A stretch of 64,000 nucleotides of DNA from a bacterium (lineage in GTDB: Bacteria; UBP14; UBA6098; 4484-93), in assembly GCA_021158465.1 (NCBI GenBank), contig JAGGUN010000035.1:10668-74667 (forward strand). Direction: 5' to 3'. The position numbers and the translations under genes were made by a program. The first letter of the stretch is position 1. Each line of letters starts with the position of its first letter. The notes beneath the pieces are model-generated. The model was not told where the DNA came from and searched no databases. It worked only from the letters and a program-made list of their open reading frames with translations. Of the stretch, positions 1 through 64,000 are shown one piece after another.

Positions 1-1
1 T

Positions 2-442
2 CATTCGAGGGAAACGGCTGGCAGGATGGGGGAAGCCACAACAGGGAACGCACGAGCCCAGGATTATGCTCACCCTCCGATTGTCAGAATGACAAATACC
101 TTCATCGAGAATGGCGAGACTGCTGTGGATGATATGTTCTCCGACATAGAGCTGGGGGTATACGCGGTGGATGCATACGGTGGGCAGACGATGCTTGAGA
201 ACTTCTCCTTCTCCGCTGGGTATGCGTATATGATTCGGAACGGTAAGAGAGCGGAGATGGTGAGGGATGTTGTCTTGCAGGGTAACCTGTTCCATACGCT
301 TGCCAATATTGAAGCAGTGGGTAATGATTTCCAGTGGTCAAGGGGTGGAGGTTCTTGTGGAAAAGGAGGACAATCTGTGCCGGTCGGAATGGGAAGCCCT
401 CACATAAGGATCAAGGATGTCTTGATAGGGGGGAAACGATGA
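2..442 (+). CDS. tldD: TldD-type metalloprotease, C-terminal fragment (5' end outside window)
   Basis: This is the C-terminal part of a TldD/PmbA-family protein. The reading frame is open from base 2, so the gene begins upstream of the window, and the ATG at 26 is internal. The segment GNARAQDYAHPPIVRMTNT matches the conserved C-terminal TldD signature (GN-R-x-Q-x-Y-x-H-x-P-x-x-RMTN). The glycine-rich stretch near WSRGGGSCGKGG is also typical. TldD normally carries the HExxxH zinc site, which would lie upstream and cannot be checked here. TldD and PmbA (TldE) form a heterodimeric peptidase that degrades or matures small peptides. The stop overlaps the pmbA start as ATGA, so the two are translationally coupled, as expected for heterodimer partners. 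Confidence 0.9.
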   Translation, partial: HSRETAGRMGEATTGNARAQDYAHPPIVRMTNTFIENGETAVDDMFSDIELGVYAVDAYGGQTMLENFSFSAGYAYMIRNGKRAEMVRDVVLQGNLFHTLANIEAVGNDFQWSRGGGSCGKGGQSVPVGMGSPHIRIKDVLIGGKR

Positions 443-1746
443 AAATACTCGATAAGGTCAAGCAGTTCACTGACAGGTTTGAGCTCTACGAATTGGCTGA
501 GGAGTCTTACAATGTCTCTTTTAAGGGGTGGAAACTGAACGAGTCCTGTATAAGTCAGGAAGCTGGAAAATCTGTTAGACTGATAGTTGATGGCAGGATT
601 GGGTTTGCTGGTGCTAAGGGGGTGTTCGACGAGGAGAAGCTTGTGGAGAATGCGAGGGAATCTGCGAGGTTTGGTGATGAGGTTACGCTTGAGTTCCCGA
701 AGGAAGCTGGCTCGGCGGATGTTGTGGTCTGGGATGATAAACTGGCACAGCTCTCTCTCGAGGAGATGATGAGGGTAGGGAAGTCCGCTATGGAGCGGTT
801 TGAGGACCTGAAAGGTAGCTGTGATTTCGAGCTCTCTCTCTCTAAGTCTATCATTCATGAGAGGATAATAAACTCCTCTGGGTTGGATGTGTCGAAGAAG
901 AAAACGGTTTTTTCCTTTGGCTTTGAGTTGAGAAGAGTGAGGGAAAACGATATTCTGTCGCTTTGGGAACAAGAATCGACCAGTGTATATCCTGATGATA
1001 TAGCCTCGCTTATGAGCATCAAGGAGAAGAAGCTCCGTGAGAGGCTTGCACTTGCTGATAACCTATTGAGTGTCCCGAGGGGGAATATTCCTGTTGTGCT
1101 CAGTCCGAGGGGTGTTTTGGTTTTCCTCGTTCCACTCCTTTCTGGGATAAACGGAAAGAACATCTATACGAGGGTTTCGCCAGTGTGGAACAAGAAAGGG
1201 AAGCTCCTTTTTGACCCAAAGCTTTCTGTCGTAAACGATGGGATTATCTCTGGCAAGCCTTCTTCCGATACATACGATGATGAAGGTCTTCCGAAGAGGA
1301 GGACAAGCATTATAAGGAATGGAGTACTTGAGAATTTCGTTTTTGATCTGCTTTCTGCTGCCCGTGCGGACGAGCTCTCCACAGCTTCTGCCCGAAGGGG
1401 TGTCTTTTCCCAACCGTACCCCGACACCGATAACATCGTTATCGAGCCTGGGGATGTTTCCTACGAGGATATGCTCAAGGGTATAAAAGAGGGGATTTTG
1501 ATTGAGGATGTTCTCGGACTGGGACAAGGGAATGTGCTATCGGGAGACTTTTCTAACCCTGTTGGGCTCGCTTTTAAGATAGAGAACGGCGAGCTTGTCG
1601 GAAGGGTTAAGGATGCAAGTGTTGCTGGGAACATCTATGATAATTTCACCGCCATCGAGGCTATCTCTTCGGAGCAGGAGTGGGGGTATCCCTCTACCTT
1701 AGCACCCTATATGCGTCTTGATACCCTCTCTGTGGTCGGGAAATAG
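439..1746 (+). CDS. pmbA: PmbA/TldE-type partner subunit of the TldD peptidase
   Basis: A 435-residue member of the TldD/PmbA family, about the usual length (about 450). I chose the ATG at 439 because it overlaps the tldD stop (ATGA), follows the purine-rich AGGGGGGAAACG, and begins with MKILDKVKQF, which looks like a normal PmbA N terminus. A longer frame opens at 334 but lies inside tldD. The N-terminal half shows the substrate-clamp region (EESYNVSFKGWKLN). The C-terminal half has the family pattern around YDNFTAIEAIS. No HExxxH motif is seen, as expected for the non-catalytic partner. The gene ends 6 bp from the convergent coaE. Confidence 0.9.
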   Translation: MKILDKVKQFTDRFELYELAEESYNVSFKGWKLNESCISQEAGKSVRLIVDGRIGFAGAKGVFDEEKLVENARESARFGDEVTLEFPKEAGSADVVVWDDKLAQLSLEEMMRVGKSAMERFEDLKGSCDFELSLSKSIIHERIINSSGLDVSKKKTVFSFGFELRRVRENDILSLWEQESTSVYPDDIASLMSIKEKKLRERLALADNLLSVPRGNIPVVLSPRGVLVFLVPLLSGINGKNIYTRVSPVWNKKGKLLFDPKLSVVNDGIISGKPSSDTYDDEGLPKRRTSIIRNGVLENFVFDLLSAARADELSTASARRGVFSQPYPDTDNIVIEPGDVSYEDMLKGIKEGILIEDVLGLGQGNVLSGDFSNPVGLAFKIENGELVGRVKDASVAGNIYDNFTAIEAISSEQEWGYPSTLAPYMRLDTLSVVGK

Positions 1747-1752
1747 CCCCGG

Positions 1753-2385
1753 TTAGCTTTTGGGTGGTTTACCCATTCTCTTTATAGCGTGCCACACTTT
1801 TACTGCCTTGGAGCGCAGCACAGGTAGGTCTCCGTTGTTCTTGATGACAAAGTTTACCCTTCTTTTGAGGATGCTGGCGAACTCCTTGTCGAAGCCCTCA
1901 TTCTGAACGGATATTCTTGCTTCGATGTCCGAGCGGGAGTACCCACGCTCGAGTAATCTGTTTGTCCTCTGCCAGGTCGGGGCATCCACGAGGATGAGAT
2001 AGTCTAGGAGTTCCATAATATCCTCCCACTTAGGCAGGAGTGCTGCGTCGATGACTGCGAGACCGGGGAAGCGGTGCGCCTCGAGGTTTGAGAGCTCCTC
2101 CTTTATCACTCGCCGGATGTAGGGATGGGTAATCTCTTCGAGATACTTGCGAGCCTCATCATCATGGAATACTATCTCTGCTATCTTCTCGGTTGATATA
2201 CTACCGTCTTCTTCCAGTATCTCATCCCCGAACCGCTCGACCAGCTGCGACTTCGTATCGGGTTTCTCGAGAGCCTCTTTACCTATCCTGTCGGCATCCA
2301 GGAGCTGGGCCCCAAGGTCCTTGAAGGTGGCTGCCACTGTGCTTTTTCCTGTCCCTATCTTTCCTGTTATTCCGACGACTATCAT
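1753..2385 (-). CDS. coaE: Dephospho-CoA kinase
   Basis: Catalyses the last step of coenzyme A synthesis, ATP-dependent 3'-phosphorylation of dephospho-CoA, in the cytoplasm. The 210-residue protein starts with the P-loop GITGKIGTGKS (residues 5-15). LLDADRIGKE follows, whose Asp is the family's conserved substrate residue, and then a THPYIRR segment also typical of CoaE. Length fits the family (about 200). It is the last gene of the long pilus operon: its start is 11 bp after the stop of the giant repeat protein, with GAGAGAAAG as a plausible ribosome binding site. Its linkage with pilus genes echoes the pilB-pilC-coaE linkage of many proteobacteria. Confidence 0.93.
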   Translation of the reverse strand: MIVVGITGKIGTGKSTVAATFKDLGAQLLDADRIGKEALEKPDTKSQLVERFGDEILEEDGSISTEKIAEIVFHDDEARKYLEEITHPYIRRVIKEELSNLEAHRFPGLAVIDAALLPKWEDIMELLDYLILVDAPTWQRTNRLLERGYSRSDIEARISVQNEGFDKEFASILKRRVNFVIKNNGDLPVLRSKAVKVWHAIKRMGKPPKS

Positions 2386-2396
2386 ATCTTTCTCTC

Positions 2397-5300
2397 TTAT
2401 CTGATGAGGGTGATTGTCCCGTTACAGACTATCTCCCCTTCAACCTCTATAGCATATATGTATAACCCTTCTGGGACTGGTTTATTATGTTTGTCGCGTC
2501 CGTTCCAGCAGCGGTCAAGGAAGTTTGAGAACCCTGTCTGAGGCGGAACGGTGCATTCCCAAATAAGCATGTTACGGAGGTTATACACCCTGATCCTCCC
2601 CTCTTTACTGAACATAAACGGGTAGCTGAAAACCACAAATTCGTTGTAGCCATCGCCGTTTGGCGAGAACGGGTTGGGGTGAACCAGGCAAGATACCCTC
2701 GGTTCGATGGTGAAGAACCAGAAGTACTCATCGTTGTTTGGGTCGCAGTAGTCGGGGGTATCGTACACCGAGAGCTGGACTTCCACTGTGTCCCCAGAAC
2801 CGAAGCTCACGCCGACAGCGGGAGGGTTGAATATCAGAAGACCACCAAGCGAATCGCTCGTTGGTTGGAAGTCGAAATCCGGATAGTGATATTCCCTGCC
2901 AGCCACATGAAGCACAAACTCCCCGACATCGGCGCCTGACATAAGGTCGTATACATATATCTCTATTCTCTGCTGATCGCTTCTGACCATCATCTCTGGT
3001 GTGGGAATTCGCATCTCCGCGTAGGGCGGAGTGAAGTCCGTATAGAACTGCCAGCAGACAGGAGCCCCTGTGAGCGGATTGCCAAGATTGTCGTCGGCAT
3101 GGGTGAGACAGACCGAGATTGTCTCGTTGTCTGCGAATCCACCATCGGGATGGTAGATTAAGAGAGTATCTCCTATGAATGTTATCTGTGCATCTCCCAC
3201 CCTAAATGTCGCACCGTTTACTGTAAGGACAACGGTTTCCGGGTTTACCCCGTCAGGGTCTCTCAGCACCACAGCTATCGACTCATCGATGCAGGCTGTG
3301 AATGTCTCATTCAAAGGTCTTATAACCGTTGCAACGGGTCCCCCAGGGGAGATTATGAACGAGTATATGGAGTCTAGGATGTTTGGACTGCAATAGTATG
3401 TTGTATCGAGAGTGTGTGGGTTGATATAGATTGTGTCGGGAGAATCTTCTGCCTGAACCTGAACCACAACCTCTGTTCCTCCGAACCACTCGACGCCAGC
3501 GGTGGCCGGGTCGAATGTTATGGTGTCACCTGATATACTGACCCCAGGGTCGTAGAGATGATAGGTTATTCCTCCTATTGTCAGGGTTACCGCTGATGTG
3601 TCGACGCCTGAGACAGAATCAGAGAGGACAAACCGTATTACCGGCTGAGTAGTTGATACGGTCTCGGCGGGGGCGGGCGAGGCATCGGTTATGTAAGGCG
3701 GCTCTATGTCTACAACGAACGACCAGCACAGGGGAGCTCCTGTGAGTGGATTGCCAAGGTTGTCCTCAGCTTCGATAAGGCAGACATCTACTGTCTCAGC
3801 CTCACCAAATGGCGGCTCAGGATGGAATACGAGTATGCTGTCATCTATAAAATCAAGCTCATCGTCAGATATTGTAAGATCTGTTCCTCTGACCTGAAGG
3901 ATTATCGTTGACTCATCCACACCGTTCGGATCGACAATCGAGACGGCGACCGATTCGTCGGGGCACGAGGAGATTGCTCCATCGAACGGCCTGAGAATAG
4001 TCGGGATAGGTCCTCCGGGAGAGATATAGAACGCCCAGCAGGAGTCGAGGACATTCGGGTCACAATAGTCGGGTGTATCCTCGGAGTATATGCAAACAGG
4101 TATGGTGTCGCCTCCGACAAACGATGTTCCAACAACAGCCGGGTCAAAACAGATTGTTTCACCATCCCAGCTGATCCCTGCGTCGCCTATGTGGTAAGGA
4201 TGTCCTGCAACGGTGAGTGTGATGCCCGCCTCATTAATCCCTGACAGGGAATCCGTTATCTGAACACAGATGATAGGCTCCCTCTCATCGATATAGCTTC
4301 CAGGCAGAGGCGATTGTATGAGTATCACGGGTGGAGTAAGGTCCATTACAAAGCTCCAGGAGACAACGGATGTCAGATGATTACCGAGCGAGTCGTCTGC
4401 TGCAATGAGTGCAACACAGACGGTCTCTGCGTCGACAAACGGCGGGTTAGGTTCAAAGCGAAGGTCAGGGTATGTGAAATCGAGCTCGGGGTCTGTTACC
4501 TCGTAGTAGGCGGTATCTCGACATCCGTTTCTCGCCACCATAAGTCGAATGGTCTCGTCGATGACCGAGTCCTCGTCCTCAATAGTCATCTCGATATGCT
4601 CGGTATCCTCGCAGGCAGAATACGCCCCATCGAACGGGCGAATAATCGTCCCGATAGGTCCGCCCGGTGAGATATAGAATGTCCAGCAGCTATCGGAGCT
4701 ATTCGGGTCGCAGTAGTCGACAGAATCATACGCTACGACACACACATCAACCGTGTCGCCACCACCAAATACGATCCCTGCTATACCGCAGTCCACACTG
4801 AACAGGGTATCTTCGATAAGCGATACCCCCGGCGAGTCGAGAGCGAATGTATCGCCGTTTATTAGGAAGAACAACGAGTCGAGGTTCAGCCAGGAGATTG
4901 TCTCGTGGAGTATTACCGAGATGATAGGTCTCGTCGACACAACAACATCCTCCGGTGCAGGTGAAAGATCGGTTATCTCGGGTGGAATCCTGTCCATAAC
5001 AAATGTCCAGGAGAGAGGCGTCTCGAGCGGATTTCCGAGGATGTCGTCGGCACTCACAAGCTCGACTGTCACCGTCTCTGCATCTCCGAAATACGGATCC
5101 GGGATGAAGATGAGTACACTATCCTCGTAGGTTAGTCTGGGGTCGAGGATGCCTATTGTGTCGTCGTTGACGACGAGGACTATGGTAGAGTCATTGACAC
5201 CTGTTGGATCTGTCAGGTATATTACGATATGTTCATCCTCGCAGGCAGAATGTGCACCGTCGAACGGTCGAACGATGGTCGCAACAGGACCGCCCGGCTC

Positions 5301-8300
5301 GATATAGAATGTCCAGCAGCTATCGAGTAAGTTCGGTCCGCAGTAGTCAGGGGTATCATAGGCAGAAAGACATACATCGACTGTGTCTCCTCCTGTGAAT
5401 AGAACACCTGCTGTCGTGGGGTCCCACACAAGAGCTGAATCTGTTAATGTGAGTGATGGGTCGGATAGTGTGTAGTCAGTTCCGTTAATTGTCAATATAA
5501 TTCCTGTTATATCCAGTCCGGAGAGGTCATCCCATAGGTTCATCGAGATGGTTGGCGTTCTTGTGGCGACAACATCGCCGGGAGGTGGTGTAATATTCCA
5601 TACTCGAGGCGGTGTCGTGTCCATCACAAAGCTCCAGCAGACAGGAGACGGGTCAAGCGGATTACCGATAATGTCCTCAGCATCCGTCAGGCAGACATAG
5701 ATAGTCTCCGCATTGACGAAAGGCTCTGTCGGATAGTAGATCAGGTTCTCTCCATCGAATGAGAAGCCGGAGGTTGTATAGTCGATAAATGTGGTATCGG
5801 TCATATCGGTCGAACGCAACACCCACATCCGGATGGATGATGTCACGACGCCGTCCTCGTCGGATACTATCATCTCGATGTGCTCCGTGTCAATGCAGGC
5901 GGAGTATGCTCCATCGAACGGACGAACGATGGTAGCAACGGGACCACCCGGCTCGATATGGAATGTCCAGCAGCTGTCGAGATGGTTTGCAGGAAGGCAA
6001 ATATCTGGTGAATCATCCGCTCGAATGCAGATTCTCACGCTGTCTCCGCCTGGGACATAAAGCCCGATAGAGTCTGCCCAGATGCAGAAGTGCGGAAAAG
6101 TTCCTGACAATCCTGGGGAGCCGGGGTAAAGAACAATTGTGTCATTCAGAACAACCTCTATTGTTGTTTCGTCAACGCCAGATAGATTGTCTGTCAAGTT
6201 GAAGCAGAGAACGGGTGTTGGCGTTGAGACGGTGTCGCCAGGACCGATTGTTGCATCAGAGACGACAGGCGGCGATAGGTCGACCCAGAAATCCCATGCA
6301 AGTGGTGTCTGAAGTGGGTTGCCGAGATTGTCGTCCGCTCGAACGAGCTCTACCTCGACCAGCTGGGAATCTAGCCATGCCCAGCCAGCCTCGTATGGAT
6401 AGAAATAAAGTGTATCGCCGGAGAATCTGATTCCTAAATCATCCAGATGGAATGTCGAGCCGTTGATGATAACCTCGAGCGTCGTCGAGTCGACCCCGAC
6501 ATCGTCATCGGAAAGGGCGATAATTATTGCCTGGCTGTCACAGGCAGCAATCTGACCAGGTAGAGGGGTAACTATCTCAGCAACCGGTCCCCTCAGATGC
6601 ACAAAGAAACGCCAGCAACTATCGAGTGTGTTCGGCCCGCAGTAGTCGGGGGAATCATCTGCCGTTACGCATACATCCACCGTATCCCAGTCGTTCCAGT
6701 AGATACCGAGAAGCTCTGGGTCGAATGTTATGCTGTCACCCCAGACTACTCCAGGACTTCCCGGCGTGAGAACAATTGTATCGTCGATTGTGATTGTAAC
6801 CGACAAGGAATCCAATCCGGATATGGAATCTGCGATATGGAACGAGATGATGGCAAGAGAATCGTTTATGAGTGTGTCAGGGGATGGGAGTTCGTTCCAG
6901 ATAACGGGTGGTGTCAGGTCGATGAGGAACCGCCAGCACAAGGGAGAACCCATCGGGTTGCCGAGGCTGTCTCGAGCATCCACAAGACAGACATAAACCG
7001 TCTCGCCATCTGTCCAATACTCACTCGGAATGAAGATGAGGGTGTCGTTGACAAAATCGAGCTCCCACGATGCAACTGTGAATGTGTCGTCCCCGACGGT
7101 GAAGATTATACTTGCCGGGTCGACCCCATCCGGGTCGATGATCGTCATAAAAAGGACCTGCTCCGTATCGACACAGGCAACGAAGCTCTCCGGCATATAC
7201 TGGATAATGGTCGGGCGAGGCCCAGAAAGCGATACAACAAAGCTGAAGCAGAATTCCTCTGCTACATTCGGCTCGCAATATCCGGGTGTCGGAGAGTCCT
7301 GCGCATTGTGCACACAGACTACCACCGTGTCGCTATCTGCGAATACAAAACCAGCCTCTTCTGGATGCACAACGAGGTTCTCTCCGTCCCAGTCGACCCC
7401 CACATCCCCTATGTGGAATATGAGCGTGTCGTTTATCGTTATGTAGACCGAATCAGTGGAAAGCCCTGAGACAGAGTCTACAATACTTACTCCTATATCC
7501 GGCGTTGCATCCGGGACGATAGCACCGTCCGGTGGGAAGTTGCCATATATAGCGGGTGGGTGTGTGTCCACGAGGAAGCTCCAGGAAAGCGGGGTATCGG
7601 GCGAGATATTCCCCCAGACATCGGCGAGTGAATCGAGCGAAACAAGCACTACTTCGCTGTCCGAGAAGAAGCCGGCTGGCGGTTGGAATATAATGAGTGT
7701 ATCCCCATCGAGTGTGAGATAGGGGCTGCTGATGGTGTATATAGTTCCGTTCACATTCAGTACGATTGATGATGAGTCTATCCCGGAAGCGTCGTAGACA
7801 CGGATGATAATCTCCTGGTCATCGCAGGCGGATATAATGTCTGGCTCCGGTCGGACAATCTCGGCTGTCGGACCGATGAAGTTCACTGTGAAGCTCCAGC
7901 AGTATGGTTCGATCCTGTTGGAATCGCAGTAGTCGGGGGTATCCCATGCCTGCTGCACACAGACGGTCACTGTCTCACCGTCGGCGAAGGTTATGCCGTT
8001 GCGGACTGTCTCACAGATGTATTCCCCTGTTGTCGGGTCAAGCACAAATACGCTGTCCGAGAGCGTGAATGAGAGTGTGTCGTTTATCGTGAAGACAACG
8101 GATGGCTCGTAAAGCCCGGATATAGAATCGAAGATGCTGATATGTATAACAGGGTTTGGTGTGGTGACATTCGTATCTGCTGGGAACTCGCCCCAGATAT
8201 CGGGTGGGTTAAGGTCAACGAGGAAGCACCAGGTCAGCGGGCAGTCGTCGGATGGGGTGTGATAGATGTCCTCTACATTGTTCACCGTTACGCAGACAGT

Positions 8301-10529
8301 ATCCCCATTGTGCCAGGTGCCGGTGGGCGGCGTTATCGTTAGGATCGAATCATCATGGAAGGATACCCACCTCGGGTCGACCGTAAACGGCTCACCGTTC
8401 ACCGTTATGGAGAAATCGATGCTGGATTCATCTATCGGCGCGGCGACCGGATGGATGAACAGTTCGATATACTGGTCATCGCATGCTGTTATGGAGTCGG
8501 GTTGCGGGATAACTATCTCGAGGGCAGGACCTGCAAGTGCAACATAGAATGTCCAGCAGAAGCTCGTGTCGTTCGGAGCGCAATAGTCATAGGTAGGCGA
8601 GTCCCAGGCATGAAGAATGCATACCTCCACTGTATCGCCATTGGAAAAGCTTACACCTGTTATCTCGATATGCATCCCATCGAATGTGAAGGAGTATCCG
8701 CTTATAACTGTTCCGTTCACCGACACCTGGATGTTGGAATCGACGATCGAGGATGGGTCGAGCCCGGAGATCGCATCGAATATATCAACGCCGATGACCG
8801 GTGTCGGTGTATGAACGACGGTATCCATAGGTGGGTAAGCGTTGTCGAATATAGGTGGTTCAATGTCTACCTGGAAGTTGCAGGTAACGATGTTTGCTAC
8901 GCAGCCTGAGTCATCCTCTGCACTGATGAGAGAGAATGTGACCCAGGAGCCGTTTGTCCAAGGGGTGGAGGGGATAAAATGTAGTTCGGGTGGGCTCCAG
9001 GTGAGCTGTGGGTCGGATGTTGTGTAGTTTATCCCGTTCACCTGAAGGATTATGCTCGACTCGATAATAGGAGCCATTCCCGGGCTGATGTTTATTATTA
9101 TGTCCTGGTATTCGCAGGAGGTTATTCCGCCGCAGGGGTCGGGACGAACCACCTCCGCCACAGGTGGAGACCCTTCGCAGTAAGGGATGTCGAAGCAGTA
9201 GTCTATCGAGTTGCCGTCGATATCAGGCGATGTTGTCGTCACATCGATGTGAATGCAGGTGTTTGTTCCCATACAGTCGCGGTTCAGCTCAAAACGCCAG
9301 GAAGCGCTCCCGACAGATGGGTCCAGGCAGAATGGGTCCTCCGAGGAACACAGGTCTCTTGGATCTGTATACTGCGGATTAGCTCCAGAGACGAGCGTCA
9401 GGCAGCTCGCATCATAGGTTATTGTCGCCTGGACATTGTAAGCCGTCTCATCATCGAACGGCCAGAGGGTGTAATATGTATTGCGGACGAGGAGCGTAAC
9501 ATCGATGGGATTTGGAGACAGCTCCCCGCAGCGAGCGCAGCTTATCATTATCGGGTTGAGGTTCAGCTCGAGTTCACCCTCGCTCGTTATCTCCGCACCG
9601 AGACCATAGTATGTCGCCTGTCGGAGAGTTCCACCTGGGGGAATGGAAACAGGATACCACCACAGGAGGACTGCGGAATCACCGTATGTTCCGAAGGTCG
9701 GTGTATAGTCCCAGACAACATTATAATAGGTGGGCCAGGAACCGAGGCAGATCCTGTCTGGTATCGTTGATTCAGGACCCAATATGTCACCCTGTGCTAC
9801 CATACCTGAGAGGTCATCATTCTCCCATGCTCGCCAGTAGGAGGGTATGTCTGGAGCGAGGAACTCCTGCTCGTGGTCCTCGAAGCCATAGTATGTTGAA
9901 ATCCTTGTCGCATCGTTCCCGTTTATCATCGTATCGAACTCTATCAGGAGCCCTACATTGTGCGATACTGTTCCGGTGTTCTCCATAAAATATTCGTAGA
10001 GGATAGTTGCTGAGCCAGGACCGGATATCTGGCGGGGGGAGAGTTTCTGTGTTATCCGTATGTCCCCTGCCTGCCAGACCGTCCAGATGGTGTCTCCAAC
10101 AGAATAGGGAGGAGTTGTGAGTGTAGGGACGAATGTCCCTGTAAGCCCTCGGATGTTGTAGATCACCCCATCGATATTGAAGGCGACCCAGGAGCTCCAT
10201 GGGCGCGGTGCCCCAGGGTCGACACCACCAACATCGTGACGGAAATCGTACAGGAGATCCCTGCCGGTTAGGTCTCCTTCAACGAAGTCGCCTATCCAGG
10301 TAGAGCCGCCGCCGGTGCCATCTGCATCGTCAGCTGTTGCCACACATACCCTCACATTCTGGGTAGGGTCACCACCGTTATAGTTGCTCTGGATACACAC
10401 GCAAGGGGTCATAATATCCTTCGAAGAGGAAGGATGTCTTGCCGTTTTCCACGAACCACCCTCCTGTGCGAACAGGGACCAAGAGATCATTAACCCCAGA
10501 AACGCCAAAGCCAGCCACGATCTTTTCAT
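2397..10529 (-). CDS. Giant secreted repeat protein with C-terminal sorting/FlgD-like domain
   Basis: A 2710-residue exported protein. Residues 1-21 form a Sec signal peptide (basic start, hydrophobic core, SLFAQ end). Residues about 25-450 are a Cys-containing N-terminal region I do not recognise. From about 453 to 2613 there are ten tandem units of about 216 residues, each made of two Ig-like subdomains. One carries SACxD...VDESTI...NGxxY, the other PP-VSGLD-SxxxTINDT...CxPNxLDSCWxFxI. The last 95 residues begin VHPNPFSPNGDGYNE and resemble the gliding-motility/FlgD-like C-terminal domain used for type IX-like sorting. It starts one base after the kinase gene stop, so it is coupled to the pilus operon. 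A long surface stalk or adhesin is the likeliest role; no enzyme domain is visible. Confidence 0.85.
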   Translation of the reverse strand: MKRSWLALAFLGLMISWSLFAQEGGSWKTARHPSSSKDIMTPCVCIQSNYNGGDPTQNVRVCVATADDADGTGGGSTWIGDFVEGDLTGRDLLYDFRHDVGGVDPGAPRPWSSWVAFNIDGVIYNIRGLTGTFVPTLTTPPYSVGDTIWTVWQAGDIRITQKLSPRQISGPGSATILYEYFMENTGTVSHNVGLLIEFDTMINGNDATRISTYYGFEDHEQEFLAPDIPSYWRAWENDDLSGMVAQGDILGPESTIPDRICLGSWPTYYNVVWDYTPTFGTYGDSAVLLWWYPVSIPPGGTLRQATYYGLGAEITSEGELELNLNPIMISCARCGELSPNPIDVTLLVRNTYYTLWPFDDETAYNVQATITYDASCLTLVSGANPQYTDPRDLCSSEDPFCLDPSVGSASWRFELNRDCMGTNTCIHIDVTTTSPDIDGNSIDYCFDIPYCEGSPPVAEVVRPDPCGGITSCEYQDIIINISPGMAPIIESSIILQVNGINYTTSDPQLTWSPPELHFIPSTPWTNGSWVTFSLISAEDDSGCVANIVTCNFQVDIEPPIFDNAYPPMDTVVHTPTPVIGVDIFDAISGLDPSSIVDSNIQVSVNGTVISGYSFTFDGMHIEITGVSFSNGDTVEVCILHAWDSPTYDYCAPNDTSFCWTFYVALAGPALEIVIPQPDSITACDDQYIELFIHPVAAPIDESSIDFSITVNGEPFTVDPRWVSFHDDSILTITPPTGTWHNGDTVCVTVNNVEDIYHTPSDDCPLTWCFLVDLNPPDIWGEFPADTNVTTPNPVIHISIFDSISGLYEPSVVFTINDTLSFTLSDSVFVLDPTTGEYICETVRNGITFADGETVTVCVQQAWDTPDYCDSNRIEPYCWSFTVNFIGPTAEIVRPEPDIISACDDQEIIIRVYDASGIDSSSIVLNVNGTIYTISSPYLTLDGDTLIIFQPPAGFFSDSEVVLVSLDSLADVWGNISPDTPLSWSFLVDTHPPAIYGNFPPDGAIVPDATPDIGVSIVDSVSGLSTDSVYITINDTLIFHIGDVGVDWDGENLVVHPEEAGFVFADSDTVVVCVHNAQDSPTPGYCEPNVAEEFCFSFVVSLSGPRPTIIQYMPESFVACVDTEQVLFMTIIDPDGVDPASIIFTVGDDTFTVASWELDFVNDTLIFIPSEYWTDGETVYVCLVDARDSLGNPMGSPLCWRFLIDLTPPVIWNELPSPDTLINDSLAIISFHIADSISGLDSLSVTITIDDTIVLTPGSPGVVWGDSITFDPELLGIYWNDWDTVDVCVTADDSPDYCGPNTLDSCWRFFVHLRGPVAEIVTPLPGQIAACDSQAIIIALSDDDVGVDSTTLEVIINGSTFHLDDLGIRFSGDTLYFYPYEAGWAWLDSQLVEVELVRADDNLGNPLQTPLAWDFWVDLSPPVVSDATIGPGDTVSTPTPVLCFNLTDNLSGVDETTIEVVLNDTIVLYPGSPGLSGTFPHFCIWADSIGLYVPGGDSVRICIRADDSPDICLPANHLDSCWTFHIEPGGPVATIVRPFDGAYSACIDTEHIEMIVSDEDGVVTSSIRMWVLRSTDMTDTTFIDYTTSGFSFDGENLIYYPTEPFVNAETIYVCLTDAEDIIGNPLDPSPVCWSFVMDTTPPRVWNITPPPGDVVATRTPTISMNLWDDLSGLDITGIILTINGTDYTLSDPSLTLTDSALVWDPTTAGVLFTGGDTVDVCLSAYDTPDYCGPNLLDSCWTFYIEPGGPVATIVRPFDGAHSACEDEHIVIYLTDPTGVNDSTIVLVVNDDTIGILDPRLTYEDSVLIFIPDPYFGDAETVTVELVSADDILGNPLETPLSWTFVMDRIPPEITDLSPAPEDVVVSTRPIISVILHETISWLNLDSLFFLINGDTFALDSPGVSLIEDTLFSVDCGIAGIVFGGGDTVDVCVVAYDSVDYCDPNSSDSCWTFYISPGGPIGTIIRPFDGAYSACEDTEHIEMTIEDEDSVIDETIRLMVARNGCRDTAYYEVTDPELDFTYPDLRFEPNPPFVDAETVCVALIAADDSLGNHLTSVVSWSFVMDLTPPVILIQSPLPGSYIDEREPIICVQITDSLSGINEAGITLTVAGHPYHIGDAGISWDGETICFDPAVVGTSFVGGDTIPVCIYSEDTPDYCDPNVLDSCWAFYISPGGPIPTILRPFDGAISSCPDESVAVSIVDPNGVDESTIILQVRGTDLTISDDELDFIDDSILVFHPEPPFGEAETVDVCLIEAEDNLGNPLTGAPLCWSFVVDIEPPYITDASPAPAETVSTTQPVIRFVLSDSVSGVDTSAVTLTIGGITYHLYDPGVSISGDTITFDPATAGVEWFGGTEVVVQVQAEDSPDTIYINPHTLDTTYYCSPNILDSIYSFIISPGGPVATVIRPLNETFTACIDESIAVVLRDPDGVNPETVVLTVNGATFRVGDAQITFIGDTLLIYHPDGGFADNETISVCLTHADDNLGNPLTGAPVCWQFYTDFTPPYAEMRIPTPEMMVRSDQQRIEIYVYDLMSGADVGEFVLHVAGREYHYPDFDFQPTSDSLGGLLIFNPPAVGVSFGSGDTVEVQLSVYDTPDYCDPNNDEYFWFFTIEPRVSCLVHPNPFSPNGDGYNEFVVFSYPFMFSKEGRIRVYNLRNMLIWECTVPPQTGFSNFLDRCWNGRDKHNKPVPEGLYIYAIEVEGEIVCNGTITLIR
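2690..9180 (-). repeat. Ten tandem ~650-bp coding repeats in the giant protein gene
   Basis: Unit junctions encode G-G-P-(V/I)-x-T-I-x-R-P-F-D-G or a variant. They fall near 9162, 8527, 7870, 7219, 6585, 5941, 5287, 4657, 4009 and 3340, which is a spacing of 630-670 bp. The middle and later units (from 5941 down to 4009) are close to identical at the junction in DNA as well as protein, while the first three are clearly divergent. This pattern suggests recent duplication toward the C-terminal half. The region is a likely site for assembly collapse or copy-number change between strains. Confidence 0.85.
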
Positions 10530-10530
10530 C

Positions 10531-12246
10531 TTATTTTATCCCTCCCGAAACTCCTTTTATTGGTAAAAAGACCACAAATTCGCTTCCTGAGCCTGCCTTG
10601 CTGTGAACCTCTATAAGCCCCTTATGCTGGGTTGCTATCCTCTGTGCAATTGAAAGCCCAAGTCCTGTCCCCTTTGGTTTTGTCGAGAAGAACGGCTGGA
10701 ATATCTTCAGCAGGTTCTTCTCGCTTATACCCACACCGTTATCCTTTATGGATATCCCGACAAGCGTTATGTTCCTGTCGAGGAGCCCTTCTCGCTGTCC
10801 ATCAAGCGATATCCGTATCTCTGGTTTCTTTTCGTTCTTTACAGCCTCGACTGCATTTATCAGGAGGTTCAGAAACAGTTGCTTGAGGTGGTCCTCGCGC
10901 CCATATACGCTGAACTCCTTGCCCTCGAACTCATTTATCACTGTTATTCTGTCGTCCCAGCAGGAGTTTCTTTTCAATAGCTCTAATGTTTCTCTAAAAA
11001 GCTTGGAGATGTCTGTTTTCACGAACGGTAGCTGAGAGAGAGAGACATCCTCGATTCGAGCAAAGTTCAAGAACTCATCGAGTATCCCCTTCAGGCGATC
11101 GGTTTCCTTAACTATTAGGTCGAACAGTTCTCGTTTTTCGCTCTCTGTGGGGAAGAGTTCCTTGTTTAGAAGCTCGACCGAGCCACGGATCGAAGCTAAC
11201 GGGTTTCTTATCTCGTGTGCTAGACCGGCAGACATCTCCCCGATAAGTGCCATCTTGTCCACATTCTTGAGATACTCGTCTACAAGCTTCTCCTGTGTTA
11301 TGTCCTCGAAGACCGTTATCACCCCACGAACTATGCCGGCTACCTTAAGGGTGCTTGTCACAAGGAGGAGCGGGATCTCCTTCCCCTCATCCGATGTTAT
11401 AATTATCTCACCACGAGAGTTCTCGTTTGTAGAACCGGAGAGTGCTCGCTCCAGCGTTTCTCGGAATGTGCGAAGCCGCTCTGGAAACACCTCTCGGAAA
11501 TCTTTATCCCTTACTTCCGACTTGTTGAGCCCGAGTATCTTGCCTGCTGCCTCGTTGAAGTACTGTATCCTCCCAGTTGTATCCACCGTCACAAGCCCGT
11601 TGCGCATATACTCCAGTATCTCATCCGTGTCCATACGCGTCTGCATCAGCTGATAATAGAGGAGTTCGATCTCGTCGATGCGGGCTCGAAGCCTGTTGGA
11701 GATATACCCAGCAAGGAGCGCAACTATGTAGAAGAAGCAGACATAGATATAGGTTAGATAAAAAAGGTACTCTGATTGGGAGTAATACGATGCGTGGAAG
11801 AAGCCTGGTCTAAAGGGGAGGATATTTTTTGCCTCTAAGAAGACAAGAACGACGAGTGATGCCGAGGCAAATGTAGTTATCAGCAGGGTTCCGCCCATCT
11901 CGAGGAAGAACGAGGTGCTTATTATGGTGAAGAACAGGAGTATTACAAAGGGGGAGTTTATCCCACCGGAGTAGTGAATGATAGCCAATTCGGTCAGGAT
12001 TTCCACTACGGAGTGGATAGTGCAGAGGAATTTCAGGCTTACCTTCTTATGGGTGAACCGCCAGAGGGAGAGGGCAAGAAAGAAGCCGAGGGTTGTTATA
12101 CCGTACAGCAGCAGAAATTCGTATAGAAACTTCTCCGATGCGCCGAGGATAAAGGGAGCGGAGATGAAGATAAAAACGAATATAAACAACCTAAGGATTA
12201 AGAGCCAGTTGAGTCTCTTTTTTAGCTCTTCCTGCCTGGATTCCAT
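10531..12246 (-). CDS. PilS-like membrane sensor histidine kinase
   Basis: A 571-residue histidine kinase. The N terminus has about six membrane helices (residues about 12-190). A PAS domain follows (about 205-320, VTVDTTGRIQYFNEAAG). Next come HisKA with the H-box LAHEIRNPLASIRGS (phospho-acceptor His344) and a HATPase_c domain with N (NLLINAVEAV), G1 (DNGVGIS), F (FQPFFSTKP) and G2 (GTGLGLSI) boxes. The layout matches PilS, which controls pilin transcription through an NtrC-type regulator. It lies between pilC and the giant protein gene, 8 bp after pilC and 1 bp before the next start. No response regulator is adjacent, so the partner is unknown. Confidence 0.88.
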   Translation of the reverse strand: MESRQEELKKRLNWLLILRLFIFVFIFISAPFILGASEKFLYEFLLLYGITTLGFFLALSLWRFTHKKVSLKFLCTIHSVVEILTELAIIHYSGGINSPFVILLFFTIISTSFFLEMGGTLLITTFASASLVVLVFLEAKNILPFRPGFFHASYYSQSEYLFYLTYIYVCFFYIVALLAGYISNRLRARIDEIELLYYQLMQTRMDTDEILEYMRNGLVTVDTTGRIQYFNEAAGKILGLNKSEVRDKDFREVFPERLRTFRETLERALSGSTNENSRGEIIITSDEGKEIPLLLVTSTLKVAGIVRGVITVFEDITQEKLVDEYLKNVDKMALIGEMSAGLAHEIRNPLASIRGSVELLNKELFPTESEKRELFDLIVKETDRLKGILDEFLNFARIEDVSLSQLPFVKTDISKLFRETLELLKRNSCWDDRITVINEFEGKEFSVYGREDHLKQLFLNLLINAVEAVKNEKKPEIRISLDGQREGLLDRNITLVGISIKDNGVGISEKNLLKIFQPFFSTKPKGTGLGLSIAQRIATQHKGLIEVHSKAGSGSEFVVFLPIKGVSGGIK

Positions 12247-12254
12247 AACTTGAT

Positions 12255-13457
12255 TTAAGCCTTTATTTGACCTATGATATCAAACATAGGTAGATACATT
12301 GCTATCAAGAGCGCGCCAACTATCCCACCCAGAACTACAATTGTGATAGGCTCAATGAGGGACATAAGTGTGGTGACAGCTGCATCCACCTCCTCGTCGT
12401 AGAAGTCGGCGATTCGTGTCAGCATATCGTCTAAGTTACCTGTCTGTTCGCCGACAGCTATCATCTGCACGACCATTGGTGGAAACACCTTACTTTCCCT
12501 GAGAGGCGCAGTGATGGTTTCTCCCTCGGAGATACTCACCATAGAGCCGTGTATAGCCTTTTGGAGGACCACATTTCCGGCTGTTTTGGATGTGATGTTC
12601 AGCGCGTCGATGAGGTTGACACCGCTCGAGAGCAGGGTAGCTAAGGTTCTTGTAAAGCGGGCTATGGCGGTCTTACGGATGAGTGGACCGAATACTGGGA
12701 GCTTGAGTTTAGCAGAATCTATCCACCAGCGTCCTTGGCGTGTTCTCTGGAGTCCTGAGAAACCTAATATAATGCCGACAACAAAGAGGACGATCAGAAT
12801 AGCATTATGTCTGAAGAAGCTGGAGATGCCGAGCACAATCAGGGTTGGTTTGGGGAGTTCAGCACCCAGCCCCTCGAACATGCCCGCAAAGACTGGGATA
12901 ATAAAGGTCAACATTGCCCAGGTTATAAGGATAGTAAATGCGAAGATTGCAGTCGGGTAGGCCATAGCTCCTTTAATCTTGCGCCTTATCGAATCCATCT
13001 TTTCCCTGAACTCGGCGAGTCGTTTCAGGATGACCTCGAGGGCACCACCTGCCTCACCTGCTTCTACCATATTCACATACAGGTCGTCGAACACCTTCTT
13101 GTGTTTTGCGAGGGCGCTGGATAGGGTTGAGCCGCCGGAGACATCCGCTTTGACCTGTGATATAACATTGGCGAGATACTTGTTCTCTGTCTGTTCTGCA
13201 AGGATTGTCAGGCATTGAACGATGGGAAGTCCTGCCTCTACCATTGTGGCGAATTGGCGAGTGAACCTCGATATGTCAACGCTGGAGATCCCTGTTCCGA
13301 AGCGGATATTTATCTCCTTCTGTTTCTTCTTTACAGAGGAGATGATGATCCGCTGCTTCCGCAGGAAGAGTTTAAGTTCCTCGGCGTTTTTGGCTTCCAG
13401 CTCCCCCGATATAGGAGCGCCAGTCAATGTCCTTCCCTGATATTCAAATACAGGCAT
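12255..13457 (-). CDS. pilC: Type IV pilus inner-membrane platform protein PilC (GspF family)
   Basis: A 400-residue polytopic inner-membrane protein that links the pilus motor ATPases to the growing pilus. It begins MPVFEYQGRTLTG, the usual GspF/PilC N terminus, and has two T2SSF domains (residues about 65-190 and 265-390). Each holds the signature FTRxxATxxxxGxPxxxxL or its variant, ending in hydrophobic helices near 170-190, 220-240 and 370-390. Length is normal. An AGGAGG ribosome binding site lies 7 bp before the ATG, and the gene sits 14 bp after pilT. Confidence 0.95.
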   Translation of the reverse strand: MPVFEYQGRTLTGAPISGELEAKNAEELKLFLRKQRIIISSVKKKQKEINIRFGTGISSVDISRFTRQFATMVEAGLPIVQCLTILAEQTENKYLANVISQVKADVSGGSTLSSALAKHKKVFDDLYVNMVEAGEAGGALEVILKRLAEFREKMDSIRRKIKGAMAYPTAIFAFTILITWAMLTFIIPVFAGMFEGLGAELPKPTLIVLGISSFFRHNAILIVLFVVGIILGFSGLQRTRQGRWWIDSAKLKLPVFGPLIRKTAIARFTRTLATLLSSGVNLIDALNITSKTAGNVVLQKAIHGSMVSISEGETITAPLRESKVFPPMVVQMIAVGEQTGNLDDMLTRIADFYDEEVDAAVTTLMSLIEPITIVVLGGIVGALLIAMYLPMFDIIGQIKA

Positions 13458-13471
13458 AATCTTTCCTCCTA

Positions 13472-14554
13472 TTATGCTCCCCTACCAACTCTCTCCTTCC
13501 TCCGCATAATGAGGTCGTTGAGCTCTGCAGGGTCGGAAGAATGAGCATATGCCTCTTCCAGTGAGATTAGACCACGAAGGTAAAGGTCTGCTATGGACAT
13601 ATTCATTGTCTGCATACCGTATTTTTGTCCAGCTTGCATAGTTGAGTATACCTGATGAATTTTATCCTCCCTTATCTGGGCTCTGATTGCTGGCGTAACA
13701 ATGAGTATCTCTGTCGCAACGATCCTTCCGCCGCCTATCATCGGGATAAGTTGCTGGGTGACGATTGCGCGGAGGACGAAGGAGAGCTGTACCCTTACCT
13801 GGGTCTGCTGGGCGGGTGGAAAGATATCTATAATTCGGTTTATTGTTTCTGCACAGGAATTGGTGTGGAGGGTTCCGAATGTTAAATGTCCTGTTTCGGC
13901 GATAGTGAGGGCTGCCCTAATTGTTTCGAGGTCTCGCATCTCACCTATCATAACAACATCCGGGTCCTCACGCATTGCGTATTTGAGAGCTGAGTCGAAT
14001 GATTTGGTATCCGAATACACCTCGCGCTGGTTTACTATGGAGTTTTTGTGTTTGTGGACAAATTCTATCGGGTCCTCGACGGTGAGTATATGGACGTGTT
14101 TCTCCGTATTTATCTTATCGACGAGTGCTGCCAAGGTTGTGCTTTTACCTGTGCCGGTTGGACCGGTGATAAGGACGAGTCCTTTTGGGTAGTCAGTGAA
14201 GGAATTGATTATCTTGGGTAACCTCAGCTCTTCGATCCCCTTTATCACTGTTGGGACCCTGCGGAGAGCCATTGCAACGACTCCCTGCTGTAGGAATATG
14301 TTTGTCCGGAAGCGGCAGAGTCCTTCGATTCCGAATGAGAGGTCAATCTCCCAGTTCTCCTCGAACTTCTGTTTCTGTTTCTCGGTCATAATGCTGTAGG
14401 CAAGGCGCTTTGCTGTTTCTGGTGTTACAACCTCATATCTGCTTCTGACGAGCTTTCCATCTATTCTAAACATCGGGGGTGCGCCCGGGGTTATGTGTAG
14501 GTCACTTGCCTCTCTTTTCACAACCTCTGTAAGGAGTTCACGCATCGAAATCAT
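13472..14554 (-). CDS. pilT: Type IV pilus retraction ATPase
   Basis: A 360-residue hexameric motor ATPase that depolymerises type IV pili. It has the PilT N-terminal PAS-like domain (LLTEVVKREASDLHI), Walker A GPTGTGKST at about residues 129-137, the Asp box VEDPIEF and a His box (GHLTFGTLHTN). The C-terminal motif AIRAQIREDK is the PilT-type retraction motif. The start at 14554 follows AGGAGG by 7 bp; a later Met at residue 4 is less favoured. The length is typical (340-370). It lies 16 bp after pilB. Confidence 0.95.
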   Translation of the reverse strand: MISMRELLTEVVKREASDLHITPGAPPMFRIDGKLVRSRYEVVTPETAKRLAYSIMTEKQKQKFEENWEIDLSFGIEGLCRFRTNIFLQQGVVAMALRRVPTVIKGIEELRLPKIINSFTDYPKGLVLITGPTGTGKSTTLAALVDKINTEKHVHILTVEDPIEFVHKHKNSIVNQREVYSDTKSFDSALKYAMREDPDVVMIGEMRDLETIRAALTIAETGHLTFGTLHTNSCAETINRIIDIFPPAQQTQVRVQLSFVLRAIVTQQLIPMIGGGRIVATEILIVTPAIRAQIREDKIHQVYSTMQAGQKYGMQTMNMSIADLYLRGLISLEEAYAHSSDPAELNDLIMRRKERVGRGA

Positions 14555-14570
14555 AGAACTGCCTCCTCAT

Positions 14571-16268
14571 CTATGAGATTGTAGTGGCTATTACCTGTTC
14601 AGCGGTTACTATGCCCTTCTTTAACTTCTCTATTGCCTCTGCTCGAAGGGTTGCCATCCCTTCCTTGCAGGCTTGCTCCTGGAGCTCCAAGGCAGATGCT
14701 CCCTCTATTATCATATGCTCGAGGGTTCTTGTTATGGGCATTACCTCAAATACTCCGGTTCGCCCTTTATACCCTGTCCCTCCGCAGGTGTCGCAACCTC
14801 TTCCTTTATAGAATTTGATATCCTTTGCCTCTTCGTCTGTTAGTCCGAGGAGTTCGAGCTCCTCTGGGGAGATTTCTGTTTCCTCTTTGCAGTTGGGGCA
14901 GATTGTCTTAAGGAGTCTCTGTGCTATAACGAGCTTGACGGATGATGCGACAAGGAACGGCTGGACCCCCATATCGACAAGTCTGATTATGGTTGATGGA
15001 GCATCATTTGTATGCAAGGTAGAGAAGACCAGGTGTCCTGTCAGTGCTGCCTTGATAGCGGTGTCTGCTGTCTCAAAGTCTCTTATCTCTCCGACCATTA
15101 TGATGTCCGGGTCTTGGCGCAGGAATGAGCGAAGCGCTGCAGCGAATGTGAGCCCTATCTCAGGATGCACCTGCACTTGGTTTATTCCTTCGATGTTGAA
15201 CTCGACAGGGTCCTCGGCGGTCATTATATTAACCATCGGGTTGTTAAGTGTAGATAAGGCTGAGTATAAGGTTGTGGTTTTACCTGATCCTGTGGGTCCT
15301 GTTACCAGTATCATTCCGTAAGGTAGGTGTATTGCCTGTCGGAACAGTTTGAGAGACCTCTCGGGGAATCCAAGTTTTGTCATATCGAGCATCAGCGTTT
15401 GTGGGTCTAGTATTCTCATAACGACCTTTTCCCCGAACATGCATGGTAGGACCGAGACACGGAGGTCGACTGGTCTACCACCTGCATTTATCTTGATTCT
15501 ACCGTCCTGTGGTCGGCGCCTCTCCGATATATCGAGCCTCGACATAATCTTGATACGGGATACCACGGCGTGGCGGAGCTTGCTCGGTATAGGGGTCATC
15601 TCGTGAAGGACACCATCCACGCGGTACCGGACCCGAACGGACTTCTCATAAGGCTCGATGTGTATATCGGATGCCTTCTGGCGTATCGCCTCTAATATTA
15701 TCCCGTCTACAAGGCGGACGAGCGGTTTCTCCTGAACAGCCTTTTCTATCTCCTGTTCTGTGAAATCTTCTGTTTCTTCCAGGACCTCTATCTCCTCGTA
15801 GTCTGCATTCATCTCTGAGATGATCTCATCGAGGGAGTGTTCCTCCTCGTAGTATTTATTTATCGCCTCCTGGATAGCGTTTTTCGATGAGACGAGCGGC
15901 TGGACATCAAGACCGGTAACAAACTTCAGCGTGTCGAGGACATAAACATTTGTCGGGTCACTGGTTGCAATGAAAAGGATCTTCCCTATCCTTAAGGTGG
16001 GTACCACGCCGAACTTCTTTGCTATTTCTGCAGGTATAAGAGAGATTATCTCCGAGTCCAGTTCCATATCCGAAAGCTTGACGGTGCCGATATTTAACTG
16101 CTTTGCCAGGAACTCCGAGATTACATTCTCGTCCTTGATAAATCCCAGCTCCAATAGTACCTGACCAAGTTTTTGCCCTGTCTCTTTCTGGCGTTCGAGG
16201 GCGATCTTCAACTCCTCCTCCGTTATCTTCCCCGCTTTCACGAGCATCTCGCCGATCTTTAGTGCCAT
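14571..16268 (-). CDS. pilB: Type IV pilus assembly ATPase (PilB/GspE)
   Basis: A 565-residue extension ATPase. The N-terminal MshEN domain (residues 1-150, KIGEMLVKAGKITEEEL) is a potential cyclic-di-GMP binding module. A linker and the ATPase core follow, with Walker A GPTGSGKTTT (about residues 324-333), Asp box AEDPVEF and Walker B-type DPDIIMVGEIRD. A tetracysteine zinc site (CPNC...CDTC) then precedes the C-terminal helices. Length matches PilB/GspE. First gene of the operon, preceded by a good promoter. No pilin, PilMNOPQ or prepilin peptidase gene is in this window. Confidence 0.95.
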   Translation of the reverse strand: MALKIGEMLVKAGKITEEELKIALERQKETGQKLGQVLLELGFIKDENVISEFLAKQLNIGTVKLSDMELDSEIISLIPAEIAKKFGVVPTLRIGKILFIATSDPTNVYVLDTLKFVTGLDVQPLVSSKNAIQEAINKYYEEEHSLDEIISEMNADYEEIEVLEETEDFTEQEIEKAVQEKPLVRLVDGIILEAIRQKASDIHIEPYEKSVRVRYRVDGVLHEMTPIPSKLRHAVVSRIKIMSRLDISERRRPQDGRIKINAGGRPVDLRVSVLPCMFGEKVVMRILDPQTLMLDMTKLGFPERSLKLFRQAIHLPYGMILVTGPTGSGKTTTLYSALSTLNNPMVNIMTAEDPVEFNIEGINQVQVHPEIGLTFAAALRSFLRQDPDIIMVGEIRDFETADTAIKAALTGHLVFSTLHTNDAPSTIIRLVDMGVQPFLVASSVKLVIAQRLLKTICPNCKEETEISPEELELLGLTDEEAKDIKFYKGRGCDTCGGTGYKGRTGVFEVMPITRTLEHMIIEGASALELQEQACKEGMATLRAEAIEKLKKGIVTAEQVIATTIS

Positions 16269-16318
16269 CGTACCCCCTTGACAAGGAATACACTCATACC
16301 TGCTTCACTATCTATATA

Positions 16319-16347
16319 AATATACAACATTCTCTTTCAAAATTCAA
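16319..16347 (-). promoter_or_regulatory. Predicted sigma-70-type promoter of the pilB operon
   Basis: On the minus strand, TTGAAT (16347-16342) and TATATT (16324-16319) are separated by 17 bp. They end about 50 bp before the pilB ATG. The 82-bp gap after the preceding gene makes an independent promoter plausible. No start-site data. Confidence 0.5.
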
Positions 16348-16350
16348 ATA

Positions 16351-17988
16351 TTACCTACCGGTTATAGCGAATTCCACTTTGTGTGTTTTATCGGCAAATT
16401 TCAAGACTGCTGTATATACTCCTTTTGCCAGATTTCTACCGTCGAAGCTCATAGCAGAAGTTTTCTCTCTGTGGAACCCTGTATAGATGAGCTTCTCCTC
16501 GGCAGCCACGAGCTCGCCAGATGCTGTGAACACGGCGAGGCAGAGCTTTCCATCGTTTGGCACATAGTATGGGAAATAGACTACACCGTCCGTTGATGGG
16601 TTCGGGTAAGGTGCCCAGAAGACAGGTTTGTCTTTTGGAAGAGCGGTTTCTCCGCTGTATTCCCAATGGAATTCGTAGTTATAGACGCCCGAGGTATTGC
16701 GTGAAACGAACGGGATTACGATAAGCTTTTCATATTTATATAGAGAATCTATGAAGACCGTTTGGGGGAAAGAGCTTATTGTTTGGTAGAGGTTTTTGGC
16801 GTCCGTTCCCGGATTGGCGAGAAGGACGATGTTCATTCCCATACCTGGGGAGCAGTCTGTCTCAAGTGAGAGGTTCTTCCTATCTCGTCTCTGGTAGAAC
16901 CAGAGGTATCTGGATGAGAGCTTGTATAGTCCTGATGAGGGAGAGAACAGTCCTGAGTCCTGGAATTCGTAATCGTTTATATCGTCTGTCGCTATCTCTG
17001 GATATAGTTCTGCTTCTCTATAAAACTTCCCGTAGGCGCAGTTTTCTCCTGTGAACAGGTTCCAGAGGGTAAAGTTTGCAAATACCTGATCGAAACCGAA
17101 TCCTCTGTCGTTGCAGGCAGATTCGATTGCCTCGATGGAAGATACAAACGGTTCTGAGCAGTTCTCCCATACATTCCGAATGATGTTTATATCATCTGTG
17201 AACTCCCATAAGAAGCGAGGGAATATCACCGAGCCGTACAACAGGGCGCTTGATGTCAGGACTTCACCTGGATTATCGAAGAATATCGGGAGATAGAGGA
17301 TATAATCGTTGACAGCGTCGAATATATAGTCCTCCATAAGGACTGCCGTTGCCTCCATCCACCAGATGTCCTCCATAGCATCGTAGGTGAACTGCACAAG
17401 ATGGAACAGTTCGTGAGCACAGGTAACTGCCAGTGCATCGGTCTCATGGTCGGCGTACTCTGGGATATTTGCGTAGTCGTTGTCAATCACCGAGTATCCG
17501 GAGCGAAGCTGGATCTGCCCGACGGGATGTCTTTCATCGACCGTCCAGCCATAAGCGGTATTGTCGATATCGAGGATATAGAAGTCTATTCGATCGTCGC
17601 CGCCGACATCGGATGCATCAGGGAAGGTTGACGAATCAGGTAGTGGCCGGTTATAGCCAAGTGAACCAACATACATGGACAGTGAATACTCTAAGAGGTT
17701 TCCCGCTGTTTCGACCCAGTCAGGGACGCCGTTTGAGTTGGTGTCTGCTGTGGAGACAGCGGAATTACCCTCCGTCGTGTACCAGATCCTAAAGTTTGGG
17801 GTATCGTAGAAATACGGCAGTTCTGGTCTCTCCCTTTGCACATATTTCCCATCGCGAGTTGCCTGGAGGATGTAAGGCGTCAGGGATTTGACCGGGAGTT
17901 TCGTGCCTGCAGGGATGAGCTGGTCGATTGTTTCTCCTATCAGGGAACAGGCAGGAAGTAGAAGAAGGATAATCAATCTCTTTAGCAT
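16351..17988 (-). CDS. Predicted zinc metalloprotease-like exported protein (MXAN_6640-like) with sorting tail
   Basis: A 545-residue exported protein. The N terminus MLKRLIILLLLPACSLIGE carries a lipobox-like LPAC, suggesting signal peptidase II cleavage. Residues 192-196 are HELFH, an HExxH zinc-binding motif, with WWMEATAV (Glu212) downstream as a candidate third ligand. This arrangement fits gluzincin-like proteins of the MXAN_6640 type. A Ca-type DTNSNGVPDW motif lies near residue 80. The last 85 residues start YPNPSTDG and form a PNP-type C-terminal sorting domain ending KVEFAITGR. The start overlaps the metG stop by 7 bp. Peptidase activity and substrate are inferred from the motif only. 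Confidence 0.7.
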   Translation of the reverse strand: MLKRLIILLLLPACSLIGETIDQLIPAGTKLPVKSLTPYILQATRDGKYVQRERPELPYFYDTPNFRIWYTTEGNSAVSTADTNSNGVPDWVETAGNLLEYSLSMYVGSLGYNRPLPDSSTFPDASDVGGDDRIDFYILDIDNTAYGWTVDERHPVGQIQLRSGYSVIDNDYANIPEYADHETDALAVTCAHELFHLVQFTYDAMEDIWWMEATAVLMEDYIFDAVNDYILYLPIFFDNPGEVLTSSALLYGSVIFPRFLWEFTDDINIIRNVWENCSEPFVSSIEAIESACNDRGFGFDQVFANFTLWNLFTGENCAYGKFYREAELYPEIATDDINDYEFQDSGLFSPSSGLYKLSSRYLWFYQRRDRKNLSLETDCSPGMGMNIVLLANPGTDAKNLYQTISSFPQTVFIDSLYKYEKLIVIPFVSRNTSGVYNYEFHWEYSGETALPKDKPVFWAPYPNPSTDGVVYFPYYVPNDGKLCLAVFTASGELVAAEEKLIYTGFHREKTSAMSFDGRNLAKGVYTAVLKFADKTHKVEFAITGR

Positions 17989-19865
17989 ATCTTGGTTCCT
18001 GCGGGAATATCTTTGTCCACCGTAAGAAGGGAAAAATTGTCGTCTTTATCGCTTGCTGCTAATAGCATCCCTTCTGAGAGGATACCTCGAATCCTTGCTG
18101 GCTTGAGGTTACAGACAACAACGATCTTTTTCCCGACCATCTCATTGGGAGTTCGATAGGTAGCGATCCCGGCGACTATTGTTCGTGTCTCGTTGCCCAC
18201 ATCTATTGTGAGGCGGAGGAGCTTGTCGGTGCCGGGAACCCTCTCAGCGCTTTTCACCTCTGCAACCCTCATATCGATCTTTTTGAAAAGTTCGATGTCA
18301 ATGATTTCTTCTTCCATTTCCTTCTCCTTTGGGAAAAGGTTATTAATATCCACCCTTGGGAAGAGGATAAACGGTTTTTCGACTGATACCCTTTCTGGCA
18401 GGGACTCCATATCTTTCAGACTGTCCATCGTTACCTCAGTTTTTGCTCCTATTGCCTTGAGTATGCGCGTGCTCGAGCTGGGTATCACAGGGTACATTAG
18501 CTTTGCTATCTTCTCGATTGTTATGGCAATTGCCCAGAATATCTGTTTGAGCGTCTGTATGTCGCCGTTTTTTGCGAGCCTCCATGGGGTGGTCACTTCG
18601 ATGAACTGGTTCGCCGATGTGGCGAGTTCTATAACATCCGCTATGGCGAGATGGGGCTTGTTTTTTTCCATCTTTTCAAATACTGACTCGATTGTCGATG
18701 TCGCCTTATCGATAAGTGCTTTTGCGTTGGGGTGTGTTATTTCGACCTTCTCGAGTTCTCCGCCAAGGAATGAGTGTATCATATTCAGTACCCTGGAGAG
18801 GAGGTTTCCTATGTTGTTTGCGAGCTCGGAGTTCACGCAGGATACAACAGCTTCGAAGGAGAAATCTGCGTCCCGACCGACTGCCATCTTTCTTAAGAGA
18901 AAGTAGCGCAACGGGTCTTTGCCGAGTCTCTCCACGAGAAACTCCGGGTTCACAGCATTGCCAAGGGATTTCCCCATCTTGCTCTTATCAACGAGCCACC
19001 AGCCGTGTGCAAGTATGTGTCTGGGTAGTTCTATTCCCAGAGCGATGAGTAGTGTTGTCCAGTAGATGGAGTGTGTAGTCAGGATGTCTTTGCCGATTAG
19101 ATGATAATCGGCAGGCCACAATTTGGTGAACATTTCCTCGTCTGTAGAGAAACCGACAGCAGATATGTAATTTATCAGTGCATCCACCCAGACATAGACG
19201 ACATACTCTGGGTCGAACGGTAGTTCAATTCCCCAGGAGAGCCTTTTCTTCGGGCGGGAGATACAAAGGTCCCCGAGCGGCTTCTTCAGAAACCCGAGTA
19301 CTTCGTTTTTTCTATATGGTGGCAGAATGAAATCAGGGTGGGATTTGATATGGTCGATCAGCTGGTGCTGGTATTTGCTCATTCTGAAGAAATAGTTTGT
19401 CTCTTTTATCTTCACGACATCCCTTCCACACAGGGGGCATCTACCGTTGACAAGGTCCTTTTCCAGCCAGAAGCGTTCGTCGGGGACACAATACCACCCC
19501 TCGTATTCGCTTTTGTAAATATCCCCGTTATCGTAGAGTCTCTCCAGGGCGTTTTTTACTACCCTTGTGTGTCGTTCTTCTGTTGTCCTAATGAAATCGT
19601 CATAGCTTATGTCGAGCTTCTTCCAGAGTGATTTGAACCGTTCAACAATTCTATTGCAGTGGACGATCGGCTCGACCCCCAAGCTCGCTGCAATATCTGC
19701 TATCTTTTGCCCGTGCTCGTCTGTCCCCGTGAGGAAATGAGTGCTAAGACCGCGGATTCTGGCAAAACGGGCAATGCAATCGGCGAGGATGGTTGTATAA
19801 GCGTGCCCGATGTGCGGCTCAGCGTTCACATAGTATAGTGGTGTGGTAATGTAGAACTTACCCAT
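17982..19865 (-). CDS. metG: Methionyl-tRNA synthetase with C-terminal tRNA-binding domain
   Basis: A 627-residue class I synthetase that charges tRNA-Met. It has the HIGH motif (residues 18-21), zinc-type cysteines in CVPDER...CPLCGRD, and the signature KMGKSLGN near residue 295. Ser-to-Gly in KMSKS is a common MetG variant. Residues about 525-627 form a Trbp111/EMAP-II-like tRNA-binding domain (IDMRVAEV...NLKPARIRGILSEGMLLAA). It follows the hydrolase gene by 4 bp and overlaps the next gene by 7 bp. Confidence 0.96.
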   Translation of the reverse strand: MGKFYITTPLYYVNAEPHIGHAYTTILADCIARFARIRGLSTHFLTGTDEHGQKIADIAASLGVEPIVHCNRIVERFKSLWKKLDISYDDFIRTTEERHTRVVKNALERLYDNGDIYKSEYEGWYCVPDERFWLEKDLVNGRCPLCGRDVVKIKETNYFFRMSKYQHQLIDHIKSHPDFILPPYRKNEVLGFLKKPLGDLCISRPKKRLSWGIELPFDPEYVVYVWVDALINYISAVGFSTDEEMFTKLWPADYHLIGKDILTTHSIYWTTLLIALGIELPRHILAHGWWLVDKSKMGKSLGNAVNPEFLVERLGKDPLRYFLLRKMAVGRDADFSFEAVVSCVNSELANNIGNLLSRVLNMIHSFLGGELEKVEITHPNAKALIDKATSTIESVFEKMEKNKPHLAIADVIELATSANQFIEVTTPWRLAKNGDIQTLKQIFWAIAITIEKIAKLMYPVIPSSSTRILKAIGAKTEVTMDSLKDMESLPERVSVEKPFILFPRVDINNLFPKEKEMEEEIIDIELFKKIDMRVAEVKSAERVPGTDKLLRLTIDVGNETRTIVAGIATYRTPNEMVGKKIVVVCNLKPARIRGILSEGMLLAASDKDDNFSLLTVDKDIPAGTKIC

Positions 19866-19869
19866 CGAG

Positions 19870-20562
19870 TTATCCCTTCAGCTCAAAGGTCTCACCGGGG
19901 TTGAGTATAACCCCTTCAACCCCCTTCGGCAGATTCTCGACGAACTTCCTCGGGTCAGCCTTTATCAGGTCGAATGTATTGTAGTGCATAGGGATGGCGT
20001 ATTTTGGCTGGATGAGCTCTGCTGCCGTTGCTGCATCTATTTCATCCATTGTGAAGTTTCCGCCGATGGGTAGGAGCGCGACATCTACAGGGTGACGCCT
20101 GCCTACCAGCTTCATATCGGAGAATAGCCCTGTATCGCCGGCGTGATAGATATATTTCCCATCAATACCGATGAGAACACTTGTCGGCAGTCCGAGTGAT
20201 AGAACCTGCTTGTTCTTGATAACTGCCGAGCCATGGAAGGCGGGGAAGAGTTTCACGAATAATCCGTCCGGGAAACTTACGCTTCCGCCTATATGCATCG
20301 GATGGTTCTTCACTCCGTTAAATCCGAAGAAGTTGGCTAACTCATTGTTGGCGACGATCGTTGCGGAGCATCTTCTCGCTATACTCTCCGCATCGCCTGT
20401 ATGGTCGCTGTGGGCATGGGTTACTATTACATAATCGACAGAGAGCTCTTTGGCTGATAAGGGAGCCAGTGGGTTTCCTGTCAAAAACGGGTCGATGACT
20501 ATCTTGACCTTTTCACCCTCGATGAACCAGGCAGCATGCCCAAGAAACCTTAGTCTTACCAT
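19870..20562 (-). CDS. UPF0173-type metal-dependent hydrolase (metallo-beta-lactamase fold)
   Basis: A 230-residue cytoplasmic protein of the UPF0173 family. It begins with RFLGHAAWFIEG and has the metal-binding motif THAHSDHTGD at about residues 49-58. Further ligands follow in HAGDTGLFSDM and PMHYNTF. The length fits the family (about 225). The physiological substrate of this family is not established. It sits between a secreted-protein gene and metG with gaps of 9 and 4 bp, so it is co-transcribed with them. Confidence 0.9.
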   Translation of the reverse strand: MVRLRFLGHAAWFIEGEKVKIVIDPFLTGNPLAPLSAKELSVDYVIVTHAHSDHTGDAESIARRCSATIVANNELANFFGFNGVKNHPMHIGGSVSFPDGLFVKLFPAFHGSAVIKNKQVLSLGLPTSVLIGIDGKYIYHAGDTGLFSDMKLVGRRHPVDVALLPIGGNFTMDEIDAATAAELIQPKYAIPMHYNTFDLIKADPRKFVENLPKGVEGVILNPGETFELKG

Positions 20563-20571
20563 ATCTGCCTC

Positions 20572-22890
20572 CTATTTTAGGTAGATTACCTTCCCTGAAG
20601 CCTCACCTTCTCCAGAGAGACGGTAGAAATATACTCCAGATGCCAAATTTTCTTTCGGTTGCCAGGTAATATAGGTTTTGCCTGCTGGGATTATCCCGGA
20701 GAGCAGCTCTACCACGGGTTGACCGAGCATATTGTAGATGATGAGCCTTCCGTTGGTCGCCTTATCTGTCTCGATGGACAGGATAAGCTGCGAGTTGAAC
20801 GGGTTCGGGAACGCAGATATAGAAAGTTCCTCTGGTATAATCCTCTTTTCATCGACACCCGGATGAACATCGAGGAAGTCCATTATCGAGCGGATGTAGC
20901 TTTCGCGTATCTGTGGATTTGTCGCCGAATGCATACCCCCTGTGTAGCAGGCGGAGAAGACGAGTTTTGCCCCATCGTGCTCGTAGGCAGATGCTCTACC
21001 CCTCGAGGAGATAGGCGATGGCTCCTCCTGACTTTGGAGTATTATCTCTGCTCCATCGCTTCTTATTTCGTCTATATACTGGTCTGCTGGTAGCATGAAC
21101 TCATACTCTATTACAATATCCTCACCGAAGAACGAGCTTTCCCCATATAGCTCAAGGACGTTACCTTCCAACATGCTTCTGCCGTTGGCAGACCAGCTTA
21201 TCCCGAAGCGGGAGAAAAGGTTCCTTCGGATTGGTGTGCCGCCTCCGTAGGCGTAGTAGTCGTATCCGAAGTCTGCTCCTTCCCAGTATATCTTTCCACC
21301 GCTATCAATATAGTCTATGAGCAGCTGGATGTCCTCATCGGGGATAACGGAACTTTCTCCACCCTGTGTTCCTGTGACAACAATCACAGCGTCGTAGACA
21401 GACAGATCGTATCCATAGGCGGTTAGAGATGCGTTTTGTGGTGTTATCTCGTATGAGTAGTCGAGGCTGGACAGAGCAAGGGCAATTGCTCGTTCTGCTC
21501 CTGTTCTACCGCTGTCGCAGGGGGTGTCACCATCATCGAAGTCGTATATTAGAACCTGGGCAGGGGTTGCTCGCTCGAGTGTGAAGTTTATCACCGTGTC
21601 AGTATATACCGTTATTGTTCTGGAGATAGGGATATAGAAGGTTTTTTCGGCTCTGATCTCATGTGAGCCCATTCCCACGCCGGAGATCGAGTAGAAGCCG
21701 TCCTCACCTGTTGTATCGGAGAGGGAAGAGTCGATTGAGACCACTACATTGCTTCTGTCGAGTGAGCCGTCCGAGAAGGTCACCACACCGGAGACGGTGT
21801 ATGAGCCGATTACACTCCTGCTAAGGTAAAAATTGACTGTGGTATCGTGGAGTGTTACCACTGTTGTTTCCGCCGGTATATAACCTGCTCTGAATGCGAA
21901 AAGCGACTGCTCGGGTGAAAACATAGCGACTGGCAGCTTGTAGAATCCATCGATGTCGGTAGTATCCGCAGTGAGGGCTGTAATATTCATAACCATACTG
22001 CCCTCAAGGGTTGTCTCGGGTGGAGCATCAATGAGATACACATAACCGGATATGGTGGGTGTTCCGGTCGTCTCTCCCTCTGCAACATAAAAGTGTATCG
22101 AATCGGTGAAGCAGTTTGGGGGATAAGACAGGTCGCAGGCAGACACCACCACGCGGACGGGTCTATCGGTTGGATAAGGAAGAAGAGAGAAGGGAGTATA
22201 TGTTAGCCGGTAGCCGTGAGGAATAGGGACCTTCATTGTGAAGAAGGAAACATCGAGCGTATCTACCACAAGACTGATCGATGCAGAATCGACCCCCGTA
22301 GAATCATCGACTATGTCGATCGTTATGGTAGCTGTGTCGGAATCGACCGTATCGCCGTCCTCTGGGTCCCAGTAGGAGACATAAGGAGGAAAACTGTCCG
22401 ATGGCATCTCCACCTCGTGGATAAATTTTATCTGCGCCTCCTCGCTCAGCGAGAACTCTACAGAGGATACTGTGGATGTGGAAGCCCAACTGTCAGGCTC
22501 TTCGCCCATTGAACAGACACCGATATAAGCCTCACCGAACGGAGGAAATGCTCCCCAGCTCATTGTTACCGTTGCTGTTGTGGCATTGGCTACCCTTATC
22601 TTCCATACTTGAACGGTATCCAGAGCCGAGCGGATATCTGTCGAAAGCTCGGAAAGTAGACCTGTTGTGTCAAATTCATTGTAGGAATAGGCGTAGAATA
22701 TAGGCATAGGAAGTGCAGGCATATCGAAAGATAGGTCGAACCCGTTTGTGGCAGAGGGGTCGATGCCTATTGTCACATCGCTTGATGAGGCTCCACTGTA
22801 GAGATGAAGAACATTGGTAAAGCTCTGCCCAAATAGAGGAGTTACAAGAAAAGAGACGAAAAGCAGGATTATGATGGCTGTATACCTCAT
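20572..22890 (-). CDS. Secreted multidomain protein with C-terminal sorting domain
   Basis: A 772-residue exported protein. The signal peptide is residues 1-21 (VTPLFGQ). The N-terminal region has a GIDPSATNGFD pattern seen in many CTD-bearing secreted proteins. Then come an Ig-like domain (about 165-270) and two carboxypeptidase-regulatory-like modules (about 275-440, SGYVYLID...GFYKLP and SGVVTFSDG...GFYSISG). A glutamine-amidotransferase-like region follows (about 445-570, DAVIVVTGTQGG...YIDSGGKIYWEG). The tail starts FPNPFNSQ and ends GKVIYLK, a type IX-like sorting domain. No catalytic residues are convincing, so the role is unknown; surface or extracellular location is likely. First gene of the operon with the hydrolase and metG. 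Confidence 0.75.
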   Translation of the reverse strand: MRYTAIIILLFVSFLVTPLFGQSFTNVLHLYSGASSSDVTIGIDPSATNGFDLSFDMPALPMPIFYAYSYNEFDTTGLLSELSTDIRSALDTVQVWKIRVANATTATVTMSWGAFPPFGEAYIGVCSMGEEPDSWASTSTVSSVEFSLSEEAQIKFIHEVEMPSDSFPPYVSYWDPEDGDTVDSDTATITIDIVDDSTGVDSASISLVVDTLDVSFFTMKVPIPHGYRLTYTPFSLLPYPTDRPVRVVVSACDLSYPPNCFTDSIHFYVAEGETTGTPTISGYVYLIDAPPETTLEGSMVMNITALTADTTDIDGFYKLPVAMFSPEQSLFAFRAGYIPAETTVVTLHDTTVNFYLSRSVIGSYTVSGVVTFSDGSLDRSNVVVSIDSSLSDTTGEDGFYSISGVGMGSHEIRAEKTFYIPISRTITVYTDTVINFTLERATPAQVLIYDFDDGDTPCDSGRTGAERAIALALSSLDYSYEITPQNASLTAYGYDLSVYDAVIVVTGTQGGESSVIPDEDIQLLIDYIDSGGKIYWEGADFGYDYYAYGGGTPIRRNLFSRFGISWSANGRSMLEGNVLELYGESSFFGEDIVIEYEFMLPADQYIDEIRSDGAEIILQSQEEPSPISSRGRASAYEHDGAKLVFSACYTGGMHSATNPQIRESYIRSIMDFLDVHPGVDEKRIIPEELSISAFPNPFNSQLILSIETDKATNGRLIIYNMLGQPVVELLSGIIPAGKTYITWQPKENLASGVYFYRLSGEGEASGKVIYLK

Positions 22891-22924
22891 GATTCTCCCC
22901 TTAAACTATTCGGTTTAAGCTATA

Positions 22925-22952
22925 ATTATATTTATATACTGCGCAAAATCAA
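22925..22952 (-). promoter_or_regulatory. Predicted promoter of the secreted protein-metG operon
   Basis: Minus strand TTGATT (22952-22947), 16-bp spacer, TATAAT (22930-22925). It lies about 35 bp before the ATG at 22890 and just after the kbl terminator, so it is well placed to start the operon. Confidence 0.55.
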
Positions 22953-22967
22953 GCAAAATTAGGAATT

Positions 22968-22993
22968 AAAAAAGGGGGAATCTTTTCCCCCTT
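22968..22993 (-). terminator. Intrinsic terminator after kbl
   Basis: On the minus strand a 9-bp stem (AAGGGGGAA/TTCCCCCTT) with a 4-base loop is followed by TTTTTTAATT. It lies about 30 bp past the kbl stop and ends the tdh-kbl transcript. Confidence 0.8.
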
Positions 22994-23023
22994 CTCTTTT
23001 TGTTCTTGATGGTTTTTTCTGTT

Positions 23024-24226
23024 TTACACGACGCCGTATTTCTTCCCAACCTTGATGAACGCATTGATTGCTCTATCGAGCATCTCTTTTGTGTGAGCTG
23101 CTGATATTTGGACACGGATTCTTGATTCTCCCCTTGGGACAACGGGGTAGTAGAAGCCGACGACATATATTCCCTCGTCGAGCAGGTCGGCGGCCATATC
23201 CTGTGACAATTTGGCGTCGTTGGGGAACTTGCCGAGCATAATCGGGACGATCGGATGCTCGCCTGGAATGATGTCGAAGCCAGCCTCACTCATCTTATTT
23301 CGGAAGTATTTTGTGTTTTCCATCAGGCGGTCTCGGAGTTGTGTTGTTTCCGAGAGCTTGTTGAAGACTGCTATTGCTGTTCCAACGACGACAGGGGGTA
23401 GGGTATTGCTAAAGAGGTATGGTCGTGAGCGTTGGCGATAGATGTCGATTAACTCCTGGTGTCCTGCGATGAACCCGCCGGATGCTCCGCCGAGTGCTTT
23501 ACCGAGTGTACTTGTTATAAGGTCGACCTTATCAAGACAACCTCTGTATTCTGGGGAACCTCTTCCTGTTTTTCCGAGGAAGCCTGTTGCATGGGAATCG
23601 TCGACCATGACAAGCGCATCATACTTTTCCCCGAGTTCGCACATCTTGTCAACCTTTGCGATATCTCCATCCATTGAGAAGACACCGTCCGACACGATAA
23701 TCCTGAACCGTGCTGATTGTGCCTCCTTCAGCTTCTCCTCGAGATCATCCATATCCATATGCTTATAGATAAACCTCTTTGCCTTTGTGAGCCTTATTCC
23801 ATCGATAATCGAGGCGTGGTTCAGTCGATCGGTGAGGATTGCGTCTTCGGGACCGAATATCGGCTCGAAAACACCGCCGTTGGCATCCATACAGGCTGCA
23901 AACAGGATTGCATCATCCTTGCCAAGGAAATCTGCAATCTTTCGTTCGAGCTCCTTGTGTATCTCCTGTGTTCCGCAGATGAACCGCACGGAGCTCATTC
24001 CGTAGCCATATTTTTCCAGGACCTTTTTTGCCTCGTCGACCAGCCACTGTTGTCCGGCAAGTCCCAGGTAGTTGTTTGCACAGAAGTTTAGGACCTTTCT
24101 ACCGTCTTTGAGCTCGACTTCTGGCCCCTGGCGGGAGACGATAACCCTCTCCTCCTTCCATAACCCTGCTTCCTTGATTGAGTTGAGCTCTTGCCTCATG
24201 AAATCTCGCATCTTTCCAAACGCCAT
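23024..24226 (-). CDS. kbl: Glycine C-acetyltransferase (2-amino-3-ketobutyrate CoA ligase)
   Basis: A 400-residue PLP enzyme that cleaves 2-amino-3-oxobutyrate with CoA to glycine and acetyl-CoA. It belongs to the alpha-oxoamine synthase family. The NNYLGLA motif and GYGMSSVRFICGTQ are the family signature for KBL. DDSHATGFLGKTGRG is conserved and STLGKALGGASGG holds the PLP-binding Lys243. The length equals that of E. coli Kbl (398). It lies 17 bp after the threonine dehydrogenase gene, which makes the KBL assignment firmer than BioF or ALA synthase. Confidence 0.95.
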   Translation of the reverse strand: MAFGKMRDFMRQELNSIKEAGLWKEERVIVSRQGPEVELKDGRKVLNFCANNYLGLAGQQWLVDEAKKVLEKYGYGMSSVRFICGTQEIHKELERKIADFLGKDDAILFAACMDANGGVFEPIFGPEDAILTDRLNHASIIDGIRLTKAKRFIYKHMDMDDLEEKLKEAQSARFRIIVSDGVFSMDGDIAKVDKMCELGEKYDALVMVDDSHATGFLGKTGRGSPEYRGCLDKVDLITSTLGKALGGASGGFIAGHQELIDIYRQRSRPYLFSNTLPPVVVGTAIAVFNKLSETTQLRDRLMENTKYFRNKMSEAGFDIIPGEHPIVPIMLGKFPNDAKLSQDMAADLLDEGIYVVGFYYPVVPRGESRIRVQISAAHTKEMLDRAINAFIKVGKKYGVV

Positions 24227-24243
24227 CTTGATACCCCCGTTTC

Positions 24244-25203
24244 TTAAAGCTTCCCTTCTTTATGTTTTTTTGTCAATTTTTCGAGCATATCTTTTGCCAT
24301 ATTAGCCAAGTCGTAATCTGGTTGCCAGCCCCATTCTTCTCTTGCGGCGGAGTCATCGATTGTTTTGGGCCAGGAGTCAGCAATCTTCTGGCGGAAGTCC
24401 GGCTTGTATTCGCAGACAAACTCTGGTATGTGTTTCTTTATCTCTTCAGCCAGTTCACCTGCTGAGAAGCTCATTGCTGCGATGTTGAAGTTCGAATGGT
24501 GGACGAGACGGGATGCCTCAGCGTCCATTAGGTCGAGTGTTGCTTTTATCGCATCGGGCATATACATCATCGGCAAGACGGTCTCCTTGCTGACGAAGCA
24601 TGTGTATCTTTTGTGTTTTATAGCCTCGTAAAATATCTCGACGGCATAATCTGTTGTTCCTCCACCTGGCGGTGTTTCACTGCTTATGATGCCTGGGTAC
24701 CTGAGTCCGCGGACATCGACACCATACTTGAGGAAATAGTAGTCACAGAGGAGTTCGCCTGTTACCTTTGTCACGCCGTACATCGTTGTTGGAGCGAGGA
24801 TGGTGTCTTGGGGTGTGTTGTCTCTTGGTGTTGTTGGTCCGAAGACGGCGATAGAGCTTGGATAAAACAGTCTTATCTTGTATTCCCTTGCCAACTCGAG
24901 AACATTATACAAGCTGTCCATATTCACATGCCAGGCGAGTTGAGGGTTCTCTTCACCTGTGGCTGACAGAACCGCTGCCATGTGATAGATTGTGCCTATG
25001 TTGTATTTCTTTATTGCCCGTTCGATATCGTCCCTGTTTGTTGCATCGAAGGTGATATATGGTCCGGTCTCGACGAGAGCCTTGCCCGGGGCACGTCTAT
25101 GCCCGACGGCAACAACATTATCACCACCAAACTTCTCCCGAAGAGCAAGAGTCAGTTCCGAACCTATTTGACCCGTTGAACCCACGACCAGAATTCGCTT
25201 CAT
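24244..25203 (-). CDS. tdh: SDR-type L-threonine 3-dehydrogenase
   Basis: A 319-residue NAD-dependent extended short-chain dehydrogenase. It has the Rossmann motif VGSTGQIGSEL (residues about 7-17), HMAAVLSATGEENP, and the catalytic pair in YGVTK. The RYPGIISSETPPGGGTTDYAVEIF segment, in parts, is characteristic of the SDR-type threonine dehydrogenase found in Bacteroidetes, Flavobacterium and archaea. It is unrelated to the zinc-dependent Tdh of E. coli. It oxidises threonine to 2-amino-3-oxobutyrate, the substrate of the next gene, kbl. A UDP-sugar epimerase is the alternative, but the kbl neighbour argues against it. Confidence 0.9.
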   Translation of the reverse strand: MKRILVVGSTGQIGSELTLALREKFGGDNVVAVGHRRAPGKALVETGPYITFDATNRDDIERAIKKYNIGTIYHMAAVLSATGEENPQLAWHVNMDSLYNVLELAREYKIRLFYPSSIAVFGPTTPRDNTPQDTILAPTTMYGVTKVTGELLCDYYFLKYGVDVRGLRYPGIISSETPPGGGTTDYAVEIFYEAIKHKRYTCFVSKETVLPMMYMPDAIKATLDLMDAEASRLVHHSNFNIAAMSFSAGELAEEIKKHIPEFVCEYKPDFRQKIADSWPKTIDDSAAREEWGWQPDYDLANMAKDMLEKLTKKHKEGKL

Positions 25204-25250
25204 CTTACCCCCTTCCTTGCATTCGGGTTAGAGCCACTGTGAACCTAATC

Positions 25251-25278
25251 AAAATAACTTTTTCTGCCAGAAAATCAA
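25251..25278 (-). promoter_or_regulatory. Predicted promoter of tdh-kbl
   Basis: Minus strand TTGATT (25278-25273), 16-bp spacer, TATTTT (25256-25251), about 47 bp before the tdh ATG. It is divergent from the lipoprotein promoter immediately to its right. Confidence 0.45.
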
Positions 25279-25286
25279 TAATATTT

Positions 25287-25315
25287 TTGCAAATCTGGTA
25301 TGTCTAATTTATAAT
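25287..25315 (+). promoter_or_regulatory. Predicted promoter of the 25353 lipoprotein gene
   Basis: TTGCAA (25287-25292), 17-bp spacer, perfect TATAAT (25310-25315), followed by AGGAGG at 25341-25346 and the ATG. Confidence 0.6.
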
Positions 25316-25352
25316 AAAAATACTAAGGCGAAAAAATCCGAGGAGGGGTGTG

Positions 25353-25823
25353 ATGAAAGGCTATTTACTTATGATTTTATCTGTTGTTATCCTTGTCTCC
25401 TGTTCTAAGGGGAAGGTGCCAAACCCAGCGAAGGATCCGTTCTCGAAGCAGAATGTAGCAGGTAGTCTTGCCGATTCACTTGCATCCTTGCATAAGGTGC
25501 ATGTCTTATCCGATTTCCGTTCCGTGATGTATGCGAATTCGATCGACTCTACATACTACATACATCTCGGGTATGCTGGGACGACAATAGGTGAGGAGAT
25601 TCCGCTTGAGGAGTATGTAAAGGATGTGGTTGATGTGCTTACGCTCTATATGAGGCGTTTCTACTGGGCGCCGAAGGATAATATCTTTATCGAGGTGGAG
25701 TACAAGGATGTGCAGGCTATTCTCTCACTCGACGAGTGCATTAGACTTGACCTTATGGCGAAGGGTGGGCAGGAGGAGAAGCTGAAGCGGTTTATAGAGG
25801 AGCACTTCCTCCCTCGCACCTGA
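25353..25823 (+). CDS. Small predicted lipoprotein of unknown function
   Basis: A 156-residue protein. I placed the start at ATG 25353, 6 bp after AGGAGG; a GTG directly before it is possible. MKGYLLMILSVVILVSC ends in a lipobox (LVSC), so the mature protein is probably lipid-anchored. The rest is soluble and mixed alpha/beta (YIHLGYAGTTIGEEIPLEEYVKD in part), and I recognise no family. It stands alone between divergent tdh and the convergent C25 protease gene. A weak GC hairpin (GGGG-CTGTAA-CCCC) follows the stop, without a T-run. Confidence 0.7.
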   Translation: MKGYLLMILSVVILVSCSKGKVPNPAKDPFSKQNVAGSLADSLASLHKVHVLSDFRSVMYANSIDSTYYIHLGYAGTTIGEEIPLEEYVKDVVDVLTLYMRRFYWAPKDNIFIEVEYKDVQAILSLDECIRLDLMAKGGQEEKLKRFIEEHFLPRT

Positions 25824-25845
25824 TATTGGGGCTGTAACCCCGTTA

Positions 25846-28800
25846 TTAGCGGATAAGAACGGTTTTCTCTAAGGTTCGTCTGTTTCCTTTTTCAAGCAGG
25901 ATAAGATATATCCCCGATGGAAGCGAGCCTGCATCCCAGACGATCTCGTTTCCCATGGTATAGCCGTTGAATATCTCTGCGACCTCTTCCCCGAGGATAT
26001 TGTAAGCGGACAGTTTTATCCTTTCGCTGTCGTTACCAGCGAGGATGATCTTCTGGGTGGAGTTGAACGGATTGGGGATGAGCCTTATGGAGAGCCTTTC
26101 CGGGGAGGCTCCTCTCTTTTGTATGCCGGTGAAGTGGTCTATGGATATGCCTGTGTGATACCTGTTTCCTCGTGCTGTTCCCCATAGGATCGCCCCATCG
26201 TATGCTTCTGATTCTGTTCGCCATAGGTAGAGTGCCCCGTCGAATGCGGATGCAGCTATCTCAAGGTATCCATCGTTGTCGAGGTCGGATACGACTGGTG
26301 TACCGAGCGACAGGTCGTTCATAAGGAGAGGGTAGCCGACGACAAGCTCGCCGTCGTCAGATGAGTATGCATATAGCCTTTCCCGCAGGAAGAAAAGGAT
26401 GTCCTGGACACCGTCTCCATTTATGTCAGCGACGGCAGGTTCTACAGGGATGACCTCGGTCGCTGGCAGTGGCAAGGGGATGGATAGCAGCGTTTCGGCT
26501 GAGCCGTTCAGGACGATGAGCTGAGAGCAACCCACAACGATAATCTCATCTCTTCCATCGTTGTTCACATCGGCGCAGATAGGGGTCGATGTATAGCCGT
26601 ATGTCCCCGCCGACGGCATCGGGAAGAGGTATGGGAAACCTGGTAGGAGCTCGCCTGTCGAGCTATAGGCGTATACCTTCTGATGGTAGGATGAGAATAT
26701 GATTTCGAATGTTGACAGGTCGCCGTCTATGTCGCCGAGCGAGATAGAGGATGCCGGGTAATCTGCTTCTATCTCTATCGGGAAGCCGTCCGGCTCATTA
26801 CCTTCAATGTCCCAGCAGTAGATGTGTCCTGTGTTGGTCGAGTCGTTGCGGTTTCCTGGGAAGATAATCTCCTTCACGCCGTCACCGTTTATATCGGCGA
26901 CAGCTGGAGTGCCATAGTTGACGCCGTAGTTGTCAAGATATGTATAGGCAAACATCCCTGGAGACTCGGGGAAAAGCTCGGAGTATAGCTCTCCGTTCCA
27001 GCGCCATATATAGAACCTTCTGTATTCGTTGGCGACAATTATCTCGGTATATCCGTCGCCGTCTATATCCGAGGCAACGATATTTGTCAGAGCGGGTCCA
27101 ATCATATGGGAGGGCCAGCCTGGTGTGTCTGTTCCGTCGATCTCCCACATATACACATTCCAGTCGATGTCTCGGGAGGCAACTGTTATCTCACTTTGCC
27201 CATCTTCGTCAAAATCCTCCACGACACCGGACGACCATATACCCTCTGTTGCGAGTGTTTCTATTGCTATCTCTGCGAACGGATTGATTGTGGCAGGGTT
27301 CCTGTCAATCACTTCTTCCCCTGAGAGATGGAAGCCGTATACGAGCCCCTTGATGCTCCCGGCGAACATTTCGTCTATTCCGTCTCCATCGATGTCGCCG
27401 AAGAACGGGGTCGTGGCGAACTTGTCCCCTCCTCCTATACGGATGGGCCAACCAGGGTAGGTGGCAAGTGATGTCCATGCGAATATAGCGTCGGAGAGTG
27501 CGCCTTCAACGAGGTCATGGCTGAGGGAACTGACCCTGTAGAAGAACCCACTGCCGCGCTCGAGCGGGGAATCGAGAAAGCTCGATATTCCGGCTATTGG
27601 GTAGTCGTTCACTCGAACATACTCACCGTCCAGCTCCTCTGAGCGATAGACATTGAAGGCATAGGCGTTGCTATCGCTTGCCGACCAGTTTACCTTTATC
27701 CAGTCAACGCCGTTTTCCATAAGGAGTGTCTCCGGAGGTAGCGGGATAACGAGCAAGCAGTTGAAAAGTTTCTCGTTGCCGAAGCTATCCACAAGAGAGA
27801 GGGAGAAAGGTATACCTCCTCCGTCATATGAAGCAGAGACGGAGAGATCAAAGCTAATGGATACCTCATCAAGGTGAGAGACCTCGCCCACAGGCATAGA
27901 GTCTTCAGCCACGGTAAGCAGGCTTCCTGGTATGAATACCATGTATCCTCCGGGGAAATCGCCGGTTCCGAGGTTCTTTAGCTCGGCTGTGAGCTGTGCT
28001 TCATCGAGCGGTTCGACCATATTGTCTCCGTCTGCGTCGTTCCAGAGGATGCGGAGGGTCTGCATATCGGGTGTGTCGACTCTGAGGTGAAGGGTCTCCT
28101 GTACAGTATGTTCTCCGGTCAGTTCCACAAGCACAGGCAAGACCCTGCTCCCTTTTAATGTATCTGATAGGAGGAGGGAGAATATATCCAAATAGACAGA
28201 GTCCGTGGCTGGGATGACTACAGTGGTGTCGTCGGGCGTATGAGTGAAATGTGGTGAGCTGGCGATACTGACCGTGGCAGTAGTTGTTTCTCTACCTGTA
28301 TTTTCGACCCAAAAGGGGAACAGGATGTTTTCCCCAGGCTCATATGTAGAGTCGCTATCTCCTGTAAGTTCCACGGGTGTATCGGGGTAAATGACAAGAT
28401 GTGCTGCCGAGGGGGGAGAAACAAATACTGTCTCTGCCACGGGGGCGATGTTATCACCTGTCACCCAGACAAAGAGCGTCTCCGATCTGCCGAAAGAGAA
28501 CCGAAAGGAGATCCTTCCTGTCTCATCTGTAAACCCTATTGCGCTTCTGCCGTCTGGTGTGAAGCAGGAAACGGTTGCCGAATCGATTGGACTGCCTGTT
28601 GTATCGTTCACGGAGACGGTTACGAAGGTATCGGAGAGGGAGATAGAATCGGGTTCAACCTCGACCACGGGGAAGATGGGTGGAGCGGTAAAGAGTCTGA
28701 GCAAGGGGTACCCTTCAAGATGCGTTATGAATAGCAGGTATCTGTCGAAGCCAGCAGCATAGACATAGACTCCTCCCATAATATCGCCGAGGCAGTTCAT

Positions 28801-30471
28801 TCCGTGTCGGGCTATCATCCTGTAGAACCTTTCCAGCGTTCCTTTGTGGTGTGTCCAGGCGGTTCTGGTGTTCCCTATAAATGCTACTCCACCACCGGCG
28901 GGCGCAAATAGCCAGTGCTCGGAGATACAGTCGAAGTCGACAGCGTTCACCGTGCAGGAAAAGGAGACAAGAACCGGGTAAAAAGGGGAGTTTGTTAGAG
29001 TGTCGAAGTCGGAGGAAAAGAACCCTCCTCCACCGCATTTAAACCCTGTTCCTATGAAATACTGTGAGGAATGACCGACATGGAAAAGGATCTGGTGTCC
29101 TCTGTTCAGCTCCCTATCGAAGTTCAGGTAGTTGAGTTCGTCTGCCTCGAAAGTTGAGCATTCCTCTGGGCGCGAGAATAGCCTTGTGAATCTTACATCC
29201 TCGGGAGGGGGTGATGTTATGACCATAGAATCGAGGAAAAAGGCTCCGATGCAGTCTGTACATCCGTTGGAGAGGGCTGCACCGGCGAGGAGCCAGTCGG
29301 TGTAGAACTGCTCGGAGGAGTCGGCGAGGAGACGGTCTTCGAGGGAGAATGTCCTGTACTTGGCGAGATAGAGCGTCGCTTCGGATATATCCTCGGCTGA
29401 GACTCGCCCCACTGACAGCTCCGGATAGGGGTCGTCCTCGACTGATTCCCCGAAGTGATAGTCGCCATTTGAGTTCCAGTTACCGTCGAGGCAGGTGTAG
29501 TACAGGTCTGTCGGGACATCAACATAGGAGGAGACAGCATCCCTTGCATACCCGTACCTCATCGGCACAAAGGTAGGGTCTCCTCCTATGAAAAGGCAGG
29601 ATGCACCCCATATCCGGTAGGCGTCCTGCATAAATCTCCTTATCTTTTCGGGGAGATCCAGTCCGAAGTAGTTCTCATCTATTTCTTCCACTGTTATGGT
29701 GCGTGAGAATGAGCCGTATTTTATTCCGTCAAACTGCGAGAAGACAGGTGCAAGGCTGTCCGTTGTCAGTATAATTAGGTCAACAGGATCATCGCCTGGC
29801 GTAGGCGGAAAGCTCTCCTGTCGACCAGATATAACCTGTGTATACTCCTGGATGTTGTAGCAGACGGAGAATCTAGGAATGTCCTCCGGGTTGTCCACGA
29901 GGGACAGGAGGAGCTTCTTCCTGAAGAGAGCAGAGACTGGGGTCATAACCCTGGGGACAAAGACCTGTTCTTCTTGACCGAAGCGGAGGGTAATATCGAT
30001 TCTTCTGTTGAGGATGAGCGTTCCTGTAACTGGAAGGTAAGAGACAGGATAGATGATAAGGGAGACGATGTGGTTTCCAGAGAGGTACCCTGAGCCTGCA
30101 ATTTTCACGACCGTGTCGGGATAAGCCTCGCTTTTATAGGTCGCCTTCTGTGGTTCCCAGGCGCTCATATCTGGTCGAAGGTTCCCTATCGGGGCAAGGT
30201 CGAATCTCCCTTCGAGGGTGTCAGACAGAACGGTGTATTCTATCCCCAGGAGTGATTTGGGAGGCACTATTAGGTTGATGCTCTTTGCAGGCAGCGCGGG
30301 TGTGCCAACTTCACCCAAGATCTGGCAACCTTTCATACCGACAGCTACTCCAGCTTCCAAGTAGTTGAAGGAAATATCGTTTGGTGAGAACTCGAGGGAG
30401 TATCTCATTTCCGATGCATACAGGGGAAAAACGAGGATAAGTATGGCTGTAACTTTTATAATTAATCTCAT
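25846..30471 (-). CDS. Secreted C25 (gingipain-type) cysteine peptidase with FG-GAP propeller and sorting domain
   Basis: A 1541-residue exported peptidase. The start at 30471 overlaps the upstream stop (ATGA) and follows GGAGGGAGAA; an ATG four codons earlier has no such support. A signal peptide ends near YASE, then a C25-type propeptide (to about 215). The catalytic domain (about 215-600) contains LFHVGHSS (His467) and VSFSCTVNAVD (Cys506), the C25 His/Cys dyad. Ig-like and FN3-like regions follow (about 605-1015). Next is an FG-GAP/VCBS beta-propeller with eight DxDxDG-type calcium loops such as DIDGDGIDE and DINGDGVKE (about 1025-1460). The tail starts IPNPFNST and ends EKTVLIR, a type IX-like sorting domain. 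In gingipain relatives the propeptide and sorting domain are removed on export. Confidence 0.88.
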   Translation of the reverse strand: MRLIIKVTAILILVFPLYASEMRYSLEFSPNDISFNYLEAGVAVGMKGCQILGEVGTPALPAKSINLIVPPKSLLGIEYTVLSDTLEGRFDLAPIGNLRPDMSAWEPQKATYKSEAYPDTVVKIAGSGYLSGNHIVSLIIYPVSYLPVTGTLILNRRIDITLRFGQEEQVFVPRVMTPVSALFRKKLLLSLVDNPEDIPRFSVCYNIQEYTQVISGRQESFPPTPGDDPVDLIILTTDSLAPVFSQFDGIKYGSFSRTITVEEIDENYFGLDLPEKIRRFMQDAYRIWGASCLFIGGDPTFVPMRYGYARDAVSSYVDVPTDLYYTCLDGNWNSNGDYHFGESVEDDPYPELSVGRVSAEDISEATLYLAKYRTFSLEDRLLADSSEQFYTDWLLAGAALSNGCTDCIGAFFLDSMVITSPPPEDVRFTRLFSRPEECSTFEADELNYLNFDRELNRGHQILFHVGHSSQYFIGTGFKCGGGGFFSSDFDTLTNSPFYPVLVSFSCTVNAVDFDCISEHWLFAPAGGGVAFIGNTRTAWTHHKGTLERFYRMIARHGMNCLGDIMGGVYVYAAGFDRYLLFITHLEGYPLLRLFTAPPIFPVVEVEPDSISLSDTFVTVSVNDTTGSPIDSATVSCFTPDGRSAIGFTDETGRISFRFSFGRSETLFVWVTGDNIAPVAETVFVSPPSAAHLVIYPDTPVELTGDSDSTYEPGENILFPFWVENTGRETTTATVSIASSPHFTHTPDDTTVVIPATDSVYLDIFSLLLSDTLKGSRVLPVLVELTGEHTVQETLHLRVDTPDMQTLRILWNDADGDNMVEPLDEAQLTAELKNLGTGDFPGGYMVFIPGSLLTVAEDSMPVGEVSHLDEVSISFDLSVSASYDGGGIPFSLSLVDSFGNEKLFNCLLVIPLPPETLLMENGVDWIKVNWSASDSNAYAFNVYRSEELDGEYVRVNDYPIAGISSFLDSPLERGSGFFYRVSSLSHDLVEGALSDAIFAWTSLATYPGWPIRIGGGDKFATTPFFGDIDGDGIDEMFAGSIKGLVYGFHLSGEEVIDRNPATINPFAEIAIETLATEGIWSSGVVEDFDEDGQSEITVASRDIDWNVYMWEIDGTDTPGWPSHMIGPALTNIVASDIDGDGYTEIIVANEYRRFYIWRWNGELYSELFPESPGMFAYTYLDNYGVNYGTPAVADINGDGVKEIIFPGNRNDSTNTGHIYCWDIEGNEPDGFPIEIEADYPASSISLGDIDGDLSTFEIIFSSYHQKVYAYSSTGELLPGFPYLFPMPSAGTYGYTSTPICADVNNDGRDEIIVVGCSQLIVLNGSAETLLSIPLPLPATEVIPVEPAVADINGDGVQDILFFLRERLYAYSSDDGELVVGYPLLMNDLSLGTPVVSDLDNDGYLEIAASAFDGALYLWRTESEAYDGAILWGTARGNRYHTGISIDHFTGIQKRGASPERLSIRLIPNPFNSTQKIILAGNDSERIKLSAYNILGEEVAEIFNGYTMGNEIVWDAGSLPSGIYLILLEKGNRRTLEKTVLIR

Positions 30472-31547
30472 TTCTCCCTCCATTCACCCAGTCCTTCGAG
30501 CATTCTTCTGACGACAGATACTGGGTTGTGATAACTTTCGACCCACCTGCGTCCGTTTTCGGCGATATGGGGTATCATCTCGGGGTGGTCGAAGAACTCT
30601 GCTATCCTGTCCACGATATTCCTCTCATTTATGGTTATGAACGGATGTTCTCCAAGTAGGCGTTCATAGTCAGGTTTTAGCTCGACGAGTGTTGGTATCC
30701 CCATAGATATAGCCTCGAGTGCTGATATTCCGTATCCCAGCTCGCCGAGCTGGTCAATGAATATATCGCAGGTCGACTTTTGCTCGATAGCCTCCTTGTA
30801 TGGAACCCCCTCTATCAGCACAATCTCAATAGGATAAACTTTTTCCGCTTCCCGAAGTGCTGATAGTATCCTCTTTGTTCCTTTGGTGGCTCTGTGTGTG
30901 GGGCTGTGCCCCACGCGAAGCAAACCGTTCCCAGACCAGAACTTCTCCTTCATACGGAACCTGCTTGCATCGAACGGGAATGGTAGATGCTCAAGCCCGT
31001 TGCAGTAGTATATATGATCGAACTCGAACCCGTATATCTTGTCCGCTATCTTCTTTATATAAGGCATAAGCCCGACCCATCTGAGGTCGACTCCGTAATA
31101 GACTGCAGCGAGCTTTTTCCCGGAGAGGTCGAGCGATTGCAAAATCTTCCCCGAACGCAGAAACCCCTCTCCACCATCCAGGAATATTATATCGGCGTTC
31201 CTCACAATGTCTAAAGCGGTCGATGAAGAAAGGAGTTTTTCCCAGAGCCTATCACGGAGGGAGAAGAAGAGCTTATGCACCGGTGTTGCAGGTTTCCAGA
31301 GCCGCTCTCCGCTTTCTCGACGGAGATTGTCCACACGAACGGTCATCCACGGGAACAGCTTCTTGCCTGCCTTTGCGATAGGGTCATCTATCAAGGGGAG
31401 GGATAATGGTATATCTTCGCCGGGGAAGTTGGGGAGTGTGTGCCGGGTTATGAGTTGTGAGTGGTATCCGAGGTGTCTTTCCGTTTCTGCGAGAAGCGAG
31501 GGAAGACCAGCGAAGTTCACAGTTGCGAGATGAACTATGCTCTTCAT
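30468..31547 (-). CDS. Predicted glycosyltransferase (GT4/GT-B-like)
   Basis: A 359-residue cytoplasmic protein. I chose ATG 31547 because it overlaps the methyltransferase stop (ATGA) and starts MKSIVHLATVNFAG; the frame extends 49 codons further into that gene without support. It shows GT-B character: RVGHSPTHRATKGTK in the nucleotide-binding region and GISALEAISMGIPTLVE, which matches the C-terminal EAxxxGxP motif of GT4-type enzymes. Donor and acceptor cannot be told. It is coupled to the methyltransferase upstream and the C25 peptidase downstream. Confidence 0.75.
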   Translation of the reverse strand: MKSIVHLATVNFAGLPSLLAETERHLGYHSQLITRHTLPNFPGEDIPLSLPLIDDPIAKAGKKLFPWMTVRVDNLRRESGERLWKPATPVHKLFFSLRDRLWEKLLSSSTALDIVRNADIIFLDGGEGFLRSGKILQSLDLSGKKLAAVYYGVDLRWVGLMPYIKKIADKIYGFEFDHIYYCNGLEHLPFPFDASRFRMKEKFWSGNGLLRVGHSPTHRATKGTKRILSALREAEKVYPIEIVLIEGVPYKEAIEQKSTCDIFIDQLGELGYGISALEAISMGIPTLVELKPDYERLLGEHPFITINERNIVDRIAEFFDHPEMIPHIAENGRRWVESYHNPVSVVRRMLEGLGEWREK

Positions 31548-32338
31548 TCGGGTTTCCTCGCAAGAAGGTAACTCCTTGGACCGCGCCGGAGAAACGCCCG
31601 CATAAGGTGATCTATCAGGAGAAGGCGTATGAGCCCGTATAGGATATTCAACGATATAATCATCATCTTGAAGAGTGCCCGCCTTAGATGGCATGGCTTA
31701 TTGTGCCACATCCGTTCGAACAGCATACTGATTGCTGTCTGCCAGAAGCGCGTCTCCTTCTCGAATGTGCCCGATTCCACCAGCTCAAACCCTGCTTTCT
31801 CTGCCATACTGGCAAGCTCGGATGGTCTGTATGCGGTGTGAATATACCCTTCTGGGGATGCTACACCGAAGCTTTCGGGGATATCGTCGGAGAGGTATTT
31901 GGGCTTTATCCTGCCGTAGCTTGGACAGGTGATGAGAAGATAACCGCCTGGCTTTATAATCCGGAAGAAGGAGCGAATGACGCCCTCTGCATCTTCTACA
32001 TGTTCGATGGACTCCGAGCAGAGGACGTTTTTGACCGAGTTATCCCGCAGGAAATCGAGCCGCTCCATATCCCCCTGAATGTAAAGGTTGTTGGGGTATC
32101 GGCTCTTTGCAATCCGGAGGGCTGGGAGCGCAATATCAACTCCGATGACCCTGCCCATCCTGTATCCGCTGGAGAGATACCCTCTATTGCAGCCAACATC
32201 AAGTAGAACGCCTTCGGGGATCAGACGCAACATCCTCCTCACAAAATTTGCTCGAAGCCTGCCGGAGGGAGTCCGATAGATAAACTCCTCCTCAGGGTAG
32301 CGCTCAGCAAGCCTGTTATAGAATTCTACAAGATCCAC
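31544..32338 (-). CDS. SAM-dependent methyltransferase (class I)
   Basis: A 264-residue protein with a class I methyltransferase fold. LLDVGCNRGYLSSG (residues about 45-58) is motif I, GVDIALPAL carries the acidic residue of motif II, and CSESIEHVEDAEG and IIKPGGYLLIT are motifs IV and VI. The C-terminal part has a hydrophobic stretch (MIISLNILYGLIRLLLI) that may associate with the membrane. The substrate is unknown, perhaps a glycan or a lipid-linked sugar given the coupled glycosyltransferase. First gene of this operon. Confidence 0.8.
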   Translation of the reverse strand: MDLVEFYNRLAERYPEEEFIYRTPSGRLRANFVRRMLRLIPEGVLLDVGCNRGYLSSGYRMGRVIGVDIALPALRIAKSRYPNNLYIQGDMERLDFLRDNSVKNVLCSESIEHVEDAEGVIRSFFRIIKPGGYLLITCPSYGRIKPKYLSDDIPESFGVASPEGYIHTAYRPSELASMAEKAGFELVESGTFEKETRFWQTAISMLFERMWHNKPCHLRRALFKMMIISLNILYGLIRLLLIDHLMRAFLRRGPRSYLLARKPE

Positions 32339-32346
32339 AGAGAAAC

Positions 32347-32375
32347 AATCTATTTAAAACTACCCGATTAGTCAA
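32347..32375 (-). promoter_or_regulatory. Predicted promoter of the methyltransferase-glycosyltransferase-C25 operon
   Basis: Minus strand TTGACT (32375-32370), 17-bp spacer, TAGATT (32352-32347). It lies only about 10 bp upstream of the ATG at 32338, so the leader would be very short. Confidence 0.45.
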
Positions 32376-32391
32376 GTTGTTCTATTTGGGC

Positions 32392-32420
32392 TTGACTTTT
32401 CCTGCATTACTTGTTAAAAT
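32392..32420 (+). promoter_or_regulatory. Predicted promoter of the Omp28-like gene
   Basis: TTGACT (32392-32397), 17-bp spacer, TAAAAT (32415-32420), 28 bp before the ATG at 32449. The two divergent -35 boxes lie 16 bp apart, so one protein bound here could affect both directions. Confidence 0.6.
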
Positions 32421-32448
32421 TTGACCCATAAAACAAAGGAGCGGTAAT

Positions 32449-34329
32449 ATGAGGAGGGTTGTTATATCGATGATTTTTGTTTTTGCTTTTGTGGTCTCTG
32501 TTTTCCCTGCGGAGAGGATGCATCTTGTAGAGCTTTTCACTCGGCTCAGTTGCGGTTGCTGTTTCTCTGCCTCGCAGGAGGCAGCGCGGGCAGGAAGGGC
32601 ATTTCCCGAGAATGTTGCTGTCATTCAGTATCACTACGACTCGGTTATTAGGATTGACCCGTATTATCTTGCTAACCCTTCGGAGGTGGATGAGAGAGCG
32701 TTCCATAGGAGTGCATCTCCACCGTCTGCGTTTCTTGACGGAGGGTCACTACCGCTGGATGAGTCGGAGGCTACGGAAATCATCTCGTCCCGGATCGGGG
32801 AAACTACCCCTGTTGAAATCGAGATAACGGAGTTCTCCGAAGGAACCGCATCCTTCACTGTAAGATGCGAAGAACCGCTGGCAGGTGAGTATAGGCTCTT
32901 TGTTGTCCTCACTGAATCGAATATCATCTATGAGGTTAACTTGTTGTCTTCCGTTTTCAGGAAGTTCCTCACGCCTGTGACGGGCGAACCTATTGTTCTC
33001 TCGGGGGAGCGGGATTTTGTCTATCCGTTCACAGTTGATGACAGCTGGAAAGAGGAGAATCTGAGAATCGTTGTTTTCATCGAGGATGCGGAGACTGGGG
33101 AGGTAATTCAGGCGGCGAAGGAGCCGGTGCATCTTCCTCCATCGTTCTGGCTCTCCACGCCTTTGAGGGCAGCGTTTGTGCATCCGGGCGAAGTGGAGAC
33201 ACTATCCGTCTATATTTACAACTATGGTGAGGAGACCGACAATTTCTACTTCTCGCTCGATCCTGGTATACCGGAGGACTGGGAGGTAACCGTTGTTGGG
33301 TATGATGAGTTCTCGTTTAGTATTCCTATACTGTCGGCGGATACGGGGCTCGTTAGATTTGTGGTAACTATCGGTGGGACGAGGGGGGAGGGAGACATAA
33401 CGGTTCGGGTGTCGCCTGTTAGGGACACGACACAGGTCTACATCTTGCCCTTTGCGCTTCTGAACGATCCGGAGTATCTGGTAGTTGACGATGATACTGG
33501 TGAGAGGTTTGAGTCGCTGTATATCGAACCGATGGAGGAGTTGGAGAATGTATTTGCTGTATGGGATGTGTTCTGGTACGGTGCGCTTCTCTATCCTAAC
33601 CTCCGTGATTTTGAGGGGGTTATTTGGTTTTGTGCATATGATACGGCGACATCGCTACGGTCGACGGATATAGTAAGGCTGAACAATTTTCTCTATGAGG
33701 GGAGGAAACTGCTTCTATTTGGTTCGGGGTTGGGGGTCGATGTTGGTGACGATGACCTGTTCGATGAGCTTGCAGGGAGCTTTGTTCGGGAGGATATAGA
33801 TGCGACCGAGATTATCGGGACGGATGAGATACCCGAGTTGTCGGGGATCTCCTTTCCGTTCAACAATACAGCTCTGGGTTTCTGGGATGCAACGGCGCCG
33901 GACGCGAGGGTCATCCTCAGATACAATGACCCAGAGGAACATCCTGCTGCTATTGAGGTGGAAAATTTCTGGTTTCACTCGATCCTGTTTAACTTTGGGC
34001 TCGAGGATATAACGGATACAACGGCAGCTGAGGTTCTGTTTCGAACGGTTCTGGAGCATATTGGGATAACTGATGTGGAGGATGCACCGTCGTTGCCTGA
34101 GGGTATGAGCATTGATATATTCCCGAACCCGTTCAACGATAGGCTGAGGGTGGAACTCTCGCATCCTGCCGATGTCAATATATACAACATAGCAGGGGAG
34201 AGGATAGCGCAGTTCGACAGGGTAGAGAAGCTTGTCTGGGATGCAGGGGGAAACCCCTCGGGGGTTTATATTATCCAGGCAAGATCGAAAGGGTTTTCGG
34301 CAACTTCTAAGGCTATACTTATCCGCTGA
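32449..34329 (+). CDS. Omp28-like secreted protein with thioredoxin-like N-terminal domain and sorting tail
   Basis: A 626-residue exported protein. The signal peptide is residues 1-21 (SVFPA). Next comes a thioredoxin-like domain (about 22-115) with VELFTRLSCGCC, where Cys35 and Cys38 sit in CxxC spacing, as in the Omp28-related family. Beta-rich regions follow, including VYILPFALLNDPEYLVVDDD in part, and a GATase-like section (about 345-540). The tail starts IFPNPFNDR and ends TSKAILIR, a type IX-like sorting domain. The CxxC might give redox activity, but this is not proven for Omp28-like proteins. It has its own promoter. Confidence 0.75.
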   Translation: MRRVVISMIFVFAFVVSVFPAERMHLVELFTRLSCGCCFSASQEAARAGRAFPENVAVIQYHYDSVIRIDPYYLANPSEVDERAFHRSASPPSAFLDGGSLPLDESEATEIISSRIGETTPVEIEITEFSEGTASFTVRCEEPLAGEYRLFVVLTESNIIYEVNLLSSVFRKFLTPVTGEPIVLSGERDFVYPFTVDDSWKEENLRIVVFIEDAETGEVIQAAKEPVHLPPSFWLSTPLRAAFVHPGEVETLSVYIYNYGEETDNFYFSLDPGIPEDWEVTVVGYDEFSFSIPILSADTGLVRFVVTIGGTRGEGDITVRVSPVRDTTQVYILPFALLNDPEYLVVDDDTGERFESLYIEPMEELENVFAVWDVFWYGALLYPNLRDFEGVIWFCAYDTATSLRSTDIVRLNNFLYEGRKLLLFGSGLGVDVGDDDLFDELAGSFVREDIDATEIIGTDEIPELSGISFPFNNTALGFWDATAPDARVILRYNDPEEHPAAIEVENFWFHSILFNFGLEDITDTTAAEVLFRTVLEHIGITDVEDAPSLPEGMSIDIFPNPFNDRLRVELSHPADVNIYNIAGERIAQFDRVEKLVWDAGGNPSGVYIIQARSKGFSATSKAILIR

Positions 34330-34344
34330 GACAAAAGAAACCTG

Positions 34345-34373
34345 TTGACAAGTCTGATTTTTTGCTTTATTTT
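34345..34373 (+). promoter_or_regulatory. Predicted promoter of the polysaccharide export cluster
   Basis: Consensus TTGACA (34345-34350), 17-bp spacer, TATTTT (34368-34373), 36 bp before the ATG at 34410. Confidence 0.55.
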
Positions 34374-34409
34374 TTCAAACTTTGAAACGCCTGGTTGTTT
34401 GAGGAATTG

Positions 34410-35687
34410 ATGAGGAGTGTAACAGTTATCATCCTTCTTTTTGCTACAGCATCCTTTGCCCAGGATTATTTCGAGGCGGTGGAGGAGATTCCAGAGGTTG
34501 ATGGGACATTGCTCGAGCTTGAGTCTAGTCTTGTCTATTCCCCCGATGATCCGACTATCCTCTATAACCTTGCCCTTCGGTATCAGGAAGCTGGTGACTG
34601 GGAGAAGGCAAGGGGTATGCTTTACCGTTTGGAGGAGCTGAAGCCATCGTCTGCTTTTGTCGAGTATGCTGTTGGGGAGTTTTTCTCTGCAAAGGGGGAA
34701 ACCGATTCTGCTGTCTACCATTACGAGAAGGCGCTTGAGCTACATTATGAATATCCTGTTGTTTGGGAGAAGCTTGTTCTGCTTGAGCCGAAGTATCTTT
34801 TCAACCTTGGGATGCTTTACAAGGAGAAGGCGGATAGTCTCTTAAGGGAGGATGTGGCGGAGAAGGCGATACAGTATCTTGAGGAGTATAAGGAGAAGAA
34901 TCCAGGTGGGATGTATGTGGCTGATGCTGATGCTGCGATAGAGAGCTTAAGGCTTTTGGAGGGTGAGATAAAGGCGTCAGCGAGAAAAAGGGAACGAGAG
35001 GAGCAGAAGCGAGCGCTTTTGGTGGATGAGAGGAAAAGGCGTATTGAGGAGAGGAACCGTTTTTTGAGGGAGCGCCCTACTATTCTGGGTGGAGGACTGC
35101 GTTTCTGGACACCGGGAAATACCGAGCTCGAGTTCAAGGTAAAAGAGGGGGTGGAGGTTCCTGAGCCGATGGTTGTGGAGACAGGGGGCGATACCGTGGT
35201 CTTTACTCCCACGGAGGATCTGTCGGTGAAGAGGGTTATGAAATCTGCATCAGGGGTTGCACTTTCTGGTGGGCGGTTCTTTGGACCGCTCTGGGCTTGC
35301 TCATCTGTCTACTTCGGTGGTGCACACCCGGCATACTCCTATAAGAAAGGGATCGATACCACACTTGTCGGAACACCTTACGACCCGTATGTGCGTGGAA
35401 CAATAAATACCGTCTCCGTTTTCGAATTGACAGGAGAGGCGAGATATAATATCTGTTATTACTCTCCTCTTGTTGTGTATATCGGAACGGGCGGTGGGCT
35501 TGTGTATATCTTACCACATGAGAAGACCCCATATTTCGACTCCGTTCTGTCGGGGGATATGTTCGCTTCGGTTGCACTCCTTTTCGGGTTTCACAACATT
35601 GTAGCCTGCTTGAGCTTTCGTAGGGGGTTTCTGGGAAGCTCGCAGGCAGGAGTTGTTGACCTGCTTGTATACTATAAAATTTTCTGA
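34410..35687 (+). CDS. TPR-containing exported protein, probable outer-membrane component
   Basis: A 425-residue protein. I placed the start at ATG 34410 (MRSVTVIILLF), 5 bp after GAGG; the frame opens slightly earlier at a TTG. The signal peptide ends at SFAQ. Residues about 30-160 hold TPR-like helices (NLALRYQEAGDWEKARGM). A charged coiled coil spans about 165-220 (rich in R, E and K). The C-terminal half alternates Gly and aromatic residues and ends in Phe (YYKIF), consistent with an outer-membrane beta structure. It precedes the Wza-like gene by only 14 bp, which suggests a role in glycan export or assembly. I know no named family. Confidence 0.65.
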   Translation: MRSVTVIILLFATASFAQDYFEAVEEIPEVDGTLLELESSLVYSPDDPTILYNLALRYQEAGDWEKARGMLYRLEELKPSSAFVEYAVGEFFSAKGETDSAVYHYEKALELHYEYPVVWEKLVLLEPKYLFNLGMLYKEKADSLLREDVAEKAIQYLEEYKEKNPGGMYVADADAAIESLRLLEGEIKASARKREREEQKRALLVDERKRRIEERNRFLRERPTILGGGLRFWTPGNTELEFKVKEGVEVPEPMVVETGGDTVVFTPTEDLSVKRVMKSASGVALSGGRFFGPLWACSSVYFGGAHPAYSYKKGIDTTLVGTPYDPYVRGTINTVSVFELTGEARYNICYYSPLVVYIGTGGGLVYILPHEKTPYFDSVLSGDMFASVALLFGFHNIVACLSFRRGFLGSSQAGVVDLLVYYKIF

Positions 35688-35701
35688 GGGTGTATAAAGA
35701 T

Positions 35702-36955
35702 ATGAGAAAGGCTGGAATCCTTTTGCTCTGTGCAACTGAGTTTTTTCTCGGTTCTGTTTCTCTTTTTGCTCAAGGTGTGGTGCCGCTTAGGTTTCAGGGA
35801 AAGGTAAAAGAAGAGAGATCTGCGAAGCTTGGTGTGAGAGTGAGGAGAGCAGAATTTGATAGGTTCGAGACGGAGGAGCTTCCAGAGGCGAGGGTGAGCA
35901 CGGGTGGAGGTGGTGTTCCACAGGAGGGACCAGTTGATCCGAAAGCATATATCCTTGGACCGAATGATGTTCTGAAGCTCAAGGTTTGGGAATCCGAGGA
36001 GTATGAGCATGAGCTGACAGTAACGCCGGAGGGTGAGCTTGTTATTCCGCTTGTTGGCGTGGTTGACCTGCGCTGGAAGAGTCTTGAGGAAGCGAGAGCC
36101 ATCGTCAAAGAGGCGTTGAAAAAGAGATTCAAGAATTTTACCTTCTCGCTGACATTAAAGCAATTGCGTCGGTTCAAGGCACATATCACAGGGCAGGTGG
36201 AATTCCCTGGCGCATATGATGTTACGGCGGCGGATAGACTCTCTACCCTTATATACATGGCAGGAGGTACCGCTAACTTCCCTGACATCCAAAACATCCT
36301 CATCATCCGAAGAAGCGGGACGGAGACATTGTCCGTTGACCTTTCGCGGTATTTCAGACTGGGGGATACAAGTCAGAACCCATACCTTCTCGACGGGGAT
36401 ATAGTGTATCTGCCGAGGCTCGATTTCAGGGCTAATGTTGTGGTTGTTGTGGGGGACGGTGTAACAGGGATATACACGATAGACGAGAATGAGTCGCTTG
36501 ACGGTTTCCTGAAGAGGGTAGATGCGCTGTTCCATACATCCGATATCTCGCATATCGAGGTAGTGAGAGGGGACAGGGTTGATACGGTCAATTTTATCGA
36601 TAAGGGAGGAGAGTATCTGCTTCTCCCTGGCGATACTGTGTATATTCCGACCATATCCGATTCGGTCTATGTGGTGGGGTTCGTCACATCTCCTGGAGCT
36701 GTTCCGTTCAACTCTGGGGAAAGCATTGAGGGGTATATTGCGCTTGCAGGTGGACCAAGCGAAGACGGAAGCATATCCCGTGTCAAGGTAAAGCGGCTCG
36801 GTAAGAGCTATTCGCTCTCGGAGATTGACAGGATAAGGCGAGGGGATGTTATAATTGTTGGGGAGCGCTTCTCTTCCCAGGTTGTAAGATACCTTACCCC
36901 TGTTGTGCAGATCGCCTCACTCATTCTAACCGGGTTTGCAGCGGGAGTGTTCTAA
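35702..36955 (+). CDS. Wza-type polysaccharide export protein with SLBB domains
   Basis: A 417-residue exported protein. A signal peptide ends near SLFAQ. The Poly_export domain (about 85-165) contains YILGPNDVLKLKVW and PEGELVIPLVGVV. Three SLBB-like segments follow: AHITGQVEFPGAYDV, VVVVGDGVTGIYTI and VYVVGFVTSPGAVPF. This is the outer-membrane polysaccharide export family. A hydrophobic C-terminal helix ends AAGVF. I prefer the ATG at 35702; a GTG at 35690 directly abuts the GAGG and is less likely. Its partner Wzz-like gene follows without a gap. Confidence 0.88.
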   Translation: MRKAGILLLCATEFFLGSVSLFAQGVVPLRFQGKVKEERSAKLGVRVRRAEFDRFETEELPEARVSTGGGGVPQEGPVDPKAYILGPNDVLKLKVWESEEYEHELTVTPEGELVIPLVGVVDLRWKSLEEARAIVKEALKKRFKNFTFSLTLKQLRRFKAHITGQVEFPGAYDVTAADRLSTLIYMAGGTANFPDIQNILIIRRSGTETLSVDLSRYFRLGDTSQNPYLLDGDIVYLPRLDFRANVVVVVGDGVTGIYTIDENESLDGFLKRVDALFHTSDISHIEVVRGDRVDTVNFIDKGGEYLLLPGDTVYIPTISDSVYVVGFVTSPGAVPFNSGESIEGYIALAGGPSEDGSISRVKVKRLGKSYSLSEIDRIRRGDVIIVGERFSSQVVRYLTPVVQIASLILTGFAAGVF

Positions 36956-38158
36956 GTGGATAAATCGAGACTTATATCTTTCCTCGATTACATTGAATAT
37001 CTCGTATCGCATGTGAGGATAATTATCCTTAACGGTGTTTTGGTGGCGGCTGTCGCGTTTGCTATAACAACTCTTCTTCCCAAGTGGTATGAGGGTAAGG
37101 TGGAAATAATGCCACCGCGATCTGCTGGCGGTGGGATTATGGGAATAGCGGCAAGCATTGCAGGAAGCTTTTCCCTTGCATCTGAGGGAGAATTCAAACT
37201 ACCGTTTATGTCTACCCCCTCTGACCTTTACTCTGCTATGGTGAAGAGCAGGGCGGTCATAGACCCGATAATCGACAAATATAATTTGCAGAAGTACTAC
37301 AAGAAGAAGGACATAGATGAGACGAGGAAGAAGTTTTTGAAGTATCTGACTGCAAGGGTCACGGGTGAGGGGATTGTTGAGGTAAAGTTTCTTGCGAAGC
37401 GTGACCCTGTTTTTTCTGCTGCCGTTGCGAACGATGTGGTTAAGCAGCTTGATAAGGTCAACAGGGAGCTTCTTTTGCAATCTGCGAGGAGCACGCGAGA
37501 GTTTGTTGGAAAGAGGCTTGCGGAGTGTAAAGAGAGGCTTGCAGAGGCAGAGCGTTCTCTTGCGGCGTTTCAGAAGGAGCATAAGGCGATATCCATTGAG
37601 GACCAGATGCGCATTATGCTTGAGCTCTCCGCTGGTATGCGGGCTGAGCTTATGGAGGCAGAGCTTGAGCGAGATTTTCTGAGGGAACATTACCTTCCAG
37701 ATAACCCGCGTCTTCTGCAGGTAGAGGAGCGGATACAGGCAATTGAGAAGAAGGTAAAGTCGTTTGAGGAGGAAGGGAGCGAGTTTCGGGAAGCGCTGGT
37801 TTCTCTTCCTGACCTGTGGGTGGAGTATTCCAACCTTTTAAGGGAGGTCAAGGTCCAGGAGACGCTATATGAGTTCCTGTTGACCCAATATGAGCAGGCA
37901 AAGATACAGGAACAGAAAGATACGCCAGTCATTCAGGTCCTGTCCTGGGCGACTGTTCCGGAGCATAAGGTGAAGCCGAAGAGGGGTATTATATCCCTTG
38001 TGCTGGCTGTGGTGGCGGTGCTCTTGACGATACTTTATCTTCTGTGGCGAAGGTTTATTGAGAACCAGCGAACTCAGAACCCCCATCTGCATAGCAGGTG
38101 GATACAGTTCAAGAACAGTTGTATAAGAGTTTTTACATTTAGGATAGGAGAAAGATGA
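36956..38158 (+). CDS. Wzz/GNVR-type polysaccharide co-polymerase
   Basis: A 400-residue inner-membrane protein that sets glycan chain length or couples synthesis to export. It has a TM helix at about residues 18-38 and a Wzz domain start (PKWYEGKVEIMPP). A long periplasmic coiled coil (about 155-330) ends in the GNVR-type region (TLYEFLLTQYEQAKIQEQ), and a second TM lies at about 345-365. The start is a GTG placed right after the preceding TAA. No tyrosine-kinase domain is attached. The stop overlaps the next start (ATGA). Confidence 0.85.
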   Translation: MDKSRLISFLDYIEYLVSHVRIIILNGVLVAAVAFAITTLLPKWYEGKVEIMPPRSAGGGIMGIAASIAGSFSLASEGEFKLPFMSTPSDLYSAMVKSRAVIDPIIDKYNLQKYYKKKDIDETRKKFLKYLTARVTGEGIVEVKFLAKRDPVFSAAVANDVVKQLDKVNRELLLQSARSTREFVGKRLAECKERLAEAERSLAAFQKEHKAISIEDQMRIMLELSAGMRAELMEAELERDFLREHYLPDNPRLLQVEERIQAIEKKVKSFEEEGSEFREALVSLPDLWVEYSNLLREVKVQETLYEFLLTQYEQAKIQEQKDTPVIQVLSWATVPEHKVKPKRGIISLVLAVVAVLLTILYLLWRRFIENQRTQNPHLHSRWIQFKNSCIRVFTFRIGER

Positions 38159-39168
38159 ACGAGAGGACTAAACTTGTCCAGATAGGAGTGGGAGCATGGG
38201 GGAGGAACCTGCTCAGGAACTTTTCCTTACTGCCGGATGTAGAGGTTGTTGGGTTGTGTGATAAGAGTGAAGAGACACGGGAGGGGCTTAAGAAGCAGTT
38301 TCCTGCTCTGCCTGTGACTGCCGACTACCGCAAGCTGCTTGACAATCTGGAGGTAGATGCTGTTGTTATTGCTACACCGCCTGCGCATCATTACAAGATA
38401 GCGAAGGAAGCGCTTTCCCTTGGGAAGGATGTTTTCGTTGAGAAGCCGATGACCCTTGCTATCTCTGAGGCGGAGGAGCTTGTCCGGCTGGCAGAGGGAA
38501 GTAGGCGGATACTTATGGTTGGACATATTATGGAGTATCACCCAGCTGTGGTCAGGATGCGGGAGTATATAGAAGGCGGTGAGCTTGGTGATATCTATTA
38601 TGTTTATTCCACGAGGGTGAACCTTGGGAAGGTTAGGGATGTGGAGAATGCGCTTTGGAGTTTTGCCCCGCATGATATTTCGATGATAATCTACCTTCTG
38701 AGGGAGAAGCCTGCGGCTGTTTCTGCTACAGGGGCTGCATATCTCAGAAAGGGTATAGAAGATGTGTCGTTTATCACCTTGTTCTTCGATTCTGGAACGA
38801 TAGCGCACATACATACGAGCTGGCTTGACCCACACAAGGTCAGACGCTTGACCATTGTCGGAAGCAAGAAGATGGCTGTATTGGATGATGTTGAGCCACA
38901 GGAGAAGATACGGATATATGACAAGGGGGTAAATCTTCAGCAGGCGTATGACACATATGGCGAGTATCTATCACTCAGGACAGGTGATATTCTCATCCCT
39001 GCTGTGAAGGTACAGGAGCCACTGAAGATAGAGTGTCAGGAGTTTATTAAGGCGGTAAGGAGTCGAATTCCACCTATCACGGATGGCAAGGATGGGCTTG
39101 CTGTTCTGAGGGTGCTTCGGGCTGCCGATAAGTCGATGAAGGAGAACGGTACACCACACAAATGTTAA
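38155..39168 (+). CDS. Gfo/Idh/MocA-family NAD-dependent sugar dehydrogenase (WlbA/WbpB-like)
   Basis: A 337-residue cytoplasmic oxidoreductase. It has a Rossmann motif IGVGAWGRNL (residues about 10-19), VVIATPPAHH, and the EKPMT motif whose Lys is catalytic in this family. The C-terminal domain holds the substrate site near FAPHDISMI. Together with the following acyltransferase, it suggests synthesis of a 3-amino or 2,3-diacetamido UDP-sugar, as in the WbpB/WbpD pathway. The aminotransferase such a pathway needs is not in the window. Confidence 0.82.
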   Translation: MNERTKLVQIGVGAWGRNLLRNFSLLPDVEVVGLCDKSEETREGLKKQFPALPVTADYRKLLDNLEVDAVVIATPPAHHYKIAKEALSLGKDVFVEKPMTLAISEAEELVRLAEGSRRILMVGHIMEYHPAVVRMREYIEGGELGDIYYVYSTRVNLGKVRDVENALWSFAPHDISMIIYLLREKPAAVSATGAAYLRKGIEDVSFITLFFDSGTIAHIHTSWLDPHKVRRLTIVGSKKMAVLDDVEPQEKIRIYDKGVNLQQAYDTYGEYLSLRTGDILIPAVKVQEPLKIECQEFIKAVRSRIPPITDGKDGLAVLRVLRAADKSMKENGTPHKC

Positions 39169-39181
39169 CAAAGGAGCAACG

Positions 39182-39943
39182 ATGGACAGATTTATCTCTT
39201 CAAGAGCAAAGGTAGGGAAGGGAACGACACTCGGGTATTTTGTTGTGATAGAGGATGATGTGGAGATAGGTGAAAATTGCGTTATCGGGCATAATGTAGT
39301 TATCCATCGTGGTAGCAGATTGGGTGATAACTGCCTTGTTGGAGATGGCAGTATAATCGGCAAGCTACCTATGAAGGCTGCCAGAAGTGCCACGACAAAG
39401 GAGCAGATGCTCCCTCCTGCTGTTCTTGGTAACGGCTGTATGGTTGGTGCAAACTGCGTCGTCTATGCGGGTAGTGTGATCGGGGAGAGGGTGCTCATCG
39501 CCGACCTGGCGACGGTCAGGGAGAACGTCACGATCGGCGACTATACTATCGTTGGCAGAGGTGTTGCTATTGAGAACGAGTGCAGAATAGGGAAAAAGAC
39601 GAAGCTTGAGACCAATGTTTATATTACCGCATACTCCGATGTAGGAGATTATGTCTTTGTTGCGCCGGGGGTGAATACGAGCAATGACAACTTCATCGGC
39701 AGGACGGAGGAGCGGTTCAAGCATTTCAAGGGCGTAACGATAAAGAAAGCCGCTCGTGTCGGTGTTCAGGCAACGGTTCTTCCAGGGAAAACAATAGGAG
39801 AGGACGCGCTTGTTGCCGCTGGTGCGCTCGTTACGAAGGACATCCCGCCAAGGAAGATATATGCAGGCGTTCCGGCAAAATATTTCAGGGACGTTCCCGA
39901 GGAACAACTGCTCGAGAACCAGACATTTTACGATGGCGATTAG
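39182..39943 (+). CDS. Left-handed beta-helix acyltransferase (WbpD-like)
   Basis: A 253-residue hexapeptide-repeat transferase, probably acetylating an amino sugar nucleotide. Repeats of the [LIV]-G-x-x-x-x type run from residue about 10 to 225, for example IGENCVIGHNVVIHRGSRLG and TVRENVTIGDYTIVG. The NDNF segment and the C-terminal PPRKIYAGVPAKYFRDVP are typical of this class. The start follows an AAAGGAG sequence 8 bp upstream. It overlaps the convergent comEA gene by 4 bp. The exact substrate is inferred from its neighbour. Confidence 0.8.
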   Translation: MDRFISSRAKVGKGTTLGYFVVIEDDVEIGENCVIGHNVVIHRGSRLGDNCLVGDGSIIGKLPMKAARSATTKEQMLPPAVLGNGCMVGANCVVYAGSVIGERVLIADLATVRENVTIGDYTIVGRGVAIENECRIGKKTKLETNVYITAYSDVGDYVFVAPGVNTSNDNFIGRTEERFKHFKGVTIKKAARVGVQATVLPGKTIGEDALVAAGALVTKDIPPRKIYAGVPAKYFRDVPEEQLLENQTFYDGD

Positions 39944-40368
39944 TCCACGGTTATGAGCGGTTTGAGGATCTTATAGGTTTTCTCACCTATTCCCTTCACA
40001 TTTGTTATATCCTCTTTGCGTCGGAAGCCTCCGTGGGCTTTTCTGTATTCGATTATCCTTCCCGCCAGCACTTCCCCGATGCGTGGAAGAAGGGTGAGTT
40101 CATCCTTGCTTGCTGTATTTATGTTTATTGGGAACTTGCTGTCTTGAGTTGTGTCGGATGACCCTTTGTGGACCGATGTTGTGTCTGGCAGGAGTCCTTC
40201 GAACCCTCCGGGGTTTCTTGCGTTGAGGTATAGAAAGATGTTCCCAACGACGATGGCTGCTGCGATGAAGACGACTACCCTTTTGTCCGTTTTAGTAAGG
40301 AGGTCATCAACTCTTATCCTTTCCTCCTTTCCACTTGACCTTGAGTTCTTTGTTTGCCTTGAGTTCAT
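39940..40368 (-). CDS. comEA: ComEA-like helix-hairpin-helix protein
   Basis: A 142-residue protein with a single TM helix (about 31-48, VVVFIAAAIVVGNIFLYL) and a C-terminal double HhH domain (ININTASKDELTLLPRIG...ITNVKGIGEKTYKIL). This is the DNA-binding module of ComEA, which pulls DNA across the envelope during natural transformation. The ATG at 40368 lies 62 bp inside gcvPB and has no ribosome binding site. A strong AAAGGAGG sits 5 bp before an in-frame ATA (40317), which could be the real start and would remove a basic 17-residue extension. Presence of a pilus operon in the window is consistent with competence. Confidence 0.8.
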   Translation of the reverse strand: MNSRQTKNSRSSGKEERIRVDDLLTKTDKRVVVFIAAAIVVGNIFLYLNARNPGGFEGLLPDTTSVHKGSSDTTQDSKFPININTASKDELTLLPRIGEVLAGRIIEYRKAHGGFRRKEDITNVKGIGEKTYKILKPLITVD

Positions 40369-41767
40369 CGAGTCGTCTGACGGGGGTGTGCATCGGAGAT
40401 TTTCTGAGAAGCTCAGGTTTTTCTTTTGCCTCTTCGAGGATAGTGTTCATTGCACTGGCGAAATCCTCGAGGGTCTCCTTGCTTTCTGTTTCTGTTGGCT
40501 CTATCATCAAAGCCTCGTGGACAATGAGCGGGAAGTATATTGTTGGAGCGTGGAACCCCATGTCTAAGAGCCTTTTTGCTACATCGAGTGTCTTCACACC
40601 GTATTTTTTGAGGAACTCTCCAGAGAGGACGAATTCGTGCATCGGTGTCGATGGGTATGGGAGTTCCCACTTATCCTTCAATAGATGCAAAAGATAGTTC
40701 GAGTTCAATACAGCCATCTCGCTTGTATGTTTCACCCCATCGCTACCGAGCGATTTTATATAGGCGTACGCCTTGACCATGACGAGGAAGTTCCCCCAGA
40801 AGCATAGTATCTTCCCGATTGAGTGAGGGTTGTTCCAGTTGAGGGAGTATCTTCCGTCTTCTGTGCGGGTGACAATGGGGACAGGCAGGAAATCAGCAAG
40901 GTTAGATTTCACTGCTATTGGTCCACCGCCGGGACCGCCTCCACCGTGTGGGGTTGAGAAGGTCTTGTGAAGGTTGTAGTGCAATATGTCGACCCCCAGC
41001 TCACCTGGCCGGACTATTCCCATAATGGCGTTCAGATTCGCGCCGTCCATATACAGGATTCCACCAGCTGAGTGAATAAGTTCTGCGACCTTTGTTATCT
41101 CGCGCTCGAATATTCCCAGTGTATTAGGGTTTGTAACCATCATACCTGCAACCTCATCGGAGAGAGCAGATTCAAGCGCCTGAATGTCGATATTCCCATC
41201 TTCGTTTGATTTTATCTCAACCGGTTCAAACCCAGCCATAGCAATTGACGCAGGGTTTGTTCCATGTGAGGAATCGGGGATTATCACATATTTGCGCTGT
41301 TGGTGCTTTGCCTTAAAGTATGCTCGCATTATGAGAGTTCCTGTCAACTCGCCGTGTGCGCCTGCTGCTGGCTGTAGTGTGATGGCGTCCATTCCGCCTA
41401 TATCTTTTAGCATCTCGCCTAACTCGTACATAAGCATAAGAGCGCCCTGGACGAACTCTTCTGGCAGAAGAGGATGGATAGATGTGAACCCTGGGAGGCG
41501 GGAGATGGTCTCGTTCACGACAGGGTTGTATTTCATCGTGCAGGAACCGAGCGGATAGAACCCCTTGAGGATATGGTGGTTCAGCGAGGATAGCCTGACG
41601 AAGTGTCGCAGTGTGTCTATTTCCGAAAGGCTCGGAAGGTCGAGCTCGCCTCTCAGAAGGGTTGGGTCGAGCATCTCGTCGATCGGACGCTCTGGAACAT
41701 CAAGCTCGGGCAGATCTGCCCCTGTTCTACCTTCACAGGAAAGCTCGAATATAAGCTTTTCGCTCAT
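40307..41767 (-). CDS. gcvPB: Glycine dehydrogenase (decarboxylating) subunit 2, P-protein beta part
   Basis: A 486-residue PLP subunit of the glycine cleavage P-protein, of the split type. It contains GFYPLGSCTMKYNP near the N terminus and the PLP lysine in YNLHKTFSTPHGGGGPG (Lys268), both family hallmarks. It decarboxylates glycine and passes the aminomethyl group to lipoyl-GcvH. The start lies 1 bp after the lipoprotein gene, and its stop overlaps comEA. Length is typical (about 480). Confidence 0.96.
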   Translation of the reverse strand: MSEKLIFELSCEGRTGADLPELDVPERPIDEMLDPTLLRGELDLPSLSEIDTLRHFVRLSSLNHHILKGFYPLGSCTMKYNPVVNETISRLPGFTSIHPLLPEEFVQGALMLMYELGEMLKDIGGMDAITLQPAAGAHGELTGTLIMRAYFKAKHQQRKYVIIPDSSHGTNPASIAMAGFEPVEIKSNEDGNIDIQALESALSDEVAGMMVTNPNTLGIFEREITKVAELIHSAGGILYMDGANLNAIMGIVRPGELGVDILHYNLHKTFSTPHGGGGPGGGPIAVKSNLADFLPVPIVTRTEDGRYSLNWNNPHSIGKILCFWGNFLVMVKAYAYIKSLGSDGVKHTSEMAVLNSNYLLHLLKDKWELPYPSTPMHEFVLSGEFLKKYGVKTLDVAKRLLDMGFHAPTIYFPLIVHEALMIEPTETESKETLEDFASAMNTILEEAKEKPELLRKSPMHTPVRRLDELKANKELKVKWKGGKDKS

Positions 41768-41768
41768 A

Positions 41769-42398
41769 TCAGTTCTCCCTACTTTTCACCTTAATCTTTC
41801 TAACGAACTCATCGATTGTTCCGCGGTACTCCTCGAAATTATCTATCGGAGCAAAGGCGTAGATAAAGTATTCTGTTCCGCCGTTAAGTATGGAGTAGGA
41901 GATGATGTGGACGGGGACTCCTTGCGCAGGTATACCGTTTGCTTCCCACTCGACGGCAGGGAATTCCCCGATATGGATAACCTTGATAGGGGATGTAACG
42001 GAATCCTGCTGGTATATGTTGAGGACCTGCGTTCGCCTTATCTTTCCAAGGGAATCGATCGGTAGGTTTATCTCCTCGTTGGATAGCTCAAACACGGTGA
42101 AGCCGATAGCCGCGGGTTCTCTACCTTTGATCTCTGGTGGTCGTCGTGTTAGGAGAAACAGGAAACCTGCCTTCTCTGATGCTTCGTGGTAGGATAGTTT
42201 TTCAACCTTCTTTGGGTCGACGCCTGGGACGGTATTTATGATGTATTCCTTTGCATCCTGCGGGTACCAGCCGTTGGGCACGAAGAGTTGCAACCCATAC
42301 TCTGGAAATGAATAGTATGCCTCATCTGTTGTATTCCCTTTTGAGCAGGAGAGTGCTACAAACAGAAGGAACAGAACGCTTATCCGTTTTGCTCTCAA
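41769..42398 (-). CDS. Predicted lipoprotein inserted between gcvPA and gcvPB
   Basis: A 209-residue protein. MRAKRISVLFLLFVALSC ends in a lipobox (ALSC). The rest has a PsbP/DUF1795-like look: LQLFVPNGWYPQDAKEY at the start, GFTVFELSNEEI in the middle and IDEFVRKIKV at the end. The resemblance is only approximate. It overlaps gcvPA by ATGA and precedes gcvPB by 1 bp, so all are co-translated. A lipoprotein inside a cytoplasmic enzyme operon is odd; its function is unknown. Confidence 0.7.
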   Translation of the reverse strand: MRAKRISVLFLLFVALSCSKGNTTDEAYYSFPEYGLQLFVPNGWYPQDAKEYIINTVPGVDPKKVEKLSYHEASEKAGFLFLLTRRPPEIKGREPAAIGFTVFELSNEEINLPIDSLGKIRRTQVLNIYQQDSVTSPIKVIHIGEFPAVEWEANGIPAQGVPVHIISYSILNGGTEYFIYAFAPIDNFEEYRGTIDEFVRKIKVKSREN

Positions 42399-43735
42399 GG
42401 GATTACCTCTTTTATGCTCTCGGTGAAGTCGTCCATCTCGTCTTTTGTGCGTCTCTCAGTGACGGCAACGAGGAGCGAGTTTTCCTCGCCAGGGTAGAAT
42501 TTGCCGAGGTCGAGCCCGGCGATGAACCCTTTCTCCTTCAGTTTTTCGATGACAAGCGATGCCGAGACAGGCAGAGAGACAGCGAATTCGTTGAAGAACG
42601 GAGCGGAGAACCTGAGTGATACTCCGTTGAGAGAGGTTAGCCGTTCCACCAGGTAGTGCGCTTTTTGGATATTCAGTTCAGCGAGCCTTTTCATACCGAG
42701 CTTGCCCATAAGCGTCATAAAGACTGTTGCTGCAAGTGCCACAAGCCCCTCGTTTGTGCAGATGTTTGATGTAGCACGGGCGCGTCTTATATGTTGTTCC
42801 CTTGTCTGGAGAGCCATAACGAATCCACGTTTTCCCTCGGCGTCGACGGTCTCCGCGACCATTCGACCAGGCATAGACCGGATGAACTCCTTGCGCGCAG
42901 CGAATATCCCGAGATATGGTCCGCCAAATCCCAGTGGGATTCCCAGGGGTTGCCCTTCTCCGACAGCGATATCGGCACCAAGTTCACCAGGAGGTTTTAA
43001 CAAGCCGAGTGATATCGGGTTGAAAACGGAAACGAGCAGTGCACCAGACGAGTGGATGTGTGGTTCGAGCGATGCAATATTCTCGATAACGCCGAAGAAG
43101 TTTGGTGAGGCAACCACGACGCAGGCTGTGTCGTCATCAACGAGTGATGCGATGTTATGCATTCTGCCTGTGGGGTCGAAATCTGCCACAACAAAGTCAG
43201 CAGTGTGAGCCATATATGTTCTGACAGTCCTATCCCACAGCGGATGGAGTGAACGAGGGAGAATAACTTTTCTTCGTCGGGTTTTCTTCACGGCAAGATG
43301 GACAGCTTCTGCGAGTGCTGATGCGCCATCGTACATCGAGGCGTTGCAAACATCGAGTCCAACGAGGTGGGAGATAAGAGACTGGTACTCGAATATTGCT
43401 GTAAGTGTTCCTTGGCTTACCTCTGGCTGATATGGTGTGTATGCAGTGTAGAACTCTGGTCGTGAGACGATAGCGTCCACAGCGGCGGGGATGAAATGAT
43501 CGTATGCGCCAGCACCGAGGAAGCTTGTGAACTCCTCGACGGTTATATTGAGTGAGGCAATATCCTGGAGGCGTCGTACGAGTTCATCCTCGGAGATACC
43601 CTTGCCGATTGAGAGAGAATGTCTCGTCAGGCTGTTCTTGCCGACTGCTGCCTCTACCAACTCATCGATTGAGTCGAAACCGAGGGCAGAGAGCATTCTT
43701 TCGATATCCTTCTCCGTATGGGGAGTATATTTCAT
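42395..43735 (-). CDS. gcvPA: Glycine dehydrogenase (decarboxylating) subunit 1, P-protein alpha part
   Basis: A 446-residue subunit of the split P-protein. MKYTPHTEKDIERML and the segment FYTAYTPYQPEVSQGTL are typical, as is MPGRMVAETVDAEGKRGFV. SNICTNEGLVALAA is a further family signature. It forms the heterotetramer with GcvPB. It starts 2 bp after gcvH and overlaps the lipoprotein gene by 4 bp. Confidence 0.96.
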   Translation of the reverse strand: MKYTPHTEKDIERMLSALGFDSIDELVEAAVGKNSLTRHSLSIGKGISEDELVRRLQDIASLNITVEEFTSFLGAGAYDHFIPAAVDAIVSRPEFYTAYTPYQPEVSQGTLTAIFEYQSLISHLVGLDVCNASMYDGASALAEAVHLAVKKTRRRKVILPRSLHPLWDRTVRTYMAHTADFVVADFDPTGRMHNIASLVDDDTACVVVASPNFFGVIENIASLEPHIHSSGALLVSVFNPISLGLLKPPGELGADIAVGEGQPLGIPLGFGGPYLGIFAARKEFIRSMPGRMVAETVDAEGKRGFVMALQTREQHIRRARATSNICTNEGLVALAATVFMTLMGKLGMKRLAELNIQKAHYLVERLTSLNGVSLRFSAPFFNEFAVSLPVSASLVIEKLKEKGFIAGLDLGKFYPGEENSLLVAVTERRTKDEMDDFTESIKEVIP

Positions 43736-43737
43736 CT

Positions 43738-44118
43738 TTACTCCTCGCCAATTAGTTGCCTATATTCTTTGGCGGAGAGCAGATTTTTTTTCTCCTCTGT
43801 GTTGGACATCTTTATCTTGGCGATCCATCCGTCTCCGTACGGGTCGCGGTTTATCGTTTCTGGTGATGATTCGAGGTCTCCGTTTACCTCGATGACCTCG
43901 CCTGATACGGGGGCAAAGACATCCGACACCGCCTTGACAGCCTCTATCGTGCAGAACGGCTTTCCCTGTTCAACTTTTGTCCCGACCTCGCAAATCTCGA
44001 TAAAGACAATATCGCCCATCTCACCTTGAGCGTAGTCGGTGATGCCGACGACGGCAATATCGCCCTCACATCTTGCCCACTCATGGTCCTTCGTGTAGAG
44101 AAGCCCTTCCTTTACCAT
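43738..44118 (-). CDS. gcvH: Glycine cleavage system H protein (lipoyl carrier)
   Basis: A 126-residue lipoyl-domain protein that carries the aminomethyl intermediate between P and T proteins. The sequence EGLLYTKDHEW at the N terminus and IEAVKAVSDVFAPVSGEV are diagnostic; Lys62 is the predicted lipoylation site (most relatives have ESVKA here). AAGGAGG lies 6 bp before the ATG. It is the first gene of the gcv operon; gcvT is not in the window. No glycine riboswitch is seen in the 94-bp leader. Confidence 0.96.
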   Translation of the reverse strand: MVKEGLLYTKDHEWARCEGDIAVVGITDYAQGEMGDIVFIEICEVGTKVEQGKPFCTIEAVKAVSDVFAPVSGEVIEVNGDLESSPETINRDPYGDGWIAKIKMSNTEEKKNLLSAKEYRQLIGEE

Positions 44119-44171
44119 ACCTTACCTCCTTGCGCGGTAAAAAGGTTTATTCTGGCGAAAATTGGAACAAA

Positions 44172-44199
44172 AATATAATGAAGGGGAATAAAAAAGCAA
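44172..44199 (-). promoter_or_regulatory. Predicted promoter of the gcvH operon
   Basis: Minus strand TTGCTT (44199-44194), 16-bp spacer, TATATT (44177-44172), about 53 bp before the gcvH ATG. Confidence 0.5.
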
Positions 44200-44212
44200 T
44201 ACATAAATCTGG

Positions 44213-46570
44213 TTACATTCGTGGGGTGGCGTTGAACTTCTTGCATAGGCTCTCAACCAGTCTAATGTGAACCTCGTTTGCCTGCTCTTTTGTTAGGGTT
44301 CCGTTGAACGAGCGGTAGGTTATCCTAAAAGCAAGGTTCTTCTTGCCTGATGGGATACCCTTTCCGGTGTAATGGTCGAAGAGATATGCGTTCTCGACGA
44401 GGGGTTCCGATTCCCCTATCGCGTGTAATATCTCCTCAGCGGAGGTGTCCTTGTCAACAATCAGAGCAACATCCCTGCGGATGGCGGGGAAGCGCGAGAA
44501 CTCCTTGAATACCTTCTTTTTCCTCAGGGATTCTACGAACGGTGAGAGAGATAGTTCAAACGCGAACACAGGGCTTTCGATGTCGAATATGGAGCGGATC
44601 TTGCGTGAGATGAGTCCAAATGAGCCGACCGCCTTCCCCGAGATGATGAAGTCTGCGCATATCGAGAAGACATTGTCATCTCGAGGGAGGGAGTGAAACC
44701 GCTCCATATTGCAGAAGAGGGCGAGTGATTCAACCGCTCCTTTCACATCGAAGAAGTCGAACTCGCGGTGGGTGGTTTCCCAGAAGTCGGGGATGGACTC
44801 TCCGACAAGTGCACCAGCTATCCTCTTTTCCTCTATGTAGCTTCCCTGCTCTTTGCGGAAGGTTTTCCCTATCTCGAACAGCTTGAGGTTAGTGTTCTGG
44901 CGATGGAGATTGTATGAGACGACCTTTAATATCTCTGGCAAGAGAGAGGGGCGCATAACAGTGAAATCCTCGCTGATAGGGTTGATTATTTCGATGAGCG
45001 AACCGTCTTTCAGAAACGGGAGATAGTTGCTCTCTTTGCCTATCGAGTTTGTTATGATCTGTGAGAATCCCATACCGGTGAGCTGTTCTGCTACTATCTT
45101 TGTAAGCTCGAAGTCCTCTATTCCGCAGAGGATTGCACTGCCTGAGATGGTAGGGTCGTTCGGGATCTTCTCCAGACCGTATAGTCTGCCTATCTCCTCG
45201 ACGATGTCGGCACTTCCATCCACATCTGGGCGAAAGCTGGGAACCTCAACCCTGAAGGTTCTCCCTCTCCTTTTCATTCGAAACCCTATACCTTCGAGGA
45301 GCGGGACAAATTTCTCCTCCGGGACAGATATTCCTAAGAGCTTTGGGATCTCCTCTGGGTCGAAATCGACGATGTTTTGGGGGATCTTCTTTGGGTATAT
45401 GTCGAATATCTGAGAGAAGCTTCCACCAGATATGTCTTTTATCAGTTCTGTTGCTCTTTTGATAGCTCGGATGGTTGCCTCTGGGTCGGCTCCGCGCTCG
45501 AACCGTGCGGATGCTTCTGTAAAAAGCCCCAGGGACTTGCTTCCCTTTCTAACGACCCTCGGATTGAAGTAAGCTGACTCGAGCAGAACCGATTTTGTAT
45601 CTTCTGTTACCTCTGTCTCCTTTCCGCCCATTATTCCAGCGATGGCAACGGGGTGATCAGTAGCTATGAGCATAATATCGGGAGACAGGGGACGTTCTTC
45701 GCCGTCTATCGTGACAATCCTTTCATTCTCTTTTGCCCTGCGAACGGTGATGCTGTCTGAGTTGAGCCTGTCAAGGTCGAATGCGTGCATCGGGTGTCCC
45801 ATCTCGAGCATCACGAGATTCGTTATATCAACGATGTTATTTATTGGGCGGATACCGAGTCTGCTTAAAAGCGATAGAAGCCATGGTGGGGATTGGTCAA
45901 CCTTTATATCCCGGATGATGGCGCAGGAATACCTTGGACAGTCGTCGAGGTTCTCTATCTTAATCCTGAAACTGTCTTGGTAGTCAGGCTTATACTCCTG
46001 GAGCTTATAGATATATTGTCTGCCGAGTAGAACCTGCAGCTCCCTTGCGATTCCGATATGTGACAAGCAGTCAGGTCTATTCGGCGTTATCTCCAGCTCG
46101 AAGACAGTGTCTTCATTCCTGGCGACCAGTTCCAGCGGCTTACCGACGAGATGCTCGGAGCGTAGGAAAAGTGGTTTACCCTTCTCCTCACAGAACCCCA
46201 GAGCCTCTGTGGAGAGGATTATCCCCTCGGATATGGCACCTGCAAATTCTGTCTTTCTCACTCTCTTGCCATAGGGGAGTGAGGCTCCGTCCTTTGCAAG
46301 CGGGATAATATCTCCTTTCCGGAAGCCAGGATAGCTGGAGATAACAGAATAGTTTTTCTTGCCGTCGGAGAGCGTTAGATGGTAGTATCCATCCTGTGGG
46401 CTGTTTGGGGTAATATCCTCTATTTTTGCGATAATAATCTTACTATCGAGCGGTGGATAACGGATAATTTTCTCCACCTCGCTTCCAGACATAGTAAGGA
46501 GCCCCGCCAGCTTTTCAGCTGATTCTTGTATCTCGATGAAGTGGCTTATGTATGATAGGCTTACCCTCAT
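44213..46570 (-). CDS. pheT: Phenylalanyl-tRNA synthetase beta subunit
   Basis: A 785-residue subunit of the (alpha-beta)2 enzyme. It has an OB-type tRNA-binding domain (about 40-150), then the B3/B4 editing domain. B5 follows (about 395-470) and then the catalytic-like core. The C-terminal FDX-ACB anticodon-binding domain is FSRFPAIRRDVALIVD...RSFNGTLTKEQANEV in parts. HAFDLDRL and IMGGKETEVTEDTK are conserved. It overlaps pheS by ATGA and is normal in length. Confidence 0.96.
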   Translation of the reverse strand: MRVSLSYISHFIEIQESAEKLAGLLTMSGSEVEKIIRYPPLDSKIIIAKIEDITPNSPQDGYYHLTLSDGKKNYSVISSYPGFRKGDIIPLAKDGASLPYGKRVRKTEFAGAISEGIILSTEALGFCEEKGKPLFLRSEHLVGKPLELVARNEDTVFELEITPNRPDCLSHIGIARELQVLLGRQYIYKLQEYKPDYQDSFRIKIENLDDCPRYSCAIIRDIKVDQSPPWLLSLLSRLGIRPINNIVDITNLVMLEMGHPMHAFDLDRLNSDSITVRRAKENERIVTIDGEERPLSPDIMLIATDHPVAIAGIMGGKETEVTEDTKSVLLESAYFNPRVVRKGSKSLGLFTEASARFERGADPEATIRAIKRATELIKDISGGSFSQIFDIYPKKIPQNIVDFDPEEIPKLLGISVPEEKFVPLLEGIGFRMKRRGRTFRVEVPSFRPDVDGSADIVEEIGRLYGLEKIPNDPTISGSAILCGIEDFELTKIVAEQLTGMGFSQIITNSIGKESNYLPFLKDGSLIEIINPISEDFTVMRPSLLPEILKVVSYNLHRQNTNLKLFEIGKTFRKEQGSYIEEKRIAGALVGESIPDFWETTHREFDFFDVKGAVESLALFCNMERFHSLPRDDNVFSICADFIISGKAVGSFGLISRKIRSIFDIESPVFAFELSLSPFVESLRKKKVFKEFSRFPAIRRDVALIVDKDTSAEEILHAIGESEPLVENAYLFDHYTGKGIPSGKKNLAFRITYRSFNGTLTKEQANEVHIRLVESLCKKFNATPRM

Positions 46571-47583
46571 CTTCCGCGGAACTGGGATAGAAATCTTATA
46601 TCGTTGTTATAGAAAAGGCGTATATCGTTTATCTGGTATTTTATCATGGCGAGTCTTTCGACTCCCATACCGAAGGCGTATCCGTGAAATCTTTTGGGGT
46701 CGATGCCGGAGTTCTGTAGCACCTTTGGGTGGACCATACCTGCGCCCGATATCTCGAGCCAGCCTGTGTTCTTGCACACTCTACATCCTTTTCCCCCACA
46801 GATGGTACAGGTTATATCGTACTCAACTGACGGTTCGGTGAACGGGAAGAAATGAGGACGAAATCGTATCTGTGTCTGCTTTCCTAAGAGGCGTCTGGCG
46901 AAGACGGATAACACCCCTTTTAACATCGCCATTGTGACATTACGGTCGATGTAGAGCCCCTCCACCTGGTGGAAGCAGATATAATGTGTTGGGTCGATGG
47001 CGTCCCGGCGGTAGCATCTGCCTGGTGATATCATCCTTATCGGGAGTGGATGCGTCTCCATCGTCCGAATCTGTACGGGTGAGGTTTGTGTTCTTAGGAG
47101 GTATCCTGGCGTAGCGAGGTAGAATGTATCCTGAATGTCTTTGGATGGGTGGTAATCTGGGGTGTTGAGTGCGTCGAAATTGTAATACTCTGTCTCGATG
47201 TCTGGTCCTTCTATCACCTCAAACCCCATAGAATAGAATATGTGGGTTATCTCCTCAATAATAGTGACGATCGGGTTTCTGGAGCCGAGGAACCCTTTTC
47301 TTCCTGGGAGAGAGGTGTCGAGCTTGGCAGCCTCCTGCGAGTTGAGTATAGCTTCTCTTTTTTCCTGAATAAGCCTCTCACAGAAGGATTTGAGGGAGTT
47401 GACTGCCGTTCCGAACGATCTTCTCTCGGATGCCGGGAGTGTAGGAATCTTCTTCAGGAGACCAGTTACAATACCCTTTTTGCCGAGATATTCTACCTTA
47501 AGGTTGTCGAGCTCGGCGAGTGTGGACACCTGTTTTATACGCTTCTCAAACCTTCCCTGGACATTCTTTATATCTTCGGGCAT
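46567..47583 (-). CDS. pheS: Phenylalanyl-tRNA synthetase alpha subunit
   Basis: A 338-residue class II catalytic subunit. The coiled-coil N terminus is followed by motif 2 (PGRCYRRDAIDPTH) and motif 3 (GYAFGMGVERLAMIKY). The ITCTICGGKGCRVCKNTGW segment includes the zinc-like cysteines common in bacterial PheS. The start ATG shares a base with the rplT stop (TAATG), so translation is coupled. Confidence 0.97.
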   Translation of the reverse strand: MPEDIKNVQGRFEKRIKQVSTLAELDNLKVEYLGKKGIVTGLLKKIPTLPASERRSFGTAVNSLKSFCERLIQEKREAILNSQEAAKLDTSLPGRKGFLGSRNPIVTIIEEITHIFYSMGFEVIEGPDIETEYYNFDALNTPDYHPSKDIQDTFYLATPGYLLRTQTSPVQIRTMETHPLPIRMISPGRCYRRDAIDPTHYICFHQVEGLYIDRNVTMAMLKGVLSVFARRLLGKQTQIRFRPHFFPFTEPSVEYDITCTICGGKGCRVCKNTGWLEISGAGMVHPKVLQNSGIDPKRFHGYAFGMGVERLAMIKYQINDIRLFYNNDIRFLSQFRGR

Positions 47584-47942
47584 TACTGTGTTATGTGTGT
47601 CTTCGCCCTTTCAACGATTGCCTGAAAGCTCCTCGGTGACCTTACTGCAAGCTCGGCAAGGTTTTTCCTATCGATGTGGATGTTTGCCAGCTTGAGTGCG
47701 TGAATGAACTGAGAGTATTTGAGCCCGTTTTCCCTGACGGCTGCGTTGATTCGTGCTATCCACAGTCTGCGGAAGTCGCGTTTCTTTCTCTTGCGTCCGA
47801 TATATGAGAATTGGAGGGCTCTCTCCGATACCTCGCGAGCTGTTCTGTAGAGTCTGTGCCTGCCGCCGTAGAACCCTTTGGCAGCTTTCAGCCATTTTTT
47901 CCTCTTTTTGCGTGCGTTGGGTTGTCCTGTTGCTTTTGCCAT
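47583..47942 (-). CDS. rplT: Large ribosomal subunit protein bL20
   Basis: A 119-residue bL20. It has a basic N-terminal extension, then the conserved LKAAKGFYGGRHRLYRTARE and LWIARINAAVRENGLKYS segments. It is an early 23S rRNA-binding assembly protein, and in several bacteria it represses its own operon through the rpmI leader. It follows rpmI by 27 bp. Confidence 0.98.
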   Translation of the reverse strand: MAKATGQPNARKKRKKWLKAAKGFYGGRHRLYRTAREVSERALQFSYIGRKRKKRDFRRLWIARINAAVRENGLKYSQFIHALKLANIHIDRKNLAELAVRSPRSFQAIVERAKTHITQ

Positions 47943-47969
47943 GCTTCTTCTCCTGATAATCGCGGGGTC

Positions 47970-48167
47970 TCACAGATAGGGAACTATCCGCTTCATTCTG
48001 GTCGTATCTGCTCTGGAGAGGACGGATTTTCTTTTCAGTCTTCTCGATCGACTTCCCGATTTTTTGCTGTTCTTGTGGGATTTACCGGCGCGGAACCGCA
48101 TAATCTTTCCCGAGCCGGACAGCTTGAACCGCTTTGCCGCGCTCTTGTTTGTCTTGAGCTTTAACAT
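47970..48167 (-). CDS. rpmI: Large ribosomal subunit protein bL35
   Basis: A 65-residue bL35. It shows KLKTNKSAAKRFKLSGSGK and the basic, arginine- and lysine-rich body of this family. It stands in the conserved infC-rpmI-rplT order. A GGATGGAAAAG sequence lies just before the ATG as a ribosome binding site. Confidence 0.97.
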   Translation of the reverse strand: MLKLKTNKSAAKRFKLSGSGKIMRFRAGKSHKNSKKSGSRSRRLKRKSVLSRADTTRMKRIVPYL

Positions 48168-48205
48168 ATCTTTTCCATCCGTTTTCTCTTATGAACAAGC
48201 CTTTA

Positions 48206-48233
48206 ATATTATATAAAATCTGGCTTATGTCAA
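48206..48233 (-). promoter_or_regulatory. Predicted internal promoter before rpmI-rplT-pheST
   Basis: Minus strand consensus TTGACA (48233-48228), 16-bp spacer, TAATAT (48211-48206). It starts just after the infC stop and would allow ribosomal protein genes to be transcribed apart from thrS-infC. Confidence 0.6.
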
Positions 48234-48234
48234 A

Positions 48235-48789
48235 CTATTTTTTGCTCCTGGGGATAAGGGTAAATTGGAAGCTTTCTCCCTCGAGTTTGATGAAGGTTGG
48301 ATTATCCTCTGACCCACCGAATTTTGAGCGTTTTTCGACGGTAGCAAGCTCCTTTGTTTCATCCAGTATCCTCTCGATAATTGCCTCACCGAGTTCCAGG
48401 TGTGTTTTTTGCCTTCCGCGGAAGAACATTGTTATCTTTACATGGTTTCCCTTTTCGAGGAACTTTTTCACCTGCTTTATCTTGTAGCCGAAGTCGTGTT
48501 CGGATATCTTTGGGGAGAAGCGCATTTCTTTCACATGGATGGTGTGTTGTTTTTTTCTTGCGAGCTTCGCCTTACGGGAGAGCTCGTACATATACTTACC
48601 GTAGTCCATTATCTTACACACTGGTGGTCTGGCTGTTGGGGCTACCTCGACGAGATCAAGGTTGGCGTTCCTTGCTATTCTCAGTGCTTCATCCGTGGGG
48701 AGTATTCCCAATTGTTTGCCATCTTCCCCTATGAGTCTGACCTCTTTGACTTGGATCATCTGGTTAACTCGAACCTTTCTTTGTTTGAT
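48235..48789 (-). CDS. infC: Translation initiation factor IF-3, predicted AUC start codon
   Basis: A 184-residue IF-3 that prevents subunit joining and proofreads initiation codons. The N domain contains RLIGEDGKQLGILPTDEAL and the C domain has FRGRQKTHLELGEAII. The first ATG (48759) would cut the conserved VRVNQMIQVKEVRL region, which aligns with the usual RINEEIRAxEVRL. Upstream of it, in frame, there is no ATG, GTG or TTG before the thrS stop. AAGGAGG (48803-48797) lies 7 bp before an in-frame ATC at 48789-48787. I therefore set the start there; ATA at 48792 is the alternative. Non-canonical infC starts are known (AUU in E. coli) and mediate autorepression. Confidence 0.93.
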   Translation of the reverse strand: MKQRKVRVNQMIQVKEVRLIGEDGKQLGILPTDEALRIARNANLDLVEVAPTARPPVCKIMDYGKYMYELSRKAKLARKKQHTIHVKEMRFSPKISEHDFGYKIKQVKKFLEKGNHVKITMFFRGRQKTHLELGEAIIERILDETKELATVEKRSKFGGSEDNPTFIKLEGESFQFTLIPRSKK

Positions 48790-48803
48790 TATTACCCCTC
48801 CTT
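48787..48803 (-). promoter_or_regulatory. infC ribosome binding site with AUC start codon
   Basis: AAGGAGG, seven bases, then ATC. The Shine-Dalgarno sequence overlaps the last codons and TAA stop of thrS, leaving 2 bp between the two genes. This is the site at which IF3 could repress its own synthesis. Confidence 0.75.
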
Positions 48804-50693
48804 GTTTGAGATTTTCTCTTTCAGAAGCAGGATGAACTCGTCCTGGGTCATAGTTCCGAGTTCGCCCTGTTTATGTTTTCTGACCGATACGGTGCCGTCC
48901 TTTTCTTCTCTCTCGCCAACTATAACGATGTATGGTCTTTTCTTCAGTTCCGCGTCTCGAATCTTACGCCCAAGCTTTTCGTCCCTTTTATCCAGATAGG
49001 GTCTTATGTTGTTTTCTTCGAGTTTCTTTGCGACCGATGATGCGTAGTCGAGGAACTGCTGGGACACTGGCAATATTGCTACTTGGATGGGAGCGAGCCA
49101 GAGAGGGAACTCGCCGGCGTACTGTTCGATGAGTATTCCGAAGAACCGTTCGAGTGAGCCTAAGATTGCCCTATGGATTACTATTGGACGACGGAGTGTG
49201 CCGTCTTTGGTGCTGTATTCCAGACCAAACTTTTCTGGTAGGTTGAAGTCAACTTGGACGGTTGTGCATTGCCATACCCTGCCGATGGTATCCCGTACCT
49301 TTATGTCTATCTTTGGACCGTAGAATACGCCTTCGCCCGGGTCAACCTTGAACGGGATGTTCCGTTCTTTCAGTGCCTCGGTTAGGGATGATGTTGCCTT
49401 CTTCCACATCTGTTCTGTCCCTGCAAACTTCTCTGGACGTGTAGATAGGAATATGTCAAACTGCTTGAAGCCGAATGCAGCGAATATCTCGAATGTCAGG
49501 TCAAGCACCCCTATTATCTCATCTTTCAGGTTATCCTCTGTGCAGAATATATGAGCATCATCTTGAGTAAAGCCTCTGACACGTAGGAGTCCGTGCAGGA
49601 CCCCTGAGCGTTCGTAGCGGTATACTGTTCCGAGTTCGGCGAGTCTCATTGGCAGGTCGCGATATGACCGCTTCTCTGAGCGAAAGTATGCCATATGGAA
49701 AGGGCAGTTCATCGGCTTGAGCTGATACTTCTGTCCCTCGACATCTATCGGCTGGAACATATTATCCGAGTAGAACTCTGTATGTCCGCTTGTTTCCCAG
49801 AGGCTTAGCCTTGCTATGTGTGGTGTATAAATATATTGATATCCCCGCTTCCGGTGAATGCTCTTCCAGTAGTCCTCTATTATCTCGCGGACAACCGCAC
49901 CCTCGGGTTTCCATATAACGAGCCCGGGACCGATGGAGTCATCCATCATAAAGAGGTTGAGCTTGGCGCCGAGTATTCTATGGTCTCGCTTCTTTGCTTC
50001 TTCGAGTCTATGAAGATACTCTTTTAGCTCTTTTTTCTTCGGGAATGAGATGCCGTATATCCGCTGGAGCATCTTGTTTCTCTCGTCCCCTCGCCAGTAG
50101 GCGCCTGCGACGGATGTCAGCTTGAGGAATTTCACCCACCCTGTCGATGGTAGATGTGGTCCGCGGCAGAGGTCGACAAAATCCCCGTTACGGTATACGG
50201 AGACATTTTTCTCCTCTATATCAGAGAGAAGCTCGAGCTTATATTCTTCACCGAGTGACCGGAAGATATTCTCCGCTTCTTCTTTTGAGATCTCCTCGCG
50301 AACAAACGGGATATCCTCCTTGATTATCTTTGCCATCTCTTCTTCAATCCGTGCAATCTCCTCCTCTGTGAAAGGAGATTCTATATCGAAGTCGTAGTAG
50401 AACCCCTCCTCGATGGGGGGACCTATGGCGAGCTTAGCCTCTGGGAATAGCCTTTTCACCGCCTGAGCAAGGATATGTGATGTCGAGTGCCAGAAGACAG
50501 CCTTCCCCTCAGGGGAATCAAATGTTATAAACTCCAGGGTGGCGTCGGAGAATATAGCTTTCGTGAGGTCAGAGAGCTCTCCGTTTATCCGACATGCAAC
50601 AGGGGTCAGTTTCCTTTCTTTTGCAATCTCGAGAGGGGTTATGCCTTCTGGATACTCGGAGACCGAACCATCAGAGAACGTGATATGAATAAT
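48792..50693 (-). CDS. thrS: Threonyl-tRNA synthetase, predicted AUU start codon
   Basis: A 633-residue class II synthetase. The TGS domain (residues 1-60, IHITFSDGSVSEYPEG) leads into the editing domain, with HSTSHILAQAV (HxxxH zinc site) and its partner CRGPHLPSTG. The catalytic core has PMNCPFHM and RYERSGVLHGLLRVRGFTQDDAH, and an anticodon-binding domain ends the protein. A first GTG at 50459 would remove the TGS domain and half the HxxxH site. The frame stays open upstream through 78 more codons. AAAGGAGG (50707-50700) lies 6 bp before an in-frame ATT at 50693, and M-I-H-I-T-F-S-D-G then aligns with normal ThrS starts. A GTG 3 bp earlier is out of frame and soon meets a stop. Confidence 0.93.
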   Translation of the reverse strand: MIHITFSDGSVSEYPEGITPLEIAKERKLTPVACRINGELSDLTKAIFSDATLEFITFDSPEGKAVFWHSTSHILAQAVKRLFPEAKLAIGPPIEEGFYYDFDIESPFTEEEIARIEEEMAKIIKEDIPFVREEISKEEAENIFRSLGEEYKLELLSDIEEKNVSVYRNGDFVDLCRGPHLPSTGWVKFLKLTSVAGAYWRGDERNKMLQRIYGISFPKKKELKEYLHRLEEAKKRDHRILGAKLNLFMMDDSIGPGLVIWKPEGAVVREIIEDYWKSIHRKRGYQYIYTPHIARLSLWETSGHTEFYSDNMFQPIDVEGQKYQLKPMNCPFHMAYFRSEKRSYRDLPMRLAELGTVYRYERSGVLHGLLRVRGFTQDDAHIFCTEDNLKDEIIGVLDLTFEIFAAFGFKQFDIFLSTRPEKFAGTEQMWKKATSSLTEALKERNIPFKVDPGEGVFYGPKIDIKVRDTIGRVWQCTTVQVDFNLPEKFGLEYSTKDGTLRRPIVIHRAILGSLERFFGILIEQYAGEFPLWLAPIQVAILPVSQQFLDYASSVAKKLEENNIRPYLDKRDEKLGRKIRDAELKKRPYIVIVGEREEKDGTVSVRKHKQGELGTMTQDEFILLLKEKISNKEG

Positions 50694-50707
50694 GCACTTC
50701 CTCCTTT
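50691..50707 (-). promoter_or_regulatory. thrS ribosome binding site with AUU start codon
   Basis: A near-perfect AAAGGAGG followed by six bases and ATT. It decides the thrS start. It lies 26 bp past the encoded CCA end of tRNA-Val, so there is no room for a T-box leader. Confidence 0.75.
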
Positions 50708-50733
50708 GGATAAGGGGCAGAGATAAAATATAA

Positions 50734-50810
50734 TGGTGGGCGATACTGGACTCGAACCAGTGACCTCTTGCATGTCAAGCAAGCACTCTAACCACCTGAG
50801 CTAATCGCCC
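50734..50810 (-). tRNA. tRNA-Val (anticodon GAC), CCA encoded
   Basis: A 77-base cloverleaf on the minus strand. The acceptor stem GGGCGAT pairs with ATCGCCC. The D arm is AGCTCAGGTGGTTAGAGT. The anticodon stem CTTGC/GCAAG has loop TTGACAT, and the T arm contains GGTTCGAGTCC. The 3' ACCA is encoded. The GAC anticodon reads GUC and GUU valine codons. It lies directly upstream of thrS, with a strong promoter before it. Confidence 0.95.
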
Positions 50811-50828
50811 ACTTCAAAATCTGTAAAG

Positions 50829-50856
50829 AATATATTGAAGACAGCTGTTTTGTCAA
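50829..50856 (-). promoter_or_regulatory. Predicted promoter of tRNA-Val and the thrS operon
   Basis: Minus strand TTGACA (50856-50851), 16-bp spacer, TATATT (50834-50829), 18 bp before the tRNA 5' end. No terminator separates the tRNA from thrS, so this may also drive the translation operon. Confidence 0.65.
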
Positions 50857-50951
50857 CAAAAAATTTTCCAACAGTGGGTAGGGATACTTGTTTCGTAGGT
50901 TTGGTTCTTGTGTCAGACTGGCAGTCACTATTCTTTTTGCCTATCCCGCTG

Positions 50952-53900
50952 TCAGGTTGAGACCTGCTCTTTATCTTTCCTTTTGAAACGCTCGAAGACA
51001 GAGTATAGAACAGGGATGAACAGCAGGGTCAGGAATGTCGATGTTATGAGTCCACCGATGACCGAGCGAGCGATTGGTGCGCGGAGTTCTGCTCCCTCGC
51101 CTATACCGGCTGCCATCGGTATCATTGCTATGATGGTTGTGAGTGCCGTCATAAGGACAGGTCGTAGACGGCGTCTACCGCCTGTGATTATCGCTTCTCG
51201 GATGGGTAGCTTGTCCCGCCTGCGGAGGAGGTTTGTATAGTCAACGAGCAGGATTCCGTTGTTGACCACGATGCCGACCAGAAGCACTATTCCGATGATG
51301 GAAAGGACATTGAGCGATGTGCCTGTCCAGAAGAGCATCCAGAGAGCTCCTATGACAGCGAGCGGAATGGTGAACATTATTATGAACGGGTCCTTCAGTG
51401 ACTCGAAGATGGAAGCCATAATCATATAGACGAGTGTGATGGCAGCGATGAATGCGATCCGGAGCCAGAAGAACGATTCTTTCTGGTCCTTTGCCTGACC
51501 GCCGACGCGGTAGTAGAACCCTTCTGGGAATTTGAGGCGCGCCAGTTCCTTCTCTATGTTAGAGACAACCTTTCCGAGGTCCTGTCCCTTGTGGTTGCAG
51601 GATACGGTGACCACACGGCTCTGTTCCTTCCGTTTTATGACCGTTGGGCTGGCGGTAACTGTAACATCGGCGATGTTTCCGAGCGATACCATTTTCCCTG
51701 CTAAGCTCTTTATTGGAAACCTTTTTACATCCTCGAGCGTCCTTCGGTCGGGTTCCTCCATCCTCAGGGAGATATCGTATTCGTTCCCGCCGATGCGGAG
51801 CTTGGAGATAGTGCTTCCTCTGGTATAGGTATAGACATCGGATGAGGCGATTGCAACAGGTAACCCGACAGCGCTCGATTTGTGTGGGTCTATATGGATA
51901 GAGTAGTTTGGCTTTGTCCCCTCAATACTGCTCGTTATGTCCACAGCTCCCGGCGTCCTGCGCATAATCGCCTCAACGGAGTCGGCAAGCTCTTTTGCGA
52001 TATTCTGGTCAAACCCGTATATCTCCACTTCGATACTTGAACCACCGAATGGTCCGCCTTGCATTATCCCTTCTTGGAAATAGATCTTGGCACCTGGGAA
52101 GTTGTCGAGGATAGGTCGAACGGCATTTTCAATCTCTTTCTGGCTGCGTTTGCGCTTACTTGACGGGAGAAGTTTCACAGAGATATCTGCGATGTTATTG
52201 TCGGAGCCGACGCCGACCATTCCACCGCCACCGCTCTGGGAGTATATATTCATAGCCTCTGGGACACTTTCCTGTAGCTTAGGGAACAGCTCGTTGAGAT
52301 AGCGGTTCGTCTCCTCTAAGCTCTTGCCCGGGGGAAGTTCCATTCGCATGCTTATAAGGCGAGTGTCCATTGATGGGGTAAATTCCGTTCCGATGAAGCG
52401 AAATGGAAAAACGAGCATAACACTTATCAAAAATAGGAAGACGACGCCGATGGTGAAGGTTGTCCTGTGTGAGAGGCACCACTTAAGCCAGCGTGTGTAA
52501 GTTGTATCGATATAATCGAAGAACCGCTTGAACACTCCAAATAATCCCCTTCCGTTTCCAGTATTCACCTTGACAGGGATAACCCTCGCGGCGAGAAGCG
52601 GAATGAGTGCGAAGGCAACGAAAAGTGATGTAATCAGGGATATTGTAACTGTTAGAGCCAGGTCGTGTGAGAGTATCCCGACAACACCGGGGATAAACAT
52701 AACGGGCACGAATACGGAGAGGGTGGTTAGTGTCGATGCGACAACTGGTGATATTACCTCCTGCGTTCCGGTGAGAGCAGACTCTATTAGCTTTTTCCCG
52801 CCTTCCCTATGTCTGAAGATATTCTCCATAACGACAATAGAGTTATCGACGAGCATTCCGACAGCGAGCGCAAGTCCGCCCATAGACATAAGGTTCATCG
52901 TTATGCCCATTCCGTTCATCACGATGAATGTTGCGATGACCGAAATCGGGATAGCAAGTCCGACAATAATGGTGCTGCGGAAGTTCCGCAGGAATATAAG
53001 AAGCACGAGAATTGCGAGCAGGAACCCCTCAAGCAGGCTGTTTAAGACATTCTTCAAAGCCTTCTCGATGTATTCGGACATATCTATAATTGTTGTAAGC
53101 TTAATACCGGGTGGTAATATTTTTTCAAGCTCCTTCATCTCCTTGCGAACCCTCCGGGCGACCTCAACGGTCACGGCATCGGATTCCTTGGCGATCTGTA
53201 TAACCACACCAGGCTTCCCATCGACGAGTATAGAGGAAACCTCCTCCTTGAATGTGTCTAAAACTGTTGCCACATCCTTCAGCAGAACGGGCGTCCCATC
53301 CTGCAAGACACTGACGGTTGTATTCTTTATCTCATCGACCGAGCTGTATTCTCCGACTGTCCTAACGATGAACTCCATACCTCCCTTTTTCACCGAGCCA
53401 CCCGGCATACTCACATTTGCTGCCTGAACGGCGTTGGTAATCTCTCTCGGAGATATATTATAAGCGATAAGTTTATCCCTGTTGAGGTTTATCTGTATCT
53501 CTCGCTCGAGTCCTCCCCAGACCTCTGCTTGTGCGACACCATCGAGCCTTTCCAGGTGTGGGGCGATCTTTTCGTCGGTGATGTTGCGAAGCTGAAATAG
53601 GTCGTCTCTGCCGGATACTCCTATCACCATAATCGGCATTACCGATGGGTCGAACTTCATTGCAAGCGGCTTGGAGGCATCGGAGGGTAAAAACGCCTCC
53701 ACAAGCCCAAGCTTGTCCCTTACATCCGTCACGGCGGCATCCATATCATAGCCCCAGTTAAACCTGACGAGGGTCATCACCTGACCTTCTCTTATTATCG
53801 ATATAACATCCTTCATACCGCTAACGGTGGATAAAGCACCCTCTATCGGGCGGGCAATGATCTTCTCCACATCCTCCGGACCAACGCCCTGATATGTCGT

Positions 53901-54044
53901 TATCACCCCGACAACAGGGAAGTTTATGTCTGGGAACAGGTCGATATTCAGATTGATAAGCGAGACCAGCCCCAGGCAAACAATTATAAGGAACACCATT
54001 ATGAAGGTTATTTTTCTGTTTATAGCGATCTTTGTGAGCCACAT
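50952..54044 (-). CDS. RND-family efflux pump permease (AcrB/MdtB-like)
   Basis: A 1030-residue inner-membrane transporter with 12 TM helices and two large periplasmic loops. It begins MWLTKIAINRKITF, as in HAE-1 and related RND pumps, and has GVGPEDVEKIIARPIE early on. Near TM4, GLALAVGMLVDNSIVVMEN holds one Asp; the usual AcrB DD pair is DN here, as in many family members. VVNNGILLVDY lies in the second half. It is the last gene of the TetR-TolC-MFP-RND operon and should form a drug or toxic-compound efflux complex with them. The substrate is unknown. Confidence 0.93.
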   Translation of the reverse strand: MWLTKIAINRKITFIMVFLIIVCLGLVSLINLNIDLFPDINFPVVGVITTYQGVGPEDVEKIIARPIEGALSTVSGMKDVISIIREGQVMTLVRFNWGYDMDAAVTDVRDKLGLVEAFLPSDASKPLAMKFDPSVMPIMVIGVSGRDDLFQLRNITDEKIAPHLERLDGVAQAEVWGGLEREIQINLNRDKLIAYNISPREITNAVQAANVSMPGGSVKKGGMEFIVRTVGEYSSVDEIKNTTVSVLQDGTPVLLKDVATVLDTFKEEVSSILVDGKPGVVIQIAKESDAVTVEVARRVRKEMKELEKILPPGIKLTTIIDMSEYIEKALKNVLNSLLEGFLLAILVLLIFLRNFRSTIIVGLAIPISVIATFIVMNGMGITMNLMSMGGLALAVGMLVDNSIVVMENIFRHREGGKKLIESALTGTQEVISPVVASTLTTLSVFVPVMFIPGVVGILSHDLALTVTISLITSLFVAFALIPLLAARVIPVKVNTGNGRGLFGVFKRFFDYIDTTYTRWLKWCLSHRTTFTIGVVFLFLISVMLVFPFRFIGTEFTPSMDTRLISMRMELPPGKSLEETNRYLNELFPKLQESVPEAMNIYSQSGGGGMVGVGSDNNIADISVKLLPSSKRKRSQKEIENAVRPILDNFPGAKIYFQEGIMQGGPFGGSSIEVEIYGFDQNIAKELADSVEAIMRRTPGAVDITSSIEGTKPNYSIHIDPHKSSAVGLPVAIASSDVYTYTRGSTISKLRIGGNEYDISLRMEEPDRRTLEDVKRFPIKSLAGKMVSLGNIADVTVTASPTVIKRKEQSRVVTVSCNHKGQDLGKVVSNIEKELARLKFPEGFYYRVGGQAKDQKESFFWLRIAFIAAITLVYMIMASIFESLKDPFIIMFTIPLAVIGALWMLFWTGTSLNVLSIIGIVLLVGIVVNNGILLVDYTNLLRRRDKLPIREAIITGGRRRLRPVLMTALTTIIAMIPMAAGIGEGAELRAPIARSVIGGLITSTFLTLLFIPVLYSVFERFKRKDKEQVST

Positions 54045-54058
54045 ATTCTTGTATTCCC

Positions 54059-54955
54059 CTATTCTACGATTTCGACTGTTGCCCCATCGGATAAGTAGTA
54101 GTTTCCTCTGCTTACCACCAGGTCATCTGCAGATACGCCAGAGATGACCTCGACTGAATCCTCGTTTTCCAGTCCGAGCTTAAGCATCTTTTTATGTGCG
54201 ATGTTGTTCTTCACGGTGAATGCATAGATCTCGCCTGTTTCGAGGTTCCTTACAACGGCGTTTTGAGGGAGGATAAGAACATTCTCCTTTGTCACGGTTG
54301 GGAGTGTTACCCTGGCAAACATACCAGGTTTCAGGAGGTAGTCTTTATTTCTCACCATGCATTCTACCTTGACCGAGCGGCTCATCGGGTCGACCACGGG
54401 TGAAATGTTCGTTATCCTCCCTATGAAGACTGTGTCCGGATAGGCGTCCACGCTGATATTTACCTGTTTTACTCCGTGTAGCTCCAAGATCTTCTTCTCT
54501 GGGACGGAGAAGCTTACCTTCACGATATTCATCTTGATCACTGATGCGACAGGAACCTGAGGAGCAACATAGCTGCCAGCGTCGAGGTTCAATTGAGCGA
54601 TTATGCCTGTTATCGGGGATCTTAGCTTTGCTCGCTCATATTTCATTCCAGGGATATCCTTGCTAATGTAGGCTATTACCTCGTCCTTCACTACCAGCTC
54701 CCCCTCGTTGACTAAGAATTTCTCTATCTTCCCTGCCACCTCCGGATATACATTGACCTGCTTGTCTGGCAGAACATTTCCTGTGAAGTGCAGTTGATAG
54801 GAGAATTTCCCTTTCGTGGGATGGACAACCTTTACAGGGATAGCGGCTTTTTCTTCCTTTGCGAGTTTCTCCTTTAAGGAGACCTCCTCATAAACCCTGA
54901 AAGCAGTCAATCCAACGAGGAAGATGAGCAGGAGAACCAGAACTATCCTCTTCAT
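54059..54955 (-). CDS. RND efflux membrane-fusion (periplasmic adaptor) protein
   Basis: A 298-residue HlyD/AcrA-type adaptor. It has an N-terminal anchor helix (residues 4-22). The barrel-sandwich (lipoyl-like) halves are HFTGNVLPDKQVNVYPEVAG and LRSPITGIIAQLNLDAGSYV. A beta-barrel follows (VDAYPDTVFIGRITNISPVVD in part) and then a membrane-proximal domain. The alpha-hairpin between the sandwich halves is very short, so it may contact its partners differently from AcrA. It lies 14 bp before the pump gene. Confidence 0.9.
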   Translation of the reverse strand: MKRIVLVLLLIFLVGLTAFRVYEEVSLKEKLAKEEKAAIPVKVVHPTKGKFSYQLHFTGNVLPDKQVNVYPEVAGKIEKFLVNEGELVVKDEVIAYISKDIPGMKYERAKLRSPITGIIAQLNLDAGSYVAPQVPVASVIKMNIVKVSFSVPEKKILELHGVKQVNISVDAYPDTVFIGRITNISPVVDPMSRSVKVECMVRNKDYLLKPGMFARVTLPTVTKENVLILPQNAVVRNLETGEIYAFTVKNNIAHKKMLKLGLENEDSVEVISGVSADDLVVSRGNYYLSDGATVEIVE

Positions 54956-54973
54956 GATTATATTCCTCCGTTT

Positions 54974-56290
54974 TTATTCTTCGTGCATTGCTCTCTTGAG
55001 CTTTGCTATTGCTGTATTGTACTGGACGAGCGCCTGAAGATAGTTTACCTTTGCTTGATTGTTTGCCATTTGTGCATCAGTGTATTCTGTTTGTGAGATG
55101 AGTCCGTTCTTGTACTGTTCCTCTGCGATTCGCAGAGCCTCCTGTGCCTGAGATAGGTTTGCCTCCTGCGATTCCAGAAGCTCCTGTGCCTCCTGGAAAC
55201 TGAGGTAAGCCTGTCTTACCTCCAGTTTTATACCCTCACGTGTCTGCTTCATAGCGTAGTCTATTTGTTGGAGCTGTGAGCGAGCGCTCTTTACATCGGC
55301 AATGCGGGATAACCCATTGAATATGTCGAAATTCAGGATGAGCGATATGTTCCAATCTTTGCCCCATTTGTTCTGTTGCTGGTATGGTTTCTGATAGCTG
55401 TAGGAGAACTGTGTGACAAGCGTTGGCAGGAAGGCTCGCTTTGACATAACGAGCGCGAGGTGCGCCATCTCCCGTCTCTTTTCGAGCGATAGCAGCTCAC
55501 ACCTTCTTGAGAGCGCAGACTCTATTGCTTCCTCGAGGGTTATATCCCAATCGGGCTTGCTCAGGCTATCAACGAGTACAAACGGTGTGTCAAGAGGGAG
55601 ACCGAGTAGCAGTTTCAGAGCGTCTTCTGCAAGACGGACACCGTTTTTTGCCCGTATGAGGTTCGGCTGGAAGTTCGCCTTTGCTACCCTTGCACGCAAC
55701 AGGTCGAAATGAGACAGCATCCCCGCAGCATAAAGCGATTCCGCCTGCTCAAGATGCTTAAGAAGTTGAGCATAACCATCCTTGGTAACTTCAAGCATAT
55801 CGTATGCCCAGAGCAGGTTGTAGTAGGTTTCCTCGACCTGAAGTATAAGGTCTGATTCAGCCTTTTTGTTATCATATTCTGTTGCCTGGAGGTTCAGGCG
55901 AGATAGTTTGTATGAGTTTATTATGTTTCCACCGGCGAAGAGCGGCTGGTTAACAGTTACCGAGTAGTTGTAATTGTTCTGTTCGCCCATTTCTATCTCG
56001 ACGGTTTCCGAGAATGGAAGTCCCATCATCTCGCCCATATCTATTTTCATCTTTGGGACCTCGCCCAGCCTGGTATAGACGCCGGTGAAGCTTGCTTGCG
56101 GGAAGAATGCCGCCCTTGATTTCTCAACCTTCGCCCTTGCCTGCTCAACCGCCTCACCCGATGCAAGCAGTCCAGGGTTCCTACTACGGGCAATAGATTT
56201 AGCTTCCTCGAGCGTGAGCCGAAGCGTGTCCTGAGCGTGAAGCCCTTCAAGGAAAAGCAAGAGCAGGAGCAAAAACAAGAATCTCTTCAT
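54974..56290 (-). CDS. TolC-family outer-membrane efflux protein
   Basis: A 438-residue outer-membrane factor. The signal peptide ends at GLHAQ. Two OEP domains follow (about 25-215 and 235-430), with long coiled coils such as TLEEAKSIARSRNPGLLAS and EAQELLESQEANLSQAQEAL. NNYNYSVTVNQPLFAGGN is a typical OEP strand region. It provides the exit duct for the pump. It follows the TetR gene by 8 bp. Confidence 0.92.
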   Translation of the reverse strand: MKRFLFLLLLLLFLEGLHAQDTLRLTLEEAKSIARSRNPGLLASGEAVEQARAKVEKSRAAFFPQASFTGVYTRLGEVPKMKIDMGEMMGLPFSETVEIEMGEQNNYNYSVTVNQPLFAGGNIINSYKLSRLNLQATEYDNKKAESDLILQVEETYYNLLWAYDMLEVTKDGYAQLLKHLEQAESLYAAGMLSHFDLLRARVAKANFQPNLIRAKNGVRLAEDALKLLLGLPLDTPFVLVDSLSKPDWDITLEEAIESALSRRCELLSLEKRREMAHLALVMSKRAFLPTLVTQFSYSYQKPYQQQNKWGKDWNISLILNFDIFNGLSRIADVKSARSQLQQIDYAMKQTREGIKLEVRQAYLSFQEAQELLESQEANLSQAQEALRIAEEQYKNGLISQTEYTDAQMANNQAKVNYLQALVQYNTAIAKLKRAMHEE

Positions 56291-56298
56291 CCCTCACC

Positions 56299-56928
56299 TC
56301 ATTTCTCTACACCATGAAGGATAAACTCATAAACAGGGTTTATGTAGGACTTAATATCTTCATCGGGTTCGAAGTACCACCACCTGACGATTATTCCACG
56401 GATCACCGAGAGCAGGAATGTCGAGAAGAGATGCGGCTCCATCTCACGAAATATCCCCTCCTCTTTCCCCTCATTGTAGATTCGAGCAAGTAGGGTATGA
56501 CTCCTCTCAAAAGCAGAAAGTATCTTGTCCAAAATACCCTTCGAAAATGCCCGACTTGTTTTCTCATAGAAGAGGTGAGACTCCCTCGACAGAAACGCTG
56601 CCATGTCCTTGTCCTCGATTGCTTCTTCGAAGTTCATCCTTATGTACATAAGTATCTTCTCTTCTGGGAAGGTATCCGATGCCGCTATCTCCTCGAGCTG
56701 TTTGAGCCTATCGGTTATTATCGAGTCCAGAAGCTCGGAGACTAAAGCCTCCTTGCTTGGGAAATAGGAGTAGAGTGTGCTTTTGGCAAAGCCTGATTCC
56801 CTTGCAATCTCGTCCACAGTGACCTCGATTATGCTCCTCTTACCAAAGAGACGCTTGGCGGCATCAAGAATAAGCTTCTTATGAAGCTCCTGTTCCTTTT
56901 CCTTGCGAATCCTTCTTGGCTCTGTCAT
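56299..56928 (-). CDS. TetR-family transcriptional regulator of the efflux operon
   Basis: A 209-residue regulator. The start was set at ATG 56928 (MTEPRRIRKEKEQ) because GAAGGAG lies 5 bp before it. The frame opens 32 codons upstream, but through the promoter. The N-terminal HTH (residues about 15-60) reads ILDAAKRLFGKRS...VDEIARESGFAKSTLYSYFPSKEAL, a clear TetR signature. The C-terminal ligand domain is variable. It is the first gene of the efflux operon, so it probably represses its own promoter and is released by a pump substrate. Confidence 0.9.
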   Translation of the reverse strand: MTEPRRIRKEKEQELHKKLILDAAKRLFGKRSIIEVTVDEIARESGFAKSTLYSYFPSKEALVSELLDSIITDRLKQLEEIAASDTFPEEKILMYIRMNFEEAIEDKDMAAFLSRESHLFYEKTSRAFSKGILDKILSAFERSHTLLARIYNEGKEEGIFREMEPHLFSTFLLSVIRGIIVRWWYFEPDEDIKSYINPVYEFILHGVEK

Positions 56929-56941
56929 AAAAACTCCTTCG

Positions 56942-56993
56942 TTTGATAATCGAACTTTGAAGTTTAAAATATATACGAGGGAGTTTTTGTCAA
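56942..56993 (-). promoter_or_regulatory. Predicted efflux-operon promoter with candidate TetR operators
   Basis: Minus strand TTGACA (56993-56988) with a TATATTTT region at 56973-56966 (16 bp to TATTTT). Just downstream are two imperfect inverted repeats: AACTT-TG-AAGTT at 56953-56964 and TTTGATA-ATCGAA at 56942-56954. Either could be the repressor operator; binding is not shown. Confidence 0.45.
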
Positions 56994-57031
56994 GTAGTTT
57001 TTTGATTTTTTTGAGGAATACCAAAAATATC

Positions 57032-57059
57032 TTGACGGTATGATAAAAAACATTATATT
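57032..57059 (+). promoter_or_regulatory. Predicted promoter of the SRP RNA and following operon
   Basis: TTGACG (57032-57037), 16-bp spacer, TATATT (57054-57059), about 25 bp before the SRP RNA. It is divergent from the efflux promoter. Confidence 0.6.
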
Positions 57060-57084
57060 CTGGAGAAATGTTCTTTGGAAAGTT

Positions 57085-57353
57085 GCCGTGCTAGGCGGGG
57101 AGGTAGCGGTTCCCTTTACCCGAAATCCGCTTTATGCGGGGCTGAACTCCCACAGGAGGGGATAGTTCGGTGAGATAAAGGGTTCTCTGGTATGTTGAGG
57201 TCTGGACCCCGCGCGACGGCAGCTCTCGAACCCCGTCAGGTCCGGAAGGAAGCAGCGGTAAGGGATGTTCTGTTCGTGCGCCGCGGGACTATCTGGGCTG
57301 AGTATCGGAGGATACCTGCTCGTCGGAGGATTCCTCGATTGTGGGTGCACGGC
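57085..57353 (+). ncRNA. ffs: Signal recognition particle RNA, large Bacillus-type with Alu domain
   Basis: About 269 bases. The 5' end GCCGTGCTAGGCGGGGAGGT and the GCGGTTCCCT that follows match the Alu domain of Bacillus scRNA. The apical S domain contains GTCAGGTCCGGAAGGAAGCA, the conserved Ffh-binding loop. The 3' GTGGGTGCACGGC closes the terminal stem with GCCGTGC. This is the long form rather than the 4.5S form of E. coli. The exact ends are approximate. It lies 20 bp before a conserved operon of unknown function on the same strand, with no T-run between. Confidence 0.93.
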
Positions 57354-57373
57354 GTGATCTTTAGAAGGGTAAG

Positions 57374-58510
57374 ATGGGGCATATATACACACCTGGTTTG
57401 AAGGTCACGGAGTTTTACCGGATAAGGAAGAAGCGCCTTCTTCCGCTTAAGGGTAAGACGCTTGTTCAGGTCGGGGATATGGTCGGTCCTGATGATATTG
57501 TGGCTAAGGCTGACCTTCCTGGCAGAGCGGAGCCTGTGAATGTGGCGAACCTGCTTGGGATACCTCCAGCGGAGCTTCCCTTGTTTATGAAGTATAAGGA
57601 GGGTGATGCTGTTGAGAAGGGGGCGATAATAGCGGAGAGCAAGGGGTTTTTGGGGTTGTTCAAGACACAGATTCGTTCTCCATTAAAGGGTACTATTGAA
57701 AATATCTCCGCGGTCACGGGGCAGGTGCTTGTCAGAAGTGAGCCGATTCCTGTGGAGGTAAAGGCTTACATTAGGGGAAAGGTGGTTGAGGTTCTTCCGG
57801 AAGAGGGTGCTGTTATTGAGGCTGTTGGACCATTCATTCAGGGGATATTTGGCATTGGTGGTGAGCGGCACGGCAGGATAACGGTGGTTGTTTCCTCCCC
57901 TGAGGAGGTTCTTGATGAGAGCAAGATCCGCCCGGAGCATCAGGGGGGAGTGCTTGTTGGTGGGTCAATGATTACTGCTTCTGCTATGCGGAAGGCTGAG
58001 GAATACGGCGTAGCGGGCATTGTGGTAGGCGGTATTGATGATAGGGACCTACGGGATTTCATCGGCTATGACATCGGGGTTGCAATCACTGGGGATGAGG
58101 ATGTGAATACAACTCTCATCATCTCGGAGGGGTTTGGCAAGATGCCGATAGCAGAGAGGACATTTACCCTCCTAAGGAAGTATGAGGGTAAGGATGCCTC
58201 CGTTAGCGGAGCTACGCAGATAAGAGCAGGGGTTATCCGACCGGAGGTTGTCATTCCGTTGGAGGATGTGCCGGAGGAGAAGCTAAAAGAGATAGAGAAG
58301 AGGTCGGAGGAATTGCCTGTATTGAGTGTAGGGAGCTTGATGAGGGTGATCAGGGTGCCGTACTTTGGGAAGATCGGTAAGGTTGTTGCACTGCCGCCGG
58401 AGCTGGAGAAGCTTGAGAGCGAGACATCGGCAAGGGTGCTTGAGATTGAGTTTCTTGATGGCACCAGAGCGATTGTCCCGAGGGCGAATGTGGAGATTAT
58501 TGAGGAATAA
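57374..58510 (+). CDS. Conserved protein of unknown function with barrel-sandwich N terminus and KOW-like C terminus
   Basis: A 378-residue predicted cytoplasmic protein without TM helices. Residues about 30-135 look like a barrel-sandwich or lipoyl-like fold, as in RnfC N termini: GDMVGPDDIVAKADLPGRA and IRSPLKGTIENISAVTGQVL. The middle (about 180-270) has VLVGGSMITASAMRKAEEYG, GIVVGGIDDRDL and GVAITGDEDV, an alpha/beta domain. The C terminus (about 325-370) resembles a KOW motif, VPYFGKIGKVVALP...GTRAIVPRANVEII in parts. There is no lipoylation or biotin lysine motif. First gene of a five-gene unit; it may be the soluble partner of the membrane proteins. The function is unknown. Confidence 0.75.
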   Translation: MGHIYTPGLKVTEFYRIRKKRLLPLKGKTLVQVGDMVGPDDIVAKADLPGRAEPVNVANLLGIPPAELPLFMKYKEGDAVEKGAIIAESKGFLGLFKTQIRSPLKGTIENISAVTGQVLVRSEPIPVEVKAYIRGKVVEVLPEEGAVIEAVGPFIQGIFGIGGERHGRITVVVSSPEEVLDESKIRPEHQGGVLVGGSMITASAMRKAEEYGVAGIVVGGIDDRDLRDFIGYDIGVAITGDEDVNTTLIISEGFGKMPIAERTFTLLRKYEGKDASVSGATQIRAGVIRPEVVIPLEDVPEEKLKEIEKRSEELPVLSVGSLMRVIRVPYFGKIGKVVALPPELEKLESETSARVLEIEFLDGTRAIVPRANVEIIEE

Positions 58511-58525
58511 TGTGAAGGGGATAAT

Positions 58526-61255
58526 ATGAAAGCAAGAGCTATTTTGGGTGCATTAGCACTGTTTTTTCTTTCCTGTGGAGGTGGTCCACCACGGGCACCG
58601 TTTGAGGTTATAGTTGAAGATTATCCGAACGATGCCGGACGCTCGGCTATTGTCAAGTGGGAGCATTTTGCTGGGAACGGTGTGAAGGCATACAAGATTA
58701 TGCGCGGGACCACTCCAGACAATATGAGGGAGATATCTCAGATAAGCGTTGAGATACCGGCAACAAGAGACAAGTATGTTCCACCGGATACAACGGATTT
58801 CGTCGGTAAGTTTGGTTACTATCTTGTGCTTGAGGGAGAGAAGGAGCCGTTCACTGCTCATTTGGTAAGGGTGACTCCGGAGACGGAAGATTCTCTGAGG
58901 AAGATTGGCAAGAGGATAGAGAAGATTGAGACGGAGATAAAGGGTTACAATGAGGGGGTCAAGAAGACCATAATTGCTTACGGGAATTTTTATAAGCTCT
59001 ACCTCGACAATGTAAAGGAAACAGAGCTTATTCCCGTGGAAGGGTACTCGCTTACTGAAGAGGCTGGGGTGCCGAGGATTGTGCCAAACGGCAGGACTCC
59101 CATTACCTTCGTTGCTGTGAAGAAGCCGGCAGAGGAGATAAGATTTATACATTCTGGTGAGAGGATGGCAGAGTTGACTCCTGATATAGAAGGGTTCTGC
59201 AAGAAATATGGGGAGCAGGTAAGGGGTGTTATCTTGGAGGATTCGGTCAGGGTGCTTGTCAATAAGGTAGAGCTTGAGTACTCGGATGAGGATTCGCTTT
59301 GTCCGGATTCGACATATTACTATAAGATTGTCTCTGTCGGTATAAACAGGAAAGAATCGGAGAGCGAGCCTGTCTCTATCAAGCCGATAGACGATGCACC
59401 AACGCCTCTTCCTTCGCTTTATGCTCTTCTCGATACCGTCACGAATGACCTCTTTCTTAACTGGAAGACGCAGGATGAGGATATACAGAAGTATGTAATA
59501 TACATTTCTACAGCGGGTGATCTGGAACACAGGAAGGGCAGGAAGCTTCTGGAGGTAGCAGGCTCCTGGGCGTATGGGTATCCGGCAGTGGTAAGGCTTG
59601 AGGGGTTAGGAGCCTCTCTGGAGGATAGCATAATCTATGTGGCGTCGCTTGACACATCAGGTCAGGTGGCCTACACTGAGCTTAGCACGATAGTTCCTAC
59701 GCATTTTGACAGTATGCCTCCGTTGCCAGAGGGGCTTGTTGTAGATGACCTTGAGAACGACAACGGTAAGAAGCTTGTTCTTCGTTGGGAGCCGCCGACG
59801 GTGTATCTTGGTTACCGTGTTAGAGACCCTATCTCTGAGGCGAAGAAGCTTGTTCCGAAGAGTGTGGATATCTCCTCTCTCGACTACTATCTGGTGACCG
59901 AGGGTGAAAGTCGAAAGATAGTGGAGTTTGAGAACCCAAACGATGTGCCAGAAGGGGCTAAGAAGATATACTGGCTTCAGACCCCAACGCTCCGAGAGGG
60001 GGATAAGGAGCTTGTGGTTCTCTACGATCTGTACGCTAACTCTGCACGGAAGCCTGGTTATGCTATGCTCAGGCTGGACGACGGGGAACCGGTGGTGGAC
60101 GAGGATGGGGATGGGAGCTACATATTCAGCGGGGTCCCGATCGGAAAGCACAAGCTAACAGTAGATTTTCTTGACGAGAACCGAAGGGTTTTTGAGAACC
60201 CTGAGGCGCATGTGGAGATGGAGGTAAATGTTACCGCGGACAATCCTGAGGTCCCTATCGAATATCCGTCTGTGTATCTTGAGGTGGCGAGAACCTCGGA
60301 CCTTGAGGAGACCAACATAATGATGTTCGACAGGGTAAGGTTTTTGCCTGGGATGCTCCGAGAATATACGGACCCAGTCGATACAACCAAGGAGGAGTTC
60401 AAGTATGCAGTGCTTGCTTGGGACCCTTCAGGCGGTATATCGGCGACACCTATTATCGGTCCTGTGAGGCGGGTTCCCAATGTATATCATACTGGCAAAA
60501 CCACAGTTCTCATTGCTACGATAATCTTTGTTCTTGCTGCTCTTACTATGATAAGCTCTGCCAAGAAGGGGAAGCACCTATATATTCGCCCGATCGCTGG
60601 AATAAACCATGTGGACGAGGCGATAGGACGGGCAACAGAGATGGGTAGACCGATTCTCTATGTGCTTGGGTTGTCGACCATTTCGGATATAGCTACGCTG
60701 GCGGGGCTTACGATACTCTCGAGAGTGGCGAAGAAGGCAGCGGAATACCAAACCAGACTCATTGTCCCCTGCTATAACCCAATTGTTATGACAATAGCAA
60801 AGGAGACGGTTCGTTCTGCCTGTGCGGATGCAGGGAGACCGGATATGTTTAAGGAGAGGGATATATTCTTTGTCACGCAGAGCCAGTTTGCCTATGCTGC
60901 AGCGGTCAACGGTATTATGCTTCGAGAGAAGACCGCTACCAACTTCTATATGGGGATGTTCTTTGCTGAGTCGCTGCTTTTGACGGAGACGGGTTCAGCT
61001 GCCGGTTCTATTCAGATTGCTGGGACGGATGCCATTACCCAGTTGCCGTTCTTCATTACCACCTGCGATTATACCCTTATCGGTGAGGAGTTCTATGCGG
61101 CGAGTGCGTACCTATCGCAGAACCGTATCCAGATAGGGACACTCAAGGCTCAGGATGTTCTCAAGGCGATTATGATGGTGCTTATAATCATTGGGGGAAT
61201 TTGTGCCACAGCAGGGATATGGAGGTTTGTCAACATATTCCATATTCAGGTTTGA
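58526..61255 (+). CDS. Lipoprotein-like FN3 protein with C-terminal DUF6754-type domain
   Basis: A 909-residue protein. MKARAILGALALFFLSC ends in a lipobox-like LSC. Fibronectin III-like domains fill the first 640 residues (VKWEHFAGNGVKAYKIMRG; FLNWKTQDEDIQKYVIYIS). A TM helix at about 658-676 (TVLIATIIFVLAALTMI) is followed by a domain I recognise as DUF6754-type. It contains GRATEMGRPILYVLG, SQFAYAAAVNGIMLREK, FFAESLLLTETGSAAG, IQIAGTDAITQLPFF and CDYTLIGEEFYAASAYLS. A final TM lies near 885-905. The pattern suggests an envelope-exposed N terminus and a cytoplasmic DUF6754 domain. No biochemical function is known to me. It starts 15 bp after the previous gene. Confidence 0.75.
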   Translation: MKARAILGALALFFLSCGGGPPRAPFEVIVEDYPNDAGRSAIVKWEHFAGNGVKAYKIMRGTTPDNMREISQISVEIPATRDKYVPPDTTDFVGKFGYYLVLEGEKEPFTAHLVRVTPETEDSLRKIGKRIEKIETEIKGYNEGVKKTIIAYGNFYKLYLDNVKETELIPVEGYSLTEEAGVPRIVPNGRTPITFVAVKKPAEEIRFIHSGERMAELTPDIEGFCKKYGEQVRGVILEDSVRVLVNKVELEYSDEDSLCPDSTYYYKIVSVGINRKESESEPVSIKPIDDAPTPLPSLYALLDTVTNDLFLNWKTQDEDIQKYVIYISTAGDLEHRKGRKLLEVAGSWAYGYPAVVRLEGLGASLEDSIIYVASLDTSGQVAYTELSTIVPTHFDSMPPLPEGLVVDDLENDNGKKLVLRWEPPTVYLGYRVRDPISEAKKLVPKSVDISSLDYYLVTEGESRKIVEFENPNDVPEGAKKIYWLQTPTLREGDKELVVLYDLYANSARKPGYAMLRLDDGEPVVDEDGDGSYIFSGVPIGKHKLTVDFLDENRRVFENPEAHVEMEVNVTADNPEVPIEYPSVYLEVARTSDLEETNIMMFDRVRFLPGMLREYTDPVDTTKEEFKYAVLAWDPSGGISATPIIGPVRRVPNVYHTGKTTVLIATIIFVLAALTMISSAKKGKHLYIRPIAGINHVDEAIGRATEMGRPILYVLGLSTISDIATLAGLTILSRVAKKAAEYQTRLIVPCYNPIVMTIAKETVRSACADAGRPDMFKERDIFFVTQSQFAYAAAVNGIMLREKTATNFYMGMFFAESLLLTETGSAAGSIQIAGTDAITQLPFFITTCDYTLIGEEFYAASAYLSQNRIQIGTLKAQDVLKAIMMVLIIIGGICATAGIWRFVNIFHIQV

Positions 61256-61281
61256 GACTGACAATATCCAAGGGGGGGTAG

Positions 61282-61935
61282 ATGTTTCTGAAACGGCAGT
61301 TACCGCTTTTGATAACGCTCGTCTGTGGTATAATTTGGGGGGTGCAGTATTTCATTCCCCATCCGGCCAGTGAGGCAGTGTATAGCTTTTATACCGACTG
61401 GGGGCTGGTTATAGGTCTTTTCGCATCGATTCTTGGGTTCGTTAGCATAATACGCTTGCACTATATGAAGGTAAGGCATCATGCCAAGAACTGGCAGTTC
61501 TCCGTGGTGACACTTTCTGCAATGCCTGTTATGATCGTTGCTGCTATCTTGACCGGCACGGAGTCTGGAGGTGCCTTTATGTGGCTTTACAACTATGTCG
61601 AGGTGCCGATCGAGGCTACGATGTTCTCGCTTCTTGCGTTTTACATAGCATCTGCTGCGTATAGGGCGTTCAGGGCGCGCTCTGCTCAGGCAGCTGCTTT
61701 GCTCGTTGCTGCCGCTATCGTTATGCTTGGAAGGGTTCCGGTGGGAGCACAGATTTCATTCTGGTCCCATCTTTTCCCTGGAACCTCTATCCCGCAGATT
61801 GCGAGCTGGATACTGAATGTCCCCAATATGGCGGCGAAGAGGGCAATCAACCTCGGTGTGGGGCTTGGTATGATGATGGTCTCTTTGAAGATCATACTCG
61901 GAATTGAGAGAACCTATCTCGGTGGTCAAGAGTAA
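61282..61935 (+). CDS. Conserved multi-pass membrane protein of unknown function
   Basis: A 217-residue protein with about six predicted TM helices: roughly residues 7-25, 38-58, 75-95, 100-125, 130-150 and 185-205. A basic loop follows the second (RLHYMKVRHHAKNW). GTESGGAFMWLYNYVEVPIEA is a likely conserved core. I recognise no family. It lies 26 bp after the DUF6754 gene, with GGGGGGG before its ATG, and 9 bp before the next gene, so it probably belongs to the same complex. Confidence 0.7.
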   Translation: MFLKRQLPLLITLVCGIIWGVQYFIPHPASEAVYSFYTDWGLVIGLFASILGFVSIIRLHYMKVRHHAKNWQFSVVTLSAMPVMIVAAILTGTESGGAFMWLYNYVEVPIEATMFSLLAFYIASAAYRAFRARSAQAAALLVAAAIVMLGRVPVGAQISFWSHLFPGTSIPQIASWILNVPNMAAKRAINLGVGLGMMMVSLKIILGIERTYLGGQE

Positions 61936-61944
61936 GGAGATAAT

Positions 61945-62772
61945 ATGGATTTCTGGAAGAGGTTACTAAATATAGACAGAAGGATTATTTACCTTGTGAT
62001 TGCTATTACTGTGATAGTGCCGTTTTTCCTCCCCACAGGCTGGCCCATAAATGTAACATATGAGGTGAAGAACATCTACGATTATATAGAGAATCTGGGT
62101 CCTGAGGGGGTTGTGCTTCTATCCGCTGACTACGACGCCTCTACCCTTGCTGAGCTTCAGCCTATGTTTGATGCTTGTCTTAGGCACTGCTTTGCTCGAG
62201 ATGTGAAGGTGATAGTGATGTCGCTCTTTCCGCAGGGTGTCGGGCTTGCGGAGATCTCCCTAAAGCGTATTGCAAAGGAGTATAACAAGGTGAACGGAGT
62301 TGACTACTGCTTTCTCGGCTACAAGCCCGGCGGTAGCATCATTATTATGGGTATGGGCTCGAATATCAGGATCCCTTTCCCGAGCGACTACTATGGTACA
62401 CCGCTGAAAGACATCCCTATGATGAAGGACATCAATAACTTCAGCGACATTGACTTAGTAATCAGCTTCTCCGGCACAGGGATTGTGGCGAGTTGGCTGT
62501 ATTATGCTCATGAGCCTTACAATCAGGACATCGCCTGGGGTGTAACCGCCGTTATGGCATCCGATTACTACCCGTTCTTGCAGAGCCACCAGATAGTAGG
62601 TCTGATAGGCGGTATGAAAGGCGCCGCAGAATACGAAACTCTTATATCCAAGCCCAGCCTTGCTACAAGCGGTATGGATGCTCAAAGCTGGGCTCATATT
62701 ATGATTATTGTATTTATCATCATAGGGAACATCGGATACCTTGCTATGAGGAAGAAAGAAAGGAGGATGTAG
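61945..62772 (+). CDS. Conserved membrane-anchored protein of unknown function
   Basis: A 275-residue protein with one TM helix at each end (about 15-33 and 248-266) and an alpha/beta soluble domain between. GPEGVVLLSADYDASTLAEL, VKVIVMSLFPQGVGLAEIS and DLVISFSGTGIVASWLYYA look like a Rossmann-type series of strands and helices. Charges put both ends inside (KRLLNIDRR, MRKKERRM) and the soluble domain outside. The order of strands recalls the DUF6754 domain of the neighbouring 909-residue protein. It is joined to the next gene without a gap. Confidence 0.7.
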   Translation: MDFWKRLLNIDRRIIYLVIAITVIVPFFLPTGWPINVTYEVKNIYDYIENLGPEGVVLLSADYDASTLAELQPMFDACLRHCFARDVKVIVMSLFPQGVGLAEISLKRIAKEYNKVNGVDYCFLGYKPGGSIIIMGMGSNIRIPFPSDYYGTPLKDIPMMKDINNFSDIDLVISFSGTGIVASWLYYAHEPYNQDIAWGVTAVMASDYYPFLQSHQIVGLIGGMKGAAEYETLISKPSLATSGMDAQSWAHIMIIVFIIIGNIGYLAMRKKERRM

Positions 62773-63402
62773 ATGCACCTCTCGCCGAGTATAGGTGTCT
62801 GGGTTGCGGTATTCTTGACACTGTGCGTTCTCTCCTTCCTCTACAAAGACAACCCGTTTTACAAGTTCGCTGAGCATCTTGTGGTGGGTGTTTCTGTTGG
62901 CTACGGAATGGTGCTCTGGTATACGCAGGGGATACTTCCGAAGTTCATTACCCCGTTCTTCAAGGAAGGGAAGTATATCTACATTGTTCCAGCTATTCTG
63001 GGGATTATGATAACGATGCAGCTTGTGCGGAAATATGCTTGGCTTGCCCGTTTCCCGATGGCGTTCCTACTCGGGGCGAGCTCTGGTATCGGGCTACCGA
63101 GGACGATGCAGGCAGGCGTCATTAAACAGCTGGAAGCTACGATGGTCCCTATGGGGTTCTCGCGCCTCCAGTATATATGGAATATTGTTATATTTGTCGG
63201 GGTGCTCTCGGTGCTCATCTATTTCTTCTTCTCCAAGGAGCATAAGGGTGTGTTCGGCGGAATTGCAAACATCGGTATCTGGTATCTGATGATAGGCTTC
63301 GGAGCAACATTCGGATATACTGTTATGGCAAGGCTATCGCTGTTTATCGGGAGGGTGCTGTTCATCATCCAGACAGCACTCGGCATTCAGGTAGCAGGGT
63401 AG
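62773..63402 (+). CDS. Conserved multi-pass membrane protein of unknown function
   Basis: A 209-residue protein with about six TM helices (near 8-24, 32-50, 65-82, 92-105, 135-153 and 165-200). FYKFAEHLVVGVSVGYGMV, FLLGASSGIGLPRTMQAGV and WYLMIGFGATFGYTVMARLS are glycine-rich helix segments. I recognise no family. Its ATG follows the stop of the previous gene directly. It ends the five-gene unit, and a new promoter starts 9 bp later. Confidence 0.7.
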   Translation: MHLSPSIGVWVAVFLTLCVLSFLYKDNPFYKFAEHLVVGVSVGYGMVLWYTQGILPKFITPFFKEGKYIYIVPAILGIMITMQLVRKYAWLARFPMAFLLGASSGIGLPRTMQAGVIKQLEATMVPMGFSRLQYIWNIVIFVGVLSVLIYFFFSKEHKGVFGGIANIGIWYLMIGFGATFGYTVMARLSLFIGRVLFIIQTALGIQVAG

Positions 63403-63410
63403 CTTTTAAC

Positions 63411-63438
63411 TTGACAGAATAAAGGATTTTTATATACT
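63411..63438 (+). promoter_or_regulatory. Predicted promoter of the small membrane protein and tRNA genes
   Basis: TTGACA (63411-63416), 16-bp spacer, TATACT (63433-63438), followed 29 bp later by the ATG at 63468. Likely also transcribes the two tRNAs. Confidence 0.6.
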
Positions 63439-63467
63439 GATAGTTCGAGGAATTAGAGCAAAAACAG

Positions 63468-63683
63468 ATGGCAAAGAAACAGAAGAAGGTATCGAGGAAG
63501 CCTACGCTTCCATTTGGTCCGTTGAATTATTGGTTATTTCTGGTGGGAATAATTCTTGTAGTGATGGGGTTTGTCGTTCTGTCGCAAGGTTCGCTGACAC
63601 TTGCACCGCTTCTTCTGGTGCTGGGGTATCTGGTCGTTTTGCCGTTATCCATACTTGTGAGGGGAAAGAAGCAGGGCGGTTAG
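63468..63683 (+). CDS. Small two-helix membrane protein (DUF3098-like)
   Basis: A 71-residue protein with a basic N terminus (MAKKQKKVSRK), two TM helices (about 20-38 and 44-62) and a basic C terminus. FGPLNYWLFLVGIILVVMGF and SLTLAPLLLVLGYLVVLPLS resemble the DUF3098 family of small membrane proteins. No ribosome binding site is clear (TTAGAGCAAAAACAG precedes). Its last three codons and stop lie inside the 5' end of tRNA-Val. The function is unknown. Confidence 0.7.
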   Translation: MAKKQKKVSRKPTLPFGPLNYWLFLVGIILVVMGFVVLSQGSLTLAPLLLVLGYLVVLPLSILVRGKKQGG

Positions 63684-63748
63684 CTCAGCTGGTCGAGAGC
63701 GCCTGCCTTACAAGCAGGAGGTCACTGGTTCGAATCCAGTATCGCCCA
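63674..63748 (+). tRNA. tRNA-Val (anticodon TAC), CCA not encoded
   Basis: A 75-base cloverleaf. The acceptor GGGCGGT pairs with ATCGCCC, and the anticodon stem CCTGC/GCAGG has loop CTTACAA. The T arm and the bases after it match the tRNA-Val at 50734 almost exactly. The discriminator A is followed by ATG, so CCA must be added enzymatically. The first ten bases overlap the preceding coding region. Confidence 0.95.
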
Positions 63749-63767
63749 ATGTAATAGAAGGATTTGC

Positions 63768-63843
63768 GGGACCGTAGTTCAGTTTTGGTTAGAACGCCGG
63801 CCTGTCAAGCCGGAGGTCGCGAGTTCGAGCCTCGTCGGTCCCG
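63768..63843 (+). tRNA. tRNA-Asp (anticodon GTC), CCA not encoded
   Basis: A 76-base cloverleaf. The acceptor GGGACCG pairs with CGGTCCC. The D arm is GTTCAGTTTTGGTTAGAAC, the anticodon stem CCGGC/GCCGG has loop CTGTCAA, and the T arm is GCGAGTTCGAGCCTCGT. The discriminator G is typical of tRNA-Asp. CCA is not encoded. It lies 19 bp after tRNA-Val and ends in a T-run. Confidence 0.95.
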
Positions 63844-63850
63844 CTTTTTT
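63836..63850 (+). terminator. Possible terminator at the end of tRNA-Asp
   Basis: The acceptor stem is extended by GC on both sides (GCGGGACCG/CGGTCCCGC) and followed by six T. The tRNA hairpin itself may serve as the terminator stem. Confidence 0.35.
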
Positions 63851-64000
63851 ACTGTCACTATATCGAAGGGGGGTGAAACAGCCTTTAAACTGCTTCAGAA
63901 CTGCCTCAAAACGGCTCGAAAATTTCTGGCGGTTGGTTACATAAGAAAAATCTTTGAATGGAGTTGGGCAGGCTAAGAATTACCTCAAAAATTATTTCAG

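Follow-up and report, generated by a model that had tools for sequence, protein, structure and literature searches.

A conserved membrane gene cassette encoding a DUF6754 protein and its association with a MutL-family ATPase in many bacterial phyla

Five adjacent genes at one locus

Do five adjacent genes of no recognised function form one conserved unit, and what might their products do together? We addressed this question in the window, i.e., the whole stretch of 64,000 nucleotides that was analyzed, which belongs to a genome of 2.04 Mb in 54 contigs. A sequence-only reading had proposed that the genes are a conserved operon centred on a DUF6754-type protein and encoding one envelope complex. 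The five open reading frames are indeed on the forward strand and are separated by 15, 26, 9, and 0 bp. They encode p1 (57374-58510), a soluble protein of 378 residues that lacks cysteine and is the partner of a MutL-type ATPase; p2 (58526-61255), of 909 residues, with an exported N-terminal arm, a transmembrane helix, a DUF6754 domain predicted to be cytoplasmic, and a C-terminal transmembrane helix; p3 (61282-61935), an integral membrane protein of 217 residues; p4 (61945-62772), of 275 residues, with a Rossmann-like alpha/beta domain predicted to be non-cytoplasmic; and p5 (62773-63402), another integral membrane protein, of 209 residues. The lack of recognised function was borne out, since p1, p3, p4, and p5 have no match above the curated cut-offs of Pfam and NCBIfam.

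Immediately 5' of p1 lies the gene of a large bacterial SRP RNA (57086-57352), and two tRNA genes follow the cluster. Between p5 and the tRNA genes there is an open reading frame of ~70 residues (63468-63680, forward strand) that starts with MAKKQKK and has two hydrophobic stretches. Upstream, a divergent group of genes on the reverse strand (50952-57024) encodes, as named by eye, an RND-type efflux pump (1030 aa), an adaptor (298 aa), an outer-membrane-factor-like protein (438 aa), and a TetR-like regulator (241 aa). The reverse strand of the window also has an open frame (2397-10529) encoding a product of 2710 residues and much bigger than its neighbours. A role in anti-phage defence was rejected, as PADLOC gave no hit, and so was a phage origin, the single weak hit being to a PHROG of unknown function.

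Domains and topology of the proteins

The name DUF6754 given by the sequence-only reading is correct: residues 652-903 of p2 (60479-61234) match PF20539 with 377.5 bits for a cut-off of 27 (E=3e-113). Hence, p2 is a clear member of this family, which is a name without attached function. Positive-inside charge counts over alignments place the domain in the cytoplasm, as had been predicted. About 100 of its 268 columns are invariant among 13 sequences of the phylum, and relatives are 45-68% identical to the domain of the window. The exported arm is highly variable, whereas the core is constant, with whole proteins ranging from about 260 to 1,160 residues. Two other features ascribed to p2 fared less well. 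FN3 domains had no Pfam hit in the protein of the window, and of ten relatives two gave fn3 hits below the cut-off (E=4e-4). As for the lipoprotein-like character, the lipobox (FLSC) is imperfect, and by eye the N-terminus of many relatives reads as an ordinary export signal.

The proposed barrel-sandwich domain of p1 corresponds to a weak match of its N-terminus to RnfC_N at about 57596-57724 (E=2.6e-4), which at 21.4 bits is under the curated cut-off of 25.6. Matches to NQRA_N (15.2 bits, cut-off 25, E=0.026) and to Biotin_lipoyl (15.4 bits, cut-off 22.1) are also below threshold. We rejected a biotin or lipoyl carrier identity, because of this score and because the hairpin lysine is not invariant: in the GLFKT stretch it is replaced by arginine in some relatives. 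The barrel-sandwich-like N-terminus is followed by a highly conserved domain that is absent from the family libraries searched. A KOW-like domain had also been suggested for p1, and the profile search found no match to KOW. Relatives of p1 are 51-57% identical to it.

The other three proteins agree with their initial description as two multi-pass membrane proteins and a doubly anchored alpha/beta protein. Charge counts over alignments predict six helices in p3 and six or seven in p5, and set the domain of p4, between its two helices, on the outer side of the membrane. Relatives of p3, p4, and p5 are 36-65% identical to the proteins of the window. The C-terminal helix of p4 has invariant His251 and Asn262. 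The structure model of p4 is good (pLDDT 94.6) and its domain is Rossmann-like, with a best VIA Z of 10.2 (1kjn) and about 9.5 for a CODH chain (167-170 residues). Since this fold is common and numerous unrelated structures score nearly as high as the best one, it says nothing of function. Foldseek returned nothing below E 0.001 with the p4 model. The model of DUF6754 is too poor (pLDDT 51) for its fold search (best Z 6.1) to be usable. Strands and helices follow a like order in the p4 model and in that of DUF6754, itself at pLDDT 51, yet profile-profile comparison with hhalign gave no support for homology, as 49 of 100 column shuffles score as well. A homology between p3 and p5 was likewise not supported by hhalign. 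No convincing solved relative was found by sequence in the PDB for any of the five proteins or for the MutL protein described below.

The membrane genes are a fixed and widespread cassette

To describe the distribution of the locus, we searched 290 sampled genomes for DUF6754 and found it in 88. These comprise 16 of the 17 genomes of the phylum of the window, the 17th being 80% complete, and 72 of the 273 genomes from other bacterial families. None of 14 well-known control genomes has it. A scan of named genomes gave at least 567 related stretches. The best 80 of these, which we inspected, come from Zixibacteria, Cloacimonadota, Eisenbacteria, Fermentibacterota, CSSED10-310, WOR-3, Coatesbacteria, Mcinerneyibacteriota, TA06, and others.

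The order p2-p3-p4-p5 was found by profile in 72 of these best 80 named loci, and inspection showed that most of the rest are cut by contig ends. In a set of 40 distant loci from 38 DUF6754-positive genomes, the same run occurs in 38. The linkage of p2-p5 is thus far beyond chance. Homologues are therefore not scattered, and the genes stay together across phyla, a point that the sequence-only reading had raised as a test. Its five-gene unit needs to be redrawn, however: p2-p5 are the fixed set, while p1 goes with a MutL-family ATPase that is encoded outside the window. Beside the p2-p5 run, MutL was found in 18 of the 40 distant loci and p1 in 18. The fullest order in distant bacteria is small protein-MutL-p1-p2-p3-p4-p5 (e.g., L150, L157, L164, L166, L169, L171, L177, and L187). 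In Fermentibacterota the order is MutL-p1-p2-p3-p4-p5, and in two Zixibacteria loci the p1-MutL pair adjoins an array of cassettes on the opposite strand. Other neighbouring genes are not recurrent, and this marks where the system ends on either side. The conserved DUF6754-centred operon without assigned function is supported, but it is part of a larger system of up to seven genes.

Among the best 80 named loci, the cassette is frequently in tandem, in two or three copies, and ten loci, mostly of Zixibacteria, have three complete cassettes each. Comparing copies at the same position between genomes gives 58-73% identity on average, against 36-54% between different positions of a single genome. 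Hence, the cassettes are old, distinct duplicates of the whole unit. Variants of the cassette were also seen. One locus (L020, genome G010, 1534-7182) has two tandem full-length p2 copies, both with DUF6754, between p1 and p3, and the Cloacimonadota loci L105, L107, and L109 have a similar doubling after p5. In L151 and L173, of one family, p2-p3 is followed by a p5-matching frame of more than 700 residues, which may be a fusion or an extended p5.

A MutL-family ATPase accompanies p1

In relatives, the gene upstream of p1 encodes a protein of the Pfam MutL family, mostly of about 600-660 residues. The genome of the window has it on another contig (G000:C31), where it matches PF13941 with 434.5 bits for a cut-off of 27. 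Scanned alone against Pfam, the protein matches only MutL and Hydantoinase_A. Its motifs DCGSTTTK, GVDIGGATTD, and GSGGVLSH are intact in the alignment, and we read them as the motifs that an ASKHA ATPase should have. No other component of the system is as conserved as MutL, which shows 66-80% identity among ten sequences from three or more phyla. On contigs that hold both MutL and p1, mostly about 400 bp separate the two, even if the cassette is elsewhere, and a small protein of about 95-170 residues is often encoded immediately 5' of MutL.

These genes co-occur. Strong p1 matches were found in 47 of 50 DUF6754-positive genomes and in none of 50 DUF6754-negative ones (Fisher's exact p=5e-25, uncorrected for shared ancestry); a 48th match among the positive genomes is weak and partial. 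MutL matches occur in 37 of 40 DUF6754-positive genomes, and above the cut-off in two of 40 negative ones, where the frames are shorter (455 and 503 residues). Among 30 genomes with cassettes, 29 have MutL and 28 have p1, in one case only as a fusion to MutL. The copy numbers of the parts differ: there are 87 DUF6754 matches in 30 genomes and 28 full-length p1 in 27 genomes, and the long MutL is mostly single in the 30 cassette genomes. Hence, in the genomes counted there is usually one MutL-p1 pair for one to six membrane cassettes. Exceptions exist, since one genome (G034) has p2-p5 without detectable p1 or MutL and three others (G036, G108, and G127) lack p1. In these, the membrane module may function by itself or rely on partners that have diverged.

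MutL, or GlmL, is known as an accessory protein of glutamate mutase. We found no GlmE (PF06368), the glutamate mutase subunit, in the 25 carrier genomes searched, and the name MutL therefore does not reveal what the protein does; here, the ATPase is instead paired with p1 and the membrane cassette. A role as accessory of a B12 mutase was rejected on this ground and because the MutL-p1 fusion paralogues examined have no mutase neighbours. A link to biotin carboxylases or decarboxylases was rejected as well, since the carrier-sized small genes 5' of MutL have no Pfam biotin domain. The fusions of MutL with a p1-like domain are extra paralogues of about 880-1,030 residues (L140, L141, L142, and L143; likewise G031:C97, G044:C276, G131, G165, and G199). 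Their neighbours are varied and include a SurA-like rotamase, an HlyD-type protein, and a heptosyltransferase.

A possible two-module system

Linkage and co-occurrence suggest that the products of p1-p5 form one complex. With a likelihood that we place a little below even, all these genes would make up a single widespread system of two modules, in which a shared MutL-p1 ATPase acts on p2-p5 membrane complexes through DUF6754. The computed support for this model consists of the linkage, the co-occurrence, the copy-number asymmetry, the topology by charge, and the ATPase motifs. The first module would be cytoplasmic, usually present once per genome, and composed of the actin/Hsp70-like MutL-family ASKHA ATPase and p1, often with the small protein in front. 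The second would be an inner-membrane complex of p2, p3, p4, and p5, in one to six copies per genome counted. MutL would bind and hydrolyze ATP and act through p1, as an adaptor, on the cytoplasmic DUF6754 of p2. This could drive a conformational change of the p2-p5 complex, or restore that conformation after each turnover, while p2 and p4 would use their exported arms to bind a substrate or partners in the envelope, across the membrane. A single ATPase module might thereby serve several membrane complexes differing mainly in their exported arms. We infer that the system may couple energy and possibly take part in transport.

Group II ECF transporters have a shared energising module and several membrane specificity modules. 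The likeness is one of layout only, with one cytoplasmic ATP-using module per genome and several membrane modules: we found no homologue of the ABC ATPase, EcfT, or S-component, and there is no common sequence. In the platforms of type IV pili and type II secretion (PilM-PilN-PilO-PilP, GspL), an actin-like protein also sits beside membrane proteins with exported domains. None of p1-p5 has a Pfam match to these families. More generally, no transporter or pilus/secretion platform family was matched above the cut-off by p3, p4, or p5, and no membrane-module subunit matches a known transporter in Pfam or NCBIfam. Hence, the set corresponds to no known transporter or enzyme complex in these searches.

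The asymmetry in copy number is also compatible with a chaperone for maintenance or assembly. MutL-p1 might then assemble or reactivate a membrane-bound p2-p5 enzyme at the expense of ATP without powering each cycle, as has been proposed for GlmL and is known for diol-dehydratase reactivases. The membership of the MutL family, the single MutL-p1 pair for several cassettes, and the Rossmann-like domain of p4, as in many enzymes, argue for this explanation. Yet GlmE is missing from 25 of 25 genomes, and p2-p5 have no recognised cofactor or catalytic motif and match no known enzyme family in Pfam or NCBIfam. We consider it rather unlikely. The high variability of the exported arm of p2 on a constant core could also be that of a sensor, in which the arms of p2 and p4 sense the envelope, DUF6754 relays the signal inward, and MutL-p1 is the regulated output. 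This seems improbable, since no output domain, such as a kinase, cyclase, or regulator, is found recurrently beside the cluster, and two more multi-pass subunits that are nearly always there would be unusual for a sensor. The weak hits of p1 to RnfC_N and NQRA_N might in turn suggest a relative of the Rnf/Nqr complexes, with an energy-coupling or redox role. Both are under the curated cut-offs, p1 has no cysteine, and no Rnf or Nqr membrane subunit was matched in Pfam or NCBIfam, which makes this relationship very improbable.

What was already known is that Pfam names DUF6754 and MutL. A link between the two, the families of p1 and p3-p5, and any function for them were not found in Pfam, NCBIfam, PHROG, PADLOC, or the literature, where a search of openly available journals found no paper on DUF6754 or PF20539. 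The system as a whole is probably new, although a structure might yet show it to be remotely related to a known kind. The broader reading of the two-module model is that we are dealing with a class of membrane machine not described so far, which the usual model bacteria lack and in which one module per genome, with an actin/Hsp70-like MutL-family ATPase, serves several four-subunit complexes. This is conceivable, and on balance we lean against it. If true, such a machine would be common to many bacterial phyla that have no well-studied members. The fixed gene order, the spread to 72 of 273 genomes of other families, and the identity of the ATPase suggest that the system probably has a basic role in the cells that carry it. 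Where genes of these genomes are annotated as MutL or glutamate mutase L, the name probably misleads. Viewing the DUF6754 membrane genes, p1, and the MutL-type ATPase as one system provides a concrete basis for interaction and knockout work.

A putative exchange at the locus of the window

The arrangement in the genome of the window differs from that of its relatives. Here, p1 is immediately 3' of the SRP RNA, whereas in the relatives G010 and G011 it is dnaX that occupies this place, and in several relatives, including G010, p1 is immediately 3' of MutL. Contig C31 of the genome of the window has two small genes and MutL, with dnaX immediately after. Judging from these junctions, SRP RNA-p1 (57086-57374) and MutL-dnaX (L144:5332-7990) look like the reciprocal products of one exchange between MutL-p1 and SRP RNA-dnaX, which may have been a single event. 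Such an exchange would account for the presence of the five genes in the window without their ATPase. The two small conserved proteins encoded upstream of MutL on C31 (L144:5332-5739 and L144:5744-6124) have no Pfam match; one has 136 residues with hydrophobic stretches, and the other has 127 residues and, in relatives, the motif FLESxKPLxFLGxQ.
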